Source: Clostridia bacterium (GTDB taxonomy: Bacteria; Bacillota; Clostridia; Oscillospirales; Acutalibacteraceae). From it: a stretch of DNA of 64,000 nt. How positions within the stretch are numbered: position 1 is the first letter of the stretch; each line of letters begins with the position of its first letter. The translations under genes and the position numbers were made by a program. The DNA lies in NCBI GenBank assembly GCA_017465505.1, contig JAFTWB010000023.1, positions 25,568 to 89,567 of the forward strand, given 5' to 3'. Below are positions 1-64,000 of this stretch, piece after piece. The notes below the pieces were generated by a model that saw nothing but the letters and a program-made list of their open reading frames with translations, was not told the origin of the DNA and searched no databases.

Positions 1-87
1 ATTTACAAGACTTGACTTGCCTGCATTTCGCAAACCAAAAAAGCCGATATGAACACGCTCGGAGCTGGGAGTATTTGTTAAGCTCAT
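1..87 (-). CDS. hydF: [FeFe]-hydrogenase H-cluster maturation GTPase HydF, N-terminal part only
   Basis: Only the first 29 codons lie in the window; the gene runs off the left edge. Read on the minus strand the peptide begins MSLTNTPSSERVHIGFFG and continues into GLRNAGKSS, the G1/P-loop of the HydF GTPase domain. The family is known to act as the scaffold on which HydE and HydG assemble the 2Fe subcluster before transfer to the hydrogenase. An AAAGGATGG ribosome site lies 8 bases before the ATG. It is the fourth gene of the operon regulator-hydE-hydG-hydF, separated from hydG by a 445-base repeat-filled gap. Confidence 0.9.
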   Translation of the reverse strand, partial: MSLTNTPSSERVHIGFFGLRNAGKSSLVN

Positions 88-124
88 AATATACCATCCT
101 TTGTAAAAATCAGATTGCTTTAAC

Positions 125-182
125 GCCGCCGTTAATGAAAGTTTAAAGTTTTATCTTACCTTTCAAAAGGCGGAACTGCCCA
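125..182. repeat. Direct repeat copy 1 (about 57 bp)
   Basis: This stretch, running from ccgccgttaatg to ggcggaactgccc, recurs almost unchanged at 450-507 (three or so substitutions). The two copies flank the hairpin array between hydG and hydF. Both are followed by a gcggtca tail. Confidence 0.85.
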
Positions 183-198
183 CCGCGGCTAGCGGTCA

Positions 199-420
199 GG
201 CGATATATTGACTTCGTCAATGCGATATATTTGCTCACGCAAATGCGATACACTGCAAGCAGTGCGATATGTTTGCTTTGCAAACGTTTTGGTGGCACAG
301 CCGACCTTTGGTCGGAAAGATGTTTCGCCTTTGGCAAAATGATGTCGCTGTGCTAATGATGTTTTGCTTACGCAAAATGATGTGTTTGTGTAAACACAAA
401 CATTGTGGTGGCAGGTTGCA
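199..420. repeat. Array of small variable hairpins with constant gcgatat spacer
   Basis: Successive short palindromes are separated by gcgatat or a(a)gatg(t) spacers: GAC-ttc-GTC, TTGC-tcac-GCAA, ACTGC-aa-GCAGT, TTTGC-ttt-GCAAA, CCGAC-ctttg-GTCGG, TTGC-ttac-GCAA, TGTTTG-tgtaaa-CAAACA. Arm sequences differ from unit to unit but remain self-complementary. No open reading frame of note crosses it. Comparable arrays occur near 12.8 and 28.6 kb. Confidence 0.8.
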
Positions 421-449
421 CCTGCGATTATAGTTTTTTACCTTTGATA

Positions 450-507
450 CCGCCGTTGATGAAGGTTTAAAGTTTTATCTTACCTTTCAAAAGGCGGAAC
501 TGCCCTC
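450..507. repeat. Direct repeat copy 2 (about 57 bp)
   Basis: Second copy of the repeat at 125-182. Its tail abuts the hydG stop codon, so it forms the 3' untranslated region of hydG. A diverged relative (shared blocks GTTAGCCAC, TTCCGCC, AACTTTAA and AACGGCGG on the minus strand) lies just after pyrI. Confidence 0.85.
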
Positions 508-531
508 GGGTGGCTAACCCGTGGCGAGCGG

Positions 532-1980
532 TCAGAAGCGGAAGTCACGACGGTTGGAGTTTTTGATGTTTTCGATGTTGTCCTTTGCAATTTCAAGAAC
601 CTTGGGATTTGTAATTCCGGAAAGCTCTTTTTCAATAAGCTTGTAGCCTATCTCCTTGGTTTCATCACTGGCATAATCCACCAGAAACTCGGTGAGAGTC
701 ATAAGTGCATTGGGGTGACAGCAGTTAACAATCTGACCTGACTTACAAAGGCTCATAAAGCGGTCTCCTGTTCTGCCTTCTCGATAACAAGCGGTACAGA
801 AGGAAGGAATGTGGCCGTTTTCCATAAGCCAGCGTACAACTTCATCCAGAGTTCTCTGGTCAGAAACGTCAAACTGCTCAGTATCGTGGGGACGCTCCTG
901 CTCTGTATAACCGCCAACAGATGTACGAGAAGCACCGCTTACCTGAGAAACACCGCAGTTAAGCAGACGTGAGCGAACCTCCTGAGATTCACGGGTGGAA
1001 ATAATAATACCTGTGTAGGGTACTGCAAGGCGGATACAAGCGGTGATTTTTGCAAAGGTGTCGTCGTCAATGCCGTTGTCAAAGCTGTCGGGGTCGATGT
1101 TGTTTGCCTTTTTAAGACGAGGAACGCTGATGGTGTGAGGACCAACACCGTGAACAGCCTCAAGGTGCTCGGCGTGCATAAGAAGTCCTGCAAACTCGTA
1201 CTTATAAAGCTCAAGGCCGAAAAGTACACCCAAGCCTACGTCGTCAATTCCGCCTTCCATAGCTCTGTCCATAGCCTCTGTGTGATAAGCATAGTCGTGC
1301 TTAGGGCCTGTGGGATGAAGCTGAAGGTAGCTTTCCTTGTGATAAGTTTCCTGGAAAAGAATGTATGTGCCAATGCCAGCGTCTTTGAGTTTACGATAAT
1401 TTTCAACTGTGGTTGCGGCGATGTTCACGTTAACTCTGCGGATAGCACCGTTTTTATGGTTTACACTGTAAATGGTGTTGATACACTCAAGTATGTACTC
1501 AATGGGGTTGTTTTTGGGGTCTTCGCCTGCTTCAATGGCAAGACGCTTGTGACCCATATCCTGCAATGCAATAACCTCAGCTTTTACTTCCTCCTGAGTA
1601 AGCTTGCGTCTGGCTATGTCCTTATTCTTCAAGTGATAGGGGCAGTATACACAGCCGTTTACGCAATAGTTGGAAAGATAAAGAGGTGCAAACATAACAA
1701 TACGGTTGCCGTAGAATTTGAGCTTTATATCCTCGGCAATTCTGAAAATTTCTGCGACCTTCTCCTTATCTTCACAGGCAAGAAGAACAGAAGCCTCTCT
1801 GTGAGTAAGGCCTGCACAGACGTAGCCTGTGGCGGTTTTTTGAGGCTTTGCTTTCTCTAAGATAGAGTCAATAAGCTGAAAGTTATTTTTGTTTTCTTCG
1901 GCGTATCTGAGGGTATCAAGGATTTCTGAGTCGCTGATAAACTCCTCAGCCTTCATAGATTTTACATTGTAGTTGCTCAT
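532..1980 (-). CDS. hydG: [FeFe]-hydrogenase H-cluster radical SAM maturase HydG (tyrosine lyase)
   Basis: 482 residues, the usual length of HydG. The radical SAM CX3CX2C motif is CVNGCVYC (Cys106, 110, 113), and the family-specific C-terminal CX2CX22C auxiliary cluster motif is present (Cys395, Cys398, Cys421). HydG cleaves tyrosine with S-adenosylmethionine to make the CO and CN ligands of the hydrogenase H-cluster; both clusters needed for this are intact. The ATG follows an AAGGAAG ribosome site. hydE lies 21 bases upstream in the same operon. Confidence 0.97.
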   Translation of the reverse strand: MSNYNVKSMKAEEFISDSEILDTLRYAEENKNNFQLIDSILEKAKPQKTATGYVCAGLTHREASVLLACEDKEKVAEIFRIAEDIKLKFYGNRIVMFAPLYLSNYCVNGCVYCPYHLKNKDIARRKLTQEEVKAEVIALQDMGHKRLAIEAGEDPKNNPIEYILECINTIYSVNHKNGAIRRVNVNIAATTVENYRKLKDAGIGTYILFQETYHKESYLQLHPTGPKHDYAYHTEAMDRAMEGGIDDVGLGVLFGLELYKYEFAGLLMHAEHLEAVHGVGPHTISVPRLKKANNIDPDSFDNGIDDDTFAKITACIRLAVPYTGIIISTRESQEVRSRLLNCGVSQVSGASRTSVGGYTEQERPHDTEQFDVSDQRTLDEVVRWLMENGHIPSFCTACYREGRTGDRFMSLCKSGQIVNCCHPNALMTLTEFLVDYASDETKEIGYKLIEKELSGITNPKVLEIAKDNIENIKNSNRRDFRF

Positions 1981-2001
1981 ATATATCTTCCTTTCGGTTT
2001 T

Positions 2002-3045
2002 TTATTTTTTTACATCCCCTCGGCCTACGGTGATTTCGTAGCCGATGGCTGATAATGTTCTCTTCAAAGAGCTTAGGCCGTTGGCGGACTCTGCACCTGT
2101 GCTCAGCTTATTGTTGTAAAGCTCATATTTCGCTCGGGTATTTTCAGGCGAAAGGTTAGGCATAACAACATTTGCTCCTGCCAGAATCCCCTTTTCCCTG
2201 CCCTGACTCTCGCTGGTGCCTAAAGCTGTGGTTGCAGGAAGAAGCACAGGGGGATGGATAAGCCTTACAAGAGAAAGAAGAAAGCAGGTAAGCTTTGCAC
2301 TGCCTGAAGGAAAATCTCTGAAAGGTGTGTCTTTGTGAGGAATAAAAGGGCCGATACCGCACATATCGGGCTTGAAGGATTCGATAAACTTAAGGTCTTT
2401 GGCGATATGCAGTGATGTCTGATAAGGCGAGCCCACCATAAAACCGCAGCCCACCTGAAAGCCGATTTTGCGAAGATTTGAGAGGCACTCAAGGCGGTTT
2501 TCCAAGGTAAGATTTTCAGGATGAAGCTTTGAGTAATGCTCGCTGTCGGCGGTTTCGTGACGGAGAAGATATCTGTCGGCACCGCTTTCGTAAAGCTTTT
2601 TGTAGCTTTCAAAGCTTCTTTCTCCCAGAGAAAGAGTGACGGCAACATCAGGATACTTTGCTTTAATAGAGCTTACAATATCACAGACAACCTCGTCCGT
2701 AAAGTGAGGGTCTTCACCGCCCTGCATAACAAAGGTGCGAAAGCCCAGACTGTAACCTTTCTCACAGCAGGAAAGGATATCTTCTTTTGTAAGGCGGTAT
2801 CGGTCTGCAAGCCTATTGGAGCAACGGATACCGCAATAAAAGCAGTCATTTTTGCAGATATTGGAAATTTCTATAAGCCCACGGATAAAAACGGAGTTTG
2901 AGTAAATTTCTTTGCGTTTTTCTACCCCAAGGGACTGAGCGAAAGCGATAGATTCATCATTCATATCATCAATGAGAAATTTGTATTCTTCAAGAGAAAG
3001 GCTCTGATTTTCGCTGAGCTTTTGAATAAGATTAAGACTGTTCAC
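2002..3045 (-). CDS. hydE: [FeFe]-hydrogenase H-cluster radical SAM maturase HydE
   Basis: 347 residues with the radical SAM motif CKNDCFYC (Cys64, 68, 71) followed by GIR, and the overall biotin-synthase-like barrel sequence typical of HydE. HydE works on a HydG-made Fe-CO-CN-Cys intermediate on the way to the azadithiolate-bridged 2Fe unit. Translation appears to start at a GTG that overlaps the end of the regulator gene by 14 bases, suggesting translational coupling. Followed by hydG. Confidence 0.96.
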   Translation of the reverse strand: MNSLNLIQKLSENQSLSLEEYKFLIDDMNDESIAFAQSLGVEKRKEIYSNSVFIRGLIEISNICKNDCFYCGIRCSNRLADRYRLTKEDILSCCEKGYSLGFRTFVMQGGEDPHFTDEVVCDIVSSIKAKYPDVAVTLSLGERSFESYKKLYESGADRYLLRHETADSEHYSKLHPENLTLENRLECLSNLRKIGFQVGCGFMVGSPYQTSLHIAKDLKFIESFKPDMCGIGPFIPHKDTPFRDFPSGSAKLTCFLLSLVRLIHPPVLLPATTALGTSESQGREKGILAGANVVMPNLSPENTRAKYELYNNKLSTGAESANGLSSLKRTLSAIGYEITVGRGDVKK

Positions 3046-3295
3046 CGCTGATCACCCCCGAATAGGCGGTTTTGATACTAACACCATTGAGCTTGCCGAT
3101 TTTACCTGAAAGTGAAGAAATATCATTCTGAGGTGCGTCAACGGCAACGCTGATGATGTTTATATTTTTATCTCTGTAAGGAATTCCCATTCTGCCGATT
3201 ACAAATTGGCTGAAGGTATGCAAAAGGTCATTAAGCTCCTTAACAGAGTCGGGATTTTCTACGATTATACTCATTACGGCAACACGGGTTTCCAT
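3032..3295 (-). CDS. TM1266-type iron-only hydrogenase system regulator
   Basis: 87 residues beginning METRVAVMSIIVE. It matches the small ACT/NikR-like family TM1266 that is habitually encoded beside hydE, hydF and hydG and is annotated as putative iron-only hydrogenase system regulator; its ligand and mode of action are not established. I place the start at the ATG after GAGGTG rather than at the GTG three codons upstream, because the ribosome site overlaps that GTG. It is the first gene of the operon, directly behind the structured leader. Confidence 0.88.
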   Translation of the reverse strand: METRVAVMSIIVENPDSVKELNDLLHTFSQFVIGRMGIPYRDKNINIISVAVDAPQNDISSLSGKIGKLNGVSIKTAYSGVISGEQS

Positions 3296-3340
3296 AATAT
3301 TCACCTCTTAAAAGTTAAACTATGAGAACAAAAATAAAAA

Positions 3341-3435
3341 TCGCCATACCCGAAAAGGATATGACGGAAAACAGCATTATAAAGCCATACAAGGTATGGC
3401 GGCTTTGTTATGAGATTGCTGTTACCTTTCCGTCA
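3341..3435 (-). promoter_or_regulatory. Leader RNA with competing hairpins upstream of the hyd operon (candidate riboswitch or attenuator)
   Basis: In the transcript a long helix pairs 3427-3435 with 3362-3370 and 3417-3422 with 3371-3376, enclosing a hairpin 3394-3400/3384-3390. Downstream a 7-bp hairpin at 3345-3363 (loop of five) is followed by a U-rich run at 3330-3340, as in an intrinsic terminator. The 9-base block 3393-3401 is perfectly complementary to 3342-3350, so pairing these two would break both the inner hairpin and the terminator. I do not recognise the fold as a named riboswitch class. Confidence 0.7.
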
Positions 3436-3463
3436 GAACATTCTTCTTGTCAGGTACAATTAA

Positions 3464-3492
3464 ATTATAGCACGGAAACGGAAAAATAGCAA
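3464..3492 (-). promoter_or_regulatory. Sigma-A-type promoter of the hyd operon
   Basis: Minus-strand -35 TTGCTA (3487-3492) and -10 TATAAT (3464-3469) with a 17-base spacer. Transcription would start near 3457 and give a leader of about 160 bases before the regulator start codon. Confidence 0.8.
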
Positions 3493-3582
3493 TATAAAAT
3501 ATTTGACGGCGGATTAGATATTATTCCAACCCGCCGTTTTGCACAAATTATGTAATTTTAATTACAAGAACAAATAATAATA

Positions 3583-3743
3583 ATTGATGGCTACGCCATA
3601 GGGGCGATTCGTGAATCGCAACTACTGCAAACCCGTTATGGATAACAACAACGAAAAACCCCGCCGTTAAGCGAGGTTTCGTAGAAATTAAAGTTATCAA
3701 TAGGCGGAATCGCCTTGCCGTGGCTAACGACCGTGGCTAACGG
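3583..3743. repeat. Palindrome-containing 3' region after pyrI
   Basis: The stretch contains small hairpins (GATGGC-tac-GCCAT near 3586 and GCGATTC-gt-GAATCGC at 3604-3619), the pyr operon terminator and two tandem GTGGCTAACG blocks abutting the pyrI stop. Several blocks are shared with the repeat after hydG, so this is a diverged member of the same 3'-end element family. Confidence 0.55.
3652..3677 (-). terminator. Intrinsic terminator of the pyr operon
   Basis: Minus-strand hairpin ACCTCGC / GCGGGGT (3671-3677 with 3658-3664) followed by a TTTTT run. It lies about 65 bases after the pyrI stop codon. Confidence 0.75.
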
Positions 3744-4157
3744 CTAGCCTTTTGATTCGCAGTAAATACAGCGATAAACGTTTTCTTTCTTGTCGGTGAG
3801 CTTGAAGATATGGTCAAGCTCCTGCTCAACAGATGTGATACATCTGGGATTTTTGCAGAAGATAACGTTTTTGAGAGTTTCAGGCATAGGAATTGTAAGC
3901 TTTTCGGTAAGTGTACCGCCCTTGATTATATTTACGGTAACGTCGGGGTCGGCATAACCGATAACTTCCAGATTAAGAGGAACTTCACCGTCGATTTTGA
4001 TGATGTCCTTCTTGCCCATTTTCTTTGAGCCTGCGTTCATAATAATTGCAACGGGACACTCAAGCTTGTCAAGTCCGAGAAGCTCATAAATAGCCATACC
4101 CTTGCCGGCGGTAATATGGTCAATGACAAAGCCGTCTTTAATAGCGTCTATATTCAT
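3744..4157 (-). CDS. pyrI: Aspartate carbamoyltransferase regulatory subunit
   Basis: 137 residues, slightly shorter than enterobacterial PyrI. The C-terminal zinc-binding domain has Cys101, Cys106, Cys130 and Cys133 (CKNPRC and CIYC). PyrI dimers bind catalytic trimers and transmit allosteric nucleotide control. The start overlaps the pyrB stop in an ATGA junction, so the two subunits are translationally coupled; a GGAGG site precedes it. It is the last gene of the pyr operon. Presence of PyrI implies a class B-type holoenzyme rather than the unregulated trimer of Bacillus. Confidence 0.95.
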
Positions 4158-5077
4158 ATAGTGCCAGCCTCCTTGAGAAGTTTGAGGATAAGTGCCATAC
4201 GGATGTACTTGCCGTAAAGAGCCTGACGGAAGTAGCAGGCACGGCTGTCGTCATCCACTGCAACGCTTATTTCGTTTACTCTGGGAAGCGGGTGCATAAT
4301 GATTAAGTCCTCTTTTGCACTTAAAAGCTTCTCGGGAACGAGAATGTATCTATCGCGAAGGCGGAGATACTCCTCTTCGTTGAAGAAACGCTCACGCTGA
4401 ACACGGGTCATATAGAGGATATCAAGCTCGGGCATAACATCCTCCAAGCTCTGGGTTTCAACGTAGGAGATGTTCTTCTTGTCCAGAACATCCTTTTTAA
4501 CGTAATCAGGAAGCTTTAATTCTGTAGGAGAAACAAGATAAATAGTGTTACCTTCATAACGGCTCATTGCGTTAATTAAGGAATGAACTGTTCTGCCGAA
4601 TTTAAGGTCACCGCAAAAACCGATTTTCAGGTTTTCGAATCTGCCCTTTTCCCTGTTGATTGTAAGCAAATCCGTAAGGGTCTGGGTGGGGTGATTGTGG
4701 CCGCCGTCGCCTGCGTTGATAACAGGAATACTTGCGTTCATTGAAGCAACCAAGGGTGCACCCTCTTTTGGGTGACGCATTGCGATAATATCGGCATAGC
4801 AGCTAATCATCTTGGCGGTGTCGGCTACGCTTTCGCCTTTTGCAGAGGAAGAAGAGCCTGCCTCTGAAAAGCCCAGAACATTACCGCCCAGCTCGTACAT
4901 AGCGGCTTCAAAGCTAAGCCTTGTACGGGTGGATGGCTCAAAAAAGAGAGTAGCAAGCTTTTTGCCGTGACACATTTCGCTGTACTTCTTGGGGTTTGCA
5001 ATGATGTCGTTGGCAACAACTAAAAGCTCGTCGATTTCTTCAACGGTAAAATCTAAAATATCAATAAGACTTTTCAT
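4154..5077 (-). CDS. pyrB: Aspartate carbamoyltransferase catalytic subunit
   Basis: 307 residues, full length. The carbamoyl-phosphate loop [12 protein letters not shown] is at about residues 46-57, and the aspartate-domain motif [10 protein letters not shown] is present near the C-terminus. It condenses carbamoyl phosphate with aspartate, the committed step of pyrimidine synthesis. It lies 3 bases after pyrE and overlaps pyrI by 4 bases. Confidence 0.97.
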
Positions 5078-5080
5078 AAC

Positions 5081-5719
5081 TTAAGCCTTAGCTGTAATCC
5101 AGCTTTCGTCAGAGGGGTTGTTTCTGAAAGCGATAAGGCGAGCAATGTCCTCATCCTTGATATAGCCTTCCTCAGCAGCAACCTCAGCGATAACGTCGAA
5201 GTTTGTGAGGGAGATGTTCTTAACGTTTGCAGCGGCTAATCTGTCAAGACCCTTCTGCATACCGTAGGTGAAGATGGAAACAACGCCTAAAACCTCAGCG
5301 CCTGCCTCACGGAGAACCTCAACAACCTCGATAACACTGCCGCCTGTGGAGATAAGGTCTTCTACAACTACAACCTTCTGGCCTTTCTCAAGCTTGCCTT
5401 CAATCTGGTTCTGTCTGCCGTGGTCCTTTGCACCGCTTCTTACATAGCCCATAGGCATATCAAGAAGATGAGCAGTAATAGCAGCGTGAGCGATACCTGC
5501 TGTGGAAGTACCCATAAGCACCTCTGCCTCGGGGTAGTTCTCTTTAATAAGCTTTGCAAGACCCTCCTCAACGTCGTTTCTTACCTTGGGAGCAGTAAGA
5601 GTAAGACGGTTGTCACAATATACGGGGCTCTTGATACCGCTTGCCCAGGTGAAGGGCTCTTCGGGACGGAAGAAAACTGCCTTAATGGAAAGTAAATCTT
5701 TAGCTATAAGCTTCTGCAT
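5081..5719 (-). CDS. pyrE: Orotate phosphoribosyltransferase
   Basis: 212 residues. The PRPP-binding loop [13 protein letters not shown] spans residues 116-128. It converts orotate and PRPP to orotidine monophosphate. Start ATG follows an AAGGAG site; located between pyrF and pyrB in the operon. Confidence 0.96.
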
Positions 5720-5754
5720 AATATTTATCTCCTTATCTTTGTAATCTGGTATTT

Positions 5755-6453
5755 TTAGTCACAGAACTCTGCAACGCAACGGTTATATGCGGCAACAGGG
5801 TCTTCAGCGGCTGTTACGGGACGACCAACAACAATGTAGTCAGAGCCGATTTCCTTAGCCTGTGCAGGGGTCATAACACGCTTCTGGTCTCCCACATCGC
5901 CGTCAGCAAAACGAACACCGGGAGTAATTGTGAGGAACTTCTCACCGCAGTTTGCGTGAACCTTGCCGGCCTCAAGAGGAGAGCAAACTACGCCGTCAAG
6001 GCCTGCCTTAGCGGCATTCTTTGCGTAGTGGATAACAACCTCGTCAATAGGCTCTTTAATAAGAAGGTCATCTTCCATAGCCTGCTGGTCAGTGGAAGTA
6101 AGCTGAGTAACTGCAATGAGAAGAGGACGAGTGCCGTCTTCTCTCATAAGACCCTCTAAAGCGGCTTCCATCATTCTTGTTGTACCACCTGCGTGAAGGT
6201 TTGTAATATCAACATCTAAGTTAGAAAGAACATTCATAGCCTTTTTAACTGTGTTGGGGATATCGTGAAGCTTAAGGTCCAGGAAAATCTTGTGACCACG
6301 CTTTTTGATTTCTCTGACAATCTGAGGACCTTCTGCGTAGAAAAGCTCCATACCGATTTTTACGAAAGGCTTTCTCTCTGTGAATTTGTCGAGAAAGTCA
6401 AACACCTGCTGTGCACTTGAAAAGTCACAAGCAACAATAACGTCCTTACCCAT
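5755..6453 (-). CDS. pyrF: Orotidine 5'-phosphate decarboxylase
   Basis: 232 residues. The catalytic [10 protein letters not shown] motif gives Asp59, Lys61 and Asp64 of the D-x-K-x-x-D signature. It makes UMP from OMP. The start overlaps the pyrD stop by one base (TAATG), which indicates coupled translation. Confidence 0.97.
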
Positions 6454-7364
6454 TATAATGCGCCTCCTATAATATCTGAAAGTTTATTTATACCGTATTT
6501 GTCCATAACTGCAGGGAGGTTGTCGATAATATCAGAGCAAGCCGCAGGGTCAATAAGGTTTGCTGCACCAACCTGAACGGCAGTTGCACCTGCTAACATC
6601 ATCTCAATAACATCCTCTGCTCTGCTTACGCCGCCAAGACCCACAACGGGAATCTTGACATTTGAAGCCACCTGATAAACCATTCTCAAAGCCACAGGGA
6701 AAACCGCAGGGCCTGAGAAACCGCCCATTTTGTTTGCAATAACAGGCTTTTTGGTTCTGAGGTTGATTCTCATACCTAAAAGAGTGTTAATAAGGCTGAT
6801 ACCATCTGCACCGGACTCTTCGCAAGCCTTTGCGATAGAAACGATATCGGTAACATTGGGGCTTAATTTAATGATAACAGGCTTATCTGTAACCTTACGC
6901 ACTGCTTTGGTAACTGCTGCCGCCATATTGGGGTCAGCACCCATTGCCATACCGCCGCCGTGAACATTGGGGCAGCTTATGTTGATTTCAAGCCAGCCAA
7001 CCTGCTCACACTGAGCGATTTTTTCTGCTACATAGGCGTATTCTTCAACAGAAAAGCCGCCGATGTTTGCCATTACTTTTTTATTAAAAACTTTTGCGAG
7101 TTTGGGAAGTTCTTCTGAAATAACCTTGTCAACACCGGGATTCTGAAGGCCTACGGAGTTGATAATACCTGCTGTGCACTCGGCAGCCCTTGGTGTGGGG
7201 TTACCAAAACGAGGGTCTTTTGTTGTGCCTTTGAAAGAGAAAGTACCCAGCTTGTTGATGTCGTAGATGTCGGCAAATTCGTAGCCGAATCCGAAAGTAC
7301 CGCTGGCAGGGATTATGGGGTTATCAATGTCGATACCGCAGAGATTAACCTTTAAGCGTTCCAT
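6453..7364 (-). CDS. pyrD: Dihydroorotate dehydrogenase B (NAD+-type), catalytic subunit
   Basis: 303 residues, class 1B. It begins MERLKVNLCGIDIDNPIIPASG and contains the NISCPNVHGGG FMN/active-site loop with the class 1 catalytic cysteine, and INTLLGMRI. It oxidises dihydroorotate and passes electrons through FMN to PyrK. The first 13 bases overlap the end of pyrK, the partner subunit, as is usual for this heterotetramer. Confidence 0.96.
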   Translation of the reverse strand: MERLKVNLCGIDIDNPIIPASGTFGFGYEFADIYDINKLGTFSFKGTTKDPRFGNPTPRAAECTAGIINSVGLQNPGVDKVISEELPKLAKVFNKKVMANIGGFSVEEYAYVAEKIAQCEQVGWLEINISCPNVHGGGMAMGADPNMAAAVTKAVRKVTDKPVIIKLSPNVTDIVSIAKACEESGADGISLINTLLGMRINLRTKKPVIANKMGGFSGPAVFPVALRMVYQVASNVKIPVVGLGGVSRAEDVIEMMLAGATAVQVGAANLIDPAACSDIIDNLPAVMDKYGINKLSDIIGGAL

Positions 7365-8089
7365 AAAATCTCCTCCTTCTTCATAACAGGGCCTTCCTTG
7401 CAGATTCGCTTATAGCCTGTGATTGTTTTGCAGGAGCAACACATACAAGCACCGAAGCCGCAGCCCATTCTTTCCTCAAAGCTTAATTCACCATCGCTTT
7501 TGCAGGTGTTATAAACTGCTTTGAGCATAGGCTCGGGGCCACAGGTGTAGTAATAGGAATAATCTACATCGTCAAAAAGGTTTGTCACAAAGCCTTTTGT
7601 GCCCAAGGTACCGTCTACTGTTGCAACTCTTACATCAGCCCCCAGAGCTTTGAACTCTTCCTCATAGAAAACCTCATCTTTTGTATTAAAGCCAAGGCAG
7701 ACTGTTACCTTCTTGCCTGCTTCAATAAGCTTTTTGCAAAGCATATAGAGAGGAGGCACACCAACACCGCCGCCTAAAAGCAGAGCAGAATCCCCGCTTG
7801 CTTCAACGGAAAAGCCGTTGCCAAGACCAACCAAAACATCCAGCTCAGCACCTTTTGTGAGGGTTGCCATATATTCTGTACCCTCGCCTACTACTTTGTA
7901 AATAATTGTGAGGTTATCCTCTCCCTTGTCGCAGACCGAAATAGGTCTGCGAAGGTAGAAGCCGTCTAATTTGATATTGATAAACTGTCCAGGACGAGTA
8001 ACTTCACTTACGTCACCGGAAAGCACCATTTTGTAAACATTTGAGGTAAGAGGAGTGTTTTCCTCTACTCTTAAAATTGTCTGATTCAT
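7352..8089 (-). CDS. pyrK: Dihydroorotate dehydrogenase B electron transfer subunit
   Basis: 245 residues. It has a ferredoxin-reductase-like FAD domain with RRPISV at 48-53, an NAD domain with GGGVGVPPL, and a C-terminal 2Fe-2S motif with Cys210, Cys215, Cys218 and Cys230. It couples PyrD to NAD+. There are two additional cysteines (217 and 220) inside the cluster loop, giving CMCCSC; the spacing C-x4-C-x2-C-x11-C still fits the family. Confidence 0.96.
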   Translation of the reverse strand: MNQTILRVEENTPLTSNVYKMVLSGDVSEVTRPGQFINIKLDGFYLRRPISVCDKGEDNLTIIYKVVGEGTEYMATLTKGAELDVLVGLGNGFSVEASGDSALLLGGGVGVPPLYMLCKKLIEAGKKVTVCLGFNTKDEVFYEEEFKALGADVRVATVDGTLGTKGFVTNLFDDVDYSYYYTCGPEPMLKAVYNTCKSDGELSFEERMGCGFGACMCCSCKTITGYKRICKEGPVMKKEEILWNA

Positions 8090-8098
8090 AATCTCACC

Positions 8099-11000
8099 TT
8101 AAGCGTCGATTGTGGAGATAGCTAAAGTTGTTTCCTCAAGAACGTCAAGCAAAACATTAACTGTGTCAAGGTTTGTAAAGAGGGACACGTTGTTCTCGGT
8201 TGCGTAGTGGCGAATCATATGGCCGTCGGAAGCTGAGCCCACAGAGCCAACCTCACGGGTGTTGATGATATAAGCGATATGACCCTGACGGATAGCCTCG
8301 GGGATTTCCTCACTGCCTTCGCTGATTTTCTGGAGAACGTGAGTGCGGATACCATTTTCGATAAGGAACTTTGCAGTACCCTCGGTAGCCTGAATATTGA
8401 AGCCTAAGTTATAGAAACGGCGGATTAAGGGCAAAGCCTCATCCTTGTCGGAATCTGCAATAGTTGCAAATACCGTGCCGTAATTCTGCAAGTGCATACC
8501 GCTTGCCTGAAGTGCCTTGAAGAGTGCACGGTTAAGCTTGTCGTCATAGCCGATTGCTTCACCTGTGGACTTCATCTCGGGAGAGAGGTAAGCGTCTAAG
8601 CCTCTGATTTTATTGAAGGAGAATACGGGAACCTTAACGTACCAACGCTTCTTCTCCTCGGGATAGATATCGAAGATACCCTGCTCCTTAAGGCTCTTGC
8701 CCATAATTACCTCTGTGGCAATATCTGCAAGGGAGTAACCTGTTGCTTTAGAGAGGAAAGGAACAGTACGGGAAGAACGGGGGTTAACCTCGATGATATA
8801 TACGTTGTCGTTTTCGTCAACAATGAACTGGATGTTGTAAAGACCAACAATGCCGATACCAAGACCCAACTGCTTGGCATACTGAAGGATGATACCCTTA
8901 ACCTTGTTGGAGATGGAGAATGTGGGATAAACGCTGATAGAGTCGCCTGAGTGAACACCTGTTCTTTCAACAAGCTCCATAATACCGGGAACGAAAACAT
9001 CTCTGCCGTCGCAAATAGCGTCAATCTCAACCTCTTTACCCTGAATATATTTGTCAACAAGAACAGGCTTGTCCTCGTCAATTTCAACGGCTGTCTTAAG
9101 GTAGGTTCTGAGCTGCTCCTCGGTTGTAACAATCTGCATTGCACGTCCGCCTAAAACAAAGCTGGGACGAACAAGTACAGGGAAGCCGATATTCTTTGCA
9201 GCGGCTACGCCGTCTTCGATATTTGTAACTGCCTTACCCTGAGGCTGAGGAATACCAAGGTCTGTGAGGATTTTCTCAAAGCTGTCGCGGTTTTCTGCCT
9301 TGTCGATAGCTTCGCAGTCAGTACCGATAATCTTAACACCTCTCTTCATAAGGGGTTCTGCAAGGTTAATGGCAGTCTGACCGCCCAGAGAAGCAATAAC
9401 ACCCTCGGGCTTTTCAAACTCGATGATGTTCATAACATCTTCGGGAGTAAGAGGCTCAAAGTAGAGCTTGTCAGCAGTTGTGTAGTCTGTGGAAACGGTT
9501 TCGGGGTTATTGTTGATGATAATAGCCTCGTAACCTGATTTTTTGATGGTTGTTACTGCGTGAACTGTGGAGTAGTCAAACTCAACACCCTGACCGATAC
9601 GGATAGGACCTGCACCCAGAACAACAATCTTCTTCTTATCTGTAAGCTTACTTGCGTTCTCGCCTGTGTAGGAAGAGTAGAAGTAAGGGATATATGCATT
9701 TGTGTGGCAGGTGTCAACCATTCTGTAAACAGGGAACATTGCCTTTTCTTTGCGGAAGTTGTAAACGTCGATTTCATTTACATTCCAGAGCTTTGCAACA
9801 AACTTATCGCCAAAGCCCATAACCTTAGCTTCCTTAAGGGTAGCCTCGTCCATAACATTTGCCTTGAGCTTTTCTTCCATAGCGATAATCTTAACGATAG
9901 ACTCAAGGAAGTAAGAGGTGATTTTTGTTACCTCGTGAAGCTTCTCAACGCTTTCGCCACGGCGTAAAAGCTCGGAAACACAGAAGATTGTGTCATCTTT
10001 GAAGAGGTCAAGGTAAGCATAAAGCTCTTCATTACTCATATCGTCAAACTTGGGAAGCCAGAAGTGGTAAGCACCTGTTTCAAGAGAACGGATAGACTTA
10101 AGCAGACACTCCTCAAGAGTTGAGCCGATACCCATAACCTCGCCTGTTGCCTTCATCTGAGTGCCAAGGATGTTGGAAGCATTTGCGAATTTATCAAAGG
10201 GGAAACGAGGAACTTTTGCAACTACATAGTCAAGGCTGGGCTCAAAAGCAGCAGTTGTGTTGGCAATCTGAATATCCTCAAGTGCCATACCAACAGCAAT
10301 TTTTGCAGTTACTCTTGCAATGGGGTAACCGCTTGCTTTGGAAGCAAGAGCAGATGAACGAGAAACTCGGGGGTTAACCTCAATAAGGAAGTACTCGCTT
10401 GTAGTGGGATTAAGAGCAAACTGAACGTTACAACCGCCCTCGATTTTAAGCTCTCTGATAATCTTGATAGCACTGTCGTTGAGCATTTTGAGGTCTTTGT
10501 CGTTGAGAGTAAGGATAGGAGCAACAACCAGAGAGTCACCTGTGTGAACACCAACGGGGTCGATGTTTTCCATACCGCAGATTGTGATTGCGTGATCCAT
10601 AGAGTCACGCATAACCTCAAACTCGATTTCCTTGTAGCCCTTTACGCTCTTTTCAATAAGAACCTGATGAACGGGAGAAAGCTTGAAAGCGTTGATACCG
10701 ATGTCAACAAGCTCCTGCTCGTTGTTTGCAAAGCCGCCGCCTGTACCGCCAAGGGTAAATGCAGGACGAAGAACTACAGGATAGCCGATTCTCTTTGCGG
10801 CTTCCTTTGCTTCTTCCAGATTATAAGTGATTTCAGAGGGAATTGTGGGCTCGCCGATACTTTCGCAAAGCTCTTTGAAGAGCTCTCTGTCCTCAGCTCT
10901 TTCAATAGACTTGCTGCTTGTACCCAAAAGCTCAACGCCGCACTCTTTTAAAACGCCTTTTTTCTCAAGCTGCATTGCAAGGTTAAGACCTGTCTGACCG

Positions 11001-11272
11001 CCGATACCGGGCACAATTGCGTCGGGACGCTCGTATCTTAAAATGCGAGCAATATACTCTAAAGTAAGGGGCTCCATATATACTTTGTCAGCAATGGATG
11101 TGTCTGTCATAATTGTAGCAGGGTTGGAGTTAACAAGAACTACCTCGTAGCCTTCCTCTTTAAGAGCAAGGCAAGCCTGTGTGCCTGCATAGTCAAACTC
11201 AGCTGCCTGACCGATAACGATAGGACCTGAGCCGATAATCATAATCTTCTTAATGTCTGTTCTTTTAGCCAT
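8099..11272 (-). CDS. carB: Carbamoyl-phosphate synthase large subunit
   Basis: 1057 residues, full length. It has two homologous ATP-grasp halves (the first starts MAKRTDIKKIMIIGSGPIVIG, the second IVVLGAGPIRIGQG near residue 555) and a C-terminal MGS-like allosteric domain. It makes carbamoyl phosphate from bicarbonate, ATP and ammonia; the ammonia comes from the glutaminase subunit CarA. No carA is present in the operon or anywhere in this window, so the partner must be encoded elsewhere. Confidence 0.97.
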   Translation of the reverse strand: MAKRTDIKKIMIIGSGPIVIGQAAEFDYAGTQACLALKEEGYEVVLVNSNPATIMTDTSIADKVYMEPLTLEYIARILRYERPDAIVPGIGGQTGLNLAMQLEKKGVLKECGVELLGTSSKSIERAEDRELFKELCESIGEPTIPSEITYNLEEAKEAAKRIGYPVVLRPAFTLGGTGGGFANNEQELVDIGINAFKLSPVHQVLIEKSVKGYKEIEFEVMRDSMDHAITICGMENIDPVGVHTGDSLVVAPILTLNDKDLKMLNDSAIKIIRELKIEGGCNVQFALNPTTSEYFLIEVNPRVSRSSALASKASGYPIARVTAKIAVGMALEDIQIANTTAAFEPSLDYVVAKVPRFPFDKFANASNILGTQMKATGEVMGIGSTLEECLLKSIRSLETGAYHFWLPKFDDMSNEELYAYLDLFKDDTIFCVSELLRRGESVEKLHEVTKITSYFLESIVKIIAMEEKLKANVMDEATLKEAKVMGFGDKFVAKLWNVNEIDVYNFRKEKAMFPVYRMVDTCHTNAYIPYFYSSYTGENASKLTDKKKIVVLGAGPIRIGQGVEFDYSTVHAVTTIKKSGYEAIIINNNPETVSTDYTTADKLYFEPLTPEDVMNIIEFEKPEGVIASLGGQTAINLAEPLMKRGVKIIGTDCEAIDKAENRDSFEKILTDLGIPQPQGKAVTNIEDGVAAAKNIGFPVLVRPSFVLGGRAMQIVTTEEQLRTYLKTAVEIDEDKPVLVDKYIQGKEVEIDAICDGRDVFVPGIMELVERTGVHSGDSISVYPTFSISNKVKGIILQYAKQLGLGIGIVGLYNIQFIVDENDNVYIIEVNPRSSRTVPFLSKATGYSLADIATEVIMGKSLKEQGIFDIYPEEKKRWYVKVPVFSFNKIRGLDAYLSPEMKSTGEAIGYDDKLNRALFKALQASGMHLQNYGTVFATIADSDKDEALPLIRRFYNLGFNIQATEGTAKFLIENGIRTHVLQKISEGSEEIPEAIRQGHIAYIINTREVGSVGSASDGHMIRHYATENNVSLFTNLDTVNVLLDVLEETTLAISTIDA

Positions 11273-11289
11273 TTTCTTTTACCTCCGTA

Positions 11290-12507
11290 TTATGCTTTAT
11301 AAGAAATCTTACCGTCACAGACAGTAAGCATACATTTGCCAAAGAGCTTTTCACCCTCAAAGGGAGTAGCAGTGCCTTTGGAAAGGAAGAAGTCCTTGTT
11401 AACAGTAATTTCTTCCTCGGTGTCCCAGATTGTAAAGTCATTTGTGAAAGGAATACCAAATCTTTCTCTGGGATTTATACACAAGAGCTCTACAAGTTTT
11501 TCAAGACTAAGTATGCCCTTTTTTACAAGTTTTGTGTAAAGAAGAGGAAAAGCAGTTTCGATTCCTGTAATTCCGAAAGGACTCAGAGCCAGTCCTCTGC
11601 CCTTTTCTTCTTCTCCGTGAGGTGCGTGGTCTGTAGCAATGCAATCAATTGTGCCGTCCAGCACACCTTCAAGCAAAGCCTCTTTATCACTCTTTGAACG
11701 CAGAGGCGGATTCATTTTGAATCTGCCGTGCTCCTGTAAATCCATATCGTCTAAGATAAGGTAGTGAGGCCCTGTTTCGCAGGTAATGTTAACACCCTGG
11801 GCTTTTGCCTTGCGGATTAAGTCAACACTTTCTTTGGCGGAAATGTGGCAGACGTGATATTTACAGCCGATTTCCTTACAGAGCTTGATGTCACGCTCTA
11901 TTTGTTTGTACTCACTCTCTGAGCAGATACCTTTATGATTATTTAACTTAGCATATTCGCCGTCGTGAATGTAACCGCCAAATAAAAGGTCGTTTACTTC
12001 ACAGTGGGCAACTATCATTTTATCAAGAGATTTTGCTTTTTTCATAGCTGAGGCCATCATCTCGTCACTCTGCACACCTCTGCCGTCGTCAGAAAAAGCA
12101 ATGCACTTTGAAGCGAGAGCCTCCATATCAACCAGCTCTTCTCCAATCTCACCGACTGTAATAGAAGCGTAAGGATGAACCTTGATAACTGCGTCTTTGT
12201 CTATTATGTCCTGCTGAGCCTTGATGTGCTCAAGTGAGTCAGGCACAGGATTGAGGTTAGGCATTGTGCAGACGTCGGTGTAACCGCCGTGAGCCGAAGC
12301 CTTACTACCCGTTTTTATGGTTTCTTTATAAGAAAAACCCGGCTCACGAAAATGCACGTGCACATCGCAAAAACCGGGAAATATAACATAACGGGGAGAA
12401 TTATAAACACTGAGAGTAGGGTTCTCATTTAAGAAAGCAGAAACAAAAGCACCGAGCTCAGGGTACTTGTCAATGCCGAATATTTTAGCTTTCAGAAGCT
12501 CTTTCAT
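11290..12507 (-). CDS. pyrC: Dihydroorotase
   Basis: 405 residues from the ATG that follows AAAGGAG (start MKELLKAKIFG); a longer reading frame extends upstream into the attenuator and is not used. The zinc-binding DVHVHFREPG is at residues 48-57, with HCEVND, CHISAK and the late ATDHAPH motif. Class I dihydroorotase, cyclising carbamoyl aspartate to dihydroorotate. First gene of the pyr operon, directly behind the leader. Confidence 0.96.
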   Translation of the reverse strand: MKELLKAKIFGIDKYPELGAFVSAFLNENPTLSVYNSPRYVIFPGFCDVHVHFREPGFSYKETIKTGSKASAHGGYTDVCTMPNLNPVPDSLEHIKAQQDIIDKDAVIKVHPYASITVGEIGEELVDMEALASKCIAFSDDGRGVQSDEMMASAMKKAKSLDKMIVAHCEVNDLLFGGYIHDGEYAKLNNHKGICSESEYKQIERDIKLCKEIGCKYHVCHISAKESVDLIRKAKAQGVNITCETGPHYLILDDMDLQEHGRFKMNPPLRSKSDKEALLEGVLDGTIDCIATDHAPHGEEEKGRGLALSPFGITGIETAFPLLYTKLVKKGILSLEKLVELLCINPRERFGIPFTNDFTIWDTEEEITVNKDFFLSKGTATPFEGEKLFGKCMLTVCDGKISYKA

Positions 12508-12531
12508 AACTTCTCCTTTCTGAGATTTGGC

Positions 12532-12567
12532 AAAAAGAAAAGCCTTGCCATACAAAACGGCAAGGCT
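12532..12567 (-). terminator. pyr leader attenuator terminator
   Basis: Perfect 9-bp hairpin AGCCTTGCC / GGCAAGGCT (12559-12567 with 12541-12549) followed on the minus strand by TTTCTTTTTG, only 25 bases before the pyrC start. The 5' arm (CTTGCCG, 12558-12564) is also complementary to CGGCAAG at 12622-12628, giving a competing antiterminator. Confidence 0.85.
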
Positions 12568-12616
12568 GAATATACCACAAAACCGACGTACTGCTACGTC
12601 AAGAGATAAATATTCT

Positions 12617-12656
12617 GCAATCTTGCCGATCTCTCTGTATCGTCTTAAAGATTTGC
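12617..12656 (-). promoter_or_regulatory. PyrR binding loop / anti-antiterminator of the pyr operon
   Basis: At the very 5' end of the transcript a lower stem GCAAATCTT/AAGATTGC, a purine-rich internal loop (TAAGA), an upper stem CGAT/ATCG and a loop containing CAGAGAG reproduce the architecture and the CNGNGAG loop of known PyrR binding sites. Part of its 3' side (CGGCAAG) is also the antiterminator arm, so PyrR-UMP binding would favour the terminator. No pyrR gene is in the window. Confidence 0.8.
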
Positions 12657-12663
12657 TGAAAAT

Positions 12664-12692
12664 ATTCTATCACCAAGCAAGAAGTTTGTCAA
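12664..12692 (-). promoter_or_regulatory. Promoter of the pyr operon
   Basis: Minus strand TTGACA (12687-12692), 17-base spacer, TAGAAT (12664-12669). Predicted start near 12657, immediately before the PyrR binding loop. Confidence 0.85.
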
Positions 12693-12804
12693 GCAAAATA
12701 CAGTTATTTTAGCCAAATAATTTGTGATTTTTTTGTTTATTTCACTAAAGGAAAAATTTCTATTTGAATGTTGCATTATGGGTTTACGGTAGGGCGATTT
12801 ATAA

Positions 12805-12955
12805 ATATTCAAACTATAATCGCACACGCAGTGTGCCACCGAAACGTTTGCGTCAGCAAACATATCGCACCGACGAAGTCGGTATATCGCATTTGCCGAG
12901 GCAAATATATCACATTGCGTAAGCAATATATCACTTCATTTGTGTCAGCAAATGA
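12805..12955. repeat. Hairpin array with constant atatcgc/atatcac spacer
   Basis: Five or six palindromes with unrelated arms (GTTTG-cgtca-GCAAAC, ACCGAC-gaa-GTCGGT, ATTTGCC-ga-GGCAAAT, ATTGC-gtaa-GCAAT, TCATTTG-tgtcag-CAAATGA) are separated by atatcgc or atatcac. The spacer is the reverse complement of the gcgatat/gtgatat spacer of the other two arrays, so this array is in the opposite orientation. It lies between the pyr promoter and the end of the aminopeptidase gene; the 12700-12800 stretch holds nothing else that I can identify. Confidence 0.8.
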
Positions 12956-14179
12956 TTAAAACGCCCAGTTACCGTTTACAAAGAGAGGTGTTTCCTTGCC
13001 TGAGTTATCTATGCCTATAACAGAAAGGTCCTCTGCACCAATCATAAAGTCAACGTGGATAATGGAATCGTTGCAGCCCTTTTCTACGCACTCTTCAAAG
13101 GTCATTTCCTCAAAGCCGGGAATACACTCGCTATAGCCTGCACCAAGTGCAAGGTGACAAGAGGCGTTTTCATCAAAGAGAGTGTTATAGTAAAGGATAC
13201 CTGAATTATTTATGGGAGAATCAAAAGGCACCAAAGCACATTCTCCAAGATAGCCTGCATTTTCATCCATAGAAAGGAGCTTGCCAAGCAAAGCTTCGTT
13301 TTTCTCGGCAGTATACTCAACTGCCTTGCCGTCTTTGAAAGTGATTGTAAAGTTTTCGATAAGCTGGGATTCATAGGAAAGCGGCATTGTAGAAACCACC
13401 TTGCCCTCGGCCTTGCCCTTCATAGGAGTGATAAACACTTCTTCAGAAGGGATATTTGCGTTAAACATAACGCCCTTGGTTGTACCGCCTGCACCGCCTA
13501 CAAAACGAGCATTGGGAATGATACCTACTTTGAAATCCGTGCCGTTTGAGGACTTGTAACGAAGCTCAGAAATACCCAGAGAATTAAGGTATTCACATCT
13601 TTTGGCGATGTTTTCGTTGTGCTCTTCCCACTGAGCTATGGGGTCTGTGTCTGCTCGGCTTGCTGAAAGAATTGCCTGCCAGAGCTTTTCAACTGCAACA
13701 GATTTTCTGTCCTTGGGGAAAAGCTTTTTAGCCCACTTTTCACCGGGAACTGCGGCGATACACCACTGATATTTGTTTTCCATTCTGTCACGATAAGGCT
13801 TGAACGCCTTGCGTCTTACCTGAGAAGCCTTGGTGTATTTGTCCATATTTACGCCCTTGAGTCCGTCGGGGTCGTCGGAAAGAATAACAATTCTCGCAGG
13901 GAGAGTATCCTCCTGGTGCTGCATTTTTGCAAGCTCCCACTCCTGAACGGATGAAAGATTCTTAAGGGTCTGATGTCTTACGTTAAGCTTTGTCAAGGGC
14001 TGATGACTCCATCTTACATCAACAGAGGAAGCACCTGCTTTGTAGCACTCATCAACAAGAAGCTCTATAAACTTAGGCTGGTCAAGCTCTGCCTCAATAA
14101 TAACAGGCTGGCCTTTCTGGATATTTACACCCTTACGGGCAATTAAATGTGCATAAGCACGAAGCTTTGAAATCTGCAT
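12956..14179 (-). CDS. M29 family metallo-aminopeptidase (AmpS/PepS type)
   Basis: 407 residues from the ATG (MQISKLRAYAHLIARKG) after a GGAGG site. The N-terminus, the HLALGAGYSE block and the late IIHVDFMIGAEDLSVIG block are characteristic of the thermophilic aminopeptidase (M29) family, whose members use two metal ions to remove N-terminal residues from peptides in the cytoplasm; no signal peptide is visible. Family length is about 410, so it is complete. It stands alone between the palindrome array and a 245-base gap that has no other gene. Confidence 0.9.
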   Translation of the reverse strand: MQISKLRAYAHLIARKGVNIQKGQPVIIEAELDQPKFIELLVDECYKAGASSVDVRWSHQPLTKLNVRHQTLKNLSSVQEWELAKMQHQEDTLPARIVILSDDPDGLKGVNMDKYTKASQVRRKAFKPYRDRMENKYQWCIAAVPGEKWAKKLFPKDRKSVAVEKLWQAILSASRADTDPIAQWEEHNENIAKRCEYLNSLGISELRYKSSNGTDFKVGIIPNARFVGGAGGTTKGVMFNANIPSEEVFITPMKGKAEGKVVSTMPLSYESQLIENFTITFKDGKAVEYTAEKNEALLGKLLSMDENAGYLGECALVPFDSPINNSGILYYNTLFDENASCHLALGAGYSECIPGFEEMTFEECVEKGCNDSIIHVDFMIGAEDLSVIGIDNSGKETPLFVNGNWAF

Positions 14180-14406
14180 AAAATAACCTCCAATCAATAT
14201 ATTTTAATTTTAACACAATAGCACGAAATACTCAACAAAAAGATAATTTTCAGAAATTTTTTTCTCTTCATCCCTAAAAACAATCACTTATCCCAAAAAG
14301 TTGAAATAAAAATAAAGGTGCAGTATAGTAGGCTCAGCGGACAAAAATAAGAACTTTTTCATAATTTCTCCAAAAAATTAAGGTATAAAAAATAGGACTA
14401 AAGAAA

Positions 14407-14435
14407 ATCGACAAGGTTTTGAGCCTTGTCGATTT
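14407..14435. terminator. Terminator after the secreted protein gene
   Basis: 11-bp perfect hairpin AATCGACAAGG / CCTTGTCGATT with A/T runs on both sides, so it could act in both directions. On the minus strand it lies 7 bases after the upstream gene's stop codon. Confidence 0.85.
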
Positions 14436-14442
14436 TTTCGTT

Positions 14443-15882
14443 TTACGGGTTGTTTGAATATGTATTTTCAGAAGTTTTATAGCTGTTGTTGCCATCGGAA
14501 TAAGCTCCGTTTTTTAGGCACTTATAGTTATTTGTAAGGCTGTATTCGGTGTGGCACACAGACTGACCGAAAAAGCTTGGGGTTACTTTTGTTGTGCTTG
14601 TGTTAAAGCTTTTCATCTTTGTTGCTTCATCACTTAACACATCGCCATTGAGCACATAGAAAGGCGTAAAGACAAGCTCGCCGTTTTCTGCTTTAACAGA
14701 AGCATTTTTGTAAAAAGCGGGAGTCTGAGCTATGGCAGAGTCATAGTTTGTGTTGCACCTGAGGGTAAAGGTGTTATTACCCGTTGATTTTACTGAGGCA
14801 GAATCGTTGCGAAGGTACATATCCAGCTTTGTTTTTGCGTAAATATGGCCGTCGTTTAAGACAATATCAGAGTCAAAAAACTCCTCGGAGTCTTCCGAAA
14901 ACTCTGTTAAAAGGTCTGTGTATTTACAGGAATATGTTTTGAAGTACTTATTGCACTGCTCCTCGGTTTCGTAGCCCTCTGCTCCCTGCTCGTTGAGAGA
15001 AGTGTAATACCGGGCTCGCTGAGCAAGAAAATCCTGATGCATCATAAGAAGAACAGTGATTTTGTTAAACTGACGCCCTGCGGCATTGTCCACAAAATCA
15101 GCCTGCTCACTGCTGAAAGGAAAGGCATAGTAGGCATACAAGGCGGCTTTGTCAATAAATCTGTCTCCGTAAAGCTCTTTGTTTTCCATACAGTCCAGCA
15201 AATCCTCTACTCCGTCACAGAAAAGCACGTCGAGGGTGTCTGTGGTGTACATAACATTATCGTAGTATTTGTTTCTGTCGCCATCTGCGTTGGTGTATTT
15301 AAAACTGCAATGCTTTGCACACACATCTCTGAGCGTATTGAGATAAATCTGATGAAAATCCTCAATGGTTTTGCCCTGTGGCAGACTTTTATAATCACTG
15401 GAGTAAGCCAGATAATCGGTGTATTTTTCGAAAAGATTGTTGAGGTCGTTATTTTTTATAATCACCTCAACCTGATTGTACCAGGCAGTTTCAACATTTT
15501 GAGCGGCAGATTTAATAATCTCGGCATTCTGAAGTGACTGGATGTCTGTTGTAATGTTTTTAACGTCCGTAGTTGTGCTGAGAATTTCGTTGCAGGTAGC
15601 CTGAATAGCCGAGAGTTTTTCGCCCTGGTCGCTGCTTCCCAAAAGCCACTTGTTAATAAAGGATGTGCAATCCTTAATGGTTTCGTTGCCTGTTGCCTCG
15701 CTCATTTTGCTTAAAATTGTAGCCGTGGCTGACATTCCTCTGGCGTAAAACTGGTTAACTCCGTACTTTGCCAAAGAATCGCCGTCAAAATACGCCGCAG
15801 AGGCTGGGGTTGCTGAAACAGCAAGCACTGAAATCAGCAAAGAAATCAGAACTGCTGCTGAAATAATTCTTTTAATTTTCAT
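14443..15882 (-). CDS. Secreted protein of unknown function
   Basis: 479 residues. It starts with a clear signal peptide (MKIKRIIS, hydrophobic core, cleavage likely after TPASA near residue 29). The mature part has no dockerin, no membrane anchor and no motif that I recognise; it is rich in Tyr, Asp and Asn, has about a dozen scattered cysteines, and a predicted helical N-terminal half (the segment around residues 60-140 has heptad-like spacing and could form a coiled coil). The C-terminus (SENTYSNNP) is low in complexity. ATG follows GGAGGAAG. It is monocistronic, with its own terminator. Function is not assigned. Confidence 0.8.
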   Translation of the reverse strand: MKIKRIISAAVLISLLISVLAVSATPASAAYFDGDSLAKYGVNQFYARGMSATATILSKMSEATGNETIKDCTSFINKWLLGSSDQGEKLSAIQATCNEILSTTTDVKNITTDIQSLQNAEIIKSAAQNVETAWYNQVEVIIKNNDLNNLFEKYTDYLAYSSDYKSLPQGKTIEDFHQIYLNTLRDVCAKHCSFKYTNADGDRNKYYDNVMYTTDTLDVLFCDGVEDLLDCMENKELYGDRFIDKAALYAYYAFPFSSEQADFVDNAAGRQFNKITVLLMMHQDFLAQRARYYTSLNEQGAEGYETEEQCNKYFKTYSCKYTDLLTEFSEDSEEFFDSDIVLNDGHIYAKTKLDMYLRNDSASVKSTGNNTFTLRCNTNYDSAIAQTPAFYKNASVKAENGELVFTPFYVLNGDVLSDEATKMKSFNTSTTKVTPSFFGQSVCHTEYSLTNNYKCLKNGAYSDGNNSYKTSENTYSNNP

Positions 15883-16004
15883 ATATCTTCCTCCGATGAA
15901 ATCATCTTGAGGACAAGGATATTATATAATTGTAAAATTTATAAGCCGATTATTGTAAAATATATGTAAAATATTTCTCAAATCCACTTAAAATGGGCTG
16001 AGTA

Positions 16005-16032
16005 TTGAAATTCTCCTATACAGTGCTATAAT
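16005..16032 (+). promoter_or_regulatory. Promoter of the metallophosphatase gene
   Basis: TTGAAA, 16-base spacer, TATAAT; about 30 bases before the ATG. Confidence 0.75.
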
Positions 16033-16060
16033 AAATAAAGTTCTATGATGAGGTATTGCT

Positions 16061-16783
16061 ATGAAATATATTATATCTGACATACACGGATGTTTTGATG
16101 AGTATAAAATGCTTCTGGAGGAGTTGGCTCTTACCCAAAAGGATGAGGTTTTTATCCTGGGAGATTCAACAGACAGAGGAAAAGAACCTATAAAGGTACT
16201 TAAAGACATTATGAACAGGAGTAATTTTACATATATTCTTGGAAATCACGACGTAATGATGTTGGAGTGTCTATCCTTTTTGACTAAAGAAATTACAGAG
16301 GAAAGCATTAAAGCCTTAGAGAAAAACGAAAGACTGCATATGGCTTTCGGAGATTGGATGAATAACGGCGGCGAAATAACACTTCAAAAATTCTTGGAAC
16401 TTGAACGCTTTGAACAAGAGGATATACTGTCATTTCTTAAGGAATCTATGGCATACGAAACCATTGAGTACAATAATAAGCTTTATATTCTTGTACATTC
16501 GGGACTGGGAAATTTCTCCCCTGAAAAGGAATTGGACGAATATTCAATAGAGGATTTTATTTTCGAGAGAACTGACTACAAAAGGAACTACTTTAACAGC
16601 GACAGAATTTTCCTGGTTACCGGTCACACTCCCGTGCAGACGTTTCGTGAGGATAAATTGCCCATCGTTTATACCGAGAATAACCACATTGCTGTTGATT
16701 GCGGATGTGTCTTTGGAGGAAGGCTTGCCGCTTACTGCATAGAAACAGGCGAAAGCACTTATGTGAATTATTTAAAATCATAA
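16061..16783 (+). CDS. Metallophosphoesterase, serine/threonine protein phosphatase-like
   Basis: 240 residues. All motifs of the PPP-type calcineurin fold are visible: DIHG (Asp7, His9), GDSTDRG (Asp35, Asp38), GNHD (Asn62, His63, Asp64), VHSG and GHTP. Enzymes of this family include bacterial PrpA/PrpB phosphatases and diadenosine tetraphosphatases; the sequence does not tell which substrate applies. TGAGGTA precedes the ATG. One of few plus-strand genes in this half of the window, with its own promoter and terminator. Confidence 0.88.
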   Translation: MKYIISDIHGCFDEYKMLLEELALTQKDEVFILGDSTDRGKEPIKVLKDIMNRSNFTYILGNHDVMMLECLSFLTKEITEESIKALEKNERLHMAFGDWMNNGGEITLQKFLELERFEQEDILSFLKESMAYETIEYNNKLYILVHSGLGNFSPEKELDEYSIEDFIFERTDYKRNYFNSDRIFLVTGHTPVQTFREDKLPIVYTENNHIAVDCGCVFGGRLAAYCIETGESTYVNYLKS

Positions 16784-16790
16784 AACTCAA

Positions 16791-16822
16791 GACCACTTAC
16801 CGCTTTGGTAGGTGGTCTTTTT
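16791..16822 (+). terminator. Terminator of the metallophosphatase gene
   Basis: Hairpin GACCACTTACC / GGTAGGTGGTC (one A/G mismatch region) followed by TTTTT, 8 bases after the stop codon. From here to 16950 I see no gene or structured element. Confidence 0.85.
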
Positions 16823-16954
16823 GTATGCTTAGATATATTTGATTTTTACACAACGCTTTTCAGCTTAAGAGATTTTCAGAACTATATAATTAAACATTAC
16901 AAAACCCAAGGCTGAAGTTTAGTGAAGAGTGAAAAAAGGGAAGCTGAAAAAATA

Positions 16955-16990
16955 AAAATCGACATCCTTCTATTGCAGAATGTCGATTTT
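16955..16990 (-). terminator. Terminator of the tRNA-Arg transcript
   Basis: 11-bp hairpin AAAATCGACAT / ATGTCGATTTT directly after the CCA end of the tRNA, followed on the minus strand by a TATTTTTT run. Confidence 0.85.
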
Positions 16991-17065
16991 TGGCACCCTC
17001 TACCGGAATCGAACCGATATCTAAGTCTTAGGAGGACCTTGTTCTATCCGTTGAACTAAGAGGGC
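16991..17065 (-). tRNA. trnR: tRNA-Arg, anticodon CCT
   Basis: The minus strand folds into a complete cloverleaf: acceptor GCCCTCT/AGAGGGT (first pair G-U), anticodon stem AGGTC/GACTT with loop CTCCTAA, T arm ATCGG-TTCGATT-CCGGT, discriminator G and an encoded CCA. The anticodon CCT (17030-17032 on the plus strand as agg) reads AGG arginine codons. Confidence 0.96.
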
Positions 17066-17079
17066 ATATTCGTTTTCAA

Positions 17080-17178
17080 TTTACTAAGTGAGCTTTGGAA
17101 AAGAATGCTCTTCCCTGCCTTAGTAAATTACCCGATATCAGCATTTAAAATTTTACTCCATAGGCAGGGTTTTGTCAA
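17080..17178 (-). promoter_or_regulatory. tRNA-Arg promoter and 5' leader
   Basis: Minus strand TTGACA (17173-17178), 17-base spacer, TAAAAT (17150-17155). The roughly 78-base leader contains a 9-bp inverted repeat TTTACTAAG/CTTAGTAAA (17119-17127 with 17080-17088), which may shape 5' processing. Confidence 0.8.
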
Positions 17179-17217
17179 GTCGGATTAAGTAAGATAAAAA
17201 ATTTGTGCAAAAGGAAA

Positions 17218-17236
17218 GCTCCGCATAAAGCGGAGC
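17218..17236 (-). terminator. Terminator of the amylase gene
   Basis: Hairpin GCTCCGC-tttat-GCGGAGC followed on the minus strand by TTTCCTTTTG, about 30 bases after the amylase stop codon. Confidence 0.85.
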
Positions 17237-17267
17237 CGTCCTCAGAGTGTTTATATGAAGGGGGTAA

Positions 17268-19814
17268 TTATCTTTCAAAGAACTTACCAACGTTTGTGTC
17301 CTCGGGAAGTAACTTTGCAAGGAACTTCTGAACAACTGTTGCGTCCTTAACTGAGAGGTATGTACCCTCAGCTGCAAGAGCTGCGTCAAGGTCGATTTCA
17401 ACGTTCATTTTTGCAACCTTCTTCTGGATTATGGTTGCGTCCTTGATGTTGATTTTGCCGCTACCATCAGCGTCGCCAAGAATATAGCCCTCAACCTCGC
17501 CTGTTGTTGTGCCGGGAACAGTTGCAGTTGTTTCAACTTCACCGGGCTTTGTTGTTATAGGCTCAGTAACAGCAGAAGTTGAAGTTACAGGAACTGTTGT
17601 TGCAGGTTCTGTTGCTTCTGTTGTGGCAGGCTCTGTGGGAGCTGTTGAAGAAGGTTCGGTTGCCTCTGTTGTGGCAGGCTCTGTTGTAACAGTTGTAGAA
17701 GGCTCTGTTGCCTCTGTGGAAGCAGGCTCAGTAGCTTCTGTTGTTTCAGGCTCTGTTACATCAGGCTCAGTGGGCTTTGTGGGAGTTTCAACAACGTAGA
17801 AGTTGGGGTTCCAGAAGCCGATTGTCCACTTATTCTCCTGGTTGGGGTCCTGCTTATCCATATACATACCAAGGCTTTCGGTAACACTGAGGTCAACCGT
17901 CTGGTTTGCACCGCCTGCTTCGCCGTTGTTGATAATGTAGCAGTTGTACTCAACGGGGATGTAAGCAACAAACTGCTTCTCGCCGTAGTCGTTGGTAAGA
18001 GCATACTTCATCTGATTTCCGGGCCAGGTACCGTTGTTATCCTCTGTGCCTTCTACCCAAGCGTAGATGTAAGCACTATCCCAACCCTTTGCAGAGTAAA
18101 CGATGGTGTTGTAACCCTCAACAATGGGATACTCGCCGCTGGAAACGTCGATATCACCGGGGTCTGTGGGAAGCTCGGGGAATACGGGCTCTGTATCTTC
18201 TGCGTAGTAGATACAAGCGATACCTGTGGAACCGATAGAACCTGTGAGCTTACCGTCTGTTACAACGAACTCAGACTTTGTGATTGCGTCGATATATGTA
18301 CCGTTTGCAAGTGTCTTTGCTTTAATGTTGACGGTGCCTGTTGTGCCGCCAAGGTTAACAAGTGTTGCACCAAGACCATTACGCTCAATCATAGCAACCC
18401 TGTTCTGAACAGTGTTGTACTCGGAAGCGTCGCCGAAGTAGTTATCAAACTGGTTAACAGCTGCAACCTCGGGAGCAGTCCAGGATGTCTTGTTTGCGTC
18501 ACCAAGAGTGATGTTTGCACAGATGGTTTCGATAGCTGCACGGTCTGCACCTGTTCTGTCATCGGGACGAGCAAAGTAGATACCTGTAATTGTCTGACGA
18601 GCTGCTGTAAGAGCCCAGATTTTATTTCTCTGCTGAACTGTTAAGGAAGAAGTACCGCCGTCGATGTATGTATCGTGGGACTCGTTCCACTGGATAACGT
18701 TTTCTTTTGTGAAGTTAACTGTTGTGGGGTCTGTACCCTCTGCTTCGGAGCCGTAGTAAGGAATAGCGTTACCTGCTGTACCGTTCTTTACAACTGCGTC
18801 CTTAATGCCCCAGTAAGAGGAAGAGTCGGTAACGTCCATAAGCTCTGTGTACTCATAGAAGGGACGACCGTCGCCGCACTTATTGAGGATTTCGCCGTAA
18901 GCGTAGAGCTCCTTGTCGGGATATTCGTATCTGAGCTTGAGAAGAGTATCTTCCCAGAAGTCGGAAGCAAAGTATGTGTCGTGGCTGGTTTCGATATGCT
19001 TTGCAGCGTCAAAACGGAAGCCGTCAGCACCTGCCTCAACAAGCTCTACAAAGTAATCGTAGATAGTATCCTGAACAAGCTGTAAGCTTGTGTCAAGGTC
19101 AGGAAGACCTGATGTGCAGTGCTGGGTAAGGTCTTCTTCGATATCAAAATCAGAAAAACCGTCCCAGTAGTTCTCTTTGTAGGTCATATTAACCCAGGGA
19201 GAGTGAAAAGCCTTTGCAGCAAGAAGCTCGGGCTCGAACTCGGCAGCTCTGGGGTTAACGTGAAGCATAGGGTCTGTAGATGTATTTGTATATTCGCCAA
19301 CGTGGTCGTCGTCTGTACCCATATGGTTGATAACTGCGTCAACGATAATCTTAAGGCCTAACTCGTGAGCCTTGTCACACATCTCAACAAACTCATCCTT
19401 AACGCCAAGAGCGTTGTCCTCAGACTCGTTAAGCTGGAAGCCTGCAGGCTGATAGAACATCCACCAGCCGTTGGGAGCAATGCCGTCAACAGCAGGCTCG
19501 CAAACCTTTACGCCCTTAGTGGGCATTTTGATTTCATTGGGGGGAGAAACCTGGATAGTTGTAAAGCCCTGCTCAGCAAGAGTTTCCAGATTTGCAATAA
19601 TGTTTGTGTAAGACCAGTTCCAAGCCTGGATGATCTTACCGTCGTTTACAGAATCTTCAAGGCCGTATTTGTTTTCGGGCTTGATAGCTTCAAGCATTTT
19701 CTCGTACTCGTTGTACTCATTGACCTCCGCGTTTGCAGACATAAGTCCAAGACAAGCACAGGAAGCAACCACTGCCAAAGCAAGAACGAGGCTGATAATT
19801 TTCTTAGCTTTCAT
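17268..19814 (-). CDS. Secreted GH13 alpha-amylase with CBM26-like module and C-terminal dockerin
   Basis: 848 residues. Signal peptide 1-29; GH13 barrel about 55-440 with DAVINH (159-164), GFRFDAAKH (265-273, nucleophile Asp269), YGEIL (acid/base Glu308) and NESHD (Asp381); all-beta C domain to about 540; a CBM26-like starch-binding module about 565-670 (AYIYAW, TWPGNQM); a long Thr/Glu/Pro linker 676-775; a dockerin 779-840. It would hydrolyse alpha-1,4-glucans outside the cell and dock to a cohesin scaffold. The first dockerin repeat is canonical (DADGSGKINIKDATIIQK) but the second (AAEGTYLSVKDATVVQK) has lost the calcium-binding aspartates. GGAGG precedes the ATG. Confidence 0.95.
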   Translation of the reverse strand: MKAKKIISLVLALAVVASCACLGLMSANAEVNEYNEYEKMLEAIKPENKYGLEDSVNDGKIIQAWNWSYTNIIANLETLAEQGFTTIQVSPPNEIKMPTKGVKVCEPAVDGIAPNGWWMFYQPAGFQLNESEDNALGVKDEFVEMCDKAHELGLKIIVDAVINHMGTDDDHVGEYTNTSTDPMLHVNPRAAEFEPELLAAKAFHSPWVNMTYKENYWDGFSDFDIEEDLTQHCTSGLPDLDTSLQLVQDTIYDYFVELVEAGADGFRFDAAKHIETSHDTYFASDFWEDTLLKLRYEYPDKELYAYGEILNKCGDGRPFYEYTELMDVTDSSSYWGIKDAVVKNGTAGNAIPYYGSEAEGTDPTTVNFTKENVIQWNESHDTYIDGGTSSLTVQQRNKIWALTAARQTITGIYFARPDDRTGADRAAIETICANITLGDANKTSWTAPEVAAVNQFDNYFGDASEYNTVQNRVAMIERNGLGATLVNLGGTTGTVNIKAKTLANGTYIDAITKSEFVVTDGKLTGSIGSTGIACIYYAEDTEPVFPELPTDPGDIDVSSGEYPIVEGYNTIVYSAKGWDSAYIYAWVEGTEDNNGTWPGNQMKYALTNDYGEKQFVAYIPVEYNCYIINNGEAGGANQTVDLSVTESLGMYMDKQDPNQENKWTIGFWNPNFYVVETPTKPTEPDVTEPETTEATEPASTEATEPSTTVTTEPATTEATEPSSTAPTEPATTEATEPATTVPVTSTSAVTEPITTKPGEVETTATVPGTTTGEVEGYILGDADGSGKINIKDATIIQKKVAKMNVEIDLDAALAAEGTYLSVKDATVVQKFLAKLLPEDTNVGKFFER

Positions 19815-20005
19815 AAAAATTCCTCCGTTAAATAATTATCCGTACACACCAACCCATAAGGTGGATTTTTAGACAGGTTAATATTAGCATAATTGTAATA
19901 GATTTTCTACCCATTTTTTATACTTTTTCTATACTTTGCACAAAGAATTAAAAATAAAGGATAATAAGTGACAATTGTATGGCTTTTTATTGAAAGCAAT
20001 TATCC

Positions 20006-20034
20006 TTGAAAAACCGAAGCAAAGGTGATATAAT
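20006..20034 (+). promoter_or_regulatory. Promoter of the zinc-ribbon membrane protein gene
   Basis: TTGAAA, 17-base spacer, TATAAT, 21 bases before the ATG. Confidence 0.8.
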
Positions 20035-20055
20035 TAAGCAATCGGAGGTTATATT

Positions 20056-20442
20056 ATGAAAAAATGTCATTATTGTGCAAAAGAAATTGATTACAGCGAA
20101 ATGTACTGCTCTTCTCAGTGCGAAGAAAAAGCAAGTAACTACTATAAAGTCCGCCACAACTGGCGTATTTTGGTAAATGCCTTATACATAGCCAGCTTCG
20201 CCCTTGTTTTTCTCGGTCTTATTTTCTCCCCCACTATGTTTTCTTTCTGGGGACTTCTGGGTGTTTCAGTCGGGTGTATAATGGGCGGTTTAATAACCAT
20301 TCTTGTACCCTCTCCCACTGAGGATATGATAAAAAAGCACAAAATGGTAAAGGCCCAGAACAATTTCAGAATCTGCGGTGCAGTTATTGTTGCTGTGGGT
20401 ATTGCCGCTCTTGTGCTGGCACTTATAAAGCTTTTTGCATAA
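20056..20442 (+). CDS. Small membrane protein with N-terminal zinc-ribbon-like motif
   Basis: 128 residues. The first 25 residues carry CHYCAKEIDYSEMYC-SSQC, a CxxC...CxxxC pattern that could bind one zinc. Two hydrophobic segments follow (about 39-58 and 63-80) and a third closes the protein (about 105-127). No function can be assigned; similar zinc-ribbon-plus-membrane proteins are common in Firmicutes. GGAGG site and own terminator. Confidence 0.8.
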   Translation: MKKCHYCAKEIDYSEMYCSSQCEEKASNYYKVRHNWRILVNALYIASFALVFLGLIFSPTMFSFWGLLGVSVGCIMGGLITILVPSPTEDMIKKHKMVKAQNNFRICGAVIVAVGIAALVLALIKLFA

Positions 20443-20450
20443 ACCTCTTA

Positions 20451-20476
20451 AGCTCTGCTTTTTGCAGGGCTTTTTA
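20451..20476 (+). terminator. Terminator after the zinc-ribbon protein gene
   Basis: Hairpin AGCTCTGC-ttttt-GCAGGGCT followed by TTTTATTTT. It separates this gene from the DUF378 gene. Confidence 0.8.
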
Positions 20477-20537
20477 TTTTGCATAAAAGTAACTTTTCTG
20501 CCGATACTAATGGTGATATCAAAAAGGAGGTTAATTT

Positions 20538-20765
20538 ATGCTTGACAGAATCGCATTGGCAATACTCATAATCGGCGGTATCAACTGGGGCAGTGTAGGG
20601 CTTTTCCAGTTTGACCTTGTAGCCTGGATTTTCGGCGGTCAGAGTGCAATTCTCAGCCGTATCGTTTACACCCTTGTTGCTCTTTCGGCTCTTTGGTGCA
20701 TTACACTGCTTTTCAGAGAAAGAGAGCACTCCGACAGCACAGATTATTCGGAAACAGCCGCTTAA
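20538..20765 (+). CDS. DUF378 family small membrane protein
   Basis: 75 residues with the family signature ALAILIIGGINWGSVGLFQFD and two membrane segments (about 5-25 and 40-60), like Bacillus YuzA. Function unknown. AAAGGAGG precedes the ATG. Confidence 0.9.
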   Translation: MLDRIALAILIIGGINWGSVGLFQFDLVAWIFGGQSAILSRIVYTLVALSALWCITLLFREREHSDSTDYSETAA

Positions 20766-20771
20766 TTAGAA

Positions 20772-20804
20772 AAACAGACTCAGCCGAATTGGTTGAGTCT
20801 GTTT
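20772..20804. terminator. Shared bidirectional terminator
   Basis: 11-bp hairpin AAACAGACTCA / TGAGTCTGTTT between the convergent DUF378 and ackA genes, with A/T flanks on both sides. Confidence 0.8.
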
Positions 20805-20818
20805 AAGTTTAAAGATGA

Positions 20819-22021
20819 TTATTTGTTTTCTACAAGTGCCTTTGTATCTCTTGCAATAACAAGCTCCTCGTTTGTTGCAATTACATAAGCAGGAACTGCA
20901 GAGTCGTCAACTGTAATCTTGAAGTTAGCACCACGGGCGTTGTTTCTCTCGTCACAAACCTTAAGACCCATACACTCAAGATACTCGCAAACACTCTTAC
21001 GGAGAACAGGCTGATTTTCACCCAGACCTGCTGTGAAGCAGATACCGTCGCAACCGCCCATTGCTACCCAGAAAGAGCCGATGTACTTTGCAATCTGATA
21101 GTAAAGGATTTCGTGAGCAAGAGCCGCACGCTTGTTGCCCTCTTTTTCTGCCTTTGTAACGTCACGGTCATCTGTGGAAACACCGGAGATACCTAAAAGG
21201 CCGCTCTTCTTGTTGAGGAGGTCGCTCATCTCAGAAGGAGAAAGACCCTCTTTTTCCATAATAAATGTAACAACAGAGGGGTCAAGAGCACCTGAACGAG
21301 AGCCCATCATAAAGCCGTCAAGAGGAGTAAGACCCATTGTTGTGTCAATTACCTTGCCGTTTTTAACAGCAGTAATGGATGAACCGTTACCGATGTGGCA
21401 GGTGATGAGCTTAAGGTCCTTGATGTCTTTGCCAAGATTCTTGGCAAGCTCTGCGGATACATATCTGTGGGAAGTACCGTGGAAGCCGTAACGTCTTACC
21501 TTGTACTTCTCGTAAAATTCATAAGGAACAGGATAGATAAATGCCTTCTCGGGCATAGTTGAGTGGAAAGCTGTATCAAAAACTACAACCTCGGGAACCT
21601 TGTCGCCGAATACCTGCTGACAACCGCGGATAGCCTGAACGTGGCCCTTATTGTGAAGAGGTGCAAGAGGAATAAGGCTCTCGATACCCTTTACAACGTC
21701 CTCGTCAACAATAACAGACTCAGAGAAAAGAGCACCGCCCTGCACGATTCTGTGACCGATTGCAGAAACCTCGTCAAGATTTGTGATAACGCCTACTTCC
21801 TTGTCCATAAGAGCGTCCTTAACAAAGTTAAAGGCTGCTGTATGGTCGGGCATAAAGCCTTCCTTTGTCATCTCTCTGCCATCGGCAGTTTTGTGACCGA
21901 TAAAAGAACCCTCGCCGCCGATACGCTCGCAGTTACCTTTACAAAGCATCTGCTCGTTGTCCATATCGAAGAGCTGATACTTAAGAGAAGAGCTGCCTGC
22001 GTTAATAACAAGAATTTTCAT
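20819..22021 (-). CDS. ackA: Acetate kinase
   Basis: 400 residues from MKILVINAGSSSLKYQLFD, behind a GGAGGAAG site. The open frame extends far upstream, but the extra part is not protein-like and overlaps tmcAL. Acetate-kinase motifs are present: the N-terminal phosphate-binding NAGSSS, the DTAFHSTM segment, GFHGTSHRYV and HIGNGSS. It interconverts acetyl phosphate plus ADP with acetate plus ATP, the terminal ATP-yielding step of acetate fermentation. No pta gene is adjacent. Confidence 0.97.
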   Translation of the reverse strand: MKILVINAGSSSLKYQLFDMDNEQMLCKGNCERIGGEGSFIGHKTADGREMTKEGFMPDHTAAFNFVKDALMDKEVGVITNLDEVSAIGHRIVQGGALFSESVIVDEDVVKGIESLIPLAPLHNKGHVQAIRGCQQVFGDKVPEVVVFDTAFHSTMPEKAFIYPVPYEFYEKYKVRRYGFHGTSHRYVSAELAKNLGKDIKDLKLITCHIGNGSSITAVKNGKVIDTTMGLTPLDGFMMGSRSGALDPSVVTFIMEKEGLSPSEMSDLLNKKSGLLGISGVSTDDRDVTKAEKEGNKRAALAHEILYYQIAKYIGSFWVAMGGCDGICFTAGLGENQPVLRKSVCEYLECMGLKVCDERNNARGANFKITVDDSAVPAYVIATNEELVIARDTKALVENK

Positions 22022-22063
22022 TATTCTTCCTCCATTGAATTGAAATACTTTTAAACATATACT

Positions 22064-22092
22064 ATAATAGTACAATAATGGAAAAGTTTCAA
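22064..22092 (-). promoter_or_regulatory. Promoter of ackA
   Basis: Minus strand TTGAAA (22087-22092), 17-base spacer, TATTAT (22064-22069). It sits in the short divergent region shared with tmcAL. Confidence 0.7.
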
Positions 22093-22120
22093 GAGTTTTT
22101 TCCCTTTGGAGTGAGGAATT

Positions 22121-23278
22121 TTGAAAAAAGCAGGCGTAATTTGCGAATTTAACCCCTTTCACAACGGCCACAGGTATCTTCTTGAGCAAATAAGAGCTCA
22201 GGGCTTTGAGTGCATTATATGTGTTATGAGCGGCAGCTTTACTCAGCGAGGTGACGTTGCCCTTATGGATAAGTTCAGCCGCACCAGACTGGCACTTAAA
22301 AACGGTGCTGACCTTATTCTTGAGCTGCCTGCTCCTTTTGCGGTTGCTTCGGCTCAGAGGTTTGCAAAGGGTGGAGTTGATATTCTCAAAGCTACAGGCG
22401 TTGTGGATGAGGTAATTTTCGGCAGTGAAAGCGGTGACGCCGAAGCAATAAAAAAAGCCGCTCTGGCAACAGAAAACCCTGAGGTAAGCCGCCTTATAAC
22501 AGAATATATGGACAAAGGATATTATTATCCTCAGGCTTTGGAGCAAGGGGTGAGGGATGTTTTCGGCAGTGATACCGCTGATATTTTGGCTTATCCCAAC
22601 AACACTCTGGGGGTAGAATATGTAAAAGAGCTTATTAAAGCAGATATTCCTTTTTCAACAGTTAAGCGAAAGGCGGTTGAGCACGACAGCACTAGGGTAA
22701 AAGGCGAATTTGCCAGTGCTTCTTTAATAAGAGAAATGATTTTAAAAGGCAAAGATGTATCTGACCTTTTACCAAGTGGGGATTTTTCCAATCCTGCCTC
22801 AACAGAATACGGAGAAAGAGCGATTATGTATAAACTCAAGAGTATGAGCCTTGAAGATTTTGAAAAGCTCCCTGATGTAACAGAAGGGCTTCACAACAGG
22901 ATTTTTTCTGCGGTACAAAAATGCAGTAACTTAGAGCAGCTCCTTGCAGAAATCAAAACAAAACGCTACACAATGGCAAGGCTGAGAAGGATAATCACTT
23001 CCTCTCTTCTGGGAATAACCAAGGATTTGCAGTCCTCCCCTGTTCCCTATTTAAGAGTTTTGGGAATGACGGAAAGAGGCAAAACCGCCTTGGGAGAAAT
23101 CGCAAAGAAAACAGATTTACCCGTTATTACAAGTGTGGCGTCCGCTTTGAAAAGCCTTGAGAAAAAGCCAAGAGAAATTCTCCTTTGCGATATAAACGCC
23201 ACGGATATAAGAACAGTTTTTGAAAAGAAAGTTTCACAAAGCGGGTTGGATTTTACAACTGCTATGATTAAGGAGTAA
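22121..23278 (+). CDS. tmcAL: tRNA(Met) cytidine acetate ligase TmcAL
   Basis: 385 residues, TTG start behind GGAGTGAGG. The nucleotidyltransferase motif NPFHNGH is at 11-17 and MSGSFTQRGD follows, as in the YlbM/TmcAL family, which uses acetate and ATP to acetylate C34 of elongator tRNA-Met. Followed 2 bases later by a HAD phosphatase, so the two are probably co-transcribed. It diverges from ackA, whose product pool (acetate) is this enzyme's substrate. Confidence 0.93.
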   Translation: MKKAGVICEFNPFHNGHRYLLEQIRAQGFECIICVMSGSFTQRGDVALMDKFSRTRLALKNGADLILELPAPFAVASAQRFAKGGVDILKATGVVDEVIFGSESGDAEAIKKAALATENPEVSRLITEYMDKGYYYPQALEQGVRDVFGSDTADILAYPNNTLGVEYVKELIKADIPFSTVKRKAVEHDSTRVKGEFASASLIREMILKGKDVSDLLPSGDFSNPASTEYGERAIMYKLKSMSLEDFEKLPDVTEGLHNRIFSAVQKCSNLEQLLAEIKTKRYTMARLRRIITSSLLGITKDLQSSPVPYLRVLGMTERGKTALGEIAKKTDLPVITSVASALKSLEKKPREILLCDINATDIRTVFEKKVSQSGLDFTTAMIKE

Positions 23279-23280
23279 AT

Positions 23281-24096
23281 ATGAAAACCCTGTATTTATC
23301 AGACCTTGACGGTACACTTTTAAGAAACGACGAAACAATCTCCCCCTTTACGGCCGGTGTTATAAACGAACTTTGCGAAAAGGGTGTTTCCTTTTCTTTT
23401 GCCACTGCAAGGTCCCTTGTTACCACCCGAAAGGTGACCTCTTCCATTAAAAATTCTCTGCCTGTTATAGTTTACAACGGCACTTTTATAATGGAAAATC
23501 AAAAGGGCGAAATTCTTCACTCAAGCTTTCTTGAAGAAAATACAGAGGAGCTTTTTGAGGATATCCGCAAAAACGGTGTTTATCCTGTGGTGTATTCCTT
23601 TACAGAGGGTATGGAGAAGCTGAGCTTTGTAAAGGGCAAAAGCTCTCAGGGACAGTTGATTTATCTCAAAAGCCGAGAGGGCGACAAAAGAATAAACCCT
23701 GTAAGCACCTTTGACGAGCTCCTTAAGGGAGATAAATTTTACATCACCTGTATTGACGATAAGGAAAAGCTCCTGCCTATATATGAAAAGTACAAAGAAA
23801 AATTCAGGTGTCTTTATCAGAAGGATTACTACTCGGATTATTTCTGGCTGGAGATTATGCCGAAAAACGCAACCAAGGCAAATGCGGCACTTAAGCTTAA
23901 AGAAATGCTTAAGTGTGACAGGCTGGTGGTTTTTGGGGATGAGATAAACGACATTGAGCTTTTCAAAATCGCCGACGAAGCCGTGGCAGTGGCAAACGCC
24001 TGCGAAGAATTAAAGCCCTTTGCAACTGCTTTTACAGATTCCAACGAAAATGACGGAGTAGCAAAATACATTATAAAAAACAGTCGCCAGAGTTAA
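23281..24096 (+). CDS. Cof-type HAD-IIB family phosphatase
   Basis: 271 residues with DLDGTLL (Asp8, Asp10) as motif I, a C2-type cap in the middle and a late GDEINDIELF motif IV. Family members dephosphorylate sugar phosphates or flavin/thiamin intermediates; substrate not predictable. Its stop codon lies inside the loop of the terminator hairpin. Confidence 0.9.
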   Translation: MKTLYLSDLDGTLLRNDETISPFTAGVINELCEKGVSFSFATARSLVTTRKVTSSIKNSLPVIVYNGTFIMENQKGEILHSSFLEENTEELFEDIRKNGVYPVVYSFTEGMEKLSFVKGKSSQGQLIYLKSREGDKRINPVSTFDELLKGDKFYITCIDDKEKLLPIYEKYKEKFRCLYQKDYYSDYFWLEIMPKNATKANAALKLKEMLKCDRLVVFGDEINDIELFKIADEAVAVANACEELKPFATAFTDSNENDGVAKYIIKNSRQS

Positions 24097-24110
24097 TCCG
24101 GCGACTGTTT
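24078..24110. terminator. Bidirectional terminator overlapping a stop codon
   Basis: 11-bp hairpin AAACAGTCGCC / GGCGACTGTTT. Its left arm is the last coding part of the HAD gene, and the opposing DUF4097 gene ends 5 bases beyond it. Confidence 0.85.
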
Positions 24111-24114
24111 CTGT

Positions 24115-25152
24115 TTAGTCTGCTAATTTGATTTTAATATTTCCGCTGGTGGTTTTTGCATTGAGGACACCCTCTGCACTTGGGTCAAGGTCAGGAGTTT
24201 TCTCAATTCCGCTGTTAGACTTTGTATTGTAAAGCTTGGGAGTAAGGATTTCAGCCTTAATGCTTCCGCTTGTACTTTGTAAGTCGTAATTTTTTGCGTC
24301 AACTGCTTCAAGGTTTAGACTTCCGCTGGTTGCTTCAAGGGTCATATCCTCTGTGCAGATTACGTTTTCAAAATCCACACCACCGCTGACTGAGTCGGCT
24401 TTTACAGATGTAAGTTCCAGATTTTCGCCCTTTATTCTGCCACTGGTAGTCTTTGCGTTTACATTCTCGCATTTTAAATTTGTAAGCACAATGCCACCGC
24501 TGGTGTTGTCAGCAATTACATCACCCTTAACTGTACCGTTTACCGAAAGCTTGCCGCTGGTAGAGCCGACATACATCAGCTCTGCTTCTGTGCCTTCACA
24601 AACCATAACACTGCCGCTTGTGGCGTTTGCCGTTAAGTCGCCCACACTGCCGCCAACCTTTATGCTTCCGCTGGTGCTCTTCAAGGTTGTTACAAGAGAA
24701 TCAACCTCTTTAGCCTCAATACTGCCACTTGTGGATTTTACATTAAGCTCCTCAAGGGTATTTTCGGGTACTTCTACCACCAGGTCAGTGTCCCAATAAA
24801 AGCCGAAATAAAACAGACGGTTGTACCACTTGGTGTTGTCGTTAAATTCGATATAAAGCTTGTTATCAACCTGTCTTATGTAGTAAGAATAATCCTCACA
24901 GACAGTATAGCTTACTTTAACCTGATTATCATCTGACTTGAGGATTCTCACGTTATTTGACCTTTCATCGATGTCGATAATATCTACCTCGTCAAAGGTA
25001 GCAGACATAGCTTTAAAGTCGCTTTTGGGGCTAGGCTTGAACATTAAATCAACTCCTCCCAAAGCAAAAGATAAGCATAAACATAAAATTCCAAAACCTA
25101 CCAAACTTGAGGCAACAATCAATGCTATTTTAATTGATTTTCTCATATACAT
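24115..25152 (-). CDS. DUF4097 family beta-repeat membrane-anchored protein
   Basis: 345 residues. One N-terminal membrane segment (about 8-32) followed by a beta-helix-like domain in which a (S/T)TSGS-type turn recurs about 11 times, roughly every 20 residues (TSGSIEAK, TSGSIKVG, TSGSVMV, TSGKLSV, TSGGIVL, TSGRIKG, VSGGVDF and so on). The family (DUF4097, head GIN/LiaG-like) is usually encoded with PadR and DUF1700 genes, as here, and is thought to function at the cell envelope. Third gene of that operon; 5 bases after DUF1700. Confidence 0.9.
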   Translation of the reverse strand: MYMRKSIKIALIVASSLVGFGILCLCLSFALGGVDLMFKPSPKSDFKAMSATFDEVDIIDIDERSNNVRILKSDDNQVKVSYTVCEDYSYYIRQVDNKLYIEFNDNTKWYNRLFYFGFYWDTDLVVEVPENTLEELNVKSTSGSIEAKEVDSLVTTLKSTSGSIKVGGSVGDLTANATSGSVMVCEGTEAELMYVGSTSGKLSVNGTVKGDVIADNTSGGIVLTNLKCENVNAKTTSGRIKGENLELTSVKADSVSGGVDFENVICTEDMTLEATSGSLNLEAVDAKNYDLQSTSGSIKAEILTPKLYNTKSNSGIEKTPDLDPSAEGVLNAKTTSGNIKIKLAD

Positions 25153-25157
25153 CCCCC

Positions 25158-25730
25158 TTATTTTCTCTTGAAAAAGAATCTGAAAATTCCTCTTGATGTT
25201 TTTGCGGTAACCTTCGCCATAGCTTTTGCAAAAAGGTTACAGACAATAAGCCACAATATGGCAAGACCTGAAAGAAAAGCACCTGCACCCATAAGCACAA
25301 AGAAATATGGTGCTGAGCCTGAAAGCAGTGCAAAAACCGAAGCCATAACACAAGCAAAGCCACAAACTGCAAGTGCCATAAACACAACATAAAATGCTAC
25401 TACCAAAGCCCAGATAACTATGTAGAACGCCAGCATAATGCAGAGCAATGCCGCCACAAGGCAAATCCACAAGGGTGCACCCACAATCAGCATAATAATG
25501 TGCCAGGCTCTGAGCCTTACGCCTCTTGCGGACTCTTTGGCAACAGGTGTATAAGCAGACAAAAGCTCGTCGATATCGCCCAAAGCGTCGATAGCCTCAG
25601 CCTCGGTCATTCCGTCCTCCATACGCTCGCTTATCATTTCGTAATAATACTGCAAAATCTTTCTGCGTTCACTTTTTGGCAGATGATTGATTTTACTTTT
25701 AAGGATTCTTGTAAATTCATTTTTAGTCAT
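25158..25730 (-). CDS. DUF1700 (HAAS domain) membrane protein
   Basis: 190 residues. The cytoplasmic N-terminal domain (MTKNEFTRILKSKINHLP, then DALGDIDEL near 50) is the HAAS/DUF1700 signature, followed by three or four membrane segments between about 78 and 170 and a basic tail. In known clusters the HAAS domain accompanies a PadR repressor and may be its sensor partner. The start overlaps the end of the padR-like gene by 8 bases. Confidence 0.9.
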   Translation of the reverse strand: MTKNEFTRILKSKINHLPKSERRKILQYYYEMISERMEDGMTEAEAIDALGDIDELLSAYTPVAKESARGVRLRAWHIIMLIVGAPLWICLVAALLCIMLAFYIVIWALVVAFYVVFMALAVCGFACVMASVFALLSGSAPYFFVLMGAGAFLSGLAILWLIVCNLFAKAMAKVTAKTSRGIFRFFFKRK

Positions 25731-26043
25731 TTATTTCTACCTCCCCTATTATGAACTTATAGACGTTCAAAATCTCTTCCCACTCTTTTGCAAAATCCTT
25801 CAGACGGAGTCTGCCATTGTCGGTGATTTGGTAATATTTTCGCAATCGCCCGTTATGAGCTATTGAGTAAACCGTCAGGTGTTTGCCTTCTTCAAGGCGG
25901 CGTAAAATGGGATACAAGGTAGATTCGGATATAGAAATATAAGGCTCAATGTCCTTGATTATCTGGTATCCGTAAGAATCACCGTGGTTTAACGCCGCAA
26001 GTACACACACCTCAAGAAGCCCTCGTTTAATCTGAACATCCAT
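25723..26043 (-). CDS. PadR family transcriptional regulator
   Basis: 106 residues, the short PadR form. Winged helix with GDSYGYQIIKDI and SESTLYPILRRLEEGKHL, followed by a short dimerisation helix. It is the first gene of PadR-DUF1700-DUF4097 and is probably autoregulated through the palindrome that covers its promoter. Confidence 0.93.
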   Translation of the reverse strand: MDVQIKRGLLEVCVLAALNHGDSYGYQIIKDIEPYISISESTLYPILRRLEEGKHLTVYSIAHNGRLRKYYQITDNGRLRLKDFAKEWEEILNVYKFIIGEVEIND

Positions 26044-26061
26044 AACAACACCTCCCTACGC

Positions 26062-26095
26062 ATAATACTATATCACGCATAGTATTATATGTCAA
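26062..26095 (-). promoter_or_regulatory. PadR operon promoter with overlapping palindromic operator
   Basis: Minus strand TTGACA (26090-26095), 17-base spacer, TATAGT (26067-26072). A perfect 10-bp inverted repeat ATAATACTAT / ATAGTATTAT (26079-26088 and 26062-26071, 7-base centre) covers the -10 box and spacer. The ATAC...GTAT pattern resembles known PadR operators. Confidence 0.8.
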
Positions 26096-26231
26096 GTGGT
26101 ATATGGTAAAATTTTGTTAAAGATAATTTTTAACTATTGCTTTACAAAAATATACCTAGTTTATGTTTATATATTTACATTTCATATAATCCGTGCTAAG
26201 ATGTTCAAAAATTATAAAGAAGGTAATGAAA

Positions 26232-26468
26232 ATGAACAGAATTGATGTTAACGAAAAAAAGCTTGGTATATTGCTTTACATAGTCAGTGCCATAGTATAT
26301 TGCGGCACATATTTTGGCATTTACAAGCTGATTTGCGACAATCTTCTCAACCTTTCAATAGGTTTGCTCAACATTATTGATTTGATTGTTATATTTGTGT
26401 TTGTTCTTTCGGTTGTCCCCTGTTGCTTTCTGCTGAAAAAGCTGATTGTTAAGTTTCTGGAAAAATAA
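26232..26468 (+). CDS. Small two-helix membrane protein
   Basis: 78 residues from the ATG (MNRIDVNEKK) best spaced from the AGAAGG site; a longer frame starts 13 codons earlier. Two hydrophobic segments (about 11-30 and 43-67) with short charged ends. No recognisable family. It has its own terminator and lies between the PadR operon and queH. Confidence 0.6.
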   Translation: MNRIDVNEKKLGILLYIVSAIVYCGTYFGIYKLICDNLLNLSIGLLNIIDLIVIFVFVLSVVPCCFLLKKLIVKFLEK

Positions 26469-26473
26469 GAAAA

Positions 26474-26518
26474 GCCTTACTTGGTTCACATTTAAAAATC
26501 CAAGTAAGGCTTCTTTTT
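26474..26518 (+). terminator. Terminator of the small membrane protein gene
   Basis: 11-bp hairpin GCCTTACTTGG / CCAAGTAAGGC followed by TTCTTTTTTT; it abuts the convergent queH stop codon. Confidence 0.85.
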
Positions 26519-27133
26519 TTATCTCTTTGAATATATACAACCGCAAAAATTCTGGCGGTAGAGGTTATGCTCTTTCGAAAGCTCTATGGAGCGTAGGTAG
26601 CCGCCTTTTTTCTTAAAGTCGGTGCACAGGTATGGGGTATTGAGCTCTTTCGATAAGCTCTCCCCTATTTTATTTATTGCCTCTGCGTTTTTAAGAGGGC
26701 TGAGAGTAAGAGTACTGGCAAAGTAGTCCGCTCCCTTTTCCTTTGCAAGCTTGGCGGTGTATCGCAGTCGCTGTGCGTAGCACTTTATACATCTTGCTCC
26801 TCGCTCGGGTGCGTCTTCAAGGCCTTTTGCCAAATCAAAAAAACTCTCGGGGTTATACTCACCCTCGATTATGCTTACGGGATATTTAAAATCCATCTCT
26901 GAGATAAGGCGTTTTTCTTCGCTCAATCTGTAGGTGTACTCTTCCTCTTCTGTGATATTGGGGTTATAAAACACCACAGTAATCCTAAAATACTGACTCA
27001 GATATTCCAAGGCGTAGCTTGAACAAGGAGCACAGCAGGCGTGAAGAAACAAGGTGGGGACTTTGCCCTCTCGCTGATTCTTCTCAATAAGTGCGTCCAG
27101 CTCACGTTGAAAGTTTCGTTTATTCTCAGACAT
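26519..27133 (-). CDS. queH: Epoxyqueuosine reductase QueH
   Basis: 204 residues. HACCAPCSS (His31, Cys33, Cys34, Cys37), ARCIKCY and the C-terminal FCGCIYS are the cysteine motifs of the QueH (DUF208) family, which reduces epoxyqueuosine in tRNA to queuosine by means of an iron-sulfur cluster. Overlaps the upstream HAD phosphatase gene by 8 bases, so expression is coupled. Confidence 0.93.
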   Translation of the reverse strand: MSENKRNFQRELDALIEKNQREGKVPTLFLHACCAPCSSYALEYLSQYFRITVVFYNPNITEEEEYTYRLSEEKRLISEMDFKYPVSIIEGEYNPESFFDLAKGLEDAPERGARCIKCYAQRLRYTAKLAKEKGADYFASTLTLSPLKNAEAINKIGESLSKELNTPYLCTDFKKKGGYLRSIELSKEHNLYRQNFCGCIYSKR

Positions 27134-27773
27134 AATTTAAAATCTCTTCCGGGGTGGACACGATAATCTCCGCCCCTGCATTTCTTATGGTTTCTTCATT
27201 TCTGTAGCCCCAGTTTACCGCCACAAGGTCAACTCCTGCATTCTTTGCGGTTTTCACGTCAACCTCACTGTCGCCGATATAGAGGCAATCTTCCTTTTCT
27301 ACACTAAGCTCTTCCAGCAAAAGCTGAAAGCTCTGAGGATTGGGCTTACGGGCCACCCCTTCTTTCTGACCGAAATAAAGGTCAAAACAGTGATTGGGAA
27401 AGGCTTTTTTGAGGATATCATTTACATAAATATGTGCCTTATTTGTAAGGACTGCGGTTTTTATATTTTTATCTCTGAGAGCTTTGAGAAGCTCTGCAAT
27501 TCCCTTATAAGGTACAGTGTTATCATTTGAGTGAGCGTTATAATGCTCATCGAAAGCTTTGCGGACTTTGAGATAAAGTTCATCATTTCCGCCTTCTTCT
27601 CCCATACTGCGGCGGACTAAATCTTCCATACCGTTACCCACAAAGGTGTAATAATCGCTCATAGGGTGAAGAGGAAGGTTGAATTTTTCGAGAGCAAAAT
27701 TCACGGCGTTTCCAAGGTCGAAGATAGAATCAACCAACGTGCCGTCAAGGTCAAAAACAACTAATTTTTTCAT
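27126..27773 (-). CDS. HAD family phosphatase (phosphoglycolate phosphatase/PpaX-like)
   Basis: 215 residues from the ATG (MKKLVVFDLDGTLVDS); the open frame begins 2 codons earlier at TTG. Motif I DLDGTLVDS, motif II AVLTNK, motif IV YIGDSEVDV, with a C1 alpha-helical cap. Typical of Gph/PpaX enzymes that hydrolyse phosphoglycolate or pyrophosphate. Middle gene of cyclase-HAD-queH. Confidence 0.9.
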   Translation of the reverse strand: MKKLVVFDLDGTLVDSIFDLGNAVNFALEKFNLPLHPMSDYYTFVGNGMEDLVRRSMGEEGGNDELYLKVRKAFDEHYNAHSNDNTVPYKGIAELLKALRDKNIKTAVLTNKAHIYVNDILKKAFPNHCFDLYFGQKEGVARKPNPQSFQLLLEELSVEKEDCLYIGDSEVDVKTAKNAGVDLVAVNWGYRNEETIRNAGAEIIVSTPEEILNYV

Positions 27774-27788
27774 AGACAAATCCTTAAA

Positions 27789-28379
27789 TTAAATTCCTTT
27801 TTCCTGCTCCATAAGGACAGCTCGGCAGGGTGCGGCCTCTGCCCCTGACACCTTTATGGGAAAAGCACAGAGGGTGTACTCACCGTCACGGATACCTGTA
27901 AGGTTAAGACCCTCTAAAACTGCAATATTTGCACGGGCAAATTCAAGGTGGGTGCGGTACTCGTCAAAACCTGTGGAAACAGAAACTCCGTCAGTACCGA
28001 TAAGCTGAATGTTGCTGTCGGCAAGAACAACTGCGGCACTGTAAGAGAGATATGCTTCACCCTCACCGTGAAGCAGAAGTCGGCGTTTGCAGTAAGGCAG
28101 GAGTCGCTCCATATCCTCGCCTGTAAGTATGCCTTTTATGGTGACAACTGTGCATTTACCGTAGAAAACGGAAAGCTTCATATCTGAAATCTTTGCTCCG
28201 TCCTCGTCAAAGTGGAATGGAGAATCAACGTGAGTGCCTGTGTGCATACAGGTGCTTAAAACCGAGAGGTTATAATCATCCCCTGCCTCAGTGCTTTTTA
28301 TGTATTCAAGCGTGGGCTTTGGGTCGCCTTCGTAAACCTGTGCGGTTAGAATATCTGTTGAAATATCGTATAAAAGCAT
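27789..28379 (-). CDS. Cyclase family protein (kynurenine formamidase-like metallohydrolase)
   Basis: 196 residues from the ATG after AAGGAG. The metal-binding signature HTGTHVDSPFHF (His46, His50, Asp52, His56) defines the putative cyclase family PF04199, whose characterised members hydrolyse N-formylkynurenine or isatin. Without tryptophan-catabolic neighbours the substrate is open. Likely first gene of a three-gene operon with the HAD phosphatase and queH. Confidence 0.88.
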   Translation of the reverse strand: MLLYDISTDILTAQVYEGDPKPTLEYIKSTEAGDDYNLSVLSTCMHTGTHVDSPFHFDEDGAKISDMKLSVFYGKCTVVTIKGILTGEDMERLLPYCKRRLLLHGEGEAYLSYSAAVVLADSNIQLIGTDGVSVSTGFDEYRTHLEFARANIAVLEGLNLTGIRDGEYTLCAFPIKVSGAEAAPCRAVLMEQEKGI

Positions 28380-28466
28380 AGTATCCACTCCTTATAAAGA
28401 TATTATACCACGAAAAGCAAAAAGGGCAACAGGAGAATTTAAGCAAAAAAAGAAGTTGACCCGAAG

Positions 28467-28502
28467 GGAGATACTTCGTAAGGAAGTAGTCTCCGTTTTT
28501 TA
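28467..28502 (+). terminator. Orphan plus-strand terminator-like hairpin
   Basis: GGAGATACTTC-gtaag-GAAGTAGTCTCC (one bulged base) followed by GTTTTTT. No plus-strand gene lies before it, so it may end a small RNA or antisense transcript, or be a relic. Confidence 0.5.
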
Positions 28503-28517
28503 TTGAAAGAAAAATGA

Positions 28518-28538
28518 CACTTTCACTAACTGAAAGTG
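28518..28538 (-). terminator. Terminator-like hairpin left of the CBM26 gene
   Basis: Minus-strand CACTTTCA-gttag-TGAAAGTG followed by TCATTTTTCTTT. It may be the final terminator of the dockerin/CBM26 gene, which ends 300 bases upstream of it in transcript sense. Confidence 0.6.
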
Positions 28539-28599
28539 CCATAGCGGGTTACATACTTGGAGAAAGGGATACTTGCCGAAAATAAAGAATATCTCTCTC

Positions 28600-28790
28600 A
28601 GCAGATAAAGTGATATTGCAAACTATCGTTTGCAGTGATATTTTTGCCTTGCGGTAAAAGTGATATGAAAGCCTTGCATTTTTCGTGATATTATATTCGC
28701 CCTCAAAACTGTCTGCAGGACAATACCACTGTGCCAAGCTAGTATCACTGCGAAGCAATACAACTCGCCGAAAGGCGAATATAACTGAGG
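28600..28790. repeat. Hairpin array with constant gtgatat spacer
   Basis: gtgatat recurs between different palindromes: TGCAAAC-tatc-GTTTGCA, TTTTGCC-ttgc-GGTAAAA, an imperfect AAAGCcttGCATTT, then TATTCGCC...; a further TCGCC-gaaa-GGCGA lies near 28765. The 28389-28837 gap holds only this array and the flanking hairpins (including a GAGGCACACTT/AAGTGTGCCTC stem at 28787-28815); I see no gene there. Confidence 0.75.
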
Positions 28791-28837
28791 CACACTTCAT
28801 AAAGAAGTGTGCCTCAAGGTCAGCCTCTTAAATTTTA

Positions 28838-31522
28838 TCAGCCGTTATATGCAGAAGCGGTTGTGTTCCACTTGCCGCCTGTGGAGCTGGGAGTATAGAG
28901 AATGTCGTTGCCGTACTTAGCAGAATCAATTGTGATATTGTTGGTCTGCTTTGTGTCTTCCCAAGCACCTTCAGCAGTACCCTTGAAAAGACCCTCTGTA
29001 ATATTGGAGTTAATCTCAATAGACCAGATGTCTGTACCTGCAATCTGAGTCATCTTATTCCAGCCGCCGAAGGAGCTGTCATTCCACTGATAGAATGCAA
29101 CATAATCCCACTTTGTCTTGGAGTTATCAAAGTAGATTGTAAGCTTCTTAACCTGAGCTACTTCATCATTCCAAGCACCTGTGCTGCTACCGGAAGTCTG
29201 ATATATTGTCTTTGTACCACGGTTACCAGCGTTCCAGCTGTTCCATACTGCACCACCGGAAGGATTGTGTCTTGTAAACTTAATGTTTGTAACTGTTTCA
29301 GGAACTTCTGCAGTCCAGGAGTAGTTGTCAGACTGAAGTGTCATTTCGTACTCCTTGTTTGTAGCAGTGTCAACAAGGTTTACATATGCGCCAGCGTCAG
29401 CTACCCAACCTGTTTTTGCAGTGTAGAATGTGATTTTAACAGTTTTAACAACGGGAGTTGTAGGCTCTGTTGCAGAGGCGGTTGTTGTGGGCTCTGTCTC
29501 CTTGGAAACAGTAGTTGTTTCCTTCTCGGTTACAGTTGTGTCCTCTTCGTCGCCCTCTGTGTACTCGTAGGTTTCATAGCCCCAGTACTTCTCGCCAAGC
29601 TCTGTAAGATAGAAGCCTGTGCCGTTTTCAAACTCGGAGCTTGCGATGTTGTCTGTGCGGTGGTTCTCTGCAGTGTTGCCGTCACAGAACTTGATGTAGT
29701 CGATATCAGCAGGAACTTCTGCACTGTAAATCTTCTGACCGTAGCTGTTTGTTCTTACTTCGGTCATTTTAACGCCGGGATAATCACCTAAAGGCTTGCC
29801 TGTTGCCTCTTCACCAGCAACACCGTAGAAGCCGTAGATGTAAGCAGCCGCCCAACCCTTATTGTTTGTGAAGTAAACTGTGATTGTATCCTTATCGGCT
29901 ACTGTTGTGTCCTTAGCTGCTGTTGTATCCTTAGCAGTTGTAGTTGTTTTCTCGGTAGCTGTTGTGTCCTGAGCGTCATCCTCAAACTCGTAGGTCTTGT
30001 AACCCCAGTACTTCTCACCCTTCTCTGTAAGGTAGAAGCCTGTGCCGTCTTCAAACTCGGAGTTTTGGATATTGTCTGTGCGGTGGTTCTCTGCAGTGTT
30101 GCCGTCACAGAACTTGATGTAGTCGATATCAGCAGGAACTTCTGCACTGTAAATCTTCTGACCGTAGCTGTTTGTCTTTACTTCGGTCATCTTTGTGCCG
30201 GGATAATCACCTAAAGGCTTGCCTGTTGCCTCTTCACCAGCAACACCGTAGAAGCCGTAGATGTAAGCAGCCGCCCAGCCCTTGTTGTTTGTGAAGTAAA
30301 CTGTGATTTTGCCGTCGTCAGCTACTGTTGTGTTATCCTCAACAGTTGTTGTGCCTTCCTGAGCAGAAGTTGTTGTTTCTGTTTCGGGCTTGTAGTTGTA
30401 TGTAGTGTAATTGAACTGATTTGCTTTGCTGGTTTCATCACCTGCTGTGTAGCAAGCACCATCAGAAATTGCAGTTGAGGGAACATTTGTTGTGCGGCGG
30501 TTGGGTGAAGAACCTGTACCGTCAGTAAACTTGATGTAGTTAATGGTTTCGGGTGCTTCGTAGGAATAGATATCAACGCCGTTTTCGTCTGTTTCAACAA
30601 ATGTCATAGCTAAACCGGGATAAACAGCGGGCCACTCAACGTCAGCGGTTTCACCCTCTACACCGTAGAAACCGTAGATGTAAGCGTCAGCCCAACCAGC
30701 AGGCTTAGCAAAGTAAACTGTAATCATACCGTCATCCTCAGTTGTGGGCTGAGTTGCGGGTGCTGAAGTTGTGGGAGCTTCTGTGGGCTTAACAGTTGTG
30801 GGAGCCTCTGTGGGCTTAACAGTTGTAGGAGCCTCTGTAGGCTTAGCTTCTGTGGGTTTAACAGTTGTAGGTGCCTCTGTGGGCTTAGCTGTTGTGGGAG
30901 CCTCAGTAGGCTTAGCTGCAGTTGTAGGAGCCTCTGTGGGGTCAGTTGCCTCAGTGGGCTTGGGAGCTTCTGTGGGCTCTACTGTTGTGGGAGCTTCTGT
31001 AGGCTCAGCTGTTGTGGGAATTACAATAACAGGAACTTTAGAAGTAGCAGGCTCTGACTTGTCAACAGTTGCCACTGTAGGAACAACAACTGTGGGAGCA
31101 GCAGTTGTTACTTCTTCTGTAGCAGTTGTTTCTGCTGTGGGGAAGTAAACGAGGCAGTTAATAGGCATATCAACTGCAATCTTTGCAACCCATTTCTGAA
31201 TGGCTGTTGCGTCCTTAACGTTAACCTTATCGTTGAGGTCAACATCAGCAAGAACTGTAGCGGTTTCATCAAGGGTGATAATTTTAGCTGCAGATTTCTG
31301 AATCTGTGTAGCGTCCTTAACGTTAACCTTGCCGTTTGCGTCAACGTCACCCATAAGACCGTAAGTTTCGCCGTCAACACTGCTTGCGTCGTTGCCTTCT
31401 ACGCCGTTAATAACTGCACCCTCGGGAAGAGCAGCACTGGCGCTGAACATACCGATTGTGCACATAGAAAGAACCATCATAACTGCAAGAAGCATTGAGA
31501 TAAGTTTTCTTGTCTTTTGCAT
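28838..31522 (-). CDS. Secreted dockerin protein with five starch-binding (CBM26-like) modules
   Basis: 894 residues from the ATG after GGAGG (MQKTRKLISML); an open frame upstream is not coding. Signal peptide to about residue 30; N-terminal dockerin 56-116 with two complete calcium loops (DVDANGKVNVKDATQIQK, DVDLNDKVNVKDATAIQK); a Thr/Pro/Glu linker 130-262 made of EAPTTVKPT-like repeats; modules at 265-378, 404-513, 545-653, 694-786 and 791-894, each opening with a beta strand of the ITVYF type and an aromatic GW. No catalytic domain is seen, so it is a non-catalytic starch adhesion subunit of a cohesin-dockerin complex by inference. Modules 2 and 3 are nearly identical. Confidence 0.92.
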   Translation of the reverse strand: MQKTRKLISMLLAVMMVLSMCTIGMFSASAALPEGAVINGVEGNDASSVDGETYGLMGDVDANGKVNVKDATQIQKSAAKIITLDETATVLADVDLNDKVNVKDATAIQKWVAKIAVDMPINCLVYFPTAETTATEEVTTAAPTVVVPTVATVDKSEPATSKVPVIVIPTTAEPTEAPTTVEPTEAPKPTEATDPTEAPTTAAKPTEAPTTAKPTEAPTTVKPTEAKPTEAPTTVKPTEAPTTVKPTEAPTTSAPATQPTTEDDGMITVYFAKPAGWADAYIYGFYGVEGETADVEWPAVYPGLAMTFVETDENGVDIYSYEAPETINYIKFTDGTGSSPNRRTTNVPSTAISDGACYTAGDETSKANQFNYTTYNYKPETETTTSAQEGTTTVEDNTTVADDGKITVYFTNNKGWAAAYIYGFYGVAGEEATGKPLGDYPGTKMTEVKTNSYGQKIYSAEVPADIDYIKFCDGNTAENHRTDNIQNSEFEDGTGFYLTEKGEKYWGYKTYEFEDDAQDTTATEKTTTTAKDTTAAKDTTVADKDTITVYFTNNKGWAAAYIYGFYGVAGEEATGKPLGDYPGVKMTEVRTNSYGQKIYSAEVPADIDYIKFCDGNTAENHRTDNIASSEFENGTGFYLTELGEKYWGYETYEYTEGDEEDTTVTEKETTTVSKETEPTTTASATEPTTPVVKTVKITFYTAKTGWVADAGAYVNLVDTATNKEYEMTLQSDNYSWTAEVPETVTNIKFTRHNPSGGAVWNSWNAGNRGTKTIYQTSGSSTGAWNDEVAQVKKLTIYFDNSKTKWDYVAFYQWNDSSFGGWNKMTQIAGTDIWSIEINSNITEGLFKGTAEGAWEDTKQTNNITIDSAKYGNDILYTPSSTGGKWNTTASAYNG
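29564..29890 (-). repeat. Tandem CBM module repeat, copy B
   Basis: DNA of module 3 of the dockerin/CBM26 protein. Offset by 423 bases from copy A and nearly identical at the nucleotide level over long runs, implying recent duplication or gene conversion. Confidence 0.9.
29984..30313 (-). repeat. Tandem CBM module repeat, copy A
   Basis: DNA of module 2 of the same protein, partner of the repeat at 29564-29890. Differences are concentrated near the module ends (NIQNSEFED versus NIASSEFEN). Confidence 0.9.
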
Positions 31523-31776
31523 AAAAAAACCTCCATAAATATTTTTTAGCATAGTTTTGCTATCATATTGATTATAGCTTTTTTTTAGTTTAAAAACAAT
31601 AAAAAACATTGCCAAATATCCCCTGCTTAATCTGGCATTTTGCACAATAAAATCTATATATTTTATAACAATTAGGCTTTTGTAAACGAAGAAATGAAAT
31701 TTGTCGCAAATAAATTGTAACAGACCTGAGAGTTTTCAATAGTATGTAGTGTAAACACGAAAGGAGGAAAATGAAA

Positions 31777-31923
31777 ATGTGTAACGGCTTTTTTGGCAAT
31801 GGTAACTGCTGCTGGATTATCATCCTTCTCATTCTCATCTGCTGCTGCGGCAATGGCAACGGCGGTTGTGGAAACGGTTGCGACAACGGCTGCGGCTCAA
31901 ACAACGGTTGCGGCTGCTGCTAA
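31777..31923 (+). CDS. Cys/Gly/Asn-rich microprotein with one hydrophobic segment
   Basis: 48 residues from the ATG best spaced from a strong AAGGAGG site (another ATG lies 6 bases upstream). Layout: short polar start with CNGFFGNGNCC, a hydrophobic run WIIILLILI (13-21), a CCC triplet, then a Gly-Asn-Cys tail with GCGNGCDNGCG ending in CGCC. Twelve cysteines in 48 residues. The hydrophobic-run plus Gly/Cys tail recalls small sporulation/coat-type proteins such as YjcZ, but that is only resemblance. A strong terminator follows at once, which supports a real gene. Confidence 0.7.
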   Translation: MCNGFFGNGNCCWIIILLILICCCGNGNGGCGNGCDNGCGSNNGCGCC

Positions 31924-31933
31924 GTAACTGAAA

Positions 31934-31966
31934 AAACCACCCGAAAGAATAACTTTCGGGTGGTTT
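31934..31966. terminator. Bidirectional terminator
   Basis: 14-bp perfect hairpin AAACCACCCGAAAG / CTTTCGGGTGGTTT between the microprotein gene (+) and the convergent chromate transporter gene (-). Confidence 0.9.
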
Positions 31967-31971
31967 GACTT

Positions 31972-32562
31972 TTATACAAGTGAAATCCCAAAGCCTTGGG
32001 CAATATAGCCGAGAGCTATGCCTGTAACTGCAGAGATTCCGATTACAAGAATTGGGCTGGTTTTCTTTCTTAAGAGGCAAAGAGTAAGCATACCTGCAAA
32101 AATCACAAAGGCAGATATAAACTCAAAGCTGAAAATGGAGTTAAAGGAAAAGCCCTTGGAGAAGAAAACCTCCATACCGATGGAAACAGTAGCGGCGGCA
32201 ATAAGACCAACGGAAGCAGGACGAAGACCTGTCATTGCACCTGCCACGATTTTGTTGGTTTTGAACTTTTCGTAGCACCTTGCAATAATAAGAATAATGA
32301 TAAAAGAAGGCAGGACAAGTCCCAAAGTGGCACAAACAGAGCCCAGAATTCCGCCTTTTTCTGCACCTACATAGGTGGCAATATTAACCGCAAAAGGCCC
32401 GGGGGTGGACTCGGAAATAGCGATGAAGTTAATGATTTCATCAGGGGTAAAGCCCCATTTGCTCACTGCCTCCTCCTGAATGAAGGGCATCATCGCCGCA
32501 CCTCCGCCGAAGGTGAAGGCTCCAAGCTTTAAGAATGTGAGAAAAAGCTCAAGATAAATCAT
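31972..32562 (-). CDS. Chromate transporter family protein, second subunit
   Basis: 196 residues, a single ChrA-type domain with GAFTFGGGAAMMPFIQEE and ISESTPGPFAVNIATYVG near the N-terminus and five or six membrane segments. Short ChrA proteins occur as pairs that together equal one long-chain ChrA. The start overlaps the upstream chrA-like gene by 4 bases (ATGA). Whether chromate or another oxyanion is the physiological substrate cannot be told. Confidence 0.9.
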   Translation of the reverse strand: MIYLELFLTFLKLGAFTFGGGAAMMPFIQEEAVSKWGFTPDEIINFIAISESTPGPFAVNIATYVGAEKGGILGSVCATLGLVLPSFIIILIIARCYEKFKTNKIVAGAMTGLRPASVGLIAAATVSIGMEVFFSKGFSFNSIFSFEFISAFVIFAGMLTLCLLRKKTSPILVIGISAVTGIALGYIAQGFGISLV

Positions 32563-33125
32563 TTCTTCTCACCTGCCTTTTTGGAAATAAAGTATGCGGC
32601 AATTCCCAGAGCAGCGGCTGAAAGCACAATGATAACAACGTCCAGCTTGAAAATGCAAACTGCAATAAATGCAAGAATCATCATAATATAGGCAAATATG
32701 TTTTTCTTTACCTGTTTGAAAAGGCTGACAAAGGATTTTGCAATAAGGGCAAGCACCCCTGCTCTTATACCCCACAGTGCATAGGCTACGGGTTTGAACT
32801 CAATTACCTTGTCAAGACAGAAGGAAAGAATCAGAATAATAAGAAAAGAAGGAAGCACAACGCCCAAGGTAGCACAGACAGAGCCCAAAAAGCCTGCTGT
32901 TTTGTAGCCGATAAAGGTGGCAGCGTTAATGGCAATAGGCCCGGGGGTGGACTCGGAAATAGTCACAATATCCAGAAGGTCTTCTTTGTCAATCCAGTGG
33001 TGCTTTTCGTGGGTTTCTCGCTCCATAAAAGGAATCATTGCAAGACCACCGCCAAAGGTCAGTGCTCCGATTTTGAAAAATGTCAGGAATAAGAGCAAAC
33101 AATTCTTTATTTTTTGTTTTTTCAT
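32559..33125 (-). CDS. Chromate transporter family protein, first subunit
   Basis: 188 residues with GALTFGGGLAMIPFMERE and ISESTPGPIAINAATFIGY, homologous to its partner gene over the whole length. The pair probably forms a heterodimer with opposite topologies, as known for short-chain ChrA pairs. First gene of a two-gene operon. Confidence 0.9.
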   Translation of the reverse strand: MKKQKIKNCLLLFLTFFKIGALTFGGGLAMIPFMERETHEKHHWIDKEDLLDIVTISESTPGPIAINAATFIGYKTAGFLGSVCATLGVVLPSFLIILILSFCLDKVIEFKPVAYALWGIRAGVLALIAKSFVSLFKQVKKNIFAYIMMILAFIAVCIFKLDVVIIVLSAAALGIAAYFISKKAGEKK

Positions 33126-33145
33126 AAGGTCACCGTTTCGTTAAA

Positions 33146-33170
33146 AAAGGGTCTGTAAAACAGACCCTTT
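33146..33170 (-). terminator. Terminator of the ilvE-to-acyl-CoA-synthetase operon
   Basis: 10-bp hairpin AAAGGGTCTG / CAGACCCTTT followed on the minus strand by TTTTTT, 15 bases after the synthetase stop codon. Confidence 0.85.
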
Positions 33171-33184
33171 AGTTTTATTATTTA

Positions 33185-34912
33185 TCAGTCAGAAGTGAAT
33201 TTTTCAAGAGCACGTTTTTCTGCCTTGTACTTTTCAAAATCCTTGTCACGGATTTCAACTCTGCGGATTTTACCTGAGAAGGTTTTGGGCAGAGCCTCGA
33301 AATACTCAACAATTCGGGGGTATTTGTACGGAGCGGTATTCTGCTTAACGTACTGCTGAAGCTCCTCTGTAAGCTCATCGCTGGGAGTAAAGCCTTCACG
33401 GAGAACAAGGTTCGCCTTTACAATCTGGCCTCTTGTTTCGTGAGGATAAGCTGTAACTGCCGCCTCTAAAACAGCAGGGTGCTCAAGAAGAACACTCTCA
33501 ACCTCGAAAGGACCGATACGATAGCCCGAAGACTTGATAACATCGTCGTTTCTGCCTACATAGTGAAAATACCCTTGCTCATCTCTGTAAGCGGTGTCGC
33601 CTGTGTGATAATACCCTGCATACCATTTTTCCTTGGTGTCTTCCTTGCTCCAGTTGTAGTTGCACAGAAGACCTCTGGGTCTGGTTGCCATAGTTGGGGC
33701 TTTAATGCAGACCTCACCGGTAATACCCTGCTTGCACTCTTCGCCGTCCAAATCACGGACAGTAATGTTAAAGCCGGGTGCAGGCAGACCCATTGAGCCG
33801 GGTACAGGCTTGTTCCAGGGGTAGAATGTACCGATACAAACAGGAGTTTCGCTTTGTCCGAAACCTTCGTAAATTTCAAGCCCTGTAATTTCCTTCCACT
33901 TAAGGAAAACGTCAGAGGGCAAAGCCTCGCCTGCTGTACAGCAGTGCTGTATTGAAGAAAGGTCGTAAGAAGCAACATCCTCCTGAAGAATGAAGCGATA
34001 CATTGTGGGAGGAACGCAGAAGGTTGTAACCTTGTATTTTTCAAGAACGTGTAAAATGTCCTTGGGAACAAAACGCTCGAAATCGTAAACTAAAATTGCA
34101 GACTCACCAAACCACTGGCCGTAAAGCTTGCCCCATACAGACTTCATCCAGCCTGTGTCGGAAATTGTGAAGTGAAGTCCGCCGTCCACTACTCTGTGCC
34201 AAAAAACGCCTGTAGCGATATGACCAAGAGGATAAGAGAAATCGTGGACAATCATTTTGGGATAACCTGTTGTACCGGAAGAGAAGCACATCATCATAGG
34301 GTCGCTTGCCTTGGTGTTGGCTTTGCCTGTGGGACGAGTCCACTTGTCAGAGGCTTTTTCAAGCTCTTCTTCAAAGTCAATCCAATGCTCGCCTGCATTT
34401 TTGTGCCCTGTTACCATCTTAAGGCGTACATACTCGTATTCGCCCTCGCCCTCGTCGTAAATCTCGGTACATTTGCCGTGACCTGTGAGGATTACTGCAG
34501 AAATTCTGCCAACGTTGCAGCGGTAGATATACTCGCCTGTTTTGAGCATATCGTTTGCCTGAACAACAATAGCACCGATTTTGTGCATACCCAGTAAGGT
34601 TATCCAGAAAAGATAGCTACGTCTTAAAACAAGAAGAACTCTGTCGCCCTTTTTGATACCCAGCTTTTTAAGGCAGTTTGCCGCCTTATTTGACCAAAGC
34701 ATCATATCACGGAAAGTAAAACGCTTCTCGCTTCCGTCGTCAGCTACATAAAGAAGTGCCAGCTTGTCGGGTTTTTCCTCTGCAAGCTTGTCAATAACAT
34801 CATAAGCGAAGTTAAAGTCAGCCTTCCAGGTAAGCTTATAATTTTTACAGCAGTCTTCATAGGACTCAAAGGAGTCCCTGTCCCTGCCTAAATATTCTTC
34901 ATAAATTGCCAT
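33185..34912 (-). CDS. Acyl-CoA synthetase (AMP-forming), acetyl/medium-chain type
   Basis: 575 residues, full length for the family. ATP-binding motif FSSGTTGYPKMIVHD in the middle, adenylation motif YEGFGQSETP, hinge YHTGDTAYRDEQGYFHYVGR and the catalytic lysine region KTFSGKIRR near the C-terminus. It activates a carboxylic acid to its CoA ester via an acyl-adenylate. It is the last gene of an operon with a 2-oxoacid:ferredoxin oxidoreductase and a branched-chain aminotransferase, which suggests a short branched acid as substrate (inference). Confidence 0.92.
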   Translation of the reverse strand: MAIYEEYLGRDRDSFESYEDCCKNYKLTWKADFNFAYDVIDKLAEEKPDKLALLYVADDGSEKRFTFRDMMLWSNKAANCLKKLGIKKGDRVLLVLRRSYLFWITLLGMHKIGAIVVQANDMLKTGEYIYRCNVGRISAVILTGHGKCTEIYDEGEGEYEYVRLKMVTGHKNAGEHWIDFEEELEKASDKWTRPTGKANTKASDPMMMCFSSGTTGYPKMIVHDFSYPLGHIATGVFWHRVVDGGLHFTISDTGWMKSVWGKLYGQWFGESAILVYDFERFVPKDILHVLEKYKVTTFCVPPTMYRFILQEDVASYDLSSIQHCCTAGEALPSDVFLKWKEITGLEIYEGFGQSETPVCIGTFYPWNKPVPGSMGLPAPGFNITVRDLDGEECKQGITGEVCIKAPTMATRPRGLLCNYNWSKEDTKEKWYAGYYHTGDTAYRDEQGYFHYVGRNDDVIKSSGYRIGPFEVESVLLEHPAVLEAAVTAYPHETRGQIVKANLVLREGFTPSDELTEELQQYVKQNTAPYKYPRIVEYFEALPKTFSGKIRRVEIRDKDFEKYKAEKRALEKFTSD

Positions 34913-34927
34913 AAAAAATTCTCCGTT

Positions 34928-35479
34928 TTATTTGATAACTACTGCAAGGAACTTAAGAGGCTTGTCGCCAATTGCCTTGAAAGAGTGGGGCTTAGAGGAA
35001 TCGTAGTAAACACTGTCACCCTTTGAAAGCTCATAGGCGATGTCCTCGATGTAAAGTTTCATTGTACCTGAAAGAATGTAGTCAAACTCCTGACCCTCGT
35101 GAGAGTGCATAACGGGAACTTTGTTTGTAGGCTCAGTTGTGACAATCATAGGCTCTGCGTTTTTGTTGCGGAAGGTATAGGCAAGGTGCATATAGTTGTA
35201 GGACTGGTTACGCTTTACAACAATGCCCTGGTCCTTCTTAGTAACAACGCAGGTGGAAAGCTTGGGAGAATCACCGCTCATAATATCGACGACTTCCACG
35301 CCAAGTACATTTGCGGCGTTATAGAGGAAGCTGAAAGAATAGTCAAGCTGACCTTCTTCGTATTTACGGTACTCTTCGACGCTCATATCAAGCTTTTCAG
35401 CCATTTCTTCTGCGGTCACGCCACAGATATCTCTGAGTTCTTCAAGTCTTGTGCCGATTTCTTTTAACTGTTCGGTCAT
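34928..35479 (-). CDS. XRE-family regulator with C-terminal cupin
   Basis: 183 residues. Helix-turn-helix domain about 8-62 (VTAEEMAEKLDMSVEEYRKYEEG) and a cupin about 105-183 with HSHEGQEFDYILSG (metal-type histidines) and PHSF. Regulators of this design often sit beside acyl-CoA synthetase genes in Clostridia, as here (15 bases upstream of it); the cupin may bind a small-molecule effector such as a carboxylic acid. Probably regulates its own operon. Confidence 0.9.
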   Translation of the reverse strand: MTEQLKEIGTRLEELRDICGVTAEEMAEKLDMSVEEYRKYEEGQLDYSFSFLYNAANVLGVEVVDIMSGDSPKLSTCVVTKKDQGIVVKRNQSYNYMHLAYTFRNKNAEPMIVTTEPTNKVPVMHSHEGQEFDYILSGTMKLYIEDIAYELSKGDSVYYDSSKPHSFKAIGDKPLKFLAVVIK

Positions 35480-35524
35480 AGCGATAATCTCCTTATACTA
35501 AAATTTGAGCTTAAGGGTATAAAA

Positions 35525-36064
35525 TTAACCCTCGTAGTTAAAGCCCAGCTCAAGGGCTTTTCTGTTGGATTCAATAAGGTGCTGCTTTGAAGCAGGAACA
35601 ACCTTCTGAAGTGCTCTCTCGATGTTCTCAAAAGGAATCACGTTTGTGTGCTTGATAACAAAACCGAGAAGAATCATATTTGCAAGACCTGAGAGGCCTT
35701 CATCACTTGCAAGCTTTGTAGCAGGGATATAGTAAGCCTCAACGTCAGTACGGTTTACTTTTCTGCCGATAAGAGCAGAGTCAACGAAAATCTTGCCGCC
35801 CTTAACTGTTGCGTCCTCGTACTTGTCAAGAGAAGGAAGGTTCATAACAAGAAGTGTATCGGGATTTGCAACAATGGGAGAACCAACGGGAGTGTCGGAA
35901 AGAATAACAGAGCAGTTAGCTGTACCGCCACGCATTTCAGGGCCGTAAGAAGGAAGCCAGCTTACCTCTCTGCCCTCTAAAAGACCTTCGTATGCAAGGA
36001 ACTTTCCTGTAAAAAGGATACCCTGACCGCCGAAGCCTGCAATAAGCATATTTGTAGTAGTCAT
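35525..36064 (-). CDS. 2-oxoacid:ferredoxin oxidoreductase, gamma subunit
   Basis: 179 residues. GFGGQGILFTGKFLAYEG and PSYGPEMRGGTANCSV are the typical gamma-domain motifs of the PFOR superfamily. It belongs to a four-gene VOR/KOR-type enzyme with separate delta (ferredoxin), alpha and beta subunits; the start shares one base with the beta stop codon (TAATG). Confidence 0.93.
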   Translation of the reverse strand: MTTTNMLIAGFGGQGILFTGKFLAYEGLLEGREVSWLPSYGPEMRGGTANCSVILSDTPVGSPIVANPDTLLVMNLPSLDKYEDATVKGGKIFVDSALIGRKVNRTDVEAYYIPATKLASDEGLSGLANMILLGFVIKHTNVIPFENIERALQKVVPASKQHLIESNRKALELGFNYEG

Positions 36065-36819
36065 TACTTAGTTTCCTCCTCTGCGAATTTATCCTTGTAT
36101 ACGCCCAAGGGATAGTAAGGAATCATATTTTCCTCTAACCACTTGAGAGCATTGGGAGGAGTAAGACCCCAGTTTGTGGGACAAGTGGAAAGAACCTCAA
36201 TAAGTGTGAAGCCCTTGCCCTCAGTCTGATATGTAAAAGCTTTCTTAATAGCCTTTTTAGCTGCTTTAACGTTCTTTACGTTGTTAACTGCAACACGCTC
36301 AAGATAAGTAGCACCGTCTACGTTGGAGAGAAGCTCACAAACCTTTAAGGGGAAACCAACTGTGTTTGTATCTCTGCCGTAGGGAGATGTCTGAGTAACC
36401 TGACCGGGAAGAGTTGTGGGAGCCATCTGGCCGCCTGTCATACCGTAAATTGCGTTATTAACGAAGATAATTGTGATGTTCTCGCCTCTTGCTGCAGAGT
36501 GAACTGTTTCAGCAGTACCGATAGCAGCAAGGTCACCATCACCCTGATATGTAAATACGATGTTCTCGGGGTTAGCACGTTTAACGCCTGTTGCAACAGC
36601 AGGAGCTCTGCCGTGAGCAGCCTGAACCATATCAACATCAAAATAATCGTAGGACATAACTGAGCAACCAACGGAGGCAATACCTACTGTTTTACCCTGA
36701 ATACCCAGTTCATCAAGAACCTCGGCAACAAGGCGGTGAATAATACCGTGAGTACAGCCGGGGCAATAATGAAGAGTAGCGTCTGTTAATGCCTTGGGCT
36801 TCTGGAATACAACTGCCAT
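36064..36819 (-). CDS. 2-oxoacid:ferredoxin oxidoreductase, beta (thiamine diphosphate) subunit
   Basis: 251 residues. YCPGCTHGIIHRL at 17-29, and the thiamine-diphosphate site GDGDLAAIG followed by NNAIYGMTGGQ. Binds ThDP and, with the ferredoxin subunit, passes electrons from the 2-oxoacid. One-base overlap with the alpha gene (TAATG). Confidence 0.94.
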   Translation of the reverse strand: MAVVFQKPKALTDATLHYCPGCTHGIIHRLVAEVLDELGIQGKTVGIASVGCSVMSYDYFDVDMVQAAHGRAPAVATGVKRANPENIVFTYQGDGDLAAIGTAETVHSAARGENITIIFVNNAIYGMTGGQMAPTTLPGQVTQTSPYGRDTNTVGFPLKVCELLSNVDGATYLERVAVNNVKNVKAAKKAIKKAFTYQTEGKGFTLIEVLSTCPTNWGLTPPNALKWLEENMIPYYPLGVYKDKFAEEETK

Positions 36820-37880
36820 TATTTATTACCTCCTACTGCTTCTTCAATCTTAGCCAGAACCTCTTCAGGTGTCATAATCATACCACCTGTGCGGTTGCAG
36901 AGGTAGCAGGGCTTTGTGCATTCTGTGTAAAGCTTAACGTCCTCAATAAGCTGACCCATAGAAAGCTCAACGCTGATGAAAGAGTTAACCTTGTCAGCGA
37001 TTGCTCTGATTTCCTTCTTTGGGAAAGGCCAGAGGGTAATGGGTCTGAACATACCAACCTTGATACCCTTTGCACGAGCGGCGTCAATAGCGTTCTTTGC
37101 AATTCTTGCAGAGATACCGTAAGCAACAACGCAAACCTCTGCGTCGTCCATAAGGAACTCCTCGTACATAGCTTCGTTTTCTTCGATGTAAGCGTAACGC
37201 TCAAAACGCTCGAAGTTCTTCTGCTCAAGAAGCTCGGGCTTTAAGAAGAGGGAGTTAACGATGTTGTGCTCTCTCTCGCAATTTGTGCCTGTAACAGCCC
37301 AGGGCTTTTCGTAGGTCTTAACCTCGCCCATATCAAGGCTTACAGGCTCCATCATCTGACCCATTGTACCGTCAGCAAGAAGCATAACTGTCATTCTGTA
37401 CTTGTCAGCCATATCAAAGCCCTGGAAAGTAAGGTTAACCATTTCCTGAACTGAGTTGGGAGCAAGAACAATCATATGGTAGTCACCGTGAGAAGTACCA
37501 CGGGTAGCCTGGAAGTAGTCTGCCTGAGAGGGCTGGATACCGCCAAGACCGGGGCCGCCACGCTGAACGTTAACAACAAATGCGGGAAGGTCGCAACCTG
37601 CAAGGTAAGAAAGACCCTCGCCCTTAAGTGAGATACCGGGGCTGGAAGAAGAAGTCATAGCTCTCTTGCCTGCTGAAGCTACGCCAATAACCATATTGAT
37701 AGCAGAAATTTCACTTTCTGCCTGTAAGAATGTACCGCCAACCTTGGGCATACGCTTGCTCATATAAGCGGCGATTTCTGTCTGGGGTGTAATGGGATAA
37801 CCGAGGTAGTGACGGCAGCCTGCCATAATGGCGGCCTCAGCCATAGCCTCGTTACCTTTCATCAATACTTTATCTGCCAT
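36819..37880 (-). CDS. 2-oxoacid:ferredoxin oxidoreductase, alpha subunit (VorB-like)
   Basis: 353 residues with the N-terminal KGNEAMAEAAIMAGCRHYLGYPITPQTEI segment of VOR/KOR alpha subunits, SSPGISLKGEG, and the QRGGPGLG motif. Length and gene order (delta, alpha, beta, gamma) fit the branched-chain (VOR, 3-methyl-2-oxobutanoate) or 2-oxoglutarate (KOR) enzymes; context with ilvE favours branched-chain 2-oxoacids. The reaction is reversible with low-potential ferredoxin. Confidence 0.93.
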   Translation of the reverse strand: MADKVLMKGNEAMAEAAIMAGCRHYLGYPITPQTEIAAYMSKRMPKVGGTFLQAESEISAINMVIGVASAGKRAMTSSSSPGISLKGEGLSYLAGCDLPAFVVNVQRGGPGLGGIQPSQADYFQATRGTSHGDYHMIVLAPNSVQEMVNLTFQGFDMADKYRMTVMLLADGTMGQMMEPVSLDMGEVKTYEKPWAVTGTNCEREHNIVNSLFLKPELLEQKNFERFERYAYIEENEAMYEEFLMDDAEVCVVAYGISARIAKNAIDAARAKGIKVGMFRPITLWPFPKKEIRAIADKVNSFISVELSMGQLIEDVKLYTECTKPCYLCNRTGGMIMTPEEVLAKIEEAVGGNK

Positions 37881-37893
37881 TTATCTTTCCTCC

Positions 37894-38097
37894 TTACTTC
37901 TCAACTGTGATTACACAGTCGGGACACATTGTAGCACAGAAAGCACAACCGATACATTTATCCTGTTCTGTAACCTGTGCAGGGTGATAGCCCTTAGCGT
38001 TAAGCTCATCGGAAAGAGCAACAATGCCTTTGGGACATACGCCTACGCAAAGGGAGCAGCCTTTACATCTGTCTTTGTCAAAAGTAACCTTTGCCAT
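37894..38097 (-). CDS. 2-oxoacid:ferredoxin oxidoreductase, delta (2[4Fe-4S] ferredoxin) subunit
   Basis: 67 residues from the ATG behind GGAGGAAT (MAKVTFDKDRCKGC). Two clusters: CKGCSLCVGVCP and CIGCAFCATMCP. It carries electrons between the ThDP subunit and external ferredoxin. First oxidoreductase gene of the operon. Confidence 0.94.
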   Translation of the reverse strand: MAKVTFDKDRCKGCSLCVGVCPKGIVALSDELNAKGYHPAQVTEQDKCIGCAFCATMCPDCVITVEK

Positions 38098-38152
38098 TTT
38101 TATTCCTCCAATCAAAGTGAGGGCTTAAAGCCTTTTCTTTATTGTACTTAGA

Positions 38153-38824
38153 TTACCAGAAGTTTCGCTCTTGCAAAACTAAAGGCATAAGATTTTCGAT
38201 TTTGTCTTTTAACTGTTCATAAACAGGCTCAAAAACCGTTGTAAGCTTTAGGGGTAAGCCCAAACGGCGTGAAGCCTCGTTTGCATACTCAAGAGAGTCA
38301 AGCACCGCTTGAGCAGTGGTTTCTCTTCCGAGGTTTGAGTTGTTGACAATTGCGGTGAAAGGAATACCTGCCGCCGCTTCGATTTCTTCCTTGATTTCAA
38401 GGAGAGAGTCAACATCTTTTGTAAGAGGACGGTAGCAGTTGATTACAAGAAACATCTCGTAATCCTCAGCGATGATTCCTTCACGGAATCTACCCAGAGC
38501 ATAAGCGCCTCTGTCATCTCCGCCTACGTCACAAACTGCAAAGTCCTCTTTATTATCAATAATTGCGTATGCCTCTCCGGGCATTGCCGGAAAGTCTACG
38601 TTTGAGTTGGCAAATTCAGAGGAAATAACCCTGATTCCTGCATCACTGAGCTCTTTTTCGCTGTCTTTGGTGCGGTAGTAGGGATTGACGATATCAAGGT
38701 CGGCAATAACTACACCCTTGCCCGACTTTTTAAGGCTTAAGGCATAATTTACGGCGATGTTGGTTTTACCTGAGCCGTAGTGACCTGCAAAAAGGGTTAT
38801 TCTCTTAGGATTTTCTAAAATCAT
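38153..38824 (-). CDS. MinD/ParA-like P-loop ATPase of unknown role
   Basis: 223 residues. P-loop GHYGSGKTN at 14-22, DLDIVNPYYRT as the switch I region, and DVGGDDRGA as a switch II-like motif place it in the SIMIBI/MinD class. Close relatives are encoded next to 2-oxoacid:ferredoxin oxidoreductase genes in Clostridia (from memory). It might help load cofactors or iron-sulfur clusters, but nothing in the sequence proves that. Overlaps ilvE by 4 bases. Confidence 0.8.
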   Translation of the reverse strand: MILENPKRITLFAGHYGSGKTNIAVNYALSLKKSGKGVVIADLDIVNPYYRTKDSEKELSDAGIRVISSEFANSNVDFPAMPGEAYAIIDNKEDFAVCDVGGDDRGAYALGRFREGIIAEDYEMFLVINCYRPLTKDVDSLLEIKEEIEAAAGIPFTAIVNNSNLGRETTAQAVLDSLEYANEASRRLGLPLKLTTVFEPVYEQLKDKIENLMPLVLQERNFW

Positions 38825-39885
38825 ACATTCACAACCCAGCCGAATTTATCCTCAACCGTGCCGTTCTGGATACCTGTAACTGTGTCGTAAAGCTTCTGGC
38901 TGAGCTCGCCTGTTTCACCATTACCGATGGTCATAACTTCGTCCTTATAACGGAGCTTGCCAACGGGAGAAATAACAGCAGCTGTACCTGAGCCGAAGCA
39001 CTCCTCAAGCTTACCGGACTTCTGAGCTTCAATAAGCTCATCAACGGAAATCTTTCTCTCCTCTACCTCAAGACCCCACTCTTTGCAAAGTGTGATAACG
39101 GAGTTTCTTGTGATACCGGGAAGAATTGAACCTGAAAGTGCAGGAGTAACAACCTTGCCGTCAATCTTGAAGAAGATGTTCATTGCACCAACTTCTTCTA
39201 TGTACTTTCTCTCAACGCCGTCAAGCCAGAGAACCTGACTGTAGCCGCCGTCGTGAGCCTTAACCTGAGCAGCCAGAGAAGCAGCGTAGTTACCGCCTGT
39301 TTTTGCAAAGCCGATACCGCCCTTTACTGCTCTTACATAATCGTCCTCAATCCAGATACCAACAGGAGCAAGACCGCTCTCGTAGTAAGCACCACTGGGA
39401 GAAAGGATGATGATGAACATATATGTCTTTGAAGGAGCAACGCCTAAGAAGTCGTCAGTTGCGATGATAAAGGGACGGATGTAAAGAGATGTGGAGGGAG
39501 CTGTGGGAATCCAGTCCTCGTCAACCTTTACTACAGCCTTTACAGCCTCAACAAAGTCCTCAACAGGGAGCTCGGGGATACAAAGACGCTTGTTTGTGTC
39601 GTTTGTACGCTTACCGTTCATATCGGGACGGAAAAGACGAGCCTTGCCGTCATTACCGCGGTAAGCCTTAAGACCTTCGAACATTTCCTGGCCATAGTGG
39701 AAAACCATAGAAGCAGGAGAAAGCTCAAGGTTGTGGTAGGGCTCAATTCTGGGGTCGTGCCAGCCTTTGCCCTCTGTGTAATTCATAATAAACATATGGT
39801 CGGTAAAGATTTTACCGAAACCAAGCTTTGTTTCATCAGGCTTCTCTTTAGGAGTCTGAGTTCTGGTAATTTTAATATCCAGCAT
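38821..39885 (-). CDS. ilvE: Branched-chain amino acid aminotransferase
   Basis: 354 residues, class II BCAT. FEGLKAYRG at about 69-77, and the PLP lysine in LDGVERKYIEEVG (Lys about 229), GSGTAAVISPVG near the C-terminus. It interconverts Leu, Ile and Val with their 2-oxoacids using glutamate/2-oxoglutarate. First gene of the operon that continues into the ATPase, the oxidoreductase, the XRE regulator and the acyl-CoA synthetase, and it has its own promoter. Confidence 0.95.
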   Translation of the reverse strand: MLDIKITRTQTPKEKPDETKLGFGKIFTDHMFIMNYTEGKGWHDPRIEPYHNLELSPASMVFHYGQEMFEGLKAYRGNDGKARLFRPDMNGKRTNDTNKRLCIPELPVEDFVEAVKAVVKVDEDWIPTAPSTSLYIRPFIIATDDFLGVAPSKTYMFIIILSPSGAYYESGLAPVGIWIEDDYVRAVKGGIGFAKTGGNYAASLAAQVKAHDGGYSQVLWLDGVERKYIEEVGAMNIFFKIDGKVVTPALSGSILPGITRNSVITLCKEWGLEVEERKISVDELIEAQKSGKLEECFGSGTAAVISPVGKLRYKDEVMTIGNGETGELSQKLYDTVTGIQNGTVEDKFGWVVNV

Positions 39886-39918
39886 AATATAAACTCTCCT
39901 TTTTTAAGCAATTAAGTA

Positions 39919-39947
39919 ATTATATCACAAATATTTACAAATTTCAA
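39919..39947 (-). promoter_or_regulatory. Promoter of the ilvE operon
   Basis: Minus strand TTGAAA (39942-39947), 17-base spacer, TATAAT (39919-39924), 34 bases before the ilvE ATG. It lies just after the stop codon of the upstream fusion gene. Confidence 0.85.
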
Positions 39948-39960
39948 CTCTGTAAGTAAG

Positions 39961-42480
39961 TTAAGCGGTTTCAATCTTGTCGGCTTTGGAAAGATTGTAC
40001 TTTTTAACAGCGTCCTCACGCATTTTGTACTTGAGGATTTTGCCTGCGGCATTCATTGGGAAGCCCTCTACAAAGTCAACATACTTGGGCACTTTGTGCT
40101 TTGCCATATGGTCAAGAACATACTGCTTAACATCTGCTTCTGTGAGGTTTTCGCCTTCCTTGAGAATAATGCAAGCCATAATCTCCTCACCGTACTGCTC
40201 ATCGGGCACACCAATAACCTGTACGTCGCTCACAGCAGGATGAGTATAGATAAACTCTTCGATTTCCTTGGGGTAGATATTTTCACCGCCACGGATAATC
40301 ATATCCTTGAGTCTGCCTGTAATGCGGTAGTTGCCGTCTTCTGTCTTGCAGGCAAGGTCACCTGTATGGAGCCAACCCTCTGCGTCAATGGCGTTGGAGG
40401 TTGCCTGAGGCATTTTGTAGTAGCCCTTCATAATGTTGTAGCCTCTTGCCACAAACTCACCTGTTTCGCCCACGGGCATTTCCTCGCCTGTTTCGGGGTC
40501 AACGATTTTACACTCAATCTGAGGCAAGGCTCTGCCGACTGTACCTACTCGAACCTCAAGAGGGTCGTTGGTGGAGCTCATTGTGCAACCGGGAGAAGCT
40601 TCTGTCTGACCGTAAACAATGGTGATTTCGCTCATATTCATTTTGTTGACAACATCCTGCATAACAGAAATAGGACAAGGCGAGCCTGCCATAATACCTG
40701 TACGGATGTAAGAAAAGTCGGTTTTCTCAAAGTCGGGGTGCTCCAAAAGAGCAATAAACATTGTGGGAACACCGTGGAAACAAGTGATTCTCTCGTTATT
40801 GATACAAGCAAGAGAGTTTTTGGGTGAGAAATAAGGAATGGGAGAAAGTGTGGCACCGTGAGTCATAGCGGCAGTCATAGAAAGCACCATACCGAAGCAA
40901 TGGAACATAGGCACCTGAATCATCATTCTGTCAGCGGTGGAAAGGTCCATTCTGTCGCCGATACACTTACCGTTATTTACGATATTATAGTGAGTAAGCA
41001 TTACACCCTTTGGAAAGCCTGTTGTACCCGAGGTGTACTGCATATTACATACGTCGTTGGGGTCAATGAGAGAAGCACGACGCTTAACCTCTTCAAGAGG
41101 AACTTTAGAGGCAAGACCCAAGGACTGCTCCCAAGTTAAACAGCCGGGCATAGAAAAGCCTACTGTAATAATGTTTCTGAGGAAAGGAAGCTTTCTTGCG
41201 TGTAAGGGCTCGCCGGGTTTTGTGGACTTAAGCTCGGGACAAAGCTCCTGCATAATACCTGCATAGTCGGAGTCACGGCAGTTTTCAATCATAACAAGGG
41301 TATGAGTGTCGGACTGACGGAAGAGGTACTCTGCCTCGTGGATTTTGTAGGCGGTGTTAACGGTAACAAGAACCGCACCGATTTTTGTGGTTGCCCAGAA
41401 GGTAACAAACCACTGAGGAACGTTTGTAGCCCAGACTGCAACCTTGTCGCCTGCCTTAACGCCTAAAGCAATAAGGGTACGGGCGAACTCGTCAACGTCA
41501 TCTCTGAACTGTGAGTATGTACGGGTGTAGTCAAGGGTTGTGTATCTGAAAGCATACTGGTCAGGGAAAAGGTCTGCCATTTTATCAAGAACCTGAGGAA
41601 AGGTTTTTGTAATAAGGGTTTCTTTCTCCCAGACATACTTACCTGTTTTTGTTTTATTGTCGTAGAGGGTTTCGGTAACTGTCTTTGCAGTTTCGAAACG
41701 GCTCATATAATTTACAAAATGAGGGAACACGATACCTGCGTCGCCGATTTCCTCAATCCATTCGCTACGCCATTCAAAAGAAATAAAGCCTTCGTAGTTA
41801 ATGGAGCGAAGAGATAACATCATTCTCTCTATAGGCATATCACCCTCGCCCATAAGACGGTATTCAAAGCCCTCATCGGTAGCGGCAGAATCCTTGATGT
41901 GAACGTGCTTAACATAAGCACCTAAGTTTGTGATTGTTGTTTCAGGGCTCTCACCTGCTCTGTAAGGATGGTTAAAATCCCACAGTGCTGAAACATTGTC
42001 GCAGGCAAAGCGGTTTAAAAGGTCAGAAAGACGCTTTGTGTCGGCATAAACGCCTACTGTTTCAACAAGGATTGTTACCTCGGTTTCCTCTGCAAAGTCC
42101 TTACAGGCAGCAAGAACACTTGCACAGGTGTCGTCTGTTTCGTCGCCGCCTTCTTCTCCTGCACGAAGTCTTACAAAAGGAACTGAGAGCTTCTTAGCAA
42201 GAGAAATGTGCTCGATAATTTCTGTAACATTATCATCAATTTTTTCTTTGTCGGAAATATCGCAAAGAACATTTATGCAGGGAATTGTAAGTCCCAGATT
42301 AGACATTTTTCTCACGGTTTTAGAAAGATTTTCCTGTCTTAAGGGAGCACTTCCGCTCTGGAAAGCCTGCTCACTTACATCGTGGATTTCAATACCTGCA
42401 AAGCCTAAGTCCTTTGCCATTGTATAGAAATCTTCCCAGGTAAAACCGCTCCAACCGTTGGTGGAAAAAGACAATTTCAT
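39961..42480 (-). CDS. Fusion protein: sugar-phosphate isomerase/epimerase-type TIM barrel + AMP-forming acyl-CoA synthetase
   Basis: 839 residues. Residues about 1-265 form an AP-endonuclease-2-like TIM barrel (KLSFSTNGWSG; LVETVGVYAD; LWDFNHPYRAG; HVHIKD; ISFEWRSEW) in which the usual metal ligands Glu, Asp/His, His and Glu appear conserved. Residues about 285-830 are a complete fatty-acyl-CoA synthetase with MQYTSGTTGFPKGVMLTH, VYGQTEAS, WLHTGDL and the late NAAGKILKYK. The frame is continuous, without a frameshift. It starts 3 bases after the LeuA-like gene, so it is under the same leucine T-box. Substrate unknown; a branched short-chain acid is my inference. Confidence 0.9.
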   Translation of the reverse strand: MKLSFSTNGWSGFTWEDFYTMAKDLGFAGIEIHDVSEQAFQSGSAPLRQENLSKTVRKMSNLGLTIPCINVLCDISDKEKIDDNVTEIIEHISLAKKLSVPFVRLRAGEEGGDETDDTCASVLAACKDFAEETEVTILVETVGVYADTKRLSDLLNRFACDNVSALWDFNHPYRAGESPETTITNLGAYVKHVHIKDSAATDEGFEYRLMGEGDMPIERMMLSLRSINYEGFISFEWRSEWIEEIGDAGIVFPHFVNYMSRFETAKTVTETLYDNKTKTGKYVWEKETLITKTFPQVLDKMADLFPDQYAFRYTTLDYTRTYSQFRDDVDEFARTLIALGVKAGDKVAVWATNVPQWFVTFWATTKIGAVLVTVNTAYKIHEAEYLFRQSDTHTLVMIENCRDSDYAGIMQELCPELKSTKPGEPLHARKLPFLRNIITVGFSMPGCLTWEQSLGLASKVPLEEVKRRASLIDPNDVCNMQYTSGTTGFPKGVMLTHYNIVNNGKCIGDRMDLSTADRMMIQVPMFHCFGMVLSMTAAMTHGATLSPIPYFSPKNSLACINNERITCFHGVPTMFIALLEHPDFEKTDFSYIRTGIMAGSPCPISVMQDVVNKMNMSEITIVYGQTEASPGCTMSSTNDPLEVRVGTVGRALPQIECKIVDPETGEEMPVGETGEFVARGYNIMKGYYKMPQATSNAIDAEGWLHTGDLACKTEDGNYRITGRLKDMIIRGGENIYPKEIEEFIYTHPAVSDVQVIGVPDEQYGEEIMACIILKEGENLTEADVKQYVLDHMAKHKVPKYVDFVEGFPMNAAGKILKYKMREDAVKKYNLSKADKIETA

Positions 42481-42483
42481 TTC

Positions 42484-43890
42484 TTAGTCCTCCTCGTAAA
42501 CGATTTTGTTAAGGGCGTTGAGGTAAGCCTTAATGCTGGCACCCATAATATCTGTGGAGATACCTCTGCCCGAATAGAGCACGCCGTCAAAGCGAAGCTT
42601 AATCAAAGCCTCACCCATAGCCTCTCTGCCCTCGGTAACAGCCTGAATCTGGAAGTCATCCAGCTCATAGTGACAGCCCACAATCTGCTCAAGAGCAAGA
42701 AGTGCGGCGTCAATAGGACCGTCGCCTGTGGAAAGGCCGCAAAGCTCCTCGCCTTTTTTATCCACAACAATGTGAGCTGTAGGAGCAATTACGTTACTGG
42801 AATTGATAACATAGCTTGTGAGCTTATATGTGGGAGGCACCTGTAAAGCTTCGGAGGCAACAATAGCCTCAAGCTCCTTGGCACCAACATCTTTTTTTGC
42901 GGCAGTGGAAAGAAAAGCCTCGTAAACCTTGGCGATATCGTCATCGCTCAAAGTATAGCCCAGCTCCTTTACAGCCTTGCTGATTTCGGAAATATCGCTG
43001 TCTTTGCTGATGGCAATGTTCTCGCCCTCGCCTATTTTGTTGTCAAAGGGAGTTGTGTCGCTTCTTCTGGTTTTTGCAATTGTCTTAATCTGAGCAGCAG
43101 TTCTTGAAAGCTCTGTTACATTAAGACCCACAAAAACGCCCATCTGCTCACCTCTTAAGCGGATAAGGTGAACAAAGCTCTCTGTGGAGTTGAGGTTTGT
43201 TTTGGAAACAGAGGTTTTGATATACTCTGCACCGCACTTGAAAGCAGAAACCGCACAGGCGTTTGCCATACCAAGCTCGTTGTATGCGGCAATGCCCAGC
43301 TGAGCGTCTTTAAGAGCAGGAACTGCTTCGTAAAGGTCTGCAATAAGAGCCTCAAGCTCATCGGGAACTGTGGCAGAAGCAGTGTCGCAAAGTGTAACCG
43401 CCTTTGCACCTGCCTCTAAAGCGGCGGCGACCGCCTTATGCAAAAAGTCTTTTTCGCTTCTTGTGGCGTCTTCTGCCTCAAACTCTACAAAGTCGCAAAG
43501 GCTACAGGCGTATGAAACCAGCTCCTTAATCTTCTCAAGCATTACTGCAGGCTTTGCGTGGCTGATGTACTCCATACACACGTTGGATGTGGGAAGATAA
43601 ACAATAAGACGCTTCTTCTTAGCACCTTTCACTGCACCTGCTGCTCTTTCAATCTGCTCTTTTGTAGAGCCGGCAACAACTGCAAGACTGGAGTTTTTAA
43701 GGAGAGAAGATAGAGTTTTTAGCAAGAGAGTATCTGTGGCAACATTTTCAATAGCTGCCATTTCAATTACGTCAACGCCAATTCTGTCAAGAAGCTTGGC
43801 AATCTCGATTTTTTCCTTGAAGCTTAAGGTTGCACCCTTGTGGGTTGTGCCTTCCCTTAAAGTTACGTCAGAAATTCTTACCTGTTTCAT
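42484..43890 (-). CDS. Divergent 2-isopropylmalate/citramalate synthase-like protein
   Basis: 468 residues from the ATG after AAGGAG; an upstream extension runs through the T-box and is not coding. N-terminal HMGL-like barrel (SDVTLREGTTHKG) and a C-terminal LeuA allosteric dimer domain (about 340-465, with DFQIQAVTEG and GRGISTDIMGAS). Two hallmark motifs are altered: the metal-binding H-x-H-N-D is IAAYNELG, and the GxGERxGN segment is replaced by SVSKTNLNST. It may be catalytically distinct or a regulatory paralogue. The Leu T-box in front ties it to leucine metabolism. Confidence 0.82.
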   Translation of the reverse strand: MKQVRISDVTLREGTTHKGATLSFKEKIEIAKLLDRIGVDVIEMAAIENVATDTLLLKTLSSLLKNSSLAVVAGSTKEQIERAAGAVKGAKKKRLIVYLPTSNVCMEYISHAKPAVMLEKIKELVSYACSLCDFVEFEAEDATRSEKDFLHKAVAAALEAGAKAVTLCDTASATVPDELEALIADLYEAVPALKDAQLGIAAYNELGMANACAVSAFKCGAEYIKTSVSKTNLNSTESFVHLIRLRGEQMGVFVGLNVTELSRTAAQIKTIAKTRRSDTTPFDNKIGEGENIAISKDSDISEISKAVKELGYTLSDDDIAKVYEAFLSTAAKKDVGAKELEAIVASEALQVPPTYKLTSYVINSSNVIAPTAHIVVDKKGEELCGLSTGDGPIDAALLALEQIVGCHYELDDFQIQAVTEGREAMGEALIKLRFDGVLYSGRGISTDIMGASIKAYLNALNKIVYEED

Positions 43891-43920
43891 TTTTCTTATC
43901 TCCTTACCTAATGAAATAAA

Positions 43921-44150
43921 ATGAAAACGCCCTGAAGCCAAAGCCTCAGGGACGATAATAAACCGCGGTACCACCCGGATTTGCCGCCTTATAAAAAGCG
44001 ACCACTTAAAGCCTGTAACGGGGCTGACCGTGTGTACTTAAAAATTTCGGCACACCTGCTCGGGAGTGAGAAGCAAGCCTTCTTCCCTGCCTGATTTCAG
44101 CTTACACAGGCTCTCTGTAAGGGCTTCGGAAAAGCTATTCTCCGTCGTTG
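43921..44150 (-). promoter_or_regulatory. Leucine-type T-box leader with terminator
   Basis: The T-box sequence GGGTGGTACCGCGG is at 43963-43976. Stem I shows the AGAGAG bulge and a GCTGAAA distal loop, and the specifier region reads CTC followed by ACTCCCGAG (CTC at 44068-44070), a leucine codon. The variable T-box base (T) matches A73 of tRNA-Leu. The terminator hairpin GCCTCAGGG-type stem pairs 43943-43951 with 43930-43938 and is followed by TTTTCATTTT. Uncharged tRNA-Leu would relieve termination of the LeuA-like and fusion genes. Confidence 0.92.
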
Positions 44151-44184
44151 CATTTAAGTTTGATTTATAAAATAAATTAGAATT

Positions 44185-44213
44185 ATTTTACCTCAAATTG
44201 TCAATGCTGTCAA
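44185..44213 (-). promoter_or_regulatory. Promoter of the leucine T-box operon
   Basis: Minus strand TTGACA (44208-44213), 17-base spacer, TAAAAT (44185-44190). Confidence 0.88.
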
Positions 44214-44303
44214 GCAAAATTTGCATTTTAACATTAAACCTTCAATAATCTGCAATTTGCCCTACTAAAGCTTACTAAACCCGACAACCATTAGAAAATC
44301 TCA

Positions 44304-44340
44304 CAAAAAAAGCCCCTGCAAAAATCATTGCAGAGGCCTT
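44304..44340 (-). terminator. Terminator of the Kef-type antiporter gene
   Basis: Minus-strand hairpin GCCTCTGCAA...TTGCAGGGGC followed by TTTTTTT, 10 bases after the stop codon. Confidence 0.85.
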
Positions 44341-44347
44341 GATTCTT

Positions 44348-45634
44348 TTATTTATGCAAAACTCCACGGGAAGATTTTCTCTGTTCGGGGATAATTTCGC
44401 CTGCTTTTGTGAGAGAAATCTTGGTCATAAGAGGGCCAACAAGCTCGTAAATCATTACGGAGAAAAGTGTGAGGTTACGGATAATCTCAACTTCTCTTGT
44501 TCCTGCAAACTCAGCAGAGCCTGCCACAACTGACATCATACCCAAAGCAACACCTGCCTGGGGAAAAAGTGTGATACCAAGGTACTTTGTTATCATAGGG
44601 TCGCACTTTGTAAGCTTGGCACTGATAAATGAGCCGAAGTACTTACCAAGGCAACGAAGCACGATATAAGCAACACCAACCACAACAACAGCCCACCGGG
44701 TAAAGATGGAAAGCTCAAGCTCTGCACCGGAAATTACAAAGAAAAGTGCAAAGAGAGGGCCTGTCCAGCGGTCAATTCTGTCCATAAGCTCCTCGGAAAA
44801 GTCGCAGAGGTTACAGAAAATTGTACCCATCATCATACAGAGAAGCAGTGAGGAAAAGCCAACGTGAACAGAGCCTATGTTAAATTTAAGGGTTGAAATT
44901 GCCACACCCAAAAGAACAAAAGCAACTGTCAGAGAAAGACGCTTGCTTCTGGAGTGGAAGAATCTTTCCACAAAAGCAAGTCCTGCACCAAGAGCTGAGC
45001 CAACCGCAAGAGAAGCAACAATCTCAATAACAGGCTCAAGCACAAGAGAAAGCACGTTAAGGTGACCTGTTGCAAAAGCCTTTGCGGTACCAAAACAAAC
45101 AGCAAAGATAATCAGACCGACAGCGTCGTCCAAAGCAACAACAGGAAGCAAAATTGTGGTAACAGGGCCTTTAGCCTTATACTGCTTGATTACCATAAGA
45201 GTAGCCGCAGGAGCAGTTGCCGCCGCAATAGCACCCATAATCAGAGCTGTGGGGATACTTACAACGTCGGGCATAAACCGGTGGATAACCAGAAGTCCGC
45301 CGCCTACTAAAATTGTAGCAAGAACAGCCGCCGCAGTTGACACAATGGCCGCCTGCTTACCAATAGCCTTAACCTGAGCCACTCTGAACTCGTTTCCGAT
45401 TGTAAAAGCAATGAAGCCGAGAGCCACGTCACAGATAACAGAAAGACTTTCCACATAATGAAGGCTTGTGAAGCCCAGGCCATCAATGCCCAGTTGACCC
45501 AGACAATAAGGGCCTATAAGTATGCCTGCCACAAGATAACCTGTTACGGCAGGAAGTCCCAGCGGCTTGCAAAGACGTGTCATAAGAAGACCCGCAAGAA
45601 TTGCAACGCCAAGACAAAGAATTACATTTGCCAT
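44348..45634 (-). CDS. Monovalent cation:proton antiporter (CPA2/Kef type)
   Basis: 428 residues with 11-13 membrane segments and the CPA2 fold signatures: GYLVAGILIGP near 32-42, GFIAFTIGNEF near 72-82, AATAPAATLMV and the paired-Asp membrane motif PVVALDDAVGL. It lacks the cytoplasmic TrkA-N domain of full KefB/C, so it is a membrane-only form. Exchanges Na+ or K+ for H+. Monocistronic. Confidence 0.88.
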   Translation of the reverse strand: MANVILCLGVAILAGLLMTRLCKPLGLPAVTGYLVAGILIGPYCLGQLGIDGLGFTSLHYVESLSVICDVALGFIAFTIGNEFRVAQVKAIGKQAAIVSTAAAVLATILVGGGLLVIHRFMPDVVSIPTALIMGAIAAATAPAATLMVIKQYKAKGPVTTILLPVVALDDAVGLIIFAVCFGTAKAFATGHLNVLSLVLEPVIEIVASLAVGSALGAGLAFVERFFHSRSKRLSLTVAFVLLGVAISTLKFNIGSVHVGFSSLLLCMMMGTIFCNLCDFSEELMDRIDRWTGPLFALFFVISGAELELSIFTRWAVVVVGVAYIVLRCLGKYFGSFISAKLTKCDPMITKYLGITLFPQAGVALGMMSVVAGSAEFAGTREVEIIRNLTLFSVMIYELVGPLMTKISLTKAGEIIPEQRKSSRGVLHK

Positions 45635-45666
45635 TATTCTACCCCTGATTTCTAAAATTTTTTCTC

Positions 45667-45715
45667 AAAAAATAATACCCCTTTTCAGCGGCAATGTCAA
45701 CCGTAAAAGGGGTAT
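45667..45715 (-). terminator. Terminator of the dehydratase/activase-like operon
   Basis: 11-bp hairpin ATACCCCTTTT / AAAAGGGGTAT followed on the minus strand by ATTTTTTG, about 40 bases after the activase stop codon. Confidence 0.85.
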
Positions 45716-45752
45716 CAAATTCAACATAATTTCTTGCAGAAATCCGCTTTGT

Positions 45753-48683
45753 TTAATCGTTTCTGTCAGCCGCTGCCGAAAGAAGGCTTCTAAGGCGGAT
45801 TCTGACCGCTCCCATATTGGAAATCTCATCGATTTTAAGCTGAGTATAGATTTTTCCGCTTTCTTCAATAATGGAGCGAGCCTCGTCGGTTGTAACGGCG
45901 TCAACACCGCAGCCAAAGGACACAAGCTGAACAAGATTAACCTTATGGCCTCTCTTATGCTCTGCCACAAACCTTGCGGCGGCATAAAGACGAGCGTGAT
46001 ATGTCCACTGGTTTCTCACGGTAACTTTAAACTTATCATAAAGATGACTTACACTGTCCTCAGTTATAACAACCGCACCCTCACCGCAAATAAGAGAGTC
46101 TATGCCGTGGTTGATTTCTGGGTCGATGTGATAGGGTCTTCCCGAAAGAACAATTACGGGCAAGTCCTCTTTCTCGGCAATTTCCAGATACTCCTCAGCC
46201 TTGCTTCTTACATCTGAGAGGAATTTGTAGTATGCCTCGTAAGCTTTGTCGCTTGCGGCTTTAATGGTTTTCTTGTCAAATTTTCTGAAGTGCTTTTCAA
46301 GGATAGGAGCAATATGCACCTCAAACTGCTTTTTGTCGTGAAGACCGATAAAGTCTGAGATAAACTTTGTTTTACTGATTGCACCAACATTTGACTTGAT
46401 AACCTGAGGATAATAGGCAACAACAGGACAGTTGAAGTGATTATCACCCAGCTTTTCGTCAAAGTTGTAGGTCATATCGGGATAGAAAACCGCGTCCACA
46501 CCCTCGTCAATAAGAGCCTCGATATGTCCGTGCATAAGCTTGGCAGGATAGCAGACAGTGTCCGAAGGAATTGTGTGCTGACCCTTAAGGTAAAGCTTGC
46601 GGTTTGACTTGGGTGAAACTTTGACATTAAAGCCCAAAGCAGAAAAGAAGGTTGCCCAGAAAGGCAGAAGCTCGTACATATTAAGCCCCAGAGGAAGTCC
46701 CACACTTTCCTTGCTTTCGTCAAAAGGAAGGTTGCGGTATTCATCAAGAAGCTTGTTTTTGTATTCGTAAAGATTGTAGGCAGCTGTGCCCTTAGCATTC
46801 TGCAAGGGCTTGTCGCACCTGTTACCTGCTATGTACTTCTCCCCTTCTCCAAAGGTGTTTACGGTAAGTCGGCAATGGTTTTCACAGCCGTGGCAGGTAA
46901 TTGCCTTTACACTATGCTTGAAATCCAGAAGCTCACTCAGAGAGATAAGCTTGGTTTCTCTTGGCTTTTTGCGGTATTTTTCAAGGCTGTAAAGTGCAGC
47001 ACCATAAGCACCCATAATAGCAGAATATGCAGGACGGATTACGTTTCTGCCGATTTCCTGCTCAAAAACTCTGAGCACGGCGTCACTTAAAAATGTACCA
47101 CCCTGAACTACAATGTTTTCGCCAAGGCTTTCTGCTCTTGCACATCTTATAACCTTATAAAGAGCGTTTTTAACCACACTGGTGGAAAGCCCTGCTGAGA
47201 TGTTCTCAACAGTTGCACCGTCTTTCTGAGCCTGCTTTACCGAGCTGTTCATAAACACAGTGCAGCGAGAGCCTAAATCAACAGGTCGGTCTGCATAAAG
47301 GCCCAGCTTTGCAAACTCTTCCACGTTATAGCCCAGAGCATTGGCAAAGGTTTGCAGGAAAGAGCCGCAGCCCGAAGAGCAGGCTTCGTTTAAGAAGATA
47401 TTATCAATTGAGCCGTTTCGGATTTTGAAGCATTTAATATCCTGACCGCCGATATCCAGAATAAAGTCAACATCGCTCTTGAACTTTTTGGCGGCAGTAT
47501 AATGGGCAATGGTTTCAACAATGCCGAAATCCACGTGGAAGGCACTTTTTATAATGTCCTCGCCATAGCCTGTTACGGCTGAGGAGTTGATTCTGATGTC
47601 AGGAAAATCCCTGAAAATTCCAATTAGATAATCCTTTATAACAGGAACCGGATTGCCGCTGTTGGAAGTATAAAAGGGTCGGAAAATGTCGCCCTTTTCT
47701 GAGCAAAGAACACATTTAACCGTAGTTGAGCCTGCGTCAATACCAAGGTACATTTCTTTTTCGGGCTCTTTAAGCTCTTTAATGCCCTCAGAGGCTTTTC
47801 TGTGTCGCTCCTTAAACTCTTTATACTCTTCTTCATTATTAAAAAGTCTGCGGCAGCTTGTGTAGCCGCCCTTTGCACTGTAATTTTCAATAACTTCAGA
47901 AAGCTCTTTGATGTTTTGCTCCTCTGCGGCAGAAGAGAAAGCCGCACCCAAGGCAACAAAATACAGAGAGTTTTTAGGCAAAGTGCCCTTAAGGGAAAGC
48001 ACATCGTCAAAGCTTTTTCTAAGCTCTGACATAAATGTGAGAGGGCCACCCAGATAAAGGATATTACCCTTGATTTCTCTGCCCTGAGCAAGACCGCCTA
48101 CAGTCTGGTTAACCACGGCATAGAAGATACTTGCACTGATGTCCTCTTTTCTTGCACCCTGATTTATAAGGGGCTGAACATCGGTTTTTGCAAAAACGCC
48201 GCAACGTGAAGCAATGGTATAAACCTTTTCTTTTTTCTCCGAAAGAACATTAAGCTCCTCGGGAGTAATGTTGAGAAGGCTTGCCATCTGGTCTATAAAA
48301 GCCCCTGTACCACCTGCACAGGTGCCGTTCATTCTTACCTCAAGACCACCTGAAAGGAAAAGGATTTTTGCGTCCTCTCCACCAAGCTCGATTACAACGT
48401 CGGTTTTGGGAGAAAGCTTTTTCACTGCATTTCTGGTGGCGTAAACCTCCTGCACAAAAGGAAGTCTGAGGTCGTTTGCCATACCCATACCTGCCGAGCC
48501 TGAAACGGCAATATACATTTTTTCGTCATTGGTGGCTTCGTAAACTTCAGCAAGAAGCTGAGCAGTCATTTCGGAAATTTTGGAAAAATGGCGTCTGTAT
48601 GTAGAAAAAACTATTTTATCATTTTCGTCCAGCACCACACACTTTACTGTGGTGGAGCCTACGTCAAGACCTATACGTTTCAT
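45753..48683 (-). CDS. Fused double 2-hydroxyacyl-CoA dehydratase activase-like protein with DUF2229 domain
   Basis: 976 residues. Two tandem BadF/BadG/HgdC ATPase domains (GLDVGSTTVKCVV at 4-16; GIDAGSTTVKCVL near 310), each with cysteines in the positions that bridge the [4Fe-4S] cluster of HgdC (CAGGTG and SRCGVF; CSSGCGS and SRCTVF). The C-terminal third is a DUF2229-type region with CHGCENHC and CYPAKLMHG. Such activases drive ATP-dependent one-electron reduction of a partner iron-sulfur protein; the partner is probably the gene immediately upstream (4-base overlap). The substrate of this widespread clostridial pair is not known to me. Confidence 0.88.
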   Translation of the reverse strand: MKRIGLDVGSTTVKCVVLDENDKIVFSTYRRHFSKISEMTAQLLAEVYEATNDEKMYIAVSGSAGMGMANDLRLPFVQEVYATRNAVKKLSPKTDVVIELGGEDAKILFLSGGLEVRMNGTCAGGTGAFIDQMASLLNITPEELNVLSEKKEKVYTIASRCGVFAKTDVQPLINQGARKEDISASIFYAVVNQTVGGLAQGREIKGNILYLGGPLTFMSELRKSFDDVLSLKGTLPKNSLYFVALGAAFSSAAEEQNIKELSEVIENYSAKGGYTSCRRLFNNEEEYKEFKERHRKASEGIKELKEPEKEMYLGIDAGSTTVKCVLCSEKGDIFRPFYTSNSGNPVPVIKDYLIGIFRDFPDIRINSSAVTGYGEDIIKSAFHVDFGIVETIAHYTAAKKFKSDVDFILDIGGQDIKCFKIRNGSIDNIFLNEACSSGCGSFLQTFANALGYNVEEFAKLGLYADRPVDLGSRCTVFMNSSVKQAQKDGATVENISAGLSTSVVKNALYKVIRCARAESLGENIVVQGGTFLSDAVLRVFEQEIGRNVIRPAYSAIMGAYGAALYSLEKYRKKPRETKLISLSELLDFKHSVKAITCHGCENHCRLTVNTFGEGEKYIAGNRCDKPLQNAKGTAAYNLYEYKNKLLDEYRNLPFDESKESVGLPLGLNMYELLPFWATFFSALGFNVKVSPKSNRKLYLKGQHTIPSDTVCYPAKLMHGHIEALIDEGVDAVFYPDMTYNFDEKLGDNHFNCPVVAYYPQVIKSNVGAISKTKFISDFIGLHDKKQFEVHIAPILEKHFRKFDKKTIKAASDKAYEAYYKFLSDVRSKAEEYLEIAEKEDLPVIVLSGRPYHIDPEINHGIDSLICGEGAVVITEDSVSHLYDKFKVTVRNQWTYHARLYAAARFVAEHKRGHKVNLVQLVSFGCGVDAVTTDEARSIIEESGKIYTQLKIDEISNMGAVRIRLRSLLSAAADRND

Positions 48684-49936
48684 AGGTTCATTTCCTCCTG
48701 AGCAACAGAAAGCATAAGCTTAATGCGGTTTTCCTGATTAACCTTTGAAGCACCTGCGTCAAAGTCTATGGGGAAAATATTGGCGTTGGGATAAATCTCA
48801 CGCATACTGCGGATTACTCCCTTGCCTACAATGTGATTGGGCAGGCAGCCGAAAGGCTGAGTACAGATAACGTTATTGTAGCCTTTCTCAATAAGCTCGG
48901 CAGTTTCCGCAGGAAGAAGCCAGCCCTCGCCCATTTTTACTCCTCGGTCTATTACCTTCTCACCCAGCTCTTTGATGTGAGCAAAAGGTGCAGGAGCTGT
49001 AAACTGGGGATATTTTTTGAGGACGTCAATCATAACCTCCTCAACCTTTGCGGCGGCAAATTCTGCAATTTTACCGCCCTGCTTGATAAACCAGTTTCCG
49101 CCGTAGTATTTATAGTCGGTTTCAATATTTGCAAAGCAATACTGGAAAAAGCCCAACACACCGGGCACCATATATTCAACACCCTGAGATTCAAGGAACT
49201 TTTCAAGTCCGTTGTTGCCGAAGGAAGAGAATTTAACATAAATTTCTCCCACAATACCAACCTTGATTTTTGGGGTTTTCTTGATTTCTATATCTGCAAA
49301 ATCCTTGGCTATGCCTTCAAGGTTTTCTCTGAATTTCTTTCTGGAAAGGCCTTTGCCGCGTTTAAACTGGCTGACGATTTCTCCCACCCATTTATCAAGG
49401 ACTTTACGGGTATCCCCTTTGTTGACCTCGTAAGGTGTGGTCTGGTTTTTGAGAAGCATAAGCATATCGCCGTAAATAATAGCCATAATGCACTTAAGCA
49501 TAAGAGGCAAGGTGAACTTAAAGCCCGAGTACTTTTCAATTCCCGTTAGGCTTAAGGAAATCACAGGGATATGCTCCCAGCCCATATTTTTCAGGGCTTT
49601 TCTGAGAAGCCAGATATAGTTGGAAGCTCTGCAACCGCCGCCTGTCTGAAACTGAATAAGAGCACACTTATCAGGGTCAAAGTCACCGCACTGAAGGGCA
49701 TAAATCTGCTGGCCTGTGGAGCATATAGCAGGATAGCACATATCGTTGTGCATATATTTAAGGCCTGTGTCGATAACCTCTTTACCCTCGTAGTGAGCTA
49801 CAAAAAGGTTATAGCCCTGCATTTTAAAAAGCTCCTGCAAAATCTCCATATGTGTAGGAAAAATATCGGGAGCAATAATTGTGTAGTCTTTTTTCATCTG
49901 CTTTGTAAAATCAACAGGTGGTTTCTTGCTTGGCAT
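48680..49936 (-). CDS. 2-hydroxyacyl-CoA dehydratase (HgdB-like) family protein
   Basis: 418 residues from the second ATG (MPSKKPPVDF), the better spaced from AAGGAAG. Cysteines at DMCYPAICSTGQQ, GGGCRASNYI and TQPFGCLPNHI fit the cluster-binding pattern of the HgdB/double-cubane superfamily. With the adjacent fused activase it would make an ATP-driven strong-reductant system. No CoA transferase or second dehydratase subunit is nearby, which argues against a classical amino-acid-fermenting dehydratase. Confidence 0.87.
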   Translation of the reverse strand: MPSKKPPVDFTKQMKKDYTIIAPDIFPTHMEILQELFKMQGYNLFVAHYEGKEVIDTGLKYMHNDMCYPAICSTGQQIYALQCGDFDPDKCALIQFQTGGGCRASNYIWLLRKALKNMGWEHIPVISLSLTGIEKYSGFKFTLPLMLKCIMAIIYGDMLMLLKNQTTPYEVNKGDTRKVLDKWVGEIVSQFKRGKGLSRKKFRENLEGIAKDFADIEIKKTPKIKVGIVGEIYVKFSSFGNNGLEKFLESQGVEYMVPGVLGFFQYCFANIETDYKYYGGNWFIKQGGKIAEFAAAKVEEVMIDVLKKYPQFTAPAPFAHIKELGEKVIDRGVKMGEGWLLPAETAELIEKGYNNVICTQPFGCLPNHIVGKGVIRSMREIYPNANIFPIDFDAGASKVNQENRIKLMLSVAQEEMNL

Positions 49937-50037
49937 AATCATCTTCCTTTAAATTGATTTCGACAAAATCTTACATATTATTATATTATACATAAATTCA
50001 AAGGGAAAACAATGAACAAACTTTTAACAATAAGAAA

Positions 50038-50057
50038 AGCCCTGCAAAAGCAGAGCT
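50038..50057 (-). terminator. Terminator of the sulfatase-like gene
   Basis: Minus-strand AGCTCTGC-tttt-GCAGGGCT followed by TTTTCTTATTG, 14 bases after the stop codon. Confidence 0.8.
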
Positions 50058-50070
50058 TGGTTCTTAGTGA

Positions 50071-51792
50071 TTATCCCTGTAAGAAGGGGTATTCTATGGG
50101 AGCTTTGTCAATGATAGTCCAGTTTTTCATATCATTGGCGTCTCCCTTTATTTCGTAGGTAATAAGGTTTTCTTCACGGATTGAGCCGTCCTTGGAAGCA
50201 CCGCTCATATACATATATCTTGTGATATCTGCATTCTCCTCAACCTCATCAAAGGGTGTGCCGTAGTCCTTATAGTTTTCAACGCCCATTTCCTTAAGCA
50301 CTGTTGCACGGACATTTAAAAGCTGCTGGGGACTGTTGTCCTCTTTGATTTCGCCCTTGGCGTTGGCAGGCTTGTAGAACATAGAAACAACTCTGGGTGC
50401 GTCAAGCTCCTCAATTGTGCCGCTTCTGCCGTGATCAGCTGTGACGATAATGGTTGAAGAGTCGTAAATGCCAAGCTCTTTGAGCTGCCTGAGGTATTCG
50501 CCTACATTTGTAAGAGCACCTCTTGTGGCTTCTTTGACTGTTACCTTCTCAGAGGTCTTCTCGCAGTTTTCGTCAAAGACGTAAGGTGCGTGACAACCCT
50601 TGAAAAGATAATAAGAGAATGTACCCTTTTTGTCATCCTGATTATTGGTGTTGAGCTTTTCAGAGCAAAGTCTGTCGTAGAAAGCGTAGTCTGTAAGAGA
50701 GATACGCTCGTTATTCTTAAGAGAATATGCACTGTTTGCTTCAGTTGTGTCGGTTTCAAAGAAAGGCTTGAGAGCAACGGGAGCAGTGCGGTAAAGAGAA
50801 AGCTTCACAAACTCTTTTTCAAGCTTGAGATAGTCTATTTCGGGCTCAATCTCCTTGTAGTTATCAAGGTACTCCATCAGATACTCACCGTCGGGGTTGA
50901 GGTACTTCTGATGAGCATAAACACGCACAGCATAACCTGCGTCTTTCATTTCGTCGAAAAAGCCGTTGTTTTCCCAAGCGTTTTCCATAGCGGTGTTGTA
51001 ATCTGTTTTGTAAAAATCATTTACACCGGTGAAAAGATAAGCAACTGAAGGGAAAGTACGGGAGTAATGAGGGGTGGTGTTTTTGTACCAGGTAAAGCCG
51101 TCAAACTCTTCAAAATACTGAGGGTCGTTTGCCATAACTTCTTCTGCGAAGGTAATGTCGAAGGAGTCAACTGCAAGAATGATTACGTTGTGCTCTTTGG
51201 AAAGGTCAAACTCCTCAACACGAGTTGCCTGAATGTTACTTTTCTCATCAATTTCGCTGATAAAGAAAATACCCACTGAGCTTGCAAGCTGCATAACGGA
51301 AAGAAGAACGCAAAGGAAAACTGTGGCGTAGTTCCAGATTTTTTTGTTAAACTGCTCAATTGCAAAAAGCAGGAAAAGAATAAGACCCCAGATTGCAAGG
51401 CCGATAACTGCCTCAGTAGCAAGGTCAATCCACAAAACCTCGGTACCGTCAAGAACGCCTACGCTGGAGTTCATAAATATTGACTGAACATAAGCACCAA
51501 GGGAAAGCCCCACCAGAAGTGACAGATACCAGTTTAAAAGCTTGCCTCTTAAGGCAAAGGAAAGTGCAAAAAGCACCGCAAATACAATAATAGCACTGAC
51601 GCCGATAGTAAGCATTGCCTGCGAAAGGGTATACTCAAAAAACTTTGTGTTGGCTACGAAAATTTCGATAATAGGAGCCAGAAAATAAGTCATCACAAAG
51701 GTAAAGCAGGCAAGAAGAGAAAGCACTGCTCTTTTCTTGAGATTACGGTTATCCGCAAAAAGAAATGTTTTTAAGCTTTTTAAAAACTTCAT
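50071..51792 (-). CDS. Membrane sulfatase/phosphoglycerol-transferase family protein
   Basis: 573 residues from the ATG after GGGAGG (MKFLKSLKTFLF). Five or so membrane helices to about residue 190, then an extracellular alkaline-phosphatase-fold domain starting HNVIILAVDSFD (metal Asp) with TFPSVAYLFTG in the nucleophile region and VTADHGRSG as the distal metal site. This is the layout of LtaS-like or arylsulfatase-like enzymes that move phosphoglycerol or phosphoethanolamine groups onto surface polymers. Neighbouring acyltransferase and CDP-glycerol transferase genes support a cell-wall polymer role. Confidence 0.85.
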   Translation of the reverse strand: MKFLKSLKTFLFADNRNLKKRAVLSLLACFTFVMTYFLAPIIEIFVANTKFFEYTLSQAMLTIGVSAIIVFAVLFALSFALRGKLLNWYLSLLVGLSLGAYVQSIFMNSSVGVLDGTEVLWIDLATEAVIGLAIWGLILFLLFAIEQFNKKIWNYATVFLCVLLSVMQLASSVGIFFISEIDEKSNIQATRVEEFDLSKEHNVIILAVDSFDITFAEEVMANDPQYFEEFDGFTWYKNTTPHYSRTFPSVAYLFTGVNDFYKTDYNTAMENAWENNGFFDEMKDAGYAVRVYAHQKYLNPDGEYLMEYLDNYKEIEPEIDYLKLEKEFVKLSLYRTAPVALKPFFETDTTEANSAYSLKNNERISLTDYAFYDRLCSEKLNTNNQDDKKGTFSYYLFKGCHAPYVFDENCEKTSEKVTVKEATRGALTNVGEYLRQLKELGIYDSSTIIVTADHGRSGTIEELDAPRVVSMFYKPANAKGEIKEDNSPQQLLNVRATVLKEMGVENYKDYGTPFDEVEENADITRYMYMSGASKDGSIREENLITYEIKGDANDMKNWTIIDKAPIEYPFLQG

Positions 51793-51975
51793 ACATATCC
51801 TCCCTGAAACAAGATTGAAGCGGCAATCTTTACAGACTAACCGCTTCAAATAATTATACCATATTTAATTAAAATTACAACAATAATTTACACATTTTTC
51901 ACTTTTGGACAAAGTAAATGTATCTATGTCGCATATTGATTTAATTTATGTGATATTGTATAATAAAGTTTGGTG

Positions 51976-53325
51976 TTACTTCTCTTTTTTAAGAAGAGGC
52001 TTTACCTTGACTCTTCCCAGAAGCTCAAAAGGCAGATAGAAGGGATAGAGCGAAAGGACAATTGTGAGCACTGCTGATACAAATATCATCACGATACCCG
52101 CTGTGGTTGCACTGATTTCAAAAGGAAGCCAATGGAAGTTGTACCATTTGAACTCAAGGTATGCAAGGTAGAGATATCTGTGAAGGATATAAACCGAAAG
52201 TGTACGAGCACCGAAAAGTGTGAAGATGTTCTTCTTTCTTGGTACCCAGACAAGGAAGCCAAAGCACAGAAGTGCGGCACAAAGGTAGAACCAGACTCTG
52301 GGCAAGAACCAGAAAACAGGGTTTATGTCGTCCTTGAAGATTGCAAAGTATGAGCGGTCACAGGTAATGAAGGAGTTAATGCTGAAGTTAAGTCCGCCGT
52401 CAGCTCTGAAGAGCCACGCAACCAACACCTGTGAGCCCAGCGAAAGAGCAAGGGCAGGAATTGAAAGTAGCTTTGCTTTCTTTGTAAAGAGGAACTGCAT
52501 TTTGCCTGCTGAGAGGTAATAACCGGAAATAAAGAACGGGAAATGAACAATCATTCTGCTCATTGCCATAAGGTTGCTTACTTTCTGGTCGTAGCCGATT
52601 AAAAGGCCGAACAAAACAGCAATGGTAAGCATAATCTTGGGGTCAATCTTGTCAATTACAGGAAGTAAGAGATACCACCAGATAAGGCACACAAGAAACC
52701 AAAGGGAAGACCTTGGAGCAAGTACGCTCTTGGAAATAGAGTCGCCTAAAACAAAAACCTCAAATGCACCAACAGTAAACTGGGCTGCCAGGTAGTAAAC
52801 AATGTAAGTAAAGGGACGCTGAACGTTTATTGAGCCGTCAGGTCTTATGTACTTCTTGGCAAGAAAGCCTGAAATAAAAATAAGACAAGGCATATGCATT
52901 GTGTTGATAACTCTCCACAGATACATAAAAGCACCGGCGAGAGGTGTGGCACTCATACTCTTAAAAGGTGAGATTGCGTGAGCAAGCACAACAAGGAAAA
53001 TGAGAATGAATTTTGCGTTATCGTAAAAATACTCTCTGCCCTTAGAGTCTTTGTACATATCCCCTGCCTTGGTGATATCAGCAGGAGCAGAAACTTTGGG
53101 TGCGGTTTTCTTGTAATCAAAGTAGCCCCATACAGCAACGCCCAGGCCAACAACACCAACTAAAGCCAGACCAATGTACCAAAGTATCGGTGAAGACTGA
53201 GCACTGAGGGAGTTAAAAATCAGCGAAAAAGGATTTTTGGCACCCTGATAGTGAAACAATAACAGTATTTCGATGAACATAAGGATATAACCAACTGAAA
53301 GTCTTTTTATACCTTTTCTTGTCAT
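51976..53325 (-). CDS. Acyltransferase family 3 membrane protein
   Basis: 449 residues, about 12 membrane segments. After two leading helices and a charged loop, the YFYDNAKFILIFLVVLAHAI block (near 100-119) carries the His-containing signature of the acyltransferase-3/fucose 4-O-acetyltransferase-like family (PF01757). Members O-acetylate sugars of surface polysaccharides or teichoic acids. It diverges from the CDP-glycerol transferase gene. Confidence 0.87.
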   Translation of the reverse strand: MTRKGIKRLSVGYILMFIEILLLFHYQGAKNPFSLIFNSLSAQSSPILWYIGLALVGVVGLGVAVWGYFDYKKTAPKVSAPADITKAGDMYKDSKGREYFYDNAKFILIFLVVLAHAISPFKSMSATPLAGAFMYLWRVINTMHMPCLIFISGFLAKKYIRPDGSINVQRPFTYIVYYLAAQFTVGAFEVFVLGDSISKSVLAPRSSLWFLVCLIWWYLLLPVIDKIDPKIMLTIAVLFGLLIGYDQKVSNLMAMSRMIVHFPFFISGYYLSAGKMQFLFTKKAKLLSIPALALSLGSQVLVAWLFRADGGLNFSINSFITCDRSYFAIFKDDINPVFWFLPRVWFYLCAALLCFGFLVWVPRKKNIFTLFGARTLSVYILHRYLYLAYLEFKWYNFHWLPFEISATTAGIVMIFVSAVLTIVLSLYPFYLPFELLGRVKVKPLLKKEK

Positions 53326-53434
53326 CCTGTTCCCTCCTATTTAGTTTTTATTCCGCATTAGCGGCTTATATAATTTACCATAGAAAGCAAAAGTTTGTCA
53401 ATACGGGTAAACCCGCAAGTTTTCGGAGGTTAGT

Positions 53435-56140
53435 ATGAATAATGCAAATCTTACCGTTGTTATGGCGGTAACAAACGAAGAAAATTTAATTGATAGCGTC
53501 AGCTCTTACCTTACCTGCAACAAGGTTTTCAGCAGTGTCAGGGTACTTGTTGCAGACCTTATCCGTGACGAGGAATCAGAGCAGATGTTAAAGCTCGCTC
53601 TTAACACCTTTCCTGACACAGTTTCTCTTCTGGAAGGTACTGAGCTTAACACAAGAGCTGAAATTTACGCCAAGGGCCTTTCGCAGATTTCTGACGGCTA
53701 TGTGTGCTTTACGGAATCAGCCGTAACTCTTACTGAGGAAGCGGTAGAATTTATCGGCACTGCAACTCAGAACTACCCCTGCTCACCTGTTGAGATTTCG
53801 GTTAAGGCAAAAAACAAAAACGGAAAATTTATGGGGTATTCAAAACTGGACGGTCTTTCAGAGTTTTGCGACCTTAATGTATTTCCTTACAATGCCGCTA
53901 TGGCAATTTTCGGCTACTTCTTCAAAGCAAGCGACATCAAAAGCATTGAATTTGACCTGAGCATTGGCGAAGAGTCACTTAAGAAGTTTATTTTAGAGGC
54001 ACTTCTTAAATCTCCATCTATCAGTTATTCCAACAAGGTGTGGTGCAAAACCTTACGTGCTCTGGAAAACGACAGTGTGCTTTTTGACGGTCAGTACGAA
54101 ATGTCATACTATACTGACAGTATCCGCAAATTTATGATTCCCTTTATGGAAAAGCTTACAGAAGAAAAAGGCGAAGTGCCTTCCTTTGTTCAGTATGCTT
54201 TTTGCAAGCTTATCTTTGCAAAGTTCGCCAACAACTACTACGAAAACAACAAGGGTATTTTAAATGAAGAGCAGGTTTACGAGTTTTACGACGCAGTATG
54301 CGACGCTTTAAAGCTCATTGACAACACAATTTACACCGCAGCCGCCATAAGATGTAAGTACATCAACCGCTCCTTATGGATGAAAATCCTCAAGGACAAG
54401 ACTCAACGTGCAGGTGAAGATTACCGCATTGAGCTTGACGAAGAGGGCAACATAAAGCTTGCCGTTGAGGGCAAGGAGAGTGCCCATATCTCCACATTAA
54501 ACAGTGTTGCACTTATTATTAACAACATAAATTATAACGACGGCAAGCTGGAAATTGACGCCGAATTTACAGGCAGAGATTTCATTGTCGCTGAAGACAT
54601 TGAGCTTTACGCTCACTATGACGGCAGGAAGGTCAAGCTTGAGGAATATGCTATTTATCCTCTTCTCAAGTGCTTCGGTATGAGCTACTCCAAGAAGTAC
54701 AACGTGCATTTCTTCATTCCTGTTACAGATACTCTTGATAAAATCAGCTTTACTTATACGGTTGACGGTAGCGAGCAGGCACTTTCTCTTCAGTTTGCAA
54801 AGGCATTTTCCCGAATCCGTCTTCGCTTTGGCAAAGCTTACTGGAAGTTTAACCGGAAGAAAGCACTGGAATGCAAAAACGGCGTTTACCTGAGAGTTTT
54901 CAACTGCAGTGGTATCAAAAGGTTTTTCCGTGAAATCTCGCTTCTTGGCTCTCAGCTTATTCACACAAAGCCATTCTCAAACGCTTTAAGACGAGTAGCA
55001 CTGAGAAGTATTTACTGGATTACCCGTCCTTATTTCAGAAACAAGCGTATCTGGATGACCTTCGACAAGCTTTACAAAGGCGGCGATAACGGCGAGTATT
55101 TCTTCAAATACGCCAACACTGTTAAGGATGACGTTCAGGTTTACTATGTAATCGACAAGGAATCTCCCGACTGCAAGCGACTTCTTGAGTATGATAAAAA
55201 GCACGTTCTGATTCACAACTCTTTAAAGTGCAAGCTTTATGCACTTAACGCCGAGGCGGTTGCCGCTACTCACGCCTCTGTTATGCAGTACTGCGGTATT
55301 CCCAAATATCTTGTGCCAAACTTCCTTGACCTTTTCAAAGCAAAGATTATCTGTATCCAGCACGGCCTTACAGTTCAGCAGCTTGGCCAGTATCAGAACA
55401 GACTTTATGACAACACAACCCTTTACTGCTTAGCCTCAAAGTACGAGAAAAAGAACCTTATGCACCCCATCTACGGCTATGAGGAAAGTATGCTTAAACT
55501 CAACGGTCTTGCAAGATACGACGGACTTAAAAGTAACGATAAGAAGTTTATCCTTATTACTCCTACCTGGAGAAGAAACGTTGTTACCCTTGGTATAGCC
55601 TACAAGAAAAAGCCCTACAATGAGCATTTCAAGTACACCGAATACTTCCGTCTTTACAACACACTTATTAACGATGAGCGTCTTATTGAGTGTGCAAAGA
55701 AGACAGGCTACGGTATCACCTATCTCCTTCACCCTGCAATGAGCCCCCAGATTGAGGACTTTGAGCAAAACGGATTTGTGGAAATTGTTGCCGCTTCGGG
55801 AGATATGAGCTACGAAAAAATTCTTACTGAAGCAAGCCTTATGGTTACAGACTATTCGGGAGTTCAGTTTGACTTTGCTTATATGAGAAAGCCCATTGTT
55901 TACTACCACCCCGACACCCTGCCTCCTCACTATGAGTCAGGCGGAATTGATTATCCCACACAGGGCTTTGGTCCTATTATTACAAATCACGATGATGTTG
56001 TGGCTGAGATTTGCAAGTATATGGAAAACTCCTGCAAAACAGAGCAGGAATACATCAACAGAGCAAATGATTTCTTCGAGTTTGATGACTTTAACAACGC
56101 TCAGAGAATTTACGATGAAATTTACAACAGCCTGAAATAA
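53435..56140 (+). CDS. CDP-glycerol glycerophosphotransferase family protein with extra N-terminal domain
   Basis: 901 residues. The C-terminal about 400 residues (from RIWMTFDKLYKGGDNGEYFF) match TagB/TagF-type glycerophosphotransferases: IQHGLTVQQLGQY, ITPTWRR, LLHPAM, VTDYSGVQFDFAYMRKPIVYYHPD. The first 230 residues look like a GT2-type glycosyltransferase domain (TVVMAVTNEENLIDSV) without an obvious DXD, and an intermediate region follows. It probably polymerises glycerol phosphate onto a surface glycan. GGAGG precedes the ATG. Confidence 0.88.
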   Translation: MNNANLTVVMAVTNEENLIDSVSSYLTCNKVFSSVRVLVADLIRDEESEQMLKLALNTFPDTVSLLEGTELNTRAEIYAKGLSQISDGYVCFTESAVTLTEEAVEFIGTATQNYPCSPVEISVKAKNKNGKFMGYSKLDGLSEFCDLNVFPYNAAMAIFGYFFKASDIKSIEFDLSIGEESLKKFILEALLKSPSISYSNKVWCKTLRALENDSVLFDGQYEMSYYTDSIRKFMIPFMEKLTEEKGEVPSFVQYAFCKLIFAKFANNYYENNKGILNEEQVYEFYDAVCDALKLIDNTIYTAAAIRCKYINRSLWMKILKDKTQRAGEDYRIELDEEGNIKLAVEGKESAHISTLNSVALIINNINYNDGKLEIDAEFTGRDFIVAEDIELYAHYDGRKVKLEEYAIYPLLKCFGMSYSKKYNVHFFIPVTDTLDKISFTYTVDGSEQALSLQFAKAFSRIRLRFGKAYWKFNRKKALECKNGVYLRVFNCSGIKRFFREISLLGSQLIHTKPFSNALRRVALRSIYWITRPYFRNKRIWMTFDKLYKGGDNGEYFFKYANTVKDDVQVYYVIDKESPDCKRLLEYDKKHVLIHNSLKCKLYALNAEAVAATHASVMQYCGIPKYLVPNFLDLFKAKIICIQHGLTVQQLGQYQNRLYDNTTLYCLASKYEKKNLMHPIYGYEESMLKLNGLARYDGLKSNDKKFILITPTWRRNVVTLGIAYKKKPYNEHFKYTEYFRLYNTLINDERLIECAKKTGYGITYLLHPAMSPQIEDFEQNGFVEIVAASGDMSYEKILTEASLMVTDYSGVQFDFAYMRKPIVYYHPDTLPPHYESGGIDYPTQGFGPIITNHDDVVAEICKYMENSCKTEQEYINRANDFFEFDDFNNAQRIYDEIYNSLK

Positions 56141-56150
56141 TCAAAAATTA

Positions 56151-56183
56151 AGGAGCTGACTTTTCGGTCAGCTCCTGTTTTTT
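56151..56183 (+). terminator. Terminator of the glycerophosphotransferase gene
   Basis: 10-bp hairpin AGGAGCTGAC / GTCAGCTCCT followed by GTTTTTT. Confidence 0.88.
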
Positions 56184-56195
56184 AGATTTATATAA

Positions 56196-58091
56196 TTATT
56201 CTTCCTGCAAGCTTTCCCACTGCTCGTAGACCTCTTCCTGCTCTTTTTGCAGAGCTTCAAGAGTGTTTGTGAGTTCAATAAGCTTTTCATAATTGCTGAT
56301 AACTTCCTCACTTGCAAGAAGAGCTTCGGTTTCTGCGATTTTTGCGTCCAGCTCTTCAATACGCTCCTCGCATTTTCTTATGGCAGTCTGACGTTTTCTT
56401 TCTCGGGACTGCTCCTCTTTTCTCAGCTTGTAGTCGTTTACTTTTGGCTTTTCTTCCGCTTTTACTTCCGTATGAGAAGAAATCTGCTCTTTCTTACGCT
56501 CAATAAAATAGTCGTAATTGCCCAAATACTCCTTAACGCCGCTGTCTGTAAGCTCAAGAATACGGGTGGCGAGCTTGTTGATAAAATAACGGTCGTGGCT
56601 GATAATGAGCATTGTGCCGTCGTAATCAAGCAAAGTGTCCTCAAGTGCTTCTCGTGAGGCGGTGTCCAGGTGGTTTGTAGGCTCGTCCAGCAAAAGGAAA
56701 TTTGAGCCTGCAAGAACCAACTTGAGAAGAGCAACCCTTGCTCGCTCGCCGCCTGAAAGAGTGGAGATTTTCTTAAGTGCGTTATCCCCTTTCAGAAGAA
56801 AACGACCTAAAGCTGTGCGAATCTGCGTATTGCTCATTAAGGGGAAGGCGTCGCTGATTTCTTCAACAGGGGTGTTTTCCACGTTGAGGTCAGCCTGCAT
56901 TTGGTCAAAGTAGCCCATATCCACCCTTGCACCAAAGGTGAGCTCATCAAAGTCAGCATTCTGACGTTTTGTCAGTACATTGAAGAGGGTGGTTTTGCCT
57001 GTGCCGTTACCCCCAAGGATAAAGACCCTTTCCCCTTTTCTTATGTGCATATCAACATTTTTAAAGAGGGCTTTGTCCCCAAAGGATTTTGAAAGATTCT
57101 TTACAATGAGAACATCGTTGCCGCTTTCTCTAGTGGGCTCAAGCTTTAAGGTAAGGGTTTCTTCCTCACCATCAGGCGGAGTAAGCTGAGCTTTGATTCT
57201 GTCGGCTTCTTTCTGCTTACTTGCGGCAGTGATAAAGTTATGCTCTCTGCCCCAACGCTTCTGCTGCTCCACAATGCCCTCGATTCTTTTTATCTCACGG
57301 CTGTCGTTAATAAATTTACGGCGGACAGCTTCCTGCTCACGTTGCTTTTTCTCAATAAAGGTGGAGTAGTTACCTGTATAGATAGTGGTTTTTTGGTGGG
57401 CAAGCTCGATGGTTTTGTTGGTAACTGCGTCAAGAAAATATCTGTCGTGGCTGACAATTAAGGCAGTACCGGGAAAATCCTTGATATACTGCTCAAGCCA
57501 TCTCACAGAGTCAATATCAAGGTGGTTTGTGGGCTCGTCCAGTAGCAGGATATCGGCACCGCTTAAAAGGAGCTTTGCAAGGGAAATCTTGCTTGCCTGA
57601 CCGCCTGAGAGAGTGCCGCTTTTCCTCTGCATATCCTCTTCGGTAAAGCCAAGACCTAAAAGAGAGGACTTGGCACGGCTTTTGTAAGTAAGGCCGCCAA
57701 GACGCTCAAATTTTTCCAGAAGTGCCGTTTGCTCCCCTATAAGTGAGTCCAGATTTTCGCCTTTCTCCAAAAGTGAGGCGATTTCTTCAAGGCGTTTTTC
57801 CATTTGAGAAAGGTGTTCAAAAACGCTTAAAAGCTCGTCAATAACAGTTCTTTCGGGGTGCTCCAGAACGTGCTGGTGCATATAGCCCACCTTTGCGTCC
57901 TTTGAGGTAAAGACGCAGCCTGTTGTTGGAGCAAGCTCGCCGCTTAAGACCTTGAGCAAAGTGGTTTTGCCTGTGCCGTTGGAGCCGATAAAGCCAACTT
58001 TGTCGCGTTTTTCAATATCAAAGCTGACATTTTCAAAAAGTGTGCGTTCAATAAAAGTTACGCCTATATCTCTTGCACTTAAAAGTGCCAC
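56196..58091 (-). CDS. ABC-F family ATPase
   Basis: 631 residues from a GTG start behind GAGGTGAG (the longer frame upstream is not needed). Two ABC domains without membrane segments: Walker A GSNGTGKTT (36-44) and GGNGTGKTT, signatures LSGGQASK and LSGGERARV, and two LLLDEPTNHLD Walker B segments; a charged linker between domains and a coiled-coil C-terminus with ERKRQTAIRKCEERIEEL. ABC-F proteins act on the ribosome in translation or in antibiotic protection. This one resembles the housekeeping Uup/YdiF type more than resistance types. Confidence 0.92.
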   Translation of the reverse strand: MALLSARDIGVTFIERTLFENVSFDIEKRDKVGFIGSNGTGKTTLLKVLSGELAPTTGCVFTSKDAKVGYMHQHVLEHPERTVIDELLSVFEHLSQMEKRLEEIASLLEKGENLDSLIGEQTALLEKFERLGGLTYKSRAKSSLLGLGFTEEDMQRKSGTLSGGQASKISLAKLLLSGADILLLDEPTNHLDIDSVRWLEQYIKDFPGTALIVSHDRYFLDAVTNKTIELAHQKTTIYTGNYSTFIEKKQREQEAVRRKFINDSREIKRIEGIVEQQKRWGREHNFITAASKQKEADRIKAQLTPPDGEEETLTLKLEPTRESGNDVLIVKNLSKSFGDKALFKNVDMHIRKGERVFILGGNGTGKTTLFNVLTKRQNADFDELTFGARVDMGYFDQMQADLNVENTPVEEISDAFPLMSNTQIRTALGRFLLKGDNALKKISTLSGGERARVALLKLVLAGSNFLLLDEPTNHLDTASREALEDTLLDYDGTMLIISHDRYFINKLATRILELTDSGVKEYLGNYDYFIERKKEQISSHTEVKAEEKPKVNDYKLRKEEQSRERKRQTAIRKCEERIEELDAKIAETEALLASEEVISNYEKLIELTNTLEALQKEQEEVYEQWESLQEE

Positions 58092-58159
58092 AATACTCAC
58101 CTCAAAGATAAATTTACCGATAAAGTATAGCACAAGTCACAGGATTTGTAAACGGCAAA

Positions 58160-58188
58160 ATGCCTCTCTCTGCTTGAGAAAGAGGCAT
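58160..58188 (-). terminator. Terminator after the dockerin gene
   Basis: Minus-strand ATGCCTCT...AGAGGCAT followed by TTTTG, 30 bases after the dockerin gene's stop codon and before the ABC-F gene. Confidence 0.75.
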
Positions 58189-58216
58189 TTCCGTATAGGG
58201 AGATTTCAATGAAAAC

Positions 58217-59980
58217 TCAAATAATAGACTGATAATCGTTAATATCCTTTACGCCTAAGTAAAATGCGTCACCGTAATACTCGTAGCTGGAAACTCGAAA
58301 GTAGCAGGTTTCGCCTTTTTTCATATTGCAGACTGTTGCAAAATCCGAGCTGAGTCTGCCGCAGTTGTCATAAGTTCCTCTGTATTCTTCCTCATCCCCG
58401 ATTTCAATCACTGCGTCCTCAGAGCCAAGAGAATAAACGACAACAGTCATATCTTCATCTGCTGTAAACTTAAAGTACTGCTCATCGTTTAAAAAGTCTT
58501 CGGTTTCTTCCATGGAAAGCAAGGACACATAGGTTTCCTTACCAAGCTCTAAAGGAATGCACTCATCTCTCCAGCTTGTGCCGTCATACCCAGGGTCCAG
58601 ATTTCCGGGGTTGCTTGCTTCTTCAAACCAAATTTCAAACTCGTCCTTGCTGCTCTCGGTTATATTAAAGGTAACATCAGTGGCGGAATTTGTATCTACA
58701 TAGCACCAATAGGCGTAGGTTTTGCCTGCTTTGAGCTCTGTAATAGCGGTGGCTTCATTGCCTTTATTTCTCAGCCAGTCTGTCATAATTACATCGGGAT
58801 AGAAGCTGCCTGCACTTGTTCCTGAGATGTACTTTACGTCCTCGCTCTTGATGTTAAGCTTATAGTAACCATCCTTTTGAGGTGTGAATTTCACCATAAG
58901 CTGAGCCTCGAAGTAGCTGAAGTCTTCGCCATAGGTAAACTCCTCGGTCTTAGTGGTAAACACTTCATCAAGCTTTACCTCTGTGCAGTTTTCAAGAATA
59001 AAGTCAAGGTAGGTTTTGCAGGTAAGGGTAAAGTCGCTTCCCCCTTCTTCCTGCTTAACAACAACATAATACTCTGTATTTTTAACTTTATCGCTGTAAT
59101 AGTCAGTGAAATACAAAAGAGATTTTGTATCGCCCTTTGAATCGGGCTTATAAAGCTCTCCCGCTAAAAGGTGACTGTTGTATACTTCTAAGGAAACCTT
59201 GGGATTCTCCCCCTGAGCCATAAGATAAACCGCCTTGCCGCCGTAAACCTCGGGGTCGTATTCGATTTTAAAAATCTTATTTGTTGCATTTGAGGAAAGG
59301 CTCACGGATTCGCCTGCTTTAATAAGCTGAGCACTCTCAACGTCAAAAGGAGCCTCGGACTCAGTAACAGAGAAGCGGTAAATATCAGCCTCGTCCATTA
59401 CATATTCAGCTCTTGCAATGCAGATGTACCTGCCCCTTGTGAGGTAAAGTGTGCCTGTATCGCTCTGAAAATCTGTGTCTACACCGGAAAGATAATTCAT
59501 TCTGTCGTCATAAACTTCCAGATAACCGAAGCCGTCGCTTTTGGTTTTGAAATTGAATTTATAAAAGCCATCCTCTGTAATATCAACCAGAATTTTCTCA
59601 ATTCCGTCATACTCATAAGAAAGATTGATGTCATTATCCCCCAGCTTATAGCGGTGTGCAGGGTCAGCCTCAAAGCAAGGGATAATGTTTGCAAGGTACT
59701 TCTGGATATCTGTAGCGTCACTTACGCTTACCTTGCCGTTGGCGTCAACGTCAGCAGACATCATCTCTTTTCGCTCAAGGGTGATAAGCTTTGCAAGGTG
59801 CTTCTGCACGGCTGTTGCGTCCTTGACGGTGATTTTTGAGTCGCCGTCGGTATCTCCGTAAAGCTCATAGACATCAAGGTAATAGTCCTCGCACTCTGCG
59901 GCAAAGGTGTTTGCCACAGAGGTAAGGGAAAGTAAAGTAAGAAGTGCTAAAAGCACAGATAAGATTTTCACTGTTTTCAT
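58217..59980 (-). CDS. Secreted protein with N-terminal dockerin, otherwise unknown
   Basis: 587 residues. Signal peptide about 1-28, a complete two-repeat dockerin 41-100 (DTDGDSKITVKDATAVQK, DVDANGKVSVSDATDIQK), then about 480 residues of beta-rich sequence with several repeats of the kind 'F-x-F-T-x-D-x-Y-x-F-x-V' resembling bacterial pre-peptidase C-terminal-like modules (DGFYKFNFKTKSDG, DGYYKLNIKSED, EQYFKFTADED). No catalytic motif is seen. It follows the histidine kinase gene by 15 bases and is probably co-transcribed with the two-component system. Confidence 0.85.
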   Translation of the reverse strand: MKTVKILSVLLALLTLLSLTSVANTFAAECEDYYLDVYELYGDTDGDSKITVKDATAVQKHLAKLITLERKEMMSADVDANGKVSVSDATDIQKYLANIIPCFEADPAHRYKLGDNDINLSYEYDGIEKILVDITEDGFYKFNFKTKSDGFGYLEVYDDRMNYLSGVDTDFQSDTGTLYLTRGRYICIARAEYVMDEADIYRFSVTESEAPFDVESAQLIKAGESVSLSSNATNKIFKIEYDPEVYGGKAVYLMAQGENPKVSLEVYNSHLLAGELYKPDSKGDTKSLLYFTDYYSDKVKNTEYYVVVKQEEGGSDFTLTCKTYLDFILENCTEVKLDEVFTTKTEEFTYGEDFSYFEAQLMVKFTPQKDGYYKLNIKSEDVKYISGTSAGSFYPDVIMTDWLRNKGNEATAITELKAGKTYAYWCYVDTNSATDVTFNITESSKDEFEIWFEEASNPGNLDPGYDGTSWRDECIPLELGKETYVSLLSMEETEDFLNDEQYFKFTADEDMTVVVYSLGSEDAVIEIGDEEEYRGTYDNCGRLSSDFATVCNMKKGETCYFRVSSYEYYGDAFYLGVKDINDYQSII

Positions 59981-59995
59981 AATAAATCCTCTCTT

Positions 59996-61732
59996 TTAAA
60001 AATACACTGTAAAAGTAATTACGTTTTTATCAAGGCTCGACTCAAACCTGAAGCCGTGCATTTCGGCAATGGATTTGACTGTGGAAAGCCCAAGACCGTT
60101 GCCTTTGGAATTGCGGTTTTTGTCTCCTCGGTAATAGGGCTCTGTAAGGCGAGAAAGCTCTGCCTCTGTAACCGAAGAGGTAACGTTGGAAATACTGAGA
60201 AACTTGTCGCTGAGTTGCACGGTAATAACCGTTTGTATATCAGAATAAGCCACGGCGTTTTCCATAAGATTTGTAACAATTCGGCTCATAAGACTTCTGT
60301 CGGCAGAAATCACTGCGGGAGAGTCCACAGTAAGCTTTATGCTTTTATTGTCCGTGAGATTTGTATAATCGGAGAGTACGCCGTTGACAAGCTCGGCCAA
60401 ATCCAACTCTTCCTTTGAAAGAGTAAACTCAAAAGAATCCAGCTTTGACAAATCAAGCATTTTGTGTACCAGCTCGTTAACTTCCTTTGAGCGGTCAATA
60501 ATGCGGCAGATATAGTGCTCGTGCTTTTCGGGATTGATATTTTCCTTAAGATTCTGGGCGTAACCGCTGATTATAAACAAGGGAGTTTTTATATCGTGAG
60601 CAAGAGCGTTGGTGATTTCACGGCGTTTAAGCTCTTCCTTTTCACGGGTATCAAGATTTTTAAGAAGCATAATACTCATTAAAGCACCGATAATCAGAAA
60701 GAAAGCAAAAATACCCACTGTTCCAAGAAAAAGAAAATCCTTACAGGCTTCAAAAATATCAATGCGTTTTGCGTAAATAAAATAGCCTGTGTGAACTTCT
60801 CGCAAAAAATCATAATCGCCATCTGTTCCTATGCTTACAGTTAAATCCGACACCACCTCAATGGGGGTAGCCTTCACATAAACGCATTTAAAGGGAGATT
60901 CTGAATAAAGCTTGGCGTTTTCAAGAAAATCACTGTTTTCGATATATTCGATTCTCTCCTTTGTATCATTTGGAAGATTCACAAGGCCTGAGCTGGAAAA
61001 ATTCCCAAAGAGAAATTCTGTGGGGATTACGTTGCTACGGTCAGTATCCATTTTAAAATGAAAAAAGCCCTCATTTTTTTCAACGTTAAGGGAATAGCTC
61101 TTTACAATATCAGAGCTCATATGCCAACTGTTCTCGTTTTCACGGAACACCAAATCCAAAGACTGAGGTATAATAACAAGCTTATAAGGTTCATAGAAAA
61201 ACTCGGTACAGATAAGGTAGTATCTCTTGCCGTTTGCGTCAATGGGACGGCTGAGGTAATCCTTGATTTCCTTCAATTCCTCTTCTTTAAAGGAATTTAT
61301 GAAAGCTTCATAATCAATAACGCCGCCTGTAATATCGTCATTTTCGGACATAAACATTCCCGAAAAGCTTACGAAAATACCTTTGTCGGTGTCAAAATCC
61401 CCTTCGAAACCGCAATCGTAGGTAATCACAAGCTGAGTATTGGTATCATAAGTAAAGCTGTCAGACTCAATATCTTTTTTAAGCCTGTAAAACTCAATCT
61501 CTCTATACATCATACCGTCGCTGGAATCATAGTACTCGGGATAAAGATAGGTGTCGTCAAGATTGGATACCAGAACTTCGTTTGAATACATTTCGTCCTT
61601 GAGGGTATTATTCATCTCAAGTCGGATAACAGCAAAGCAGAAAATTGCCTCAACCACCACCCACGCCGCCAAAAGCACACAAAGCACACTTAAAATCAGC
61701 TTTCGCTTTTGTCTGTTGCTTCTTTTTTTCAT
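59996..61732 (-). CDS. Membrane sensor histidine kinase
   Basis: 578 residues. Two membrane helices (about 11-36 and 333-357) enclose a large extracytoplasmic sensor domain of about 295 residues. Phospho-acceptor His379 lies in ALAHDIKTPLFIISG; N box NLMENAVAYS and G box GNGLGLSTVKSIAEMHG complete the kinase. The start shares one base with the response regulator stop codon. The sensor domain has no motif that I recognise. Confidence 0.94.
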   Translation of the reverse strand: MKKRSNRQKRKLILSVLCVLLAAWVVVEAIFCFAVIRLEMNNTLKDEMYSNEVLVSNLDDTYLYPEYYDSSDGMMYREIEFYRLKKDIESDSFTYDTNTQLVITYDCGFEGDFDTDKGIFVSFSGMFMSENDDITGGVIDYEAFINSFKEEELKEIKDYLSRPIDANGKRYYLICTEFFYEPYKLVIIPQSLDLVFRENENSWHMSSDIVKSYSLNVEKNEGFFHFKMDTDRSNVIPTEFLFGNFSSSGLVNLPNDTKERIEYIENSDFLENAKLYSESPFKCVYVKATPIEVVSDLTVSIGTDGDYDFLREVHTGYFIYAKRIDIFEACKDFLFLGTVGIFAFFLIIGALMSIMLLKNLDTREKEELKRREITNALAHDIKTPLFIISGYAQNLKENINPEKHEHYICRIIDRSKEVNELVHKMLDLSKLDSFEFTLSKEELDLAELVNGVLSDYTNLTDNKSIKLTVDSPAVISADRSLMSRIVTNLMENAVAYSDIQTVITVQLSDKFLSISNVTSSVTEAELSRLTEPYYRGDKNRNSKGNGLGLSTVKSIAEMHGFRFESSLDKNVITFTVYF

Positions 61733-62409
61733 TATTTATCCTCCAGAATATACCCTTTTGACCTTACGGTCCTGATAAGCTTCGAGTTTTCTCCCAAAGC
61801 ACGGCGAAGATTCTTGATGTGAGAATCCACTGTACGCTCCACCACGTCACTGTCATAACCCCACAAGGCTTTAATGAGAGACTCTCGACTTACAATTTTG
61901 CCTTTGTTTTCAAGCAGTATTTTTAAAATAGAAAACTCCTTTGAGGTAAGCTCAATTTCCTCACCCGAGGAAGTAACCCTGCCGTTTGAAGGATTAAGAG
62001 TAAGGGTGGCGGCGGTGAAAACTCTGCTTTTAATCAGCCCTTTCGAACGCTTTATGAGAGCATTTACCTTTTCAAAAAGCACAGGAAGAGGAAAGGGCTT
62101 AACAACGTAATCGTCACACCCCAAGGCGTAGCCTTTGAGCATATCCTCCTGATTTGCTCGGGCTGTGATAAACATTATGGGGACTTCGCTTTCTCTGCGG
62201 ACTTCCTTGCAGATTTCAAAGCCGCTGATTTCAGGAAGCATTACGTCCAGCAAAAGCAAATCATAAGTATTTTCGTAAGCCATCTCAACACCCTGCTGGC
62301 CATCTACTGCAAAGAAAACTTTAATGTTACCTTCGCTTTTGGCGTCGAAATAATCAGCTATAAGCTCACGGATGTCAAAGTCATCCTCAACCAAAAGAAT
62401 TTTATACAT
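61732..62409 (-). CDS. OmpR/PhoB-type response regulator
   Basis: 225 residues from the ATG (MYKILLVEDDFD) following a GAGGTGGGAG site. Receiver domain with acidic pocket Asp9/Asp10, phospho-acceptor Asp55 and the KPFPLPV lysine; winged-helix effector with RVTSSGEEIELTSKEFSIL and VVERTVDSHIKNLRRALG. First gene of the regulator-kinase-dockerin operon. Confidence 0.95.
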   Translation of the reverse strand: MYKILLVEDDFDIRELIADYFDAKSEGNIKVFFAVDGQQGVEMAYENTYDLLLLDVMLPEISGFEICKEVRRESEVPIMFITARANQEDMLKGYALGCDDYVVKPFPLPVLFEKVNALIKRSKGLIKSRVFTAATLTLNPSNGRVTSSGEEIELTSKEFSILKILLENKGKIVSRESLIKALWGYDSDVVERTVDSHIKNLRRALGENSKLIRTVRSKGYILEDK

Positions 62410-62489
62410 AACTCCCACCTCTGAGTATAAATTATCACAACAATGTGGATTTTCTGTGCAAACAAATTAAATTTTAACACAAAGGACAA

Positions 62490-62525
62490 AAATAAAAAAG
62501 CCCTGCCGCAAATTACGGCAAGGCT
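62490..62525 (-). terminator. Terminator of the lipoprotein gene
   Basis: Minus-strand hairpin AGCCTTGCCG...CGGCAGGGCT followed by TTTTTTATTTTTG, 30 bases after the lipoprotein stop codon. Confidence 0.85.
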
Positions 62526-62554
62526 AATTACAAGCAGTTATCTTTTTCAAGTAC

Positions 62555-63577
62555 TTAATATACAGGGCTAAACACCCAACATACATCGAGATTAGGTGCA
62601 CCGCCGTACTCCACTTCATACATTGTCATCATCATCTTCTGCAGTTCATTGCTCCAAGTATATGTCATCATATATCGCAAATCAGAACTACCTTCCATTT
62701 CAATTACAACTCCATCAAATGTATTGCCATAATATGTATCATAGCAATAATAATCAAACTCTAACACTTCTATATCACCTGGCTCAAATTCAAGCACAAA
62801 ACTTCCTGTGCCATTACTTCTAAATTCAACGTTCCACGAAGTTGCACCTAAAGGTGCTGGACTACCTATTCTCATATCGCTCCACACTCCGACAAAGTTT
62901 TTAGAGATTATCGGAGCAGTAACAATGGGTTCGGTTTCTATGGCTATTGGTTCATTGAGAAATGTACATTTTTCCTTATACTCTATCGTTTTCAGTATTT
63001 CAGAAATCATCGCCTCTTGTTCTTTATAATCACGTATAGTTTCTTCACTGAAACGAACATCGCTGGGATACCTAACTATAATATTAAATTTACTGAATCC
63101 TCCTCCAGGCTCATCAACTAAAAGAGCGCCTAACACATCGTGCTCTGGAATATGCGCGTAATCATCAGAGGGATTCAATAAGCTTATACAGAACAAAAAT
63201 CCGTCATAGCCAGCGTTTCGACTATCCTTATGATAAAAGCTTAATGAGTGTCTTATGTATTCATTAGTATCTTCTTCATAGCCACACTTATCGTACCACT
63301 CAAAAGGGACAGACAATGTATAAAATTCTGTATCAACTGATACGAAATTTTCCTCAATGACAGATGTTTCGGTAACAACAGTACTTTCTGATTTAATAGA
63401 CTCAGTAAAAATCACATCAGATGTATTTGGTATGGTTTCAAACCCGCCTGCATTCCCATTCATAAAAGTTGTAGGTTCGGCTTTAGTCGTATCAATTTCC
63501 TTTTTGCAACCATAAAATGTACATAAAACAATAAACAACACAATTGCAGACACACTCTTTATGAATACTCTTTTCAT
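62555..63577 (-). CDS. Putative lipoprotein of unknown function
   Basis: 340 residues. Basic start, hydrophobic core and lipobox CTFYGC with lipidated Cys24, then a Thr/Ser/Glu-rich spacer to about 80, then two globular parts; no family recognised. The C-terminal part (FVGVWSDMRIGSPAPLG onward) resembles small lipocalin-like 'how much residual signal' domains of bacterial lipoproteins only in general character. Base composition is visibly more AT-rich than the neighbours, suggesting acquired DNA. Confidence 0.78.
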   Translation of the reverse strand: MKRVFIKSVSAIVLFIVLCTFYGCKKEIDTTKAEPTTFMNGNAGGFETIPNTSDVIFTESIKSESTVVTETSVIEENFVSVDTEFYTLSVPFEWYDKCGYEEDTNEYIRHSLSFYHKDSRNAGYDGFLFCISLLNPSDDYAHIPEHDVLGALLVDEPGGGFSKFNIIVRYPSDVRFSEETIRDYKEQEAMISEILKTIEYKEKCTFLNEPIAIETEPIVTAPIISKNFVGVWSDMRIGSPAPLGATSWNVEFRSNGTGSFVLEFEPGDIEVLEFDYYCYDTYYGNTFDGVVIEMEGSSDLRYMMTYTWSNELQKMMMTMYEVEYGGAPNLDVCWVFSPVY

Positions 63578-63604
63578 TCTAATGCCCCCTTTTCACTCAA
63601 TTAT

Positions 63605-63645
63605 ATCATACTCAATATTTTAAGTATAGTCAAGAACTTAAGTAT
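63605..63645. promoter_or_regulatory. Divergent promoter region with direct repeats
   Basis: For the lipoprotein gene: minus-strand TTGACT (63628-63633), 17-base spacer, TATGAT (63605-63610). The block TTAAGTAT occurs twice (63620-63627 and 63638-63645), 18 bases apart, between the divergent lipoprotein and XRE genes; it could be the XRE operator. Confidence 0.6.
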
Positions 63646-63669
63646 GATAATATTTATTCGGTGATAGTT

Positions 63670-63894
63670 ATGATTTCGTACAAACCATTTTACGAAACTT
63701 TATATAAAAAAGGCATTACAGAATACCACCTGATTTTCAAACAAGGTTTTTCCGCAAATACTTTGCACAGAATAAAAAAGGGTGAGGCTATCAATACAAA
63801 AACATTGGACGCTCTTTGCTATGCTCTTGACTGCGAAATATCAGATATAATAAAATTTGTAAATCGAGTAGGAGGCTACCCATTAGTTGAGTAG
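63670..63894 (+). CDS. Small XRE/Cro-type regulator, 3' end altered by a group II intron
   Basis: 74 residues from the second in-frame start (MISYKPFYETLYKKG). Helix-turn-helix with FSANTLHRIKKGEAINTKTLDALCYALDCEISDIIKFV, as in YozG-like small regulators. The native coding sequence apparently stops being original after the codon for Val at about 63861: the last residues (RVGGYPLVE) are read from the end of an intron inserted on the opposite strand. Function may be preserved because only the extreme C-terminus is changed. Confidence 0.78.
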   Translation: MISYKPFYETLYKKGITEYHLIFKQGFSANTLHRIKKGEAINTKTLDALCYALDCEISDIIKFVNRVGGYPLVE

Positions 63895-64000
63895 CCGACC
63901 TCTCACACCACCGTGCGTACCGTTCAGTACACGGCGGTTCAATCATATTGAGTGCATAGACTTGTACGCTTCGGATATATCATAGTATCCACGGCGTGCA
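63863..64000 (-). mobile_element. Group II intron, 3' end (domains V and VI), running off the window
   Basis: Minus strand: a domain V-like hairpin ACCGCCGTGTAC...GGTGGT at 63907-63938, then TGAGAGGTCGG, then a domain VI-like stem GGCTAC...GTAGCC at 63874-63896, ending CTACTCGAT at 63863. This is the typical 3' end of bacterial group II introns carrying a reverse transcriptase. The rest of the intron lies beyond the right edge. Confidence 0.85.
63943..63999 (-). CDS. ltrA: Group II intron reverse transcriptase/maturase, C-terminal 18 residues
   Basis: The only frame open to the edge in this position reads ARRGYYDISEAYKSMHSI followed by TGA, just before intron domain V. Its position matches that of the end of an intron-encoded reverse transcriptase, and a GYY-type tail is common in that family. 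The evidence is the intron context more than the short peptide itself. Confidence 0.6.
   Translation of the reverse strand, partial: ARRGYYDISEAYKSMHSI

Follow-up and report, generated by a model that had tools for sequence, protein, structure and literature searches.

Work of the 1960s described branched short-chain acids as growth factors for ruminococci (cited in PMC7356843), and the formation of leucine from isovalerate by these bacteria has been known since the same decade (PMC7356843, citing Allison 1962 and 1966). As cited there, the ruminococcal isovalerate carboxylation route (Allison, Bryant and Doetsch 1962; Allison et al. 1966) has the same chemistry as is predicted below, i.e., uptake, carboxylation and amination, and the present proposal goes beyond it in the specific gene set, the leucine T-box and the fused ligase. 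MbcS of S. aureus is, like the enzyme proposed here, an ATP-dependent ligase for branched short acids. However, according to the account in PMC10026030, it uses 2-methylbutyrate and isobutyrate, takes isovalerate poorly and feeds fatty acids. The leucine T-boxes of leu/ilv operons are standard T-boxes with a CUC or CUG specifier, as is the one described here, but the latter precedes an operon with a CoA ligase.

The window, i.e., the whole stretch of 64,000 nucleotides of Clostridia DNA that was analysed, holds such an operon (Table 1). Its main object of interest is a leucine-wired pair, consisting of a LeuA-like protein without catalytic motifs (pseudo-LeuA) and a fusion of a TIM barrel to an acyl-CoA ligase, within what is read here as an operon for the salvage of branched acids.

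Table 1. The T-box leader and the genes that follow it in the window, in order downstream of the leader
Feature	Position	Strand	Evidence or remark
T-box leader RNA (RF00230), specifier CUC (Leu)	43945..44157	-	cmscan 111.5 bits, gathering score 93
Pseudo-LeuA, 2-isopropylmalate synthase-like, catalytic motifs gone, LeuA_dimer domain present	42484..43890	-	PF00682 130 bits; PF08502 107.6 bits
Fusion of TIM barrel (residues 1-~275) and AMP-forming acyl-CoA ligase (residues ~285-839)	39961..42480	-	proposed isovalerate-CoA ligase
Branched-chain aminotransferase (IlvE II)	38821..39885	-	NF009897 513 bits, cut-off 307; TIGR01123 421 bits, cut-off 250
Small P-loop ATPase, CbiA/ParA-like	38153..38824	-	below cut-offs; PF01656 22.1 bits, cut-off 25.4
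VorB, 2-oxoisovalerate oxidoreductase subunit	36819..37880	-	NF005507 526 bits, above cut-off 399
VorA/KorB-type TPP subunit	36064..36819	-	PF02775 79 bits; NCBIfam models below cut-off
VorC/KorC-type gamma subunit	35525..36064	-	PF01558 130 bits; NCBIfam models below cut-off
XRE helix-turn-helix and cupin regulator	34928..35479	-	PF07883, PF13560, PF01381
Second AMP-forming ligase, nearest NCBIfam model MbcS	33185..34912	-	NF047394 411 bits, below cut-off 850

The preliminary description, made from the sequence of the window, had reported one continuous frame joining the two domains with the active-site motifs of both halves in place, and this holds: the fusion is a single frame of 839 residues with an ATG start at 42480, and frame 1 of the plus strand over the same interval is interrupted by stops. 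The barrel matches PF01261 over fusion residues 22-240 (102.5 bits against a cut-off of 31.1) and carries the metal set E140/D168/H194/E236. The ligase half matches PF00501 over residues 300-688 (310.9 bits) and PF13193 over residues 739-814 (69.3 bits), and with AMP-binding and AMP-binding_C domains, a P-loop and a C-terminal Lys motif it belongs to the AMP-forming acyl-CoA ligases of the ANL superfamily. The P-loop YTSGTTGFPKG was intact in all 81 aligned rows, and the Lys motif reads N[AV]AGKI[LM]KY in its commonest forms. The best NCBIfam match of the ligase half is the fatty acid CoA ligase family PRK12583/NF009233 (699.9 bits, residues 285-828). Unlike that family, however, the fusion stays under the family cut-off of 832, and the match excludes the barrel.

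An artefact of sequencing or assembly, which the preliminary description had considered should the halves prove to be separate genes in all relatives, can be ruled out, because the same domain order was found in one frame in 80 of 80 loci (the best 80 of 595 confirmed candidates, a set biased to full matches) and in 49 of 118 genomes drawn evenly across the class. The statement that the two enzymes are not normally linked was thus wrong for Clostridia. At the threshold of E<=1e-90, matches were found in 59 of the 118 sampled genomes: 49 with barrel and ligase (several with the gene cut at contig ends), nine with a close ligase alone and one with a distant ligase. One stop was reported inside the matched stretch in eight match rows of this sample. 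Among 309 plasmid records, none had one place covering 80% of the query. The fusion is a genuine two-part enzyme, common to many anaerobic bacteria, with the cultured Anaerobacterium chartisolvens (L025) among its carriers, and often under the control of a leucine T-box.

Two groups were distinguished among the 80 loci. In group A (31 loci) no LeuA-like gene was found, while in group B (49 loci and the window) such a gene immediately precedes the fusion. A tree of 113 rows, one of them the outgroup, places 53 group B rows and L048 in a single clade (SH-aLRT 99); L048 was counted in group A, its upstream DNA being cut at base 198, and belongs to the group B clade. In the same tree, eight stand-alone ligases formed a cluster next to the fusions, with SH-aLRT 89 on one side and 90 on the other. 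The remaining one, that of genome G042, is 71% identical and falls within the fused clade with no barrel in its frame; a PF01261 gene (L117 1452-2351) lies 1.5 kb away on the opposite strand and did not match the fusion by BLAST at 1e-10. In genome G003, a Leu T-box precedes a ligase without a barrel (L124). Genome G006 has a split form (L120), in which the ligase and a barrel of 38% identity are separate neighbouring genes that share one Leu T-box, with an amidohydrolase gene next in line. From this split form, it is probable that the fusion arose by the joining of two neighbouring genes of one leucine-controlled operon; the outgroup branch of the tree is long, so that this direction is tentative.

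The leucine T-box upstream, already suggested in the preliminary description, was confirmed by the RF00230 match and the Leu codon at the specifier, which was read as the three nucleotides preceding the A that abuts the 3' strand of the basal stem in the alignment. In a core-motif scan, a T-box core preceded the fusion or pseudo-LeuA in 52 of the 75 relatives with at least 350 bases upstream, and no core was found there in the other 23; five further relatives had upstream DNA too short for the scan. T-box control throughout the relatives is thereby excluded. When the 23 were rescanned with a looser pattern, a single isolated partial core turned up (L053), and of the four that were also searched with Rfam at E<=1e-4 (L018, L025, L028 and L068), L068 showed a weak T-box; in L013 and L081, also among the 23, a Leu T-box lies farther upstream in the same cluster. 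At the Rfam gathering score, T-boxes were found in six of nine group A loci and 12 of 12 group B loci tested. Of 53 T-boxes that precede the fusion or pseudo-LeuA (window included), 48 have a Leu specifier, 45 of them read by script and three (L012, L014 and L079, all CUC) by Rfam alignment where the script missed or misread them. The script by itself had read L014 as Val, L016 as Ser and L079 as Trp, and the specifier is unsettled in five of the 53 (L009, L016, L022, L063 and L075). Among 14 additional fusion leaders of the genome sample, 13 were CUC by eye and L109 was not covered. For the nine stand-alone ligases, a T-box core was found in two (G006 and G003), both Leu.

The preliminary description held that leucine control made the combination odder still; the context reverses this, since a branched-chain aminotransferase and VorABC share the operon. 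The preliminary description had overlooked both pseudo-LeuA and this pathway setting, which account for the T-box. T-boxes turn genes on when the cognate tRNA is uncharged, AMP-forming ligases consume ATP to form CoA esters, and VOR enzymes are reversible and can carboxylate acyl-CoA with reduced ferredoxin. Activation in shortage argues for synthesis, and we consider it fairly probable that the fusion provides the acyl-CoA ligase for the leucine branch of a salvage route from branched short-chain acids to branched-chain amino acids. When charged tRNA-Leu is scarce, the T-box would permit transcription of the operon; the ligase half would then form isovaleryl-CoA from isovalerate, CoA and ATP, VorABC, working reductively, would use reduced ferredoxin and CO2 to convert it to 2-oxoisocaproate, and the aminotransferase would yield leucine. 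Isovalerate as the preferred acid is suggested by the Leu T-box and the operon.

The same aminotransferase and VorABC genes share the operon of the fusion in the window and in L008, L009, L072, L083 and L084. In the DNA examined around the fusion, where many contigs end early, VorB was found in 19 of 49 group B loci and in one of 31 group A loci (L085), and it adjoins two more fusions of the genome sample (L104 and L114); the small ATPase gene adjoins VorB in relatives as well. As counter-points to the salvage route, group A fusions mostly stand alone, and there are the 23 relatives without a T-box core. At the genome level, 46 of the 49 fusion genomes had a VorB-like gene (E<=1e-60), compared with 38 of the other 69 (Fisher, p=2.8e-6, ignoring phylogeny and gaps in MAGs). 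IlvC is required for de novo synthesis of valine, leucine and isoleucine, and was found in 17 of 49 fusion genomes against 46 of 69 others (Fisher, p=7.5e-4, likewise ignoring phylogeny and MAG gaps), i.e., in four of 20 genomes with pseudo-LeuA and 13 of 29 with the fusion alone. In G041, a genome 100% complete, there was no match to IlvC and none to TIGR00973 besides pseudo-LeuA; its cluster runs ATPase-VorBAC-aminotransferase-pseudoLeuA-fusion, without a T-box core in the upstream DNA examined. The genome of the window itself has a complete-looking leu/ilv cluster behind two T-boxes (IlvC, a LeuA type and LeuC by search, the rest by inspection of L144), so that the salvage route is not essential there.

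The strongest alternative is that the ligase supplies isovaleryl-CoA for priming branched membrane lipids, the T-box inducing a ligase for acid taken up when leucine shortage cuts the usual source. The Leu T-box is compatible with this, and so is the rarity of VOR next to group A fusions; MbcS plays such a role in S. aureus with other branched acids (PMC10026030). However, the presence of the aminotransferase and VorABC in six operons and of a VorB-like gene in nearly all carriers speaks against it, as does the finding that none of ten window proteins scanned is a fatty-acid synthesis protein. Priming of lipids is therefore considered unlikely.

Further evidence for a route to amino acids comes from ligase paralogs, which occur within the same cluster in several relatives; in the five that were scanned, an XRE-cupin regulator is fused in front (755-786 residues). 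The T-boxes before nine sister ligases with a readable specifier were six Val, two Ile and one Leu, and G041 has one more, an Ile T-box ligase; Rfam alignments concurred for L010 (Val), L024 and L060 (both Ile). In a tree of 30 rows, five Val-labelled and two Ile-labelled ligases fell in separate forks with moderate support (88/68 and 91/96). The three codons would fit the formation of valine from isobutyrate, of isoleucine from 2-methylbutyrate and of leucine from isovalerate, with the sister ligases serving the same route from their own acids, and it is mainly this correspondence that points to isovalerate. Given the poor use of isovalerate by MbcS, a ligase dedicated to this acid would be reasonable.

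Pseudo-LeuA shares the HMGL-like barrel and the LeuA_dimer domain with LeuA, the regulatory domain PF08502 scoring far above its cut-off of 24.9; its start is probably the ATG at 43890, the listed GTG at 43974 falling within the T-box. The catalytic motifs of LeuA, which we take to be RDG[EN]Q and HxHND, were found in five of five LeuA references (four from other genomes and the window genome's own), all with both His. In contrast, the window pseudo-LeuA has REGTT for RDGEQ and AAYNE for HxHND, and among 67 pseudo-LeuA sequences (48 locus rows and 19 from the genome sample) RDG[EN]Q was kept in none and the His pair in none. One His survives in L024, the gapped first motif of L082 includes a D, and the sequences of L056 and G079 break off ahead of that motif. 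The loss is also evident against solved LeuA chains. A gap at NGxGERAGN occurs in 67 of 67 pseudo-LeuA but also in the LeuA-type protein of the window genome and is not diagnostic.

With the catalytic motifs lost in 67 of 67, a functional 2-isopropylmalate synthase upstream of the fusion is ruled out, and so is a dead pseudogene, dN/dS being 0.05-0.28 in eight close pairs. Mean identity is 65% in the LeuA_dimer part and 41% in the barrel of the 48 pseudo-LeuA rows, the opposite of the trend in four LeuA references (62% against 72%), as expected if the leucine-binding part is what is retained. Pseudo-LeuA was found in 20 sampled genomes including that of the window (19 matches of at least 493 bits, and one of 363 bits in G079, where the contig ends within the gene), each time at 5-114 bases from the fusion. 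The remaining 29 fusion genomes gave none at that score level, and the next best match, of 325 bits, was in a genome without a fusion match (G022). Pseudo-LeuA, which accompanies the fusion in many gut species, may thus be regarded as a candidate leucine sensor. Regulation of a true LeuA by pseudo-LeuA is possible in the window genome, where a LeuA-type gene exists, but it is unlikely as a general role, as G041 has no other TIGR00973 match.

The preliminary description also inferred coupled function from the fusion, for example that the barrel isomerises, epimerises or dehydrates a compound and hands the resulting acid to the ligase. Coupling as such is implied by the adjacent halves behind one Leu T-box in G006, and that arrangement agrees with a hand-over as well; the part concerning an acid made by the barrel is weakly supported. 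In its favour, the metal set Glu/Asp/His/Glu, whose positions were taken from the family and read off the alignment, is intact in the window (EDHE) and in every group A row but L048 (30 of 31). The barrels are under purifying selection (dN/dS 0.04-0.15 in eight pairs, some with lost ligands). The closest solved sequence in the PDB is AsbF (57.5 bits), a dehydratase yielding an acid. However, only 30 of 50 group B rows, window included, keep the set; at least one ligand is missing in the other 20, while the ligase P-loop is intact and the ligase is 79% identical on average across the group. The ligases of G003 and G042 do without a fused barrel, in G042 despite the PF01261 gene nearby. The window barrel has the fold family and metal set of the xylose isomerase-like barrels (PF01261: AsbF, fructoselysine 3-epimerase, IolI/IolE), but apart from its fusion to a ligase it also differs from these equivalogs in scoring far below every listed NCBIfam cut-off for AsbF, IolE and epimerase types (49.6 against 305, 34.8 against 300, 26.7 against 353 and 19.3 against 290 bits), and no substrate can be named from its NCBIfam or PDB sequence relatives. 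Taken together, a hand-over of substrate is quite improbable.

Improbable to a similar degree is that the ligase acts on the acid of another amino acid or that the operon runs the breakdown of leucine to isovalerate: the reversibility of VOR and the fact that isovalerate is itself a deduced substrate would allow it, but the Leu specifier in 48 of 53 T-boxes, the ATP spent by such ligases on CoA esters and the action of T-boxes in shortage are against it.

Mean identity of the ligase is 81% in group A and 79% in group B, and that of the barrel falls from 63% to 45%. As ligands are lost under purifying selection, group B probably does not depend on a metal-requiring reaction, yet the barrel should still serve some role there; the barrels of group A and of the window may have remained enzymes. 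A tentative extension, which we hold somewhat less likely than the salvage route itself, is that a leucine-sensing pseudo-LeuA became, in a single recruitment event, an allosteric subunit of the fusion. The barrel, originally a metal enzyme beside the ligase, would then be losing its metal site and becoming a docking or sensing module. Leucine bound to the LeuA_dimer domain of pseudo-LeuA would throttle the ligase and shut off the activation of isovalerate, and the salvage route would be controlled by the same kind of sensor domain as the classical leucine pathway.

A search of the open-access literature, with most subscription journals outside its scope, gave no report of a TIM barrel fused to such a ligase, of ligases of this kind under T-box control or of a LeuA partner that has lost its activity, which is a weak sign of novelty. 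If the proposal is true, it would provide testable genes for the acid-activation step, and the T-box codon could be read as a code for which ligase takes which acid. Genomes would then predict which gut bacteria are able to live on isovalerate, isobutyrate or 2-methylbutyrate. Pseudo-LeuA would be a biosynthetic enzyme that has been pared to its feedback domain and joined to a different pathway with the same end product.

In G006, whose ligase and barrel are adjoining genes under one leucine T-box, an amidohydrolase gene of that operon follows the split barrel gene immediately and could hint at the chemistry of the barrel. In G042, where the ligase has no barrel in its frame, a separate PF01261 barrel gene distinct from that of the fusion lies close to the ligase on the opposite strand, adjoining a kinase-like gene; it may be either a chance neighbour or a replacement of the lost barrel. 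Closely similar group B clusters, i.e., those with the pseudo-LeuA gene directly upstream of the fusion, were also found in two MAGs (L032 and L076), one of them labelled Lentisphaeria. This likeness could be caused either by transfer or by binning error; the dN/dS of pseudo-LeuA peaks in this pair, at 0.28.

The window itself encodes three secreted-looking starch proteins, which fit a starch-degrading Ruminococcus. It also encodes a 976-residue protein of activase type with a 420-residue partner. The small P-loop ATPase of the operon adjoins VorB in the clusters of many relatives. Beyond the window, a tandem T-box pair heads the ilvA-leu-ilv operon of the same genome (C30), with the specifiers Leu CUC first and Ile AUC second according to the alignment, both T-boxes scoring below the gathering score.

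Coordinates of the features discussed (locus numbering, or window numbering where indicated)
Feature	Locus	Position	Strand	Remarks
Amidohydrolase	L133	5884-6705		PF04909, 118.6 bits
PF01261 barrel	L117	1452-2351	minus	99.6 bits
976-residue protein	window	45753-48683		two BadF/BcrA-type activase stretches, DUF2229
420-residue partner	window	48680-49942		weak DUF2229 match, below cut-off
Alpha-amylase domain protein	window	17268-19814		57.9 bits
CBM26 protein	window	28838-31645		62.4 bits, 3 stretches; dockerin borderline (22.8 vs 22.9)
Dockerin protein	window	58217-59980		35.8 bits
P-loop ATPase	window	38153-38824
T-box pair	L144	12077-12240, 11805-12061	minus
XRE-cupin regulator	window	34928-35479
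AMP-forming ligase	window	33185-34912
XRE-cupin-ligase	L010	1471-3768
XRE-cupin-ligase	L024	885-3233
XRE-cupin-ligase	L060	7278-9542
XRE-cupin-ligase	L081	1870-4227
XRE-cupin-ligase	L065	6929-9193

The sister ligases are found in a fusion of another kind. At five loci of relatives, an XRE-cupin DNA-binding regulator and an AMP-forming ligase form a single protein, and T-boxes with Val, Ile or Leu specifiers precede its gene in L010, L024, L060 and L081; in the window the regulator and the ligase are two distinct, unfused genes. The XRE-cupin-ligase protein is possibly an enzyme that doubles as a transcription regulator.
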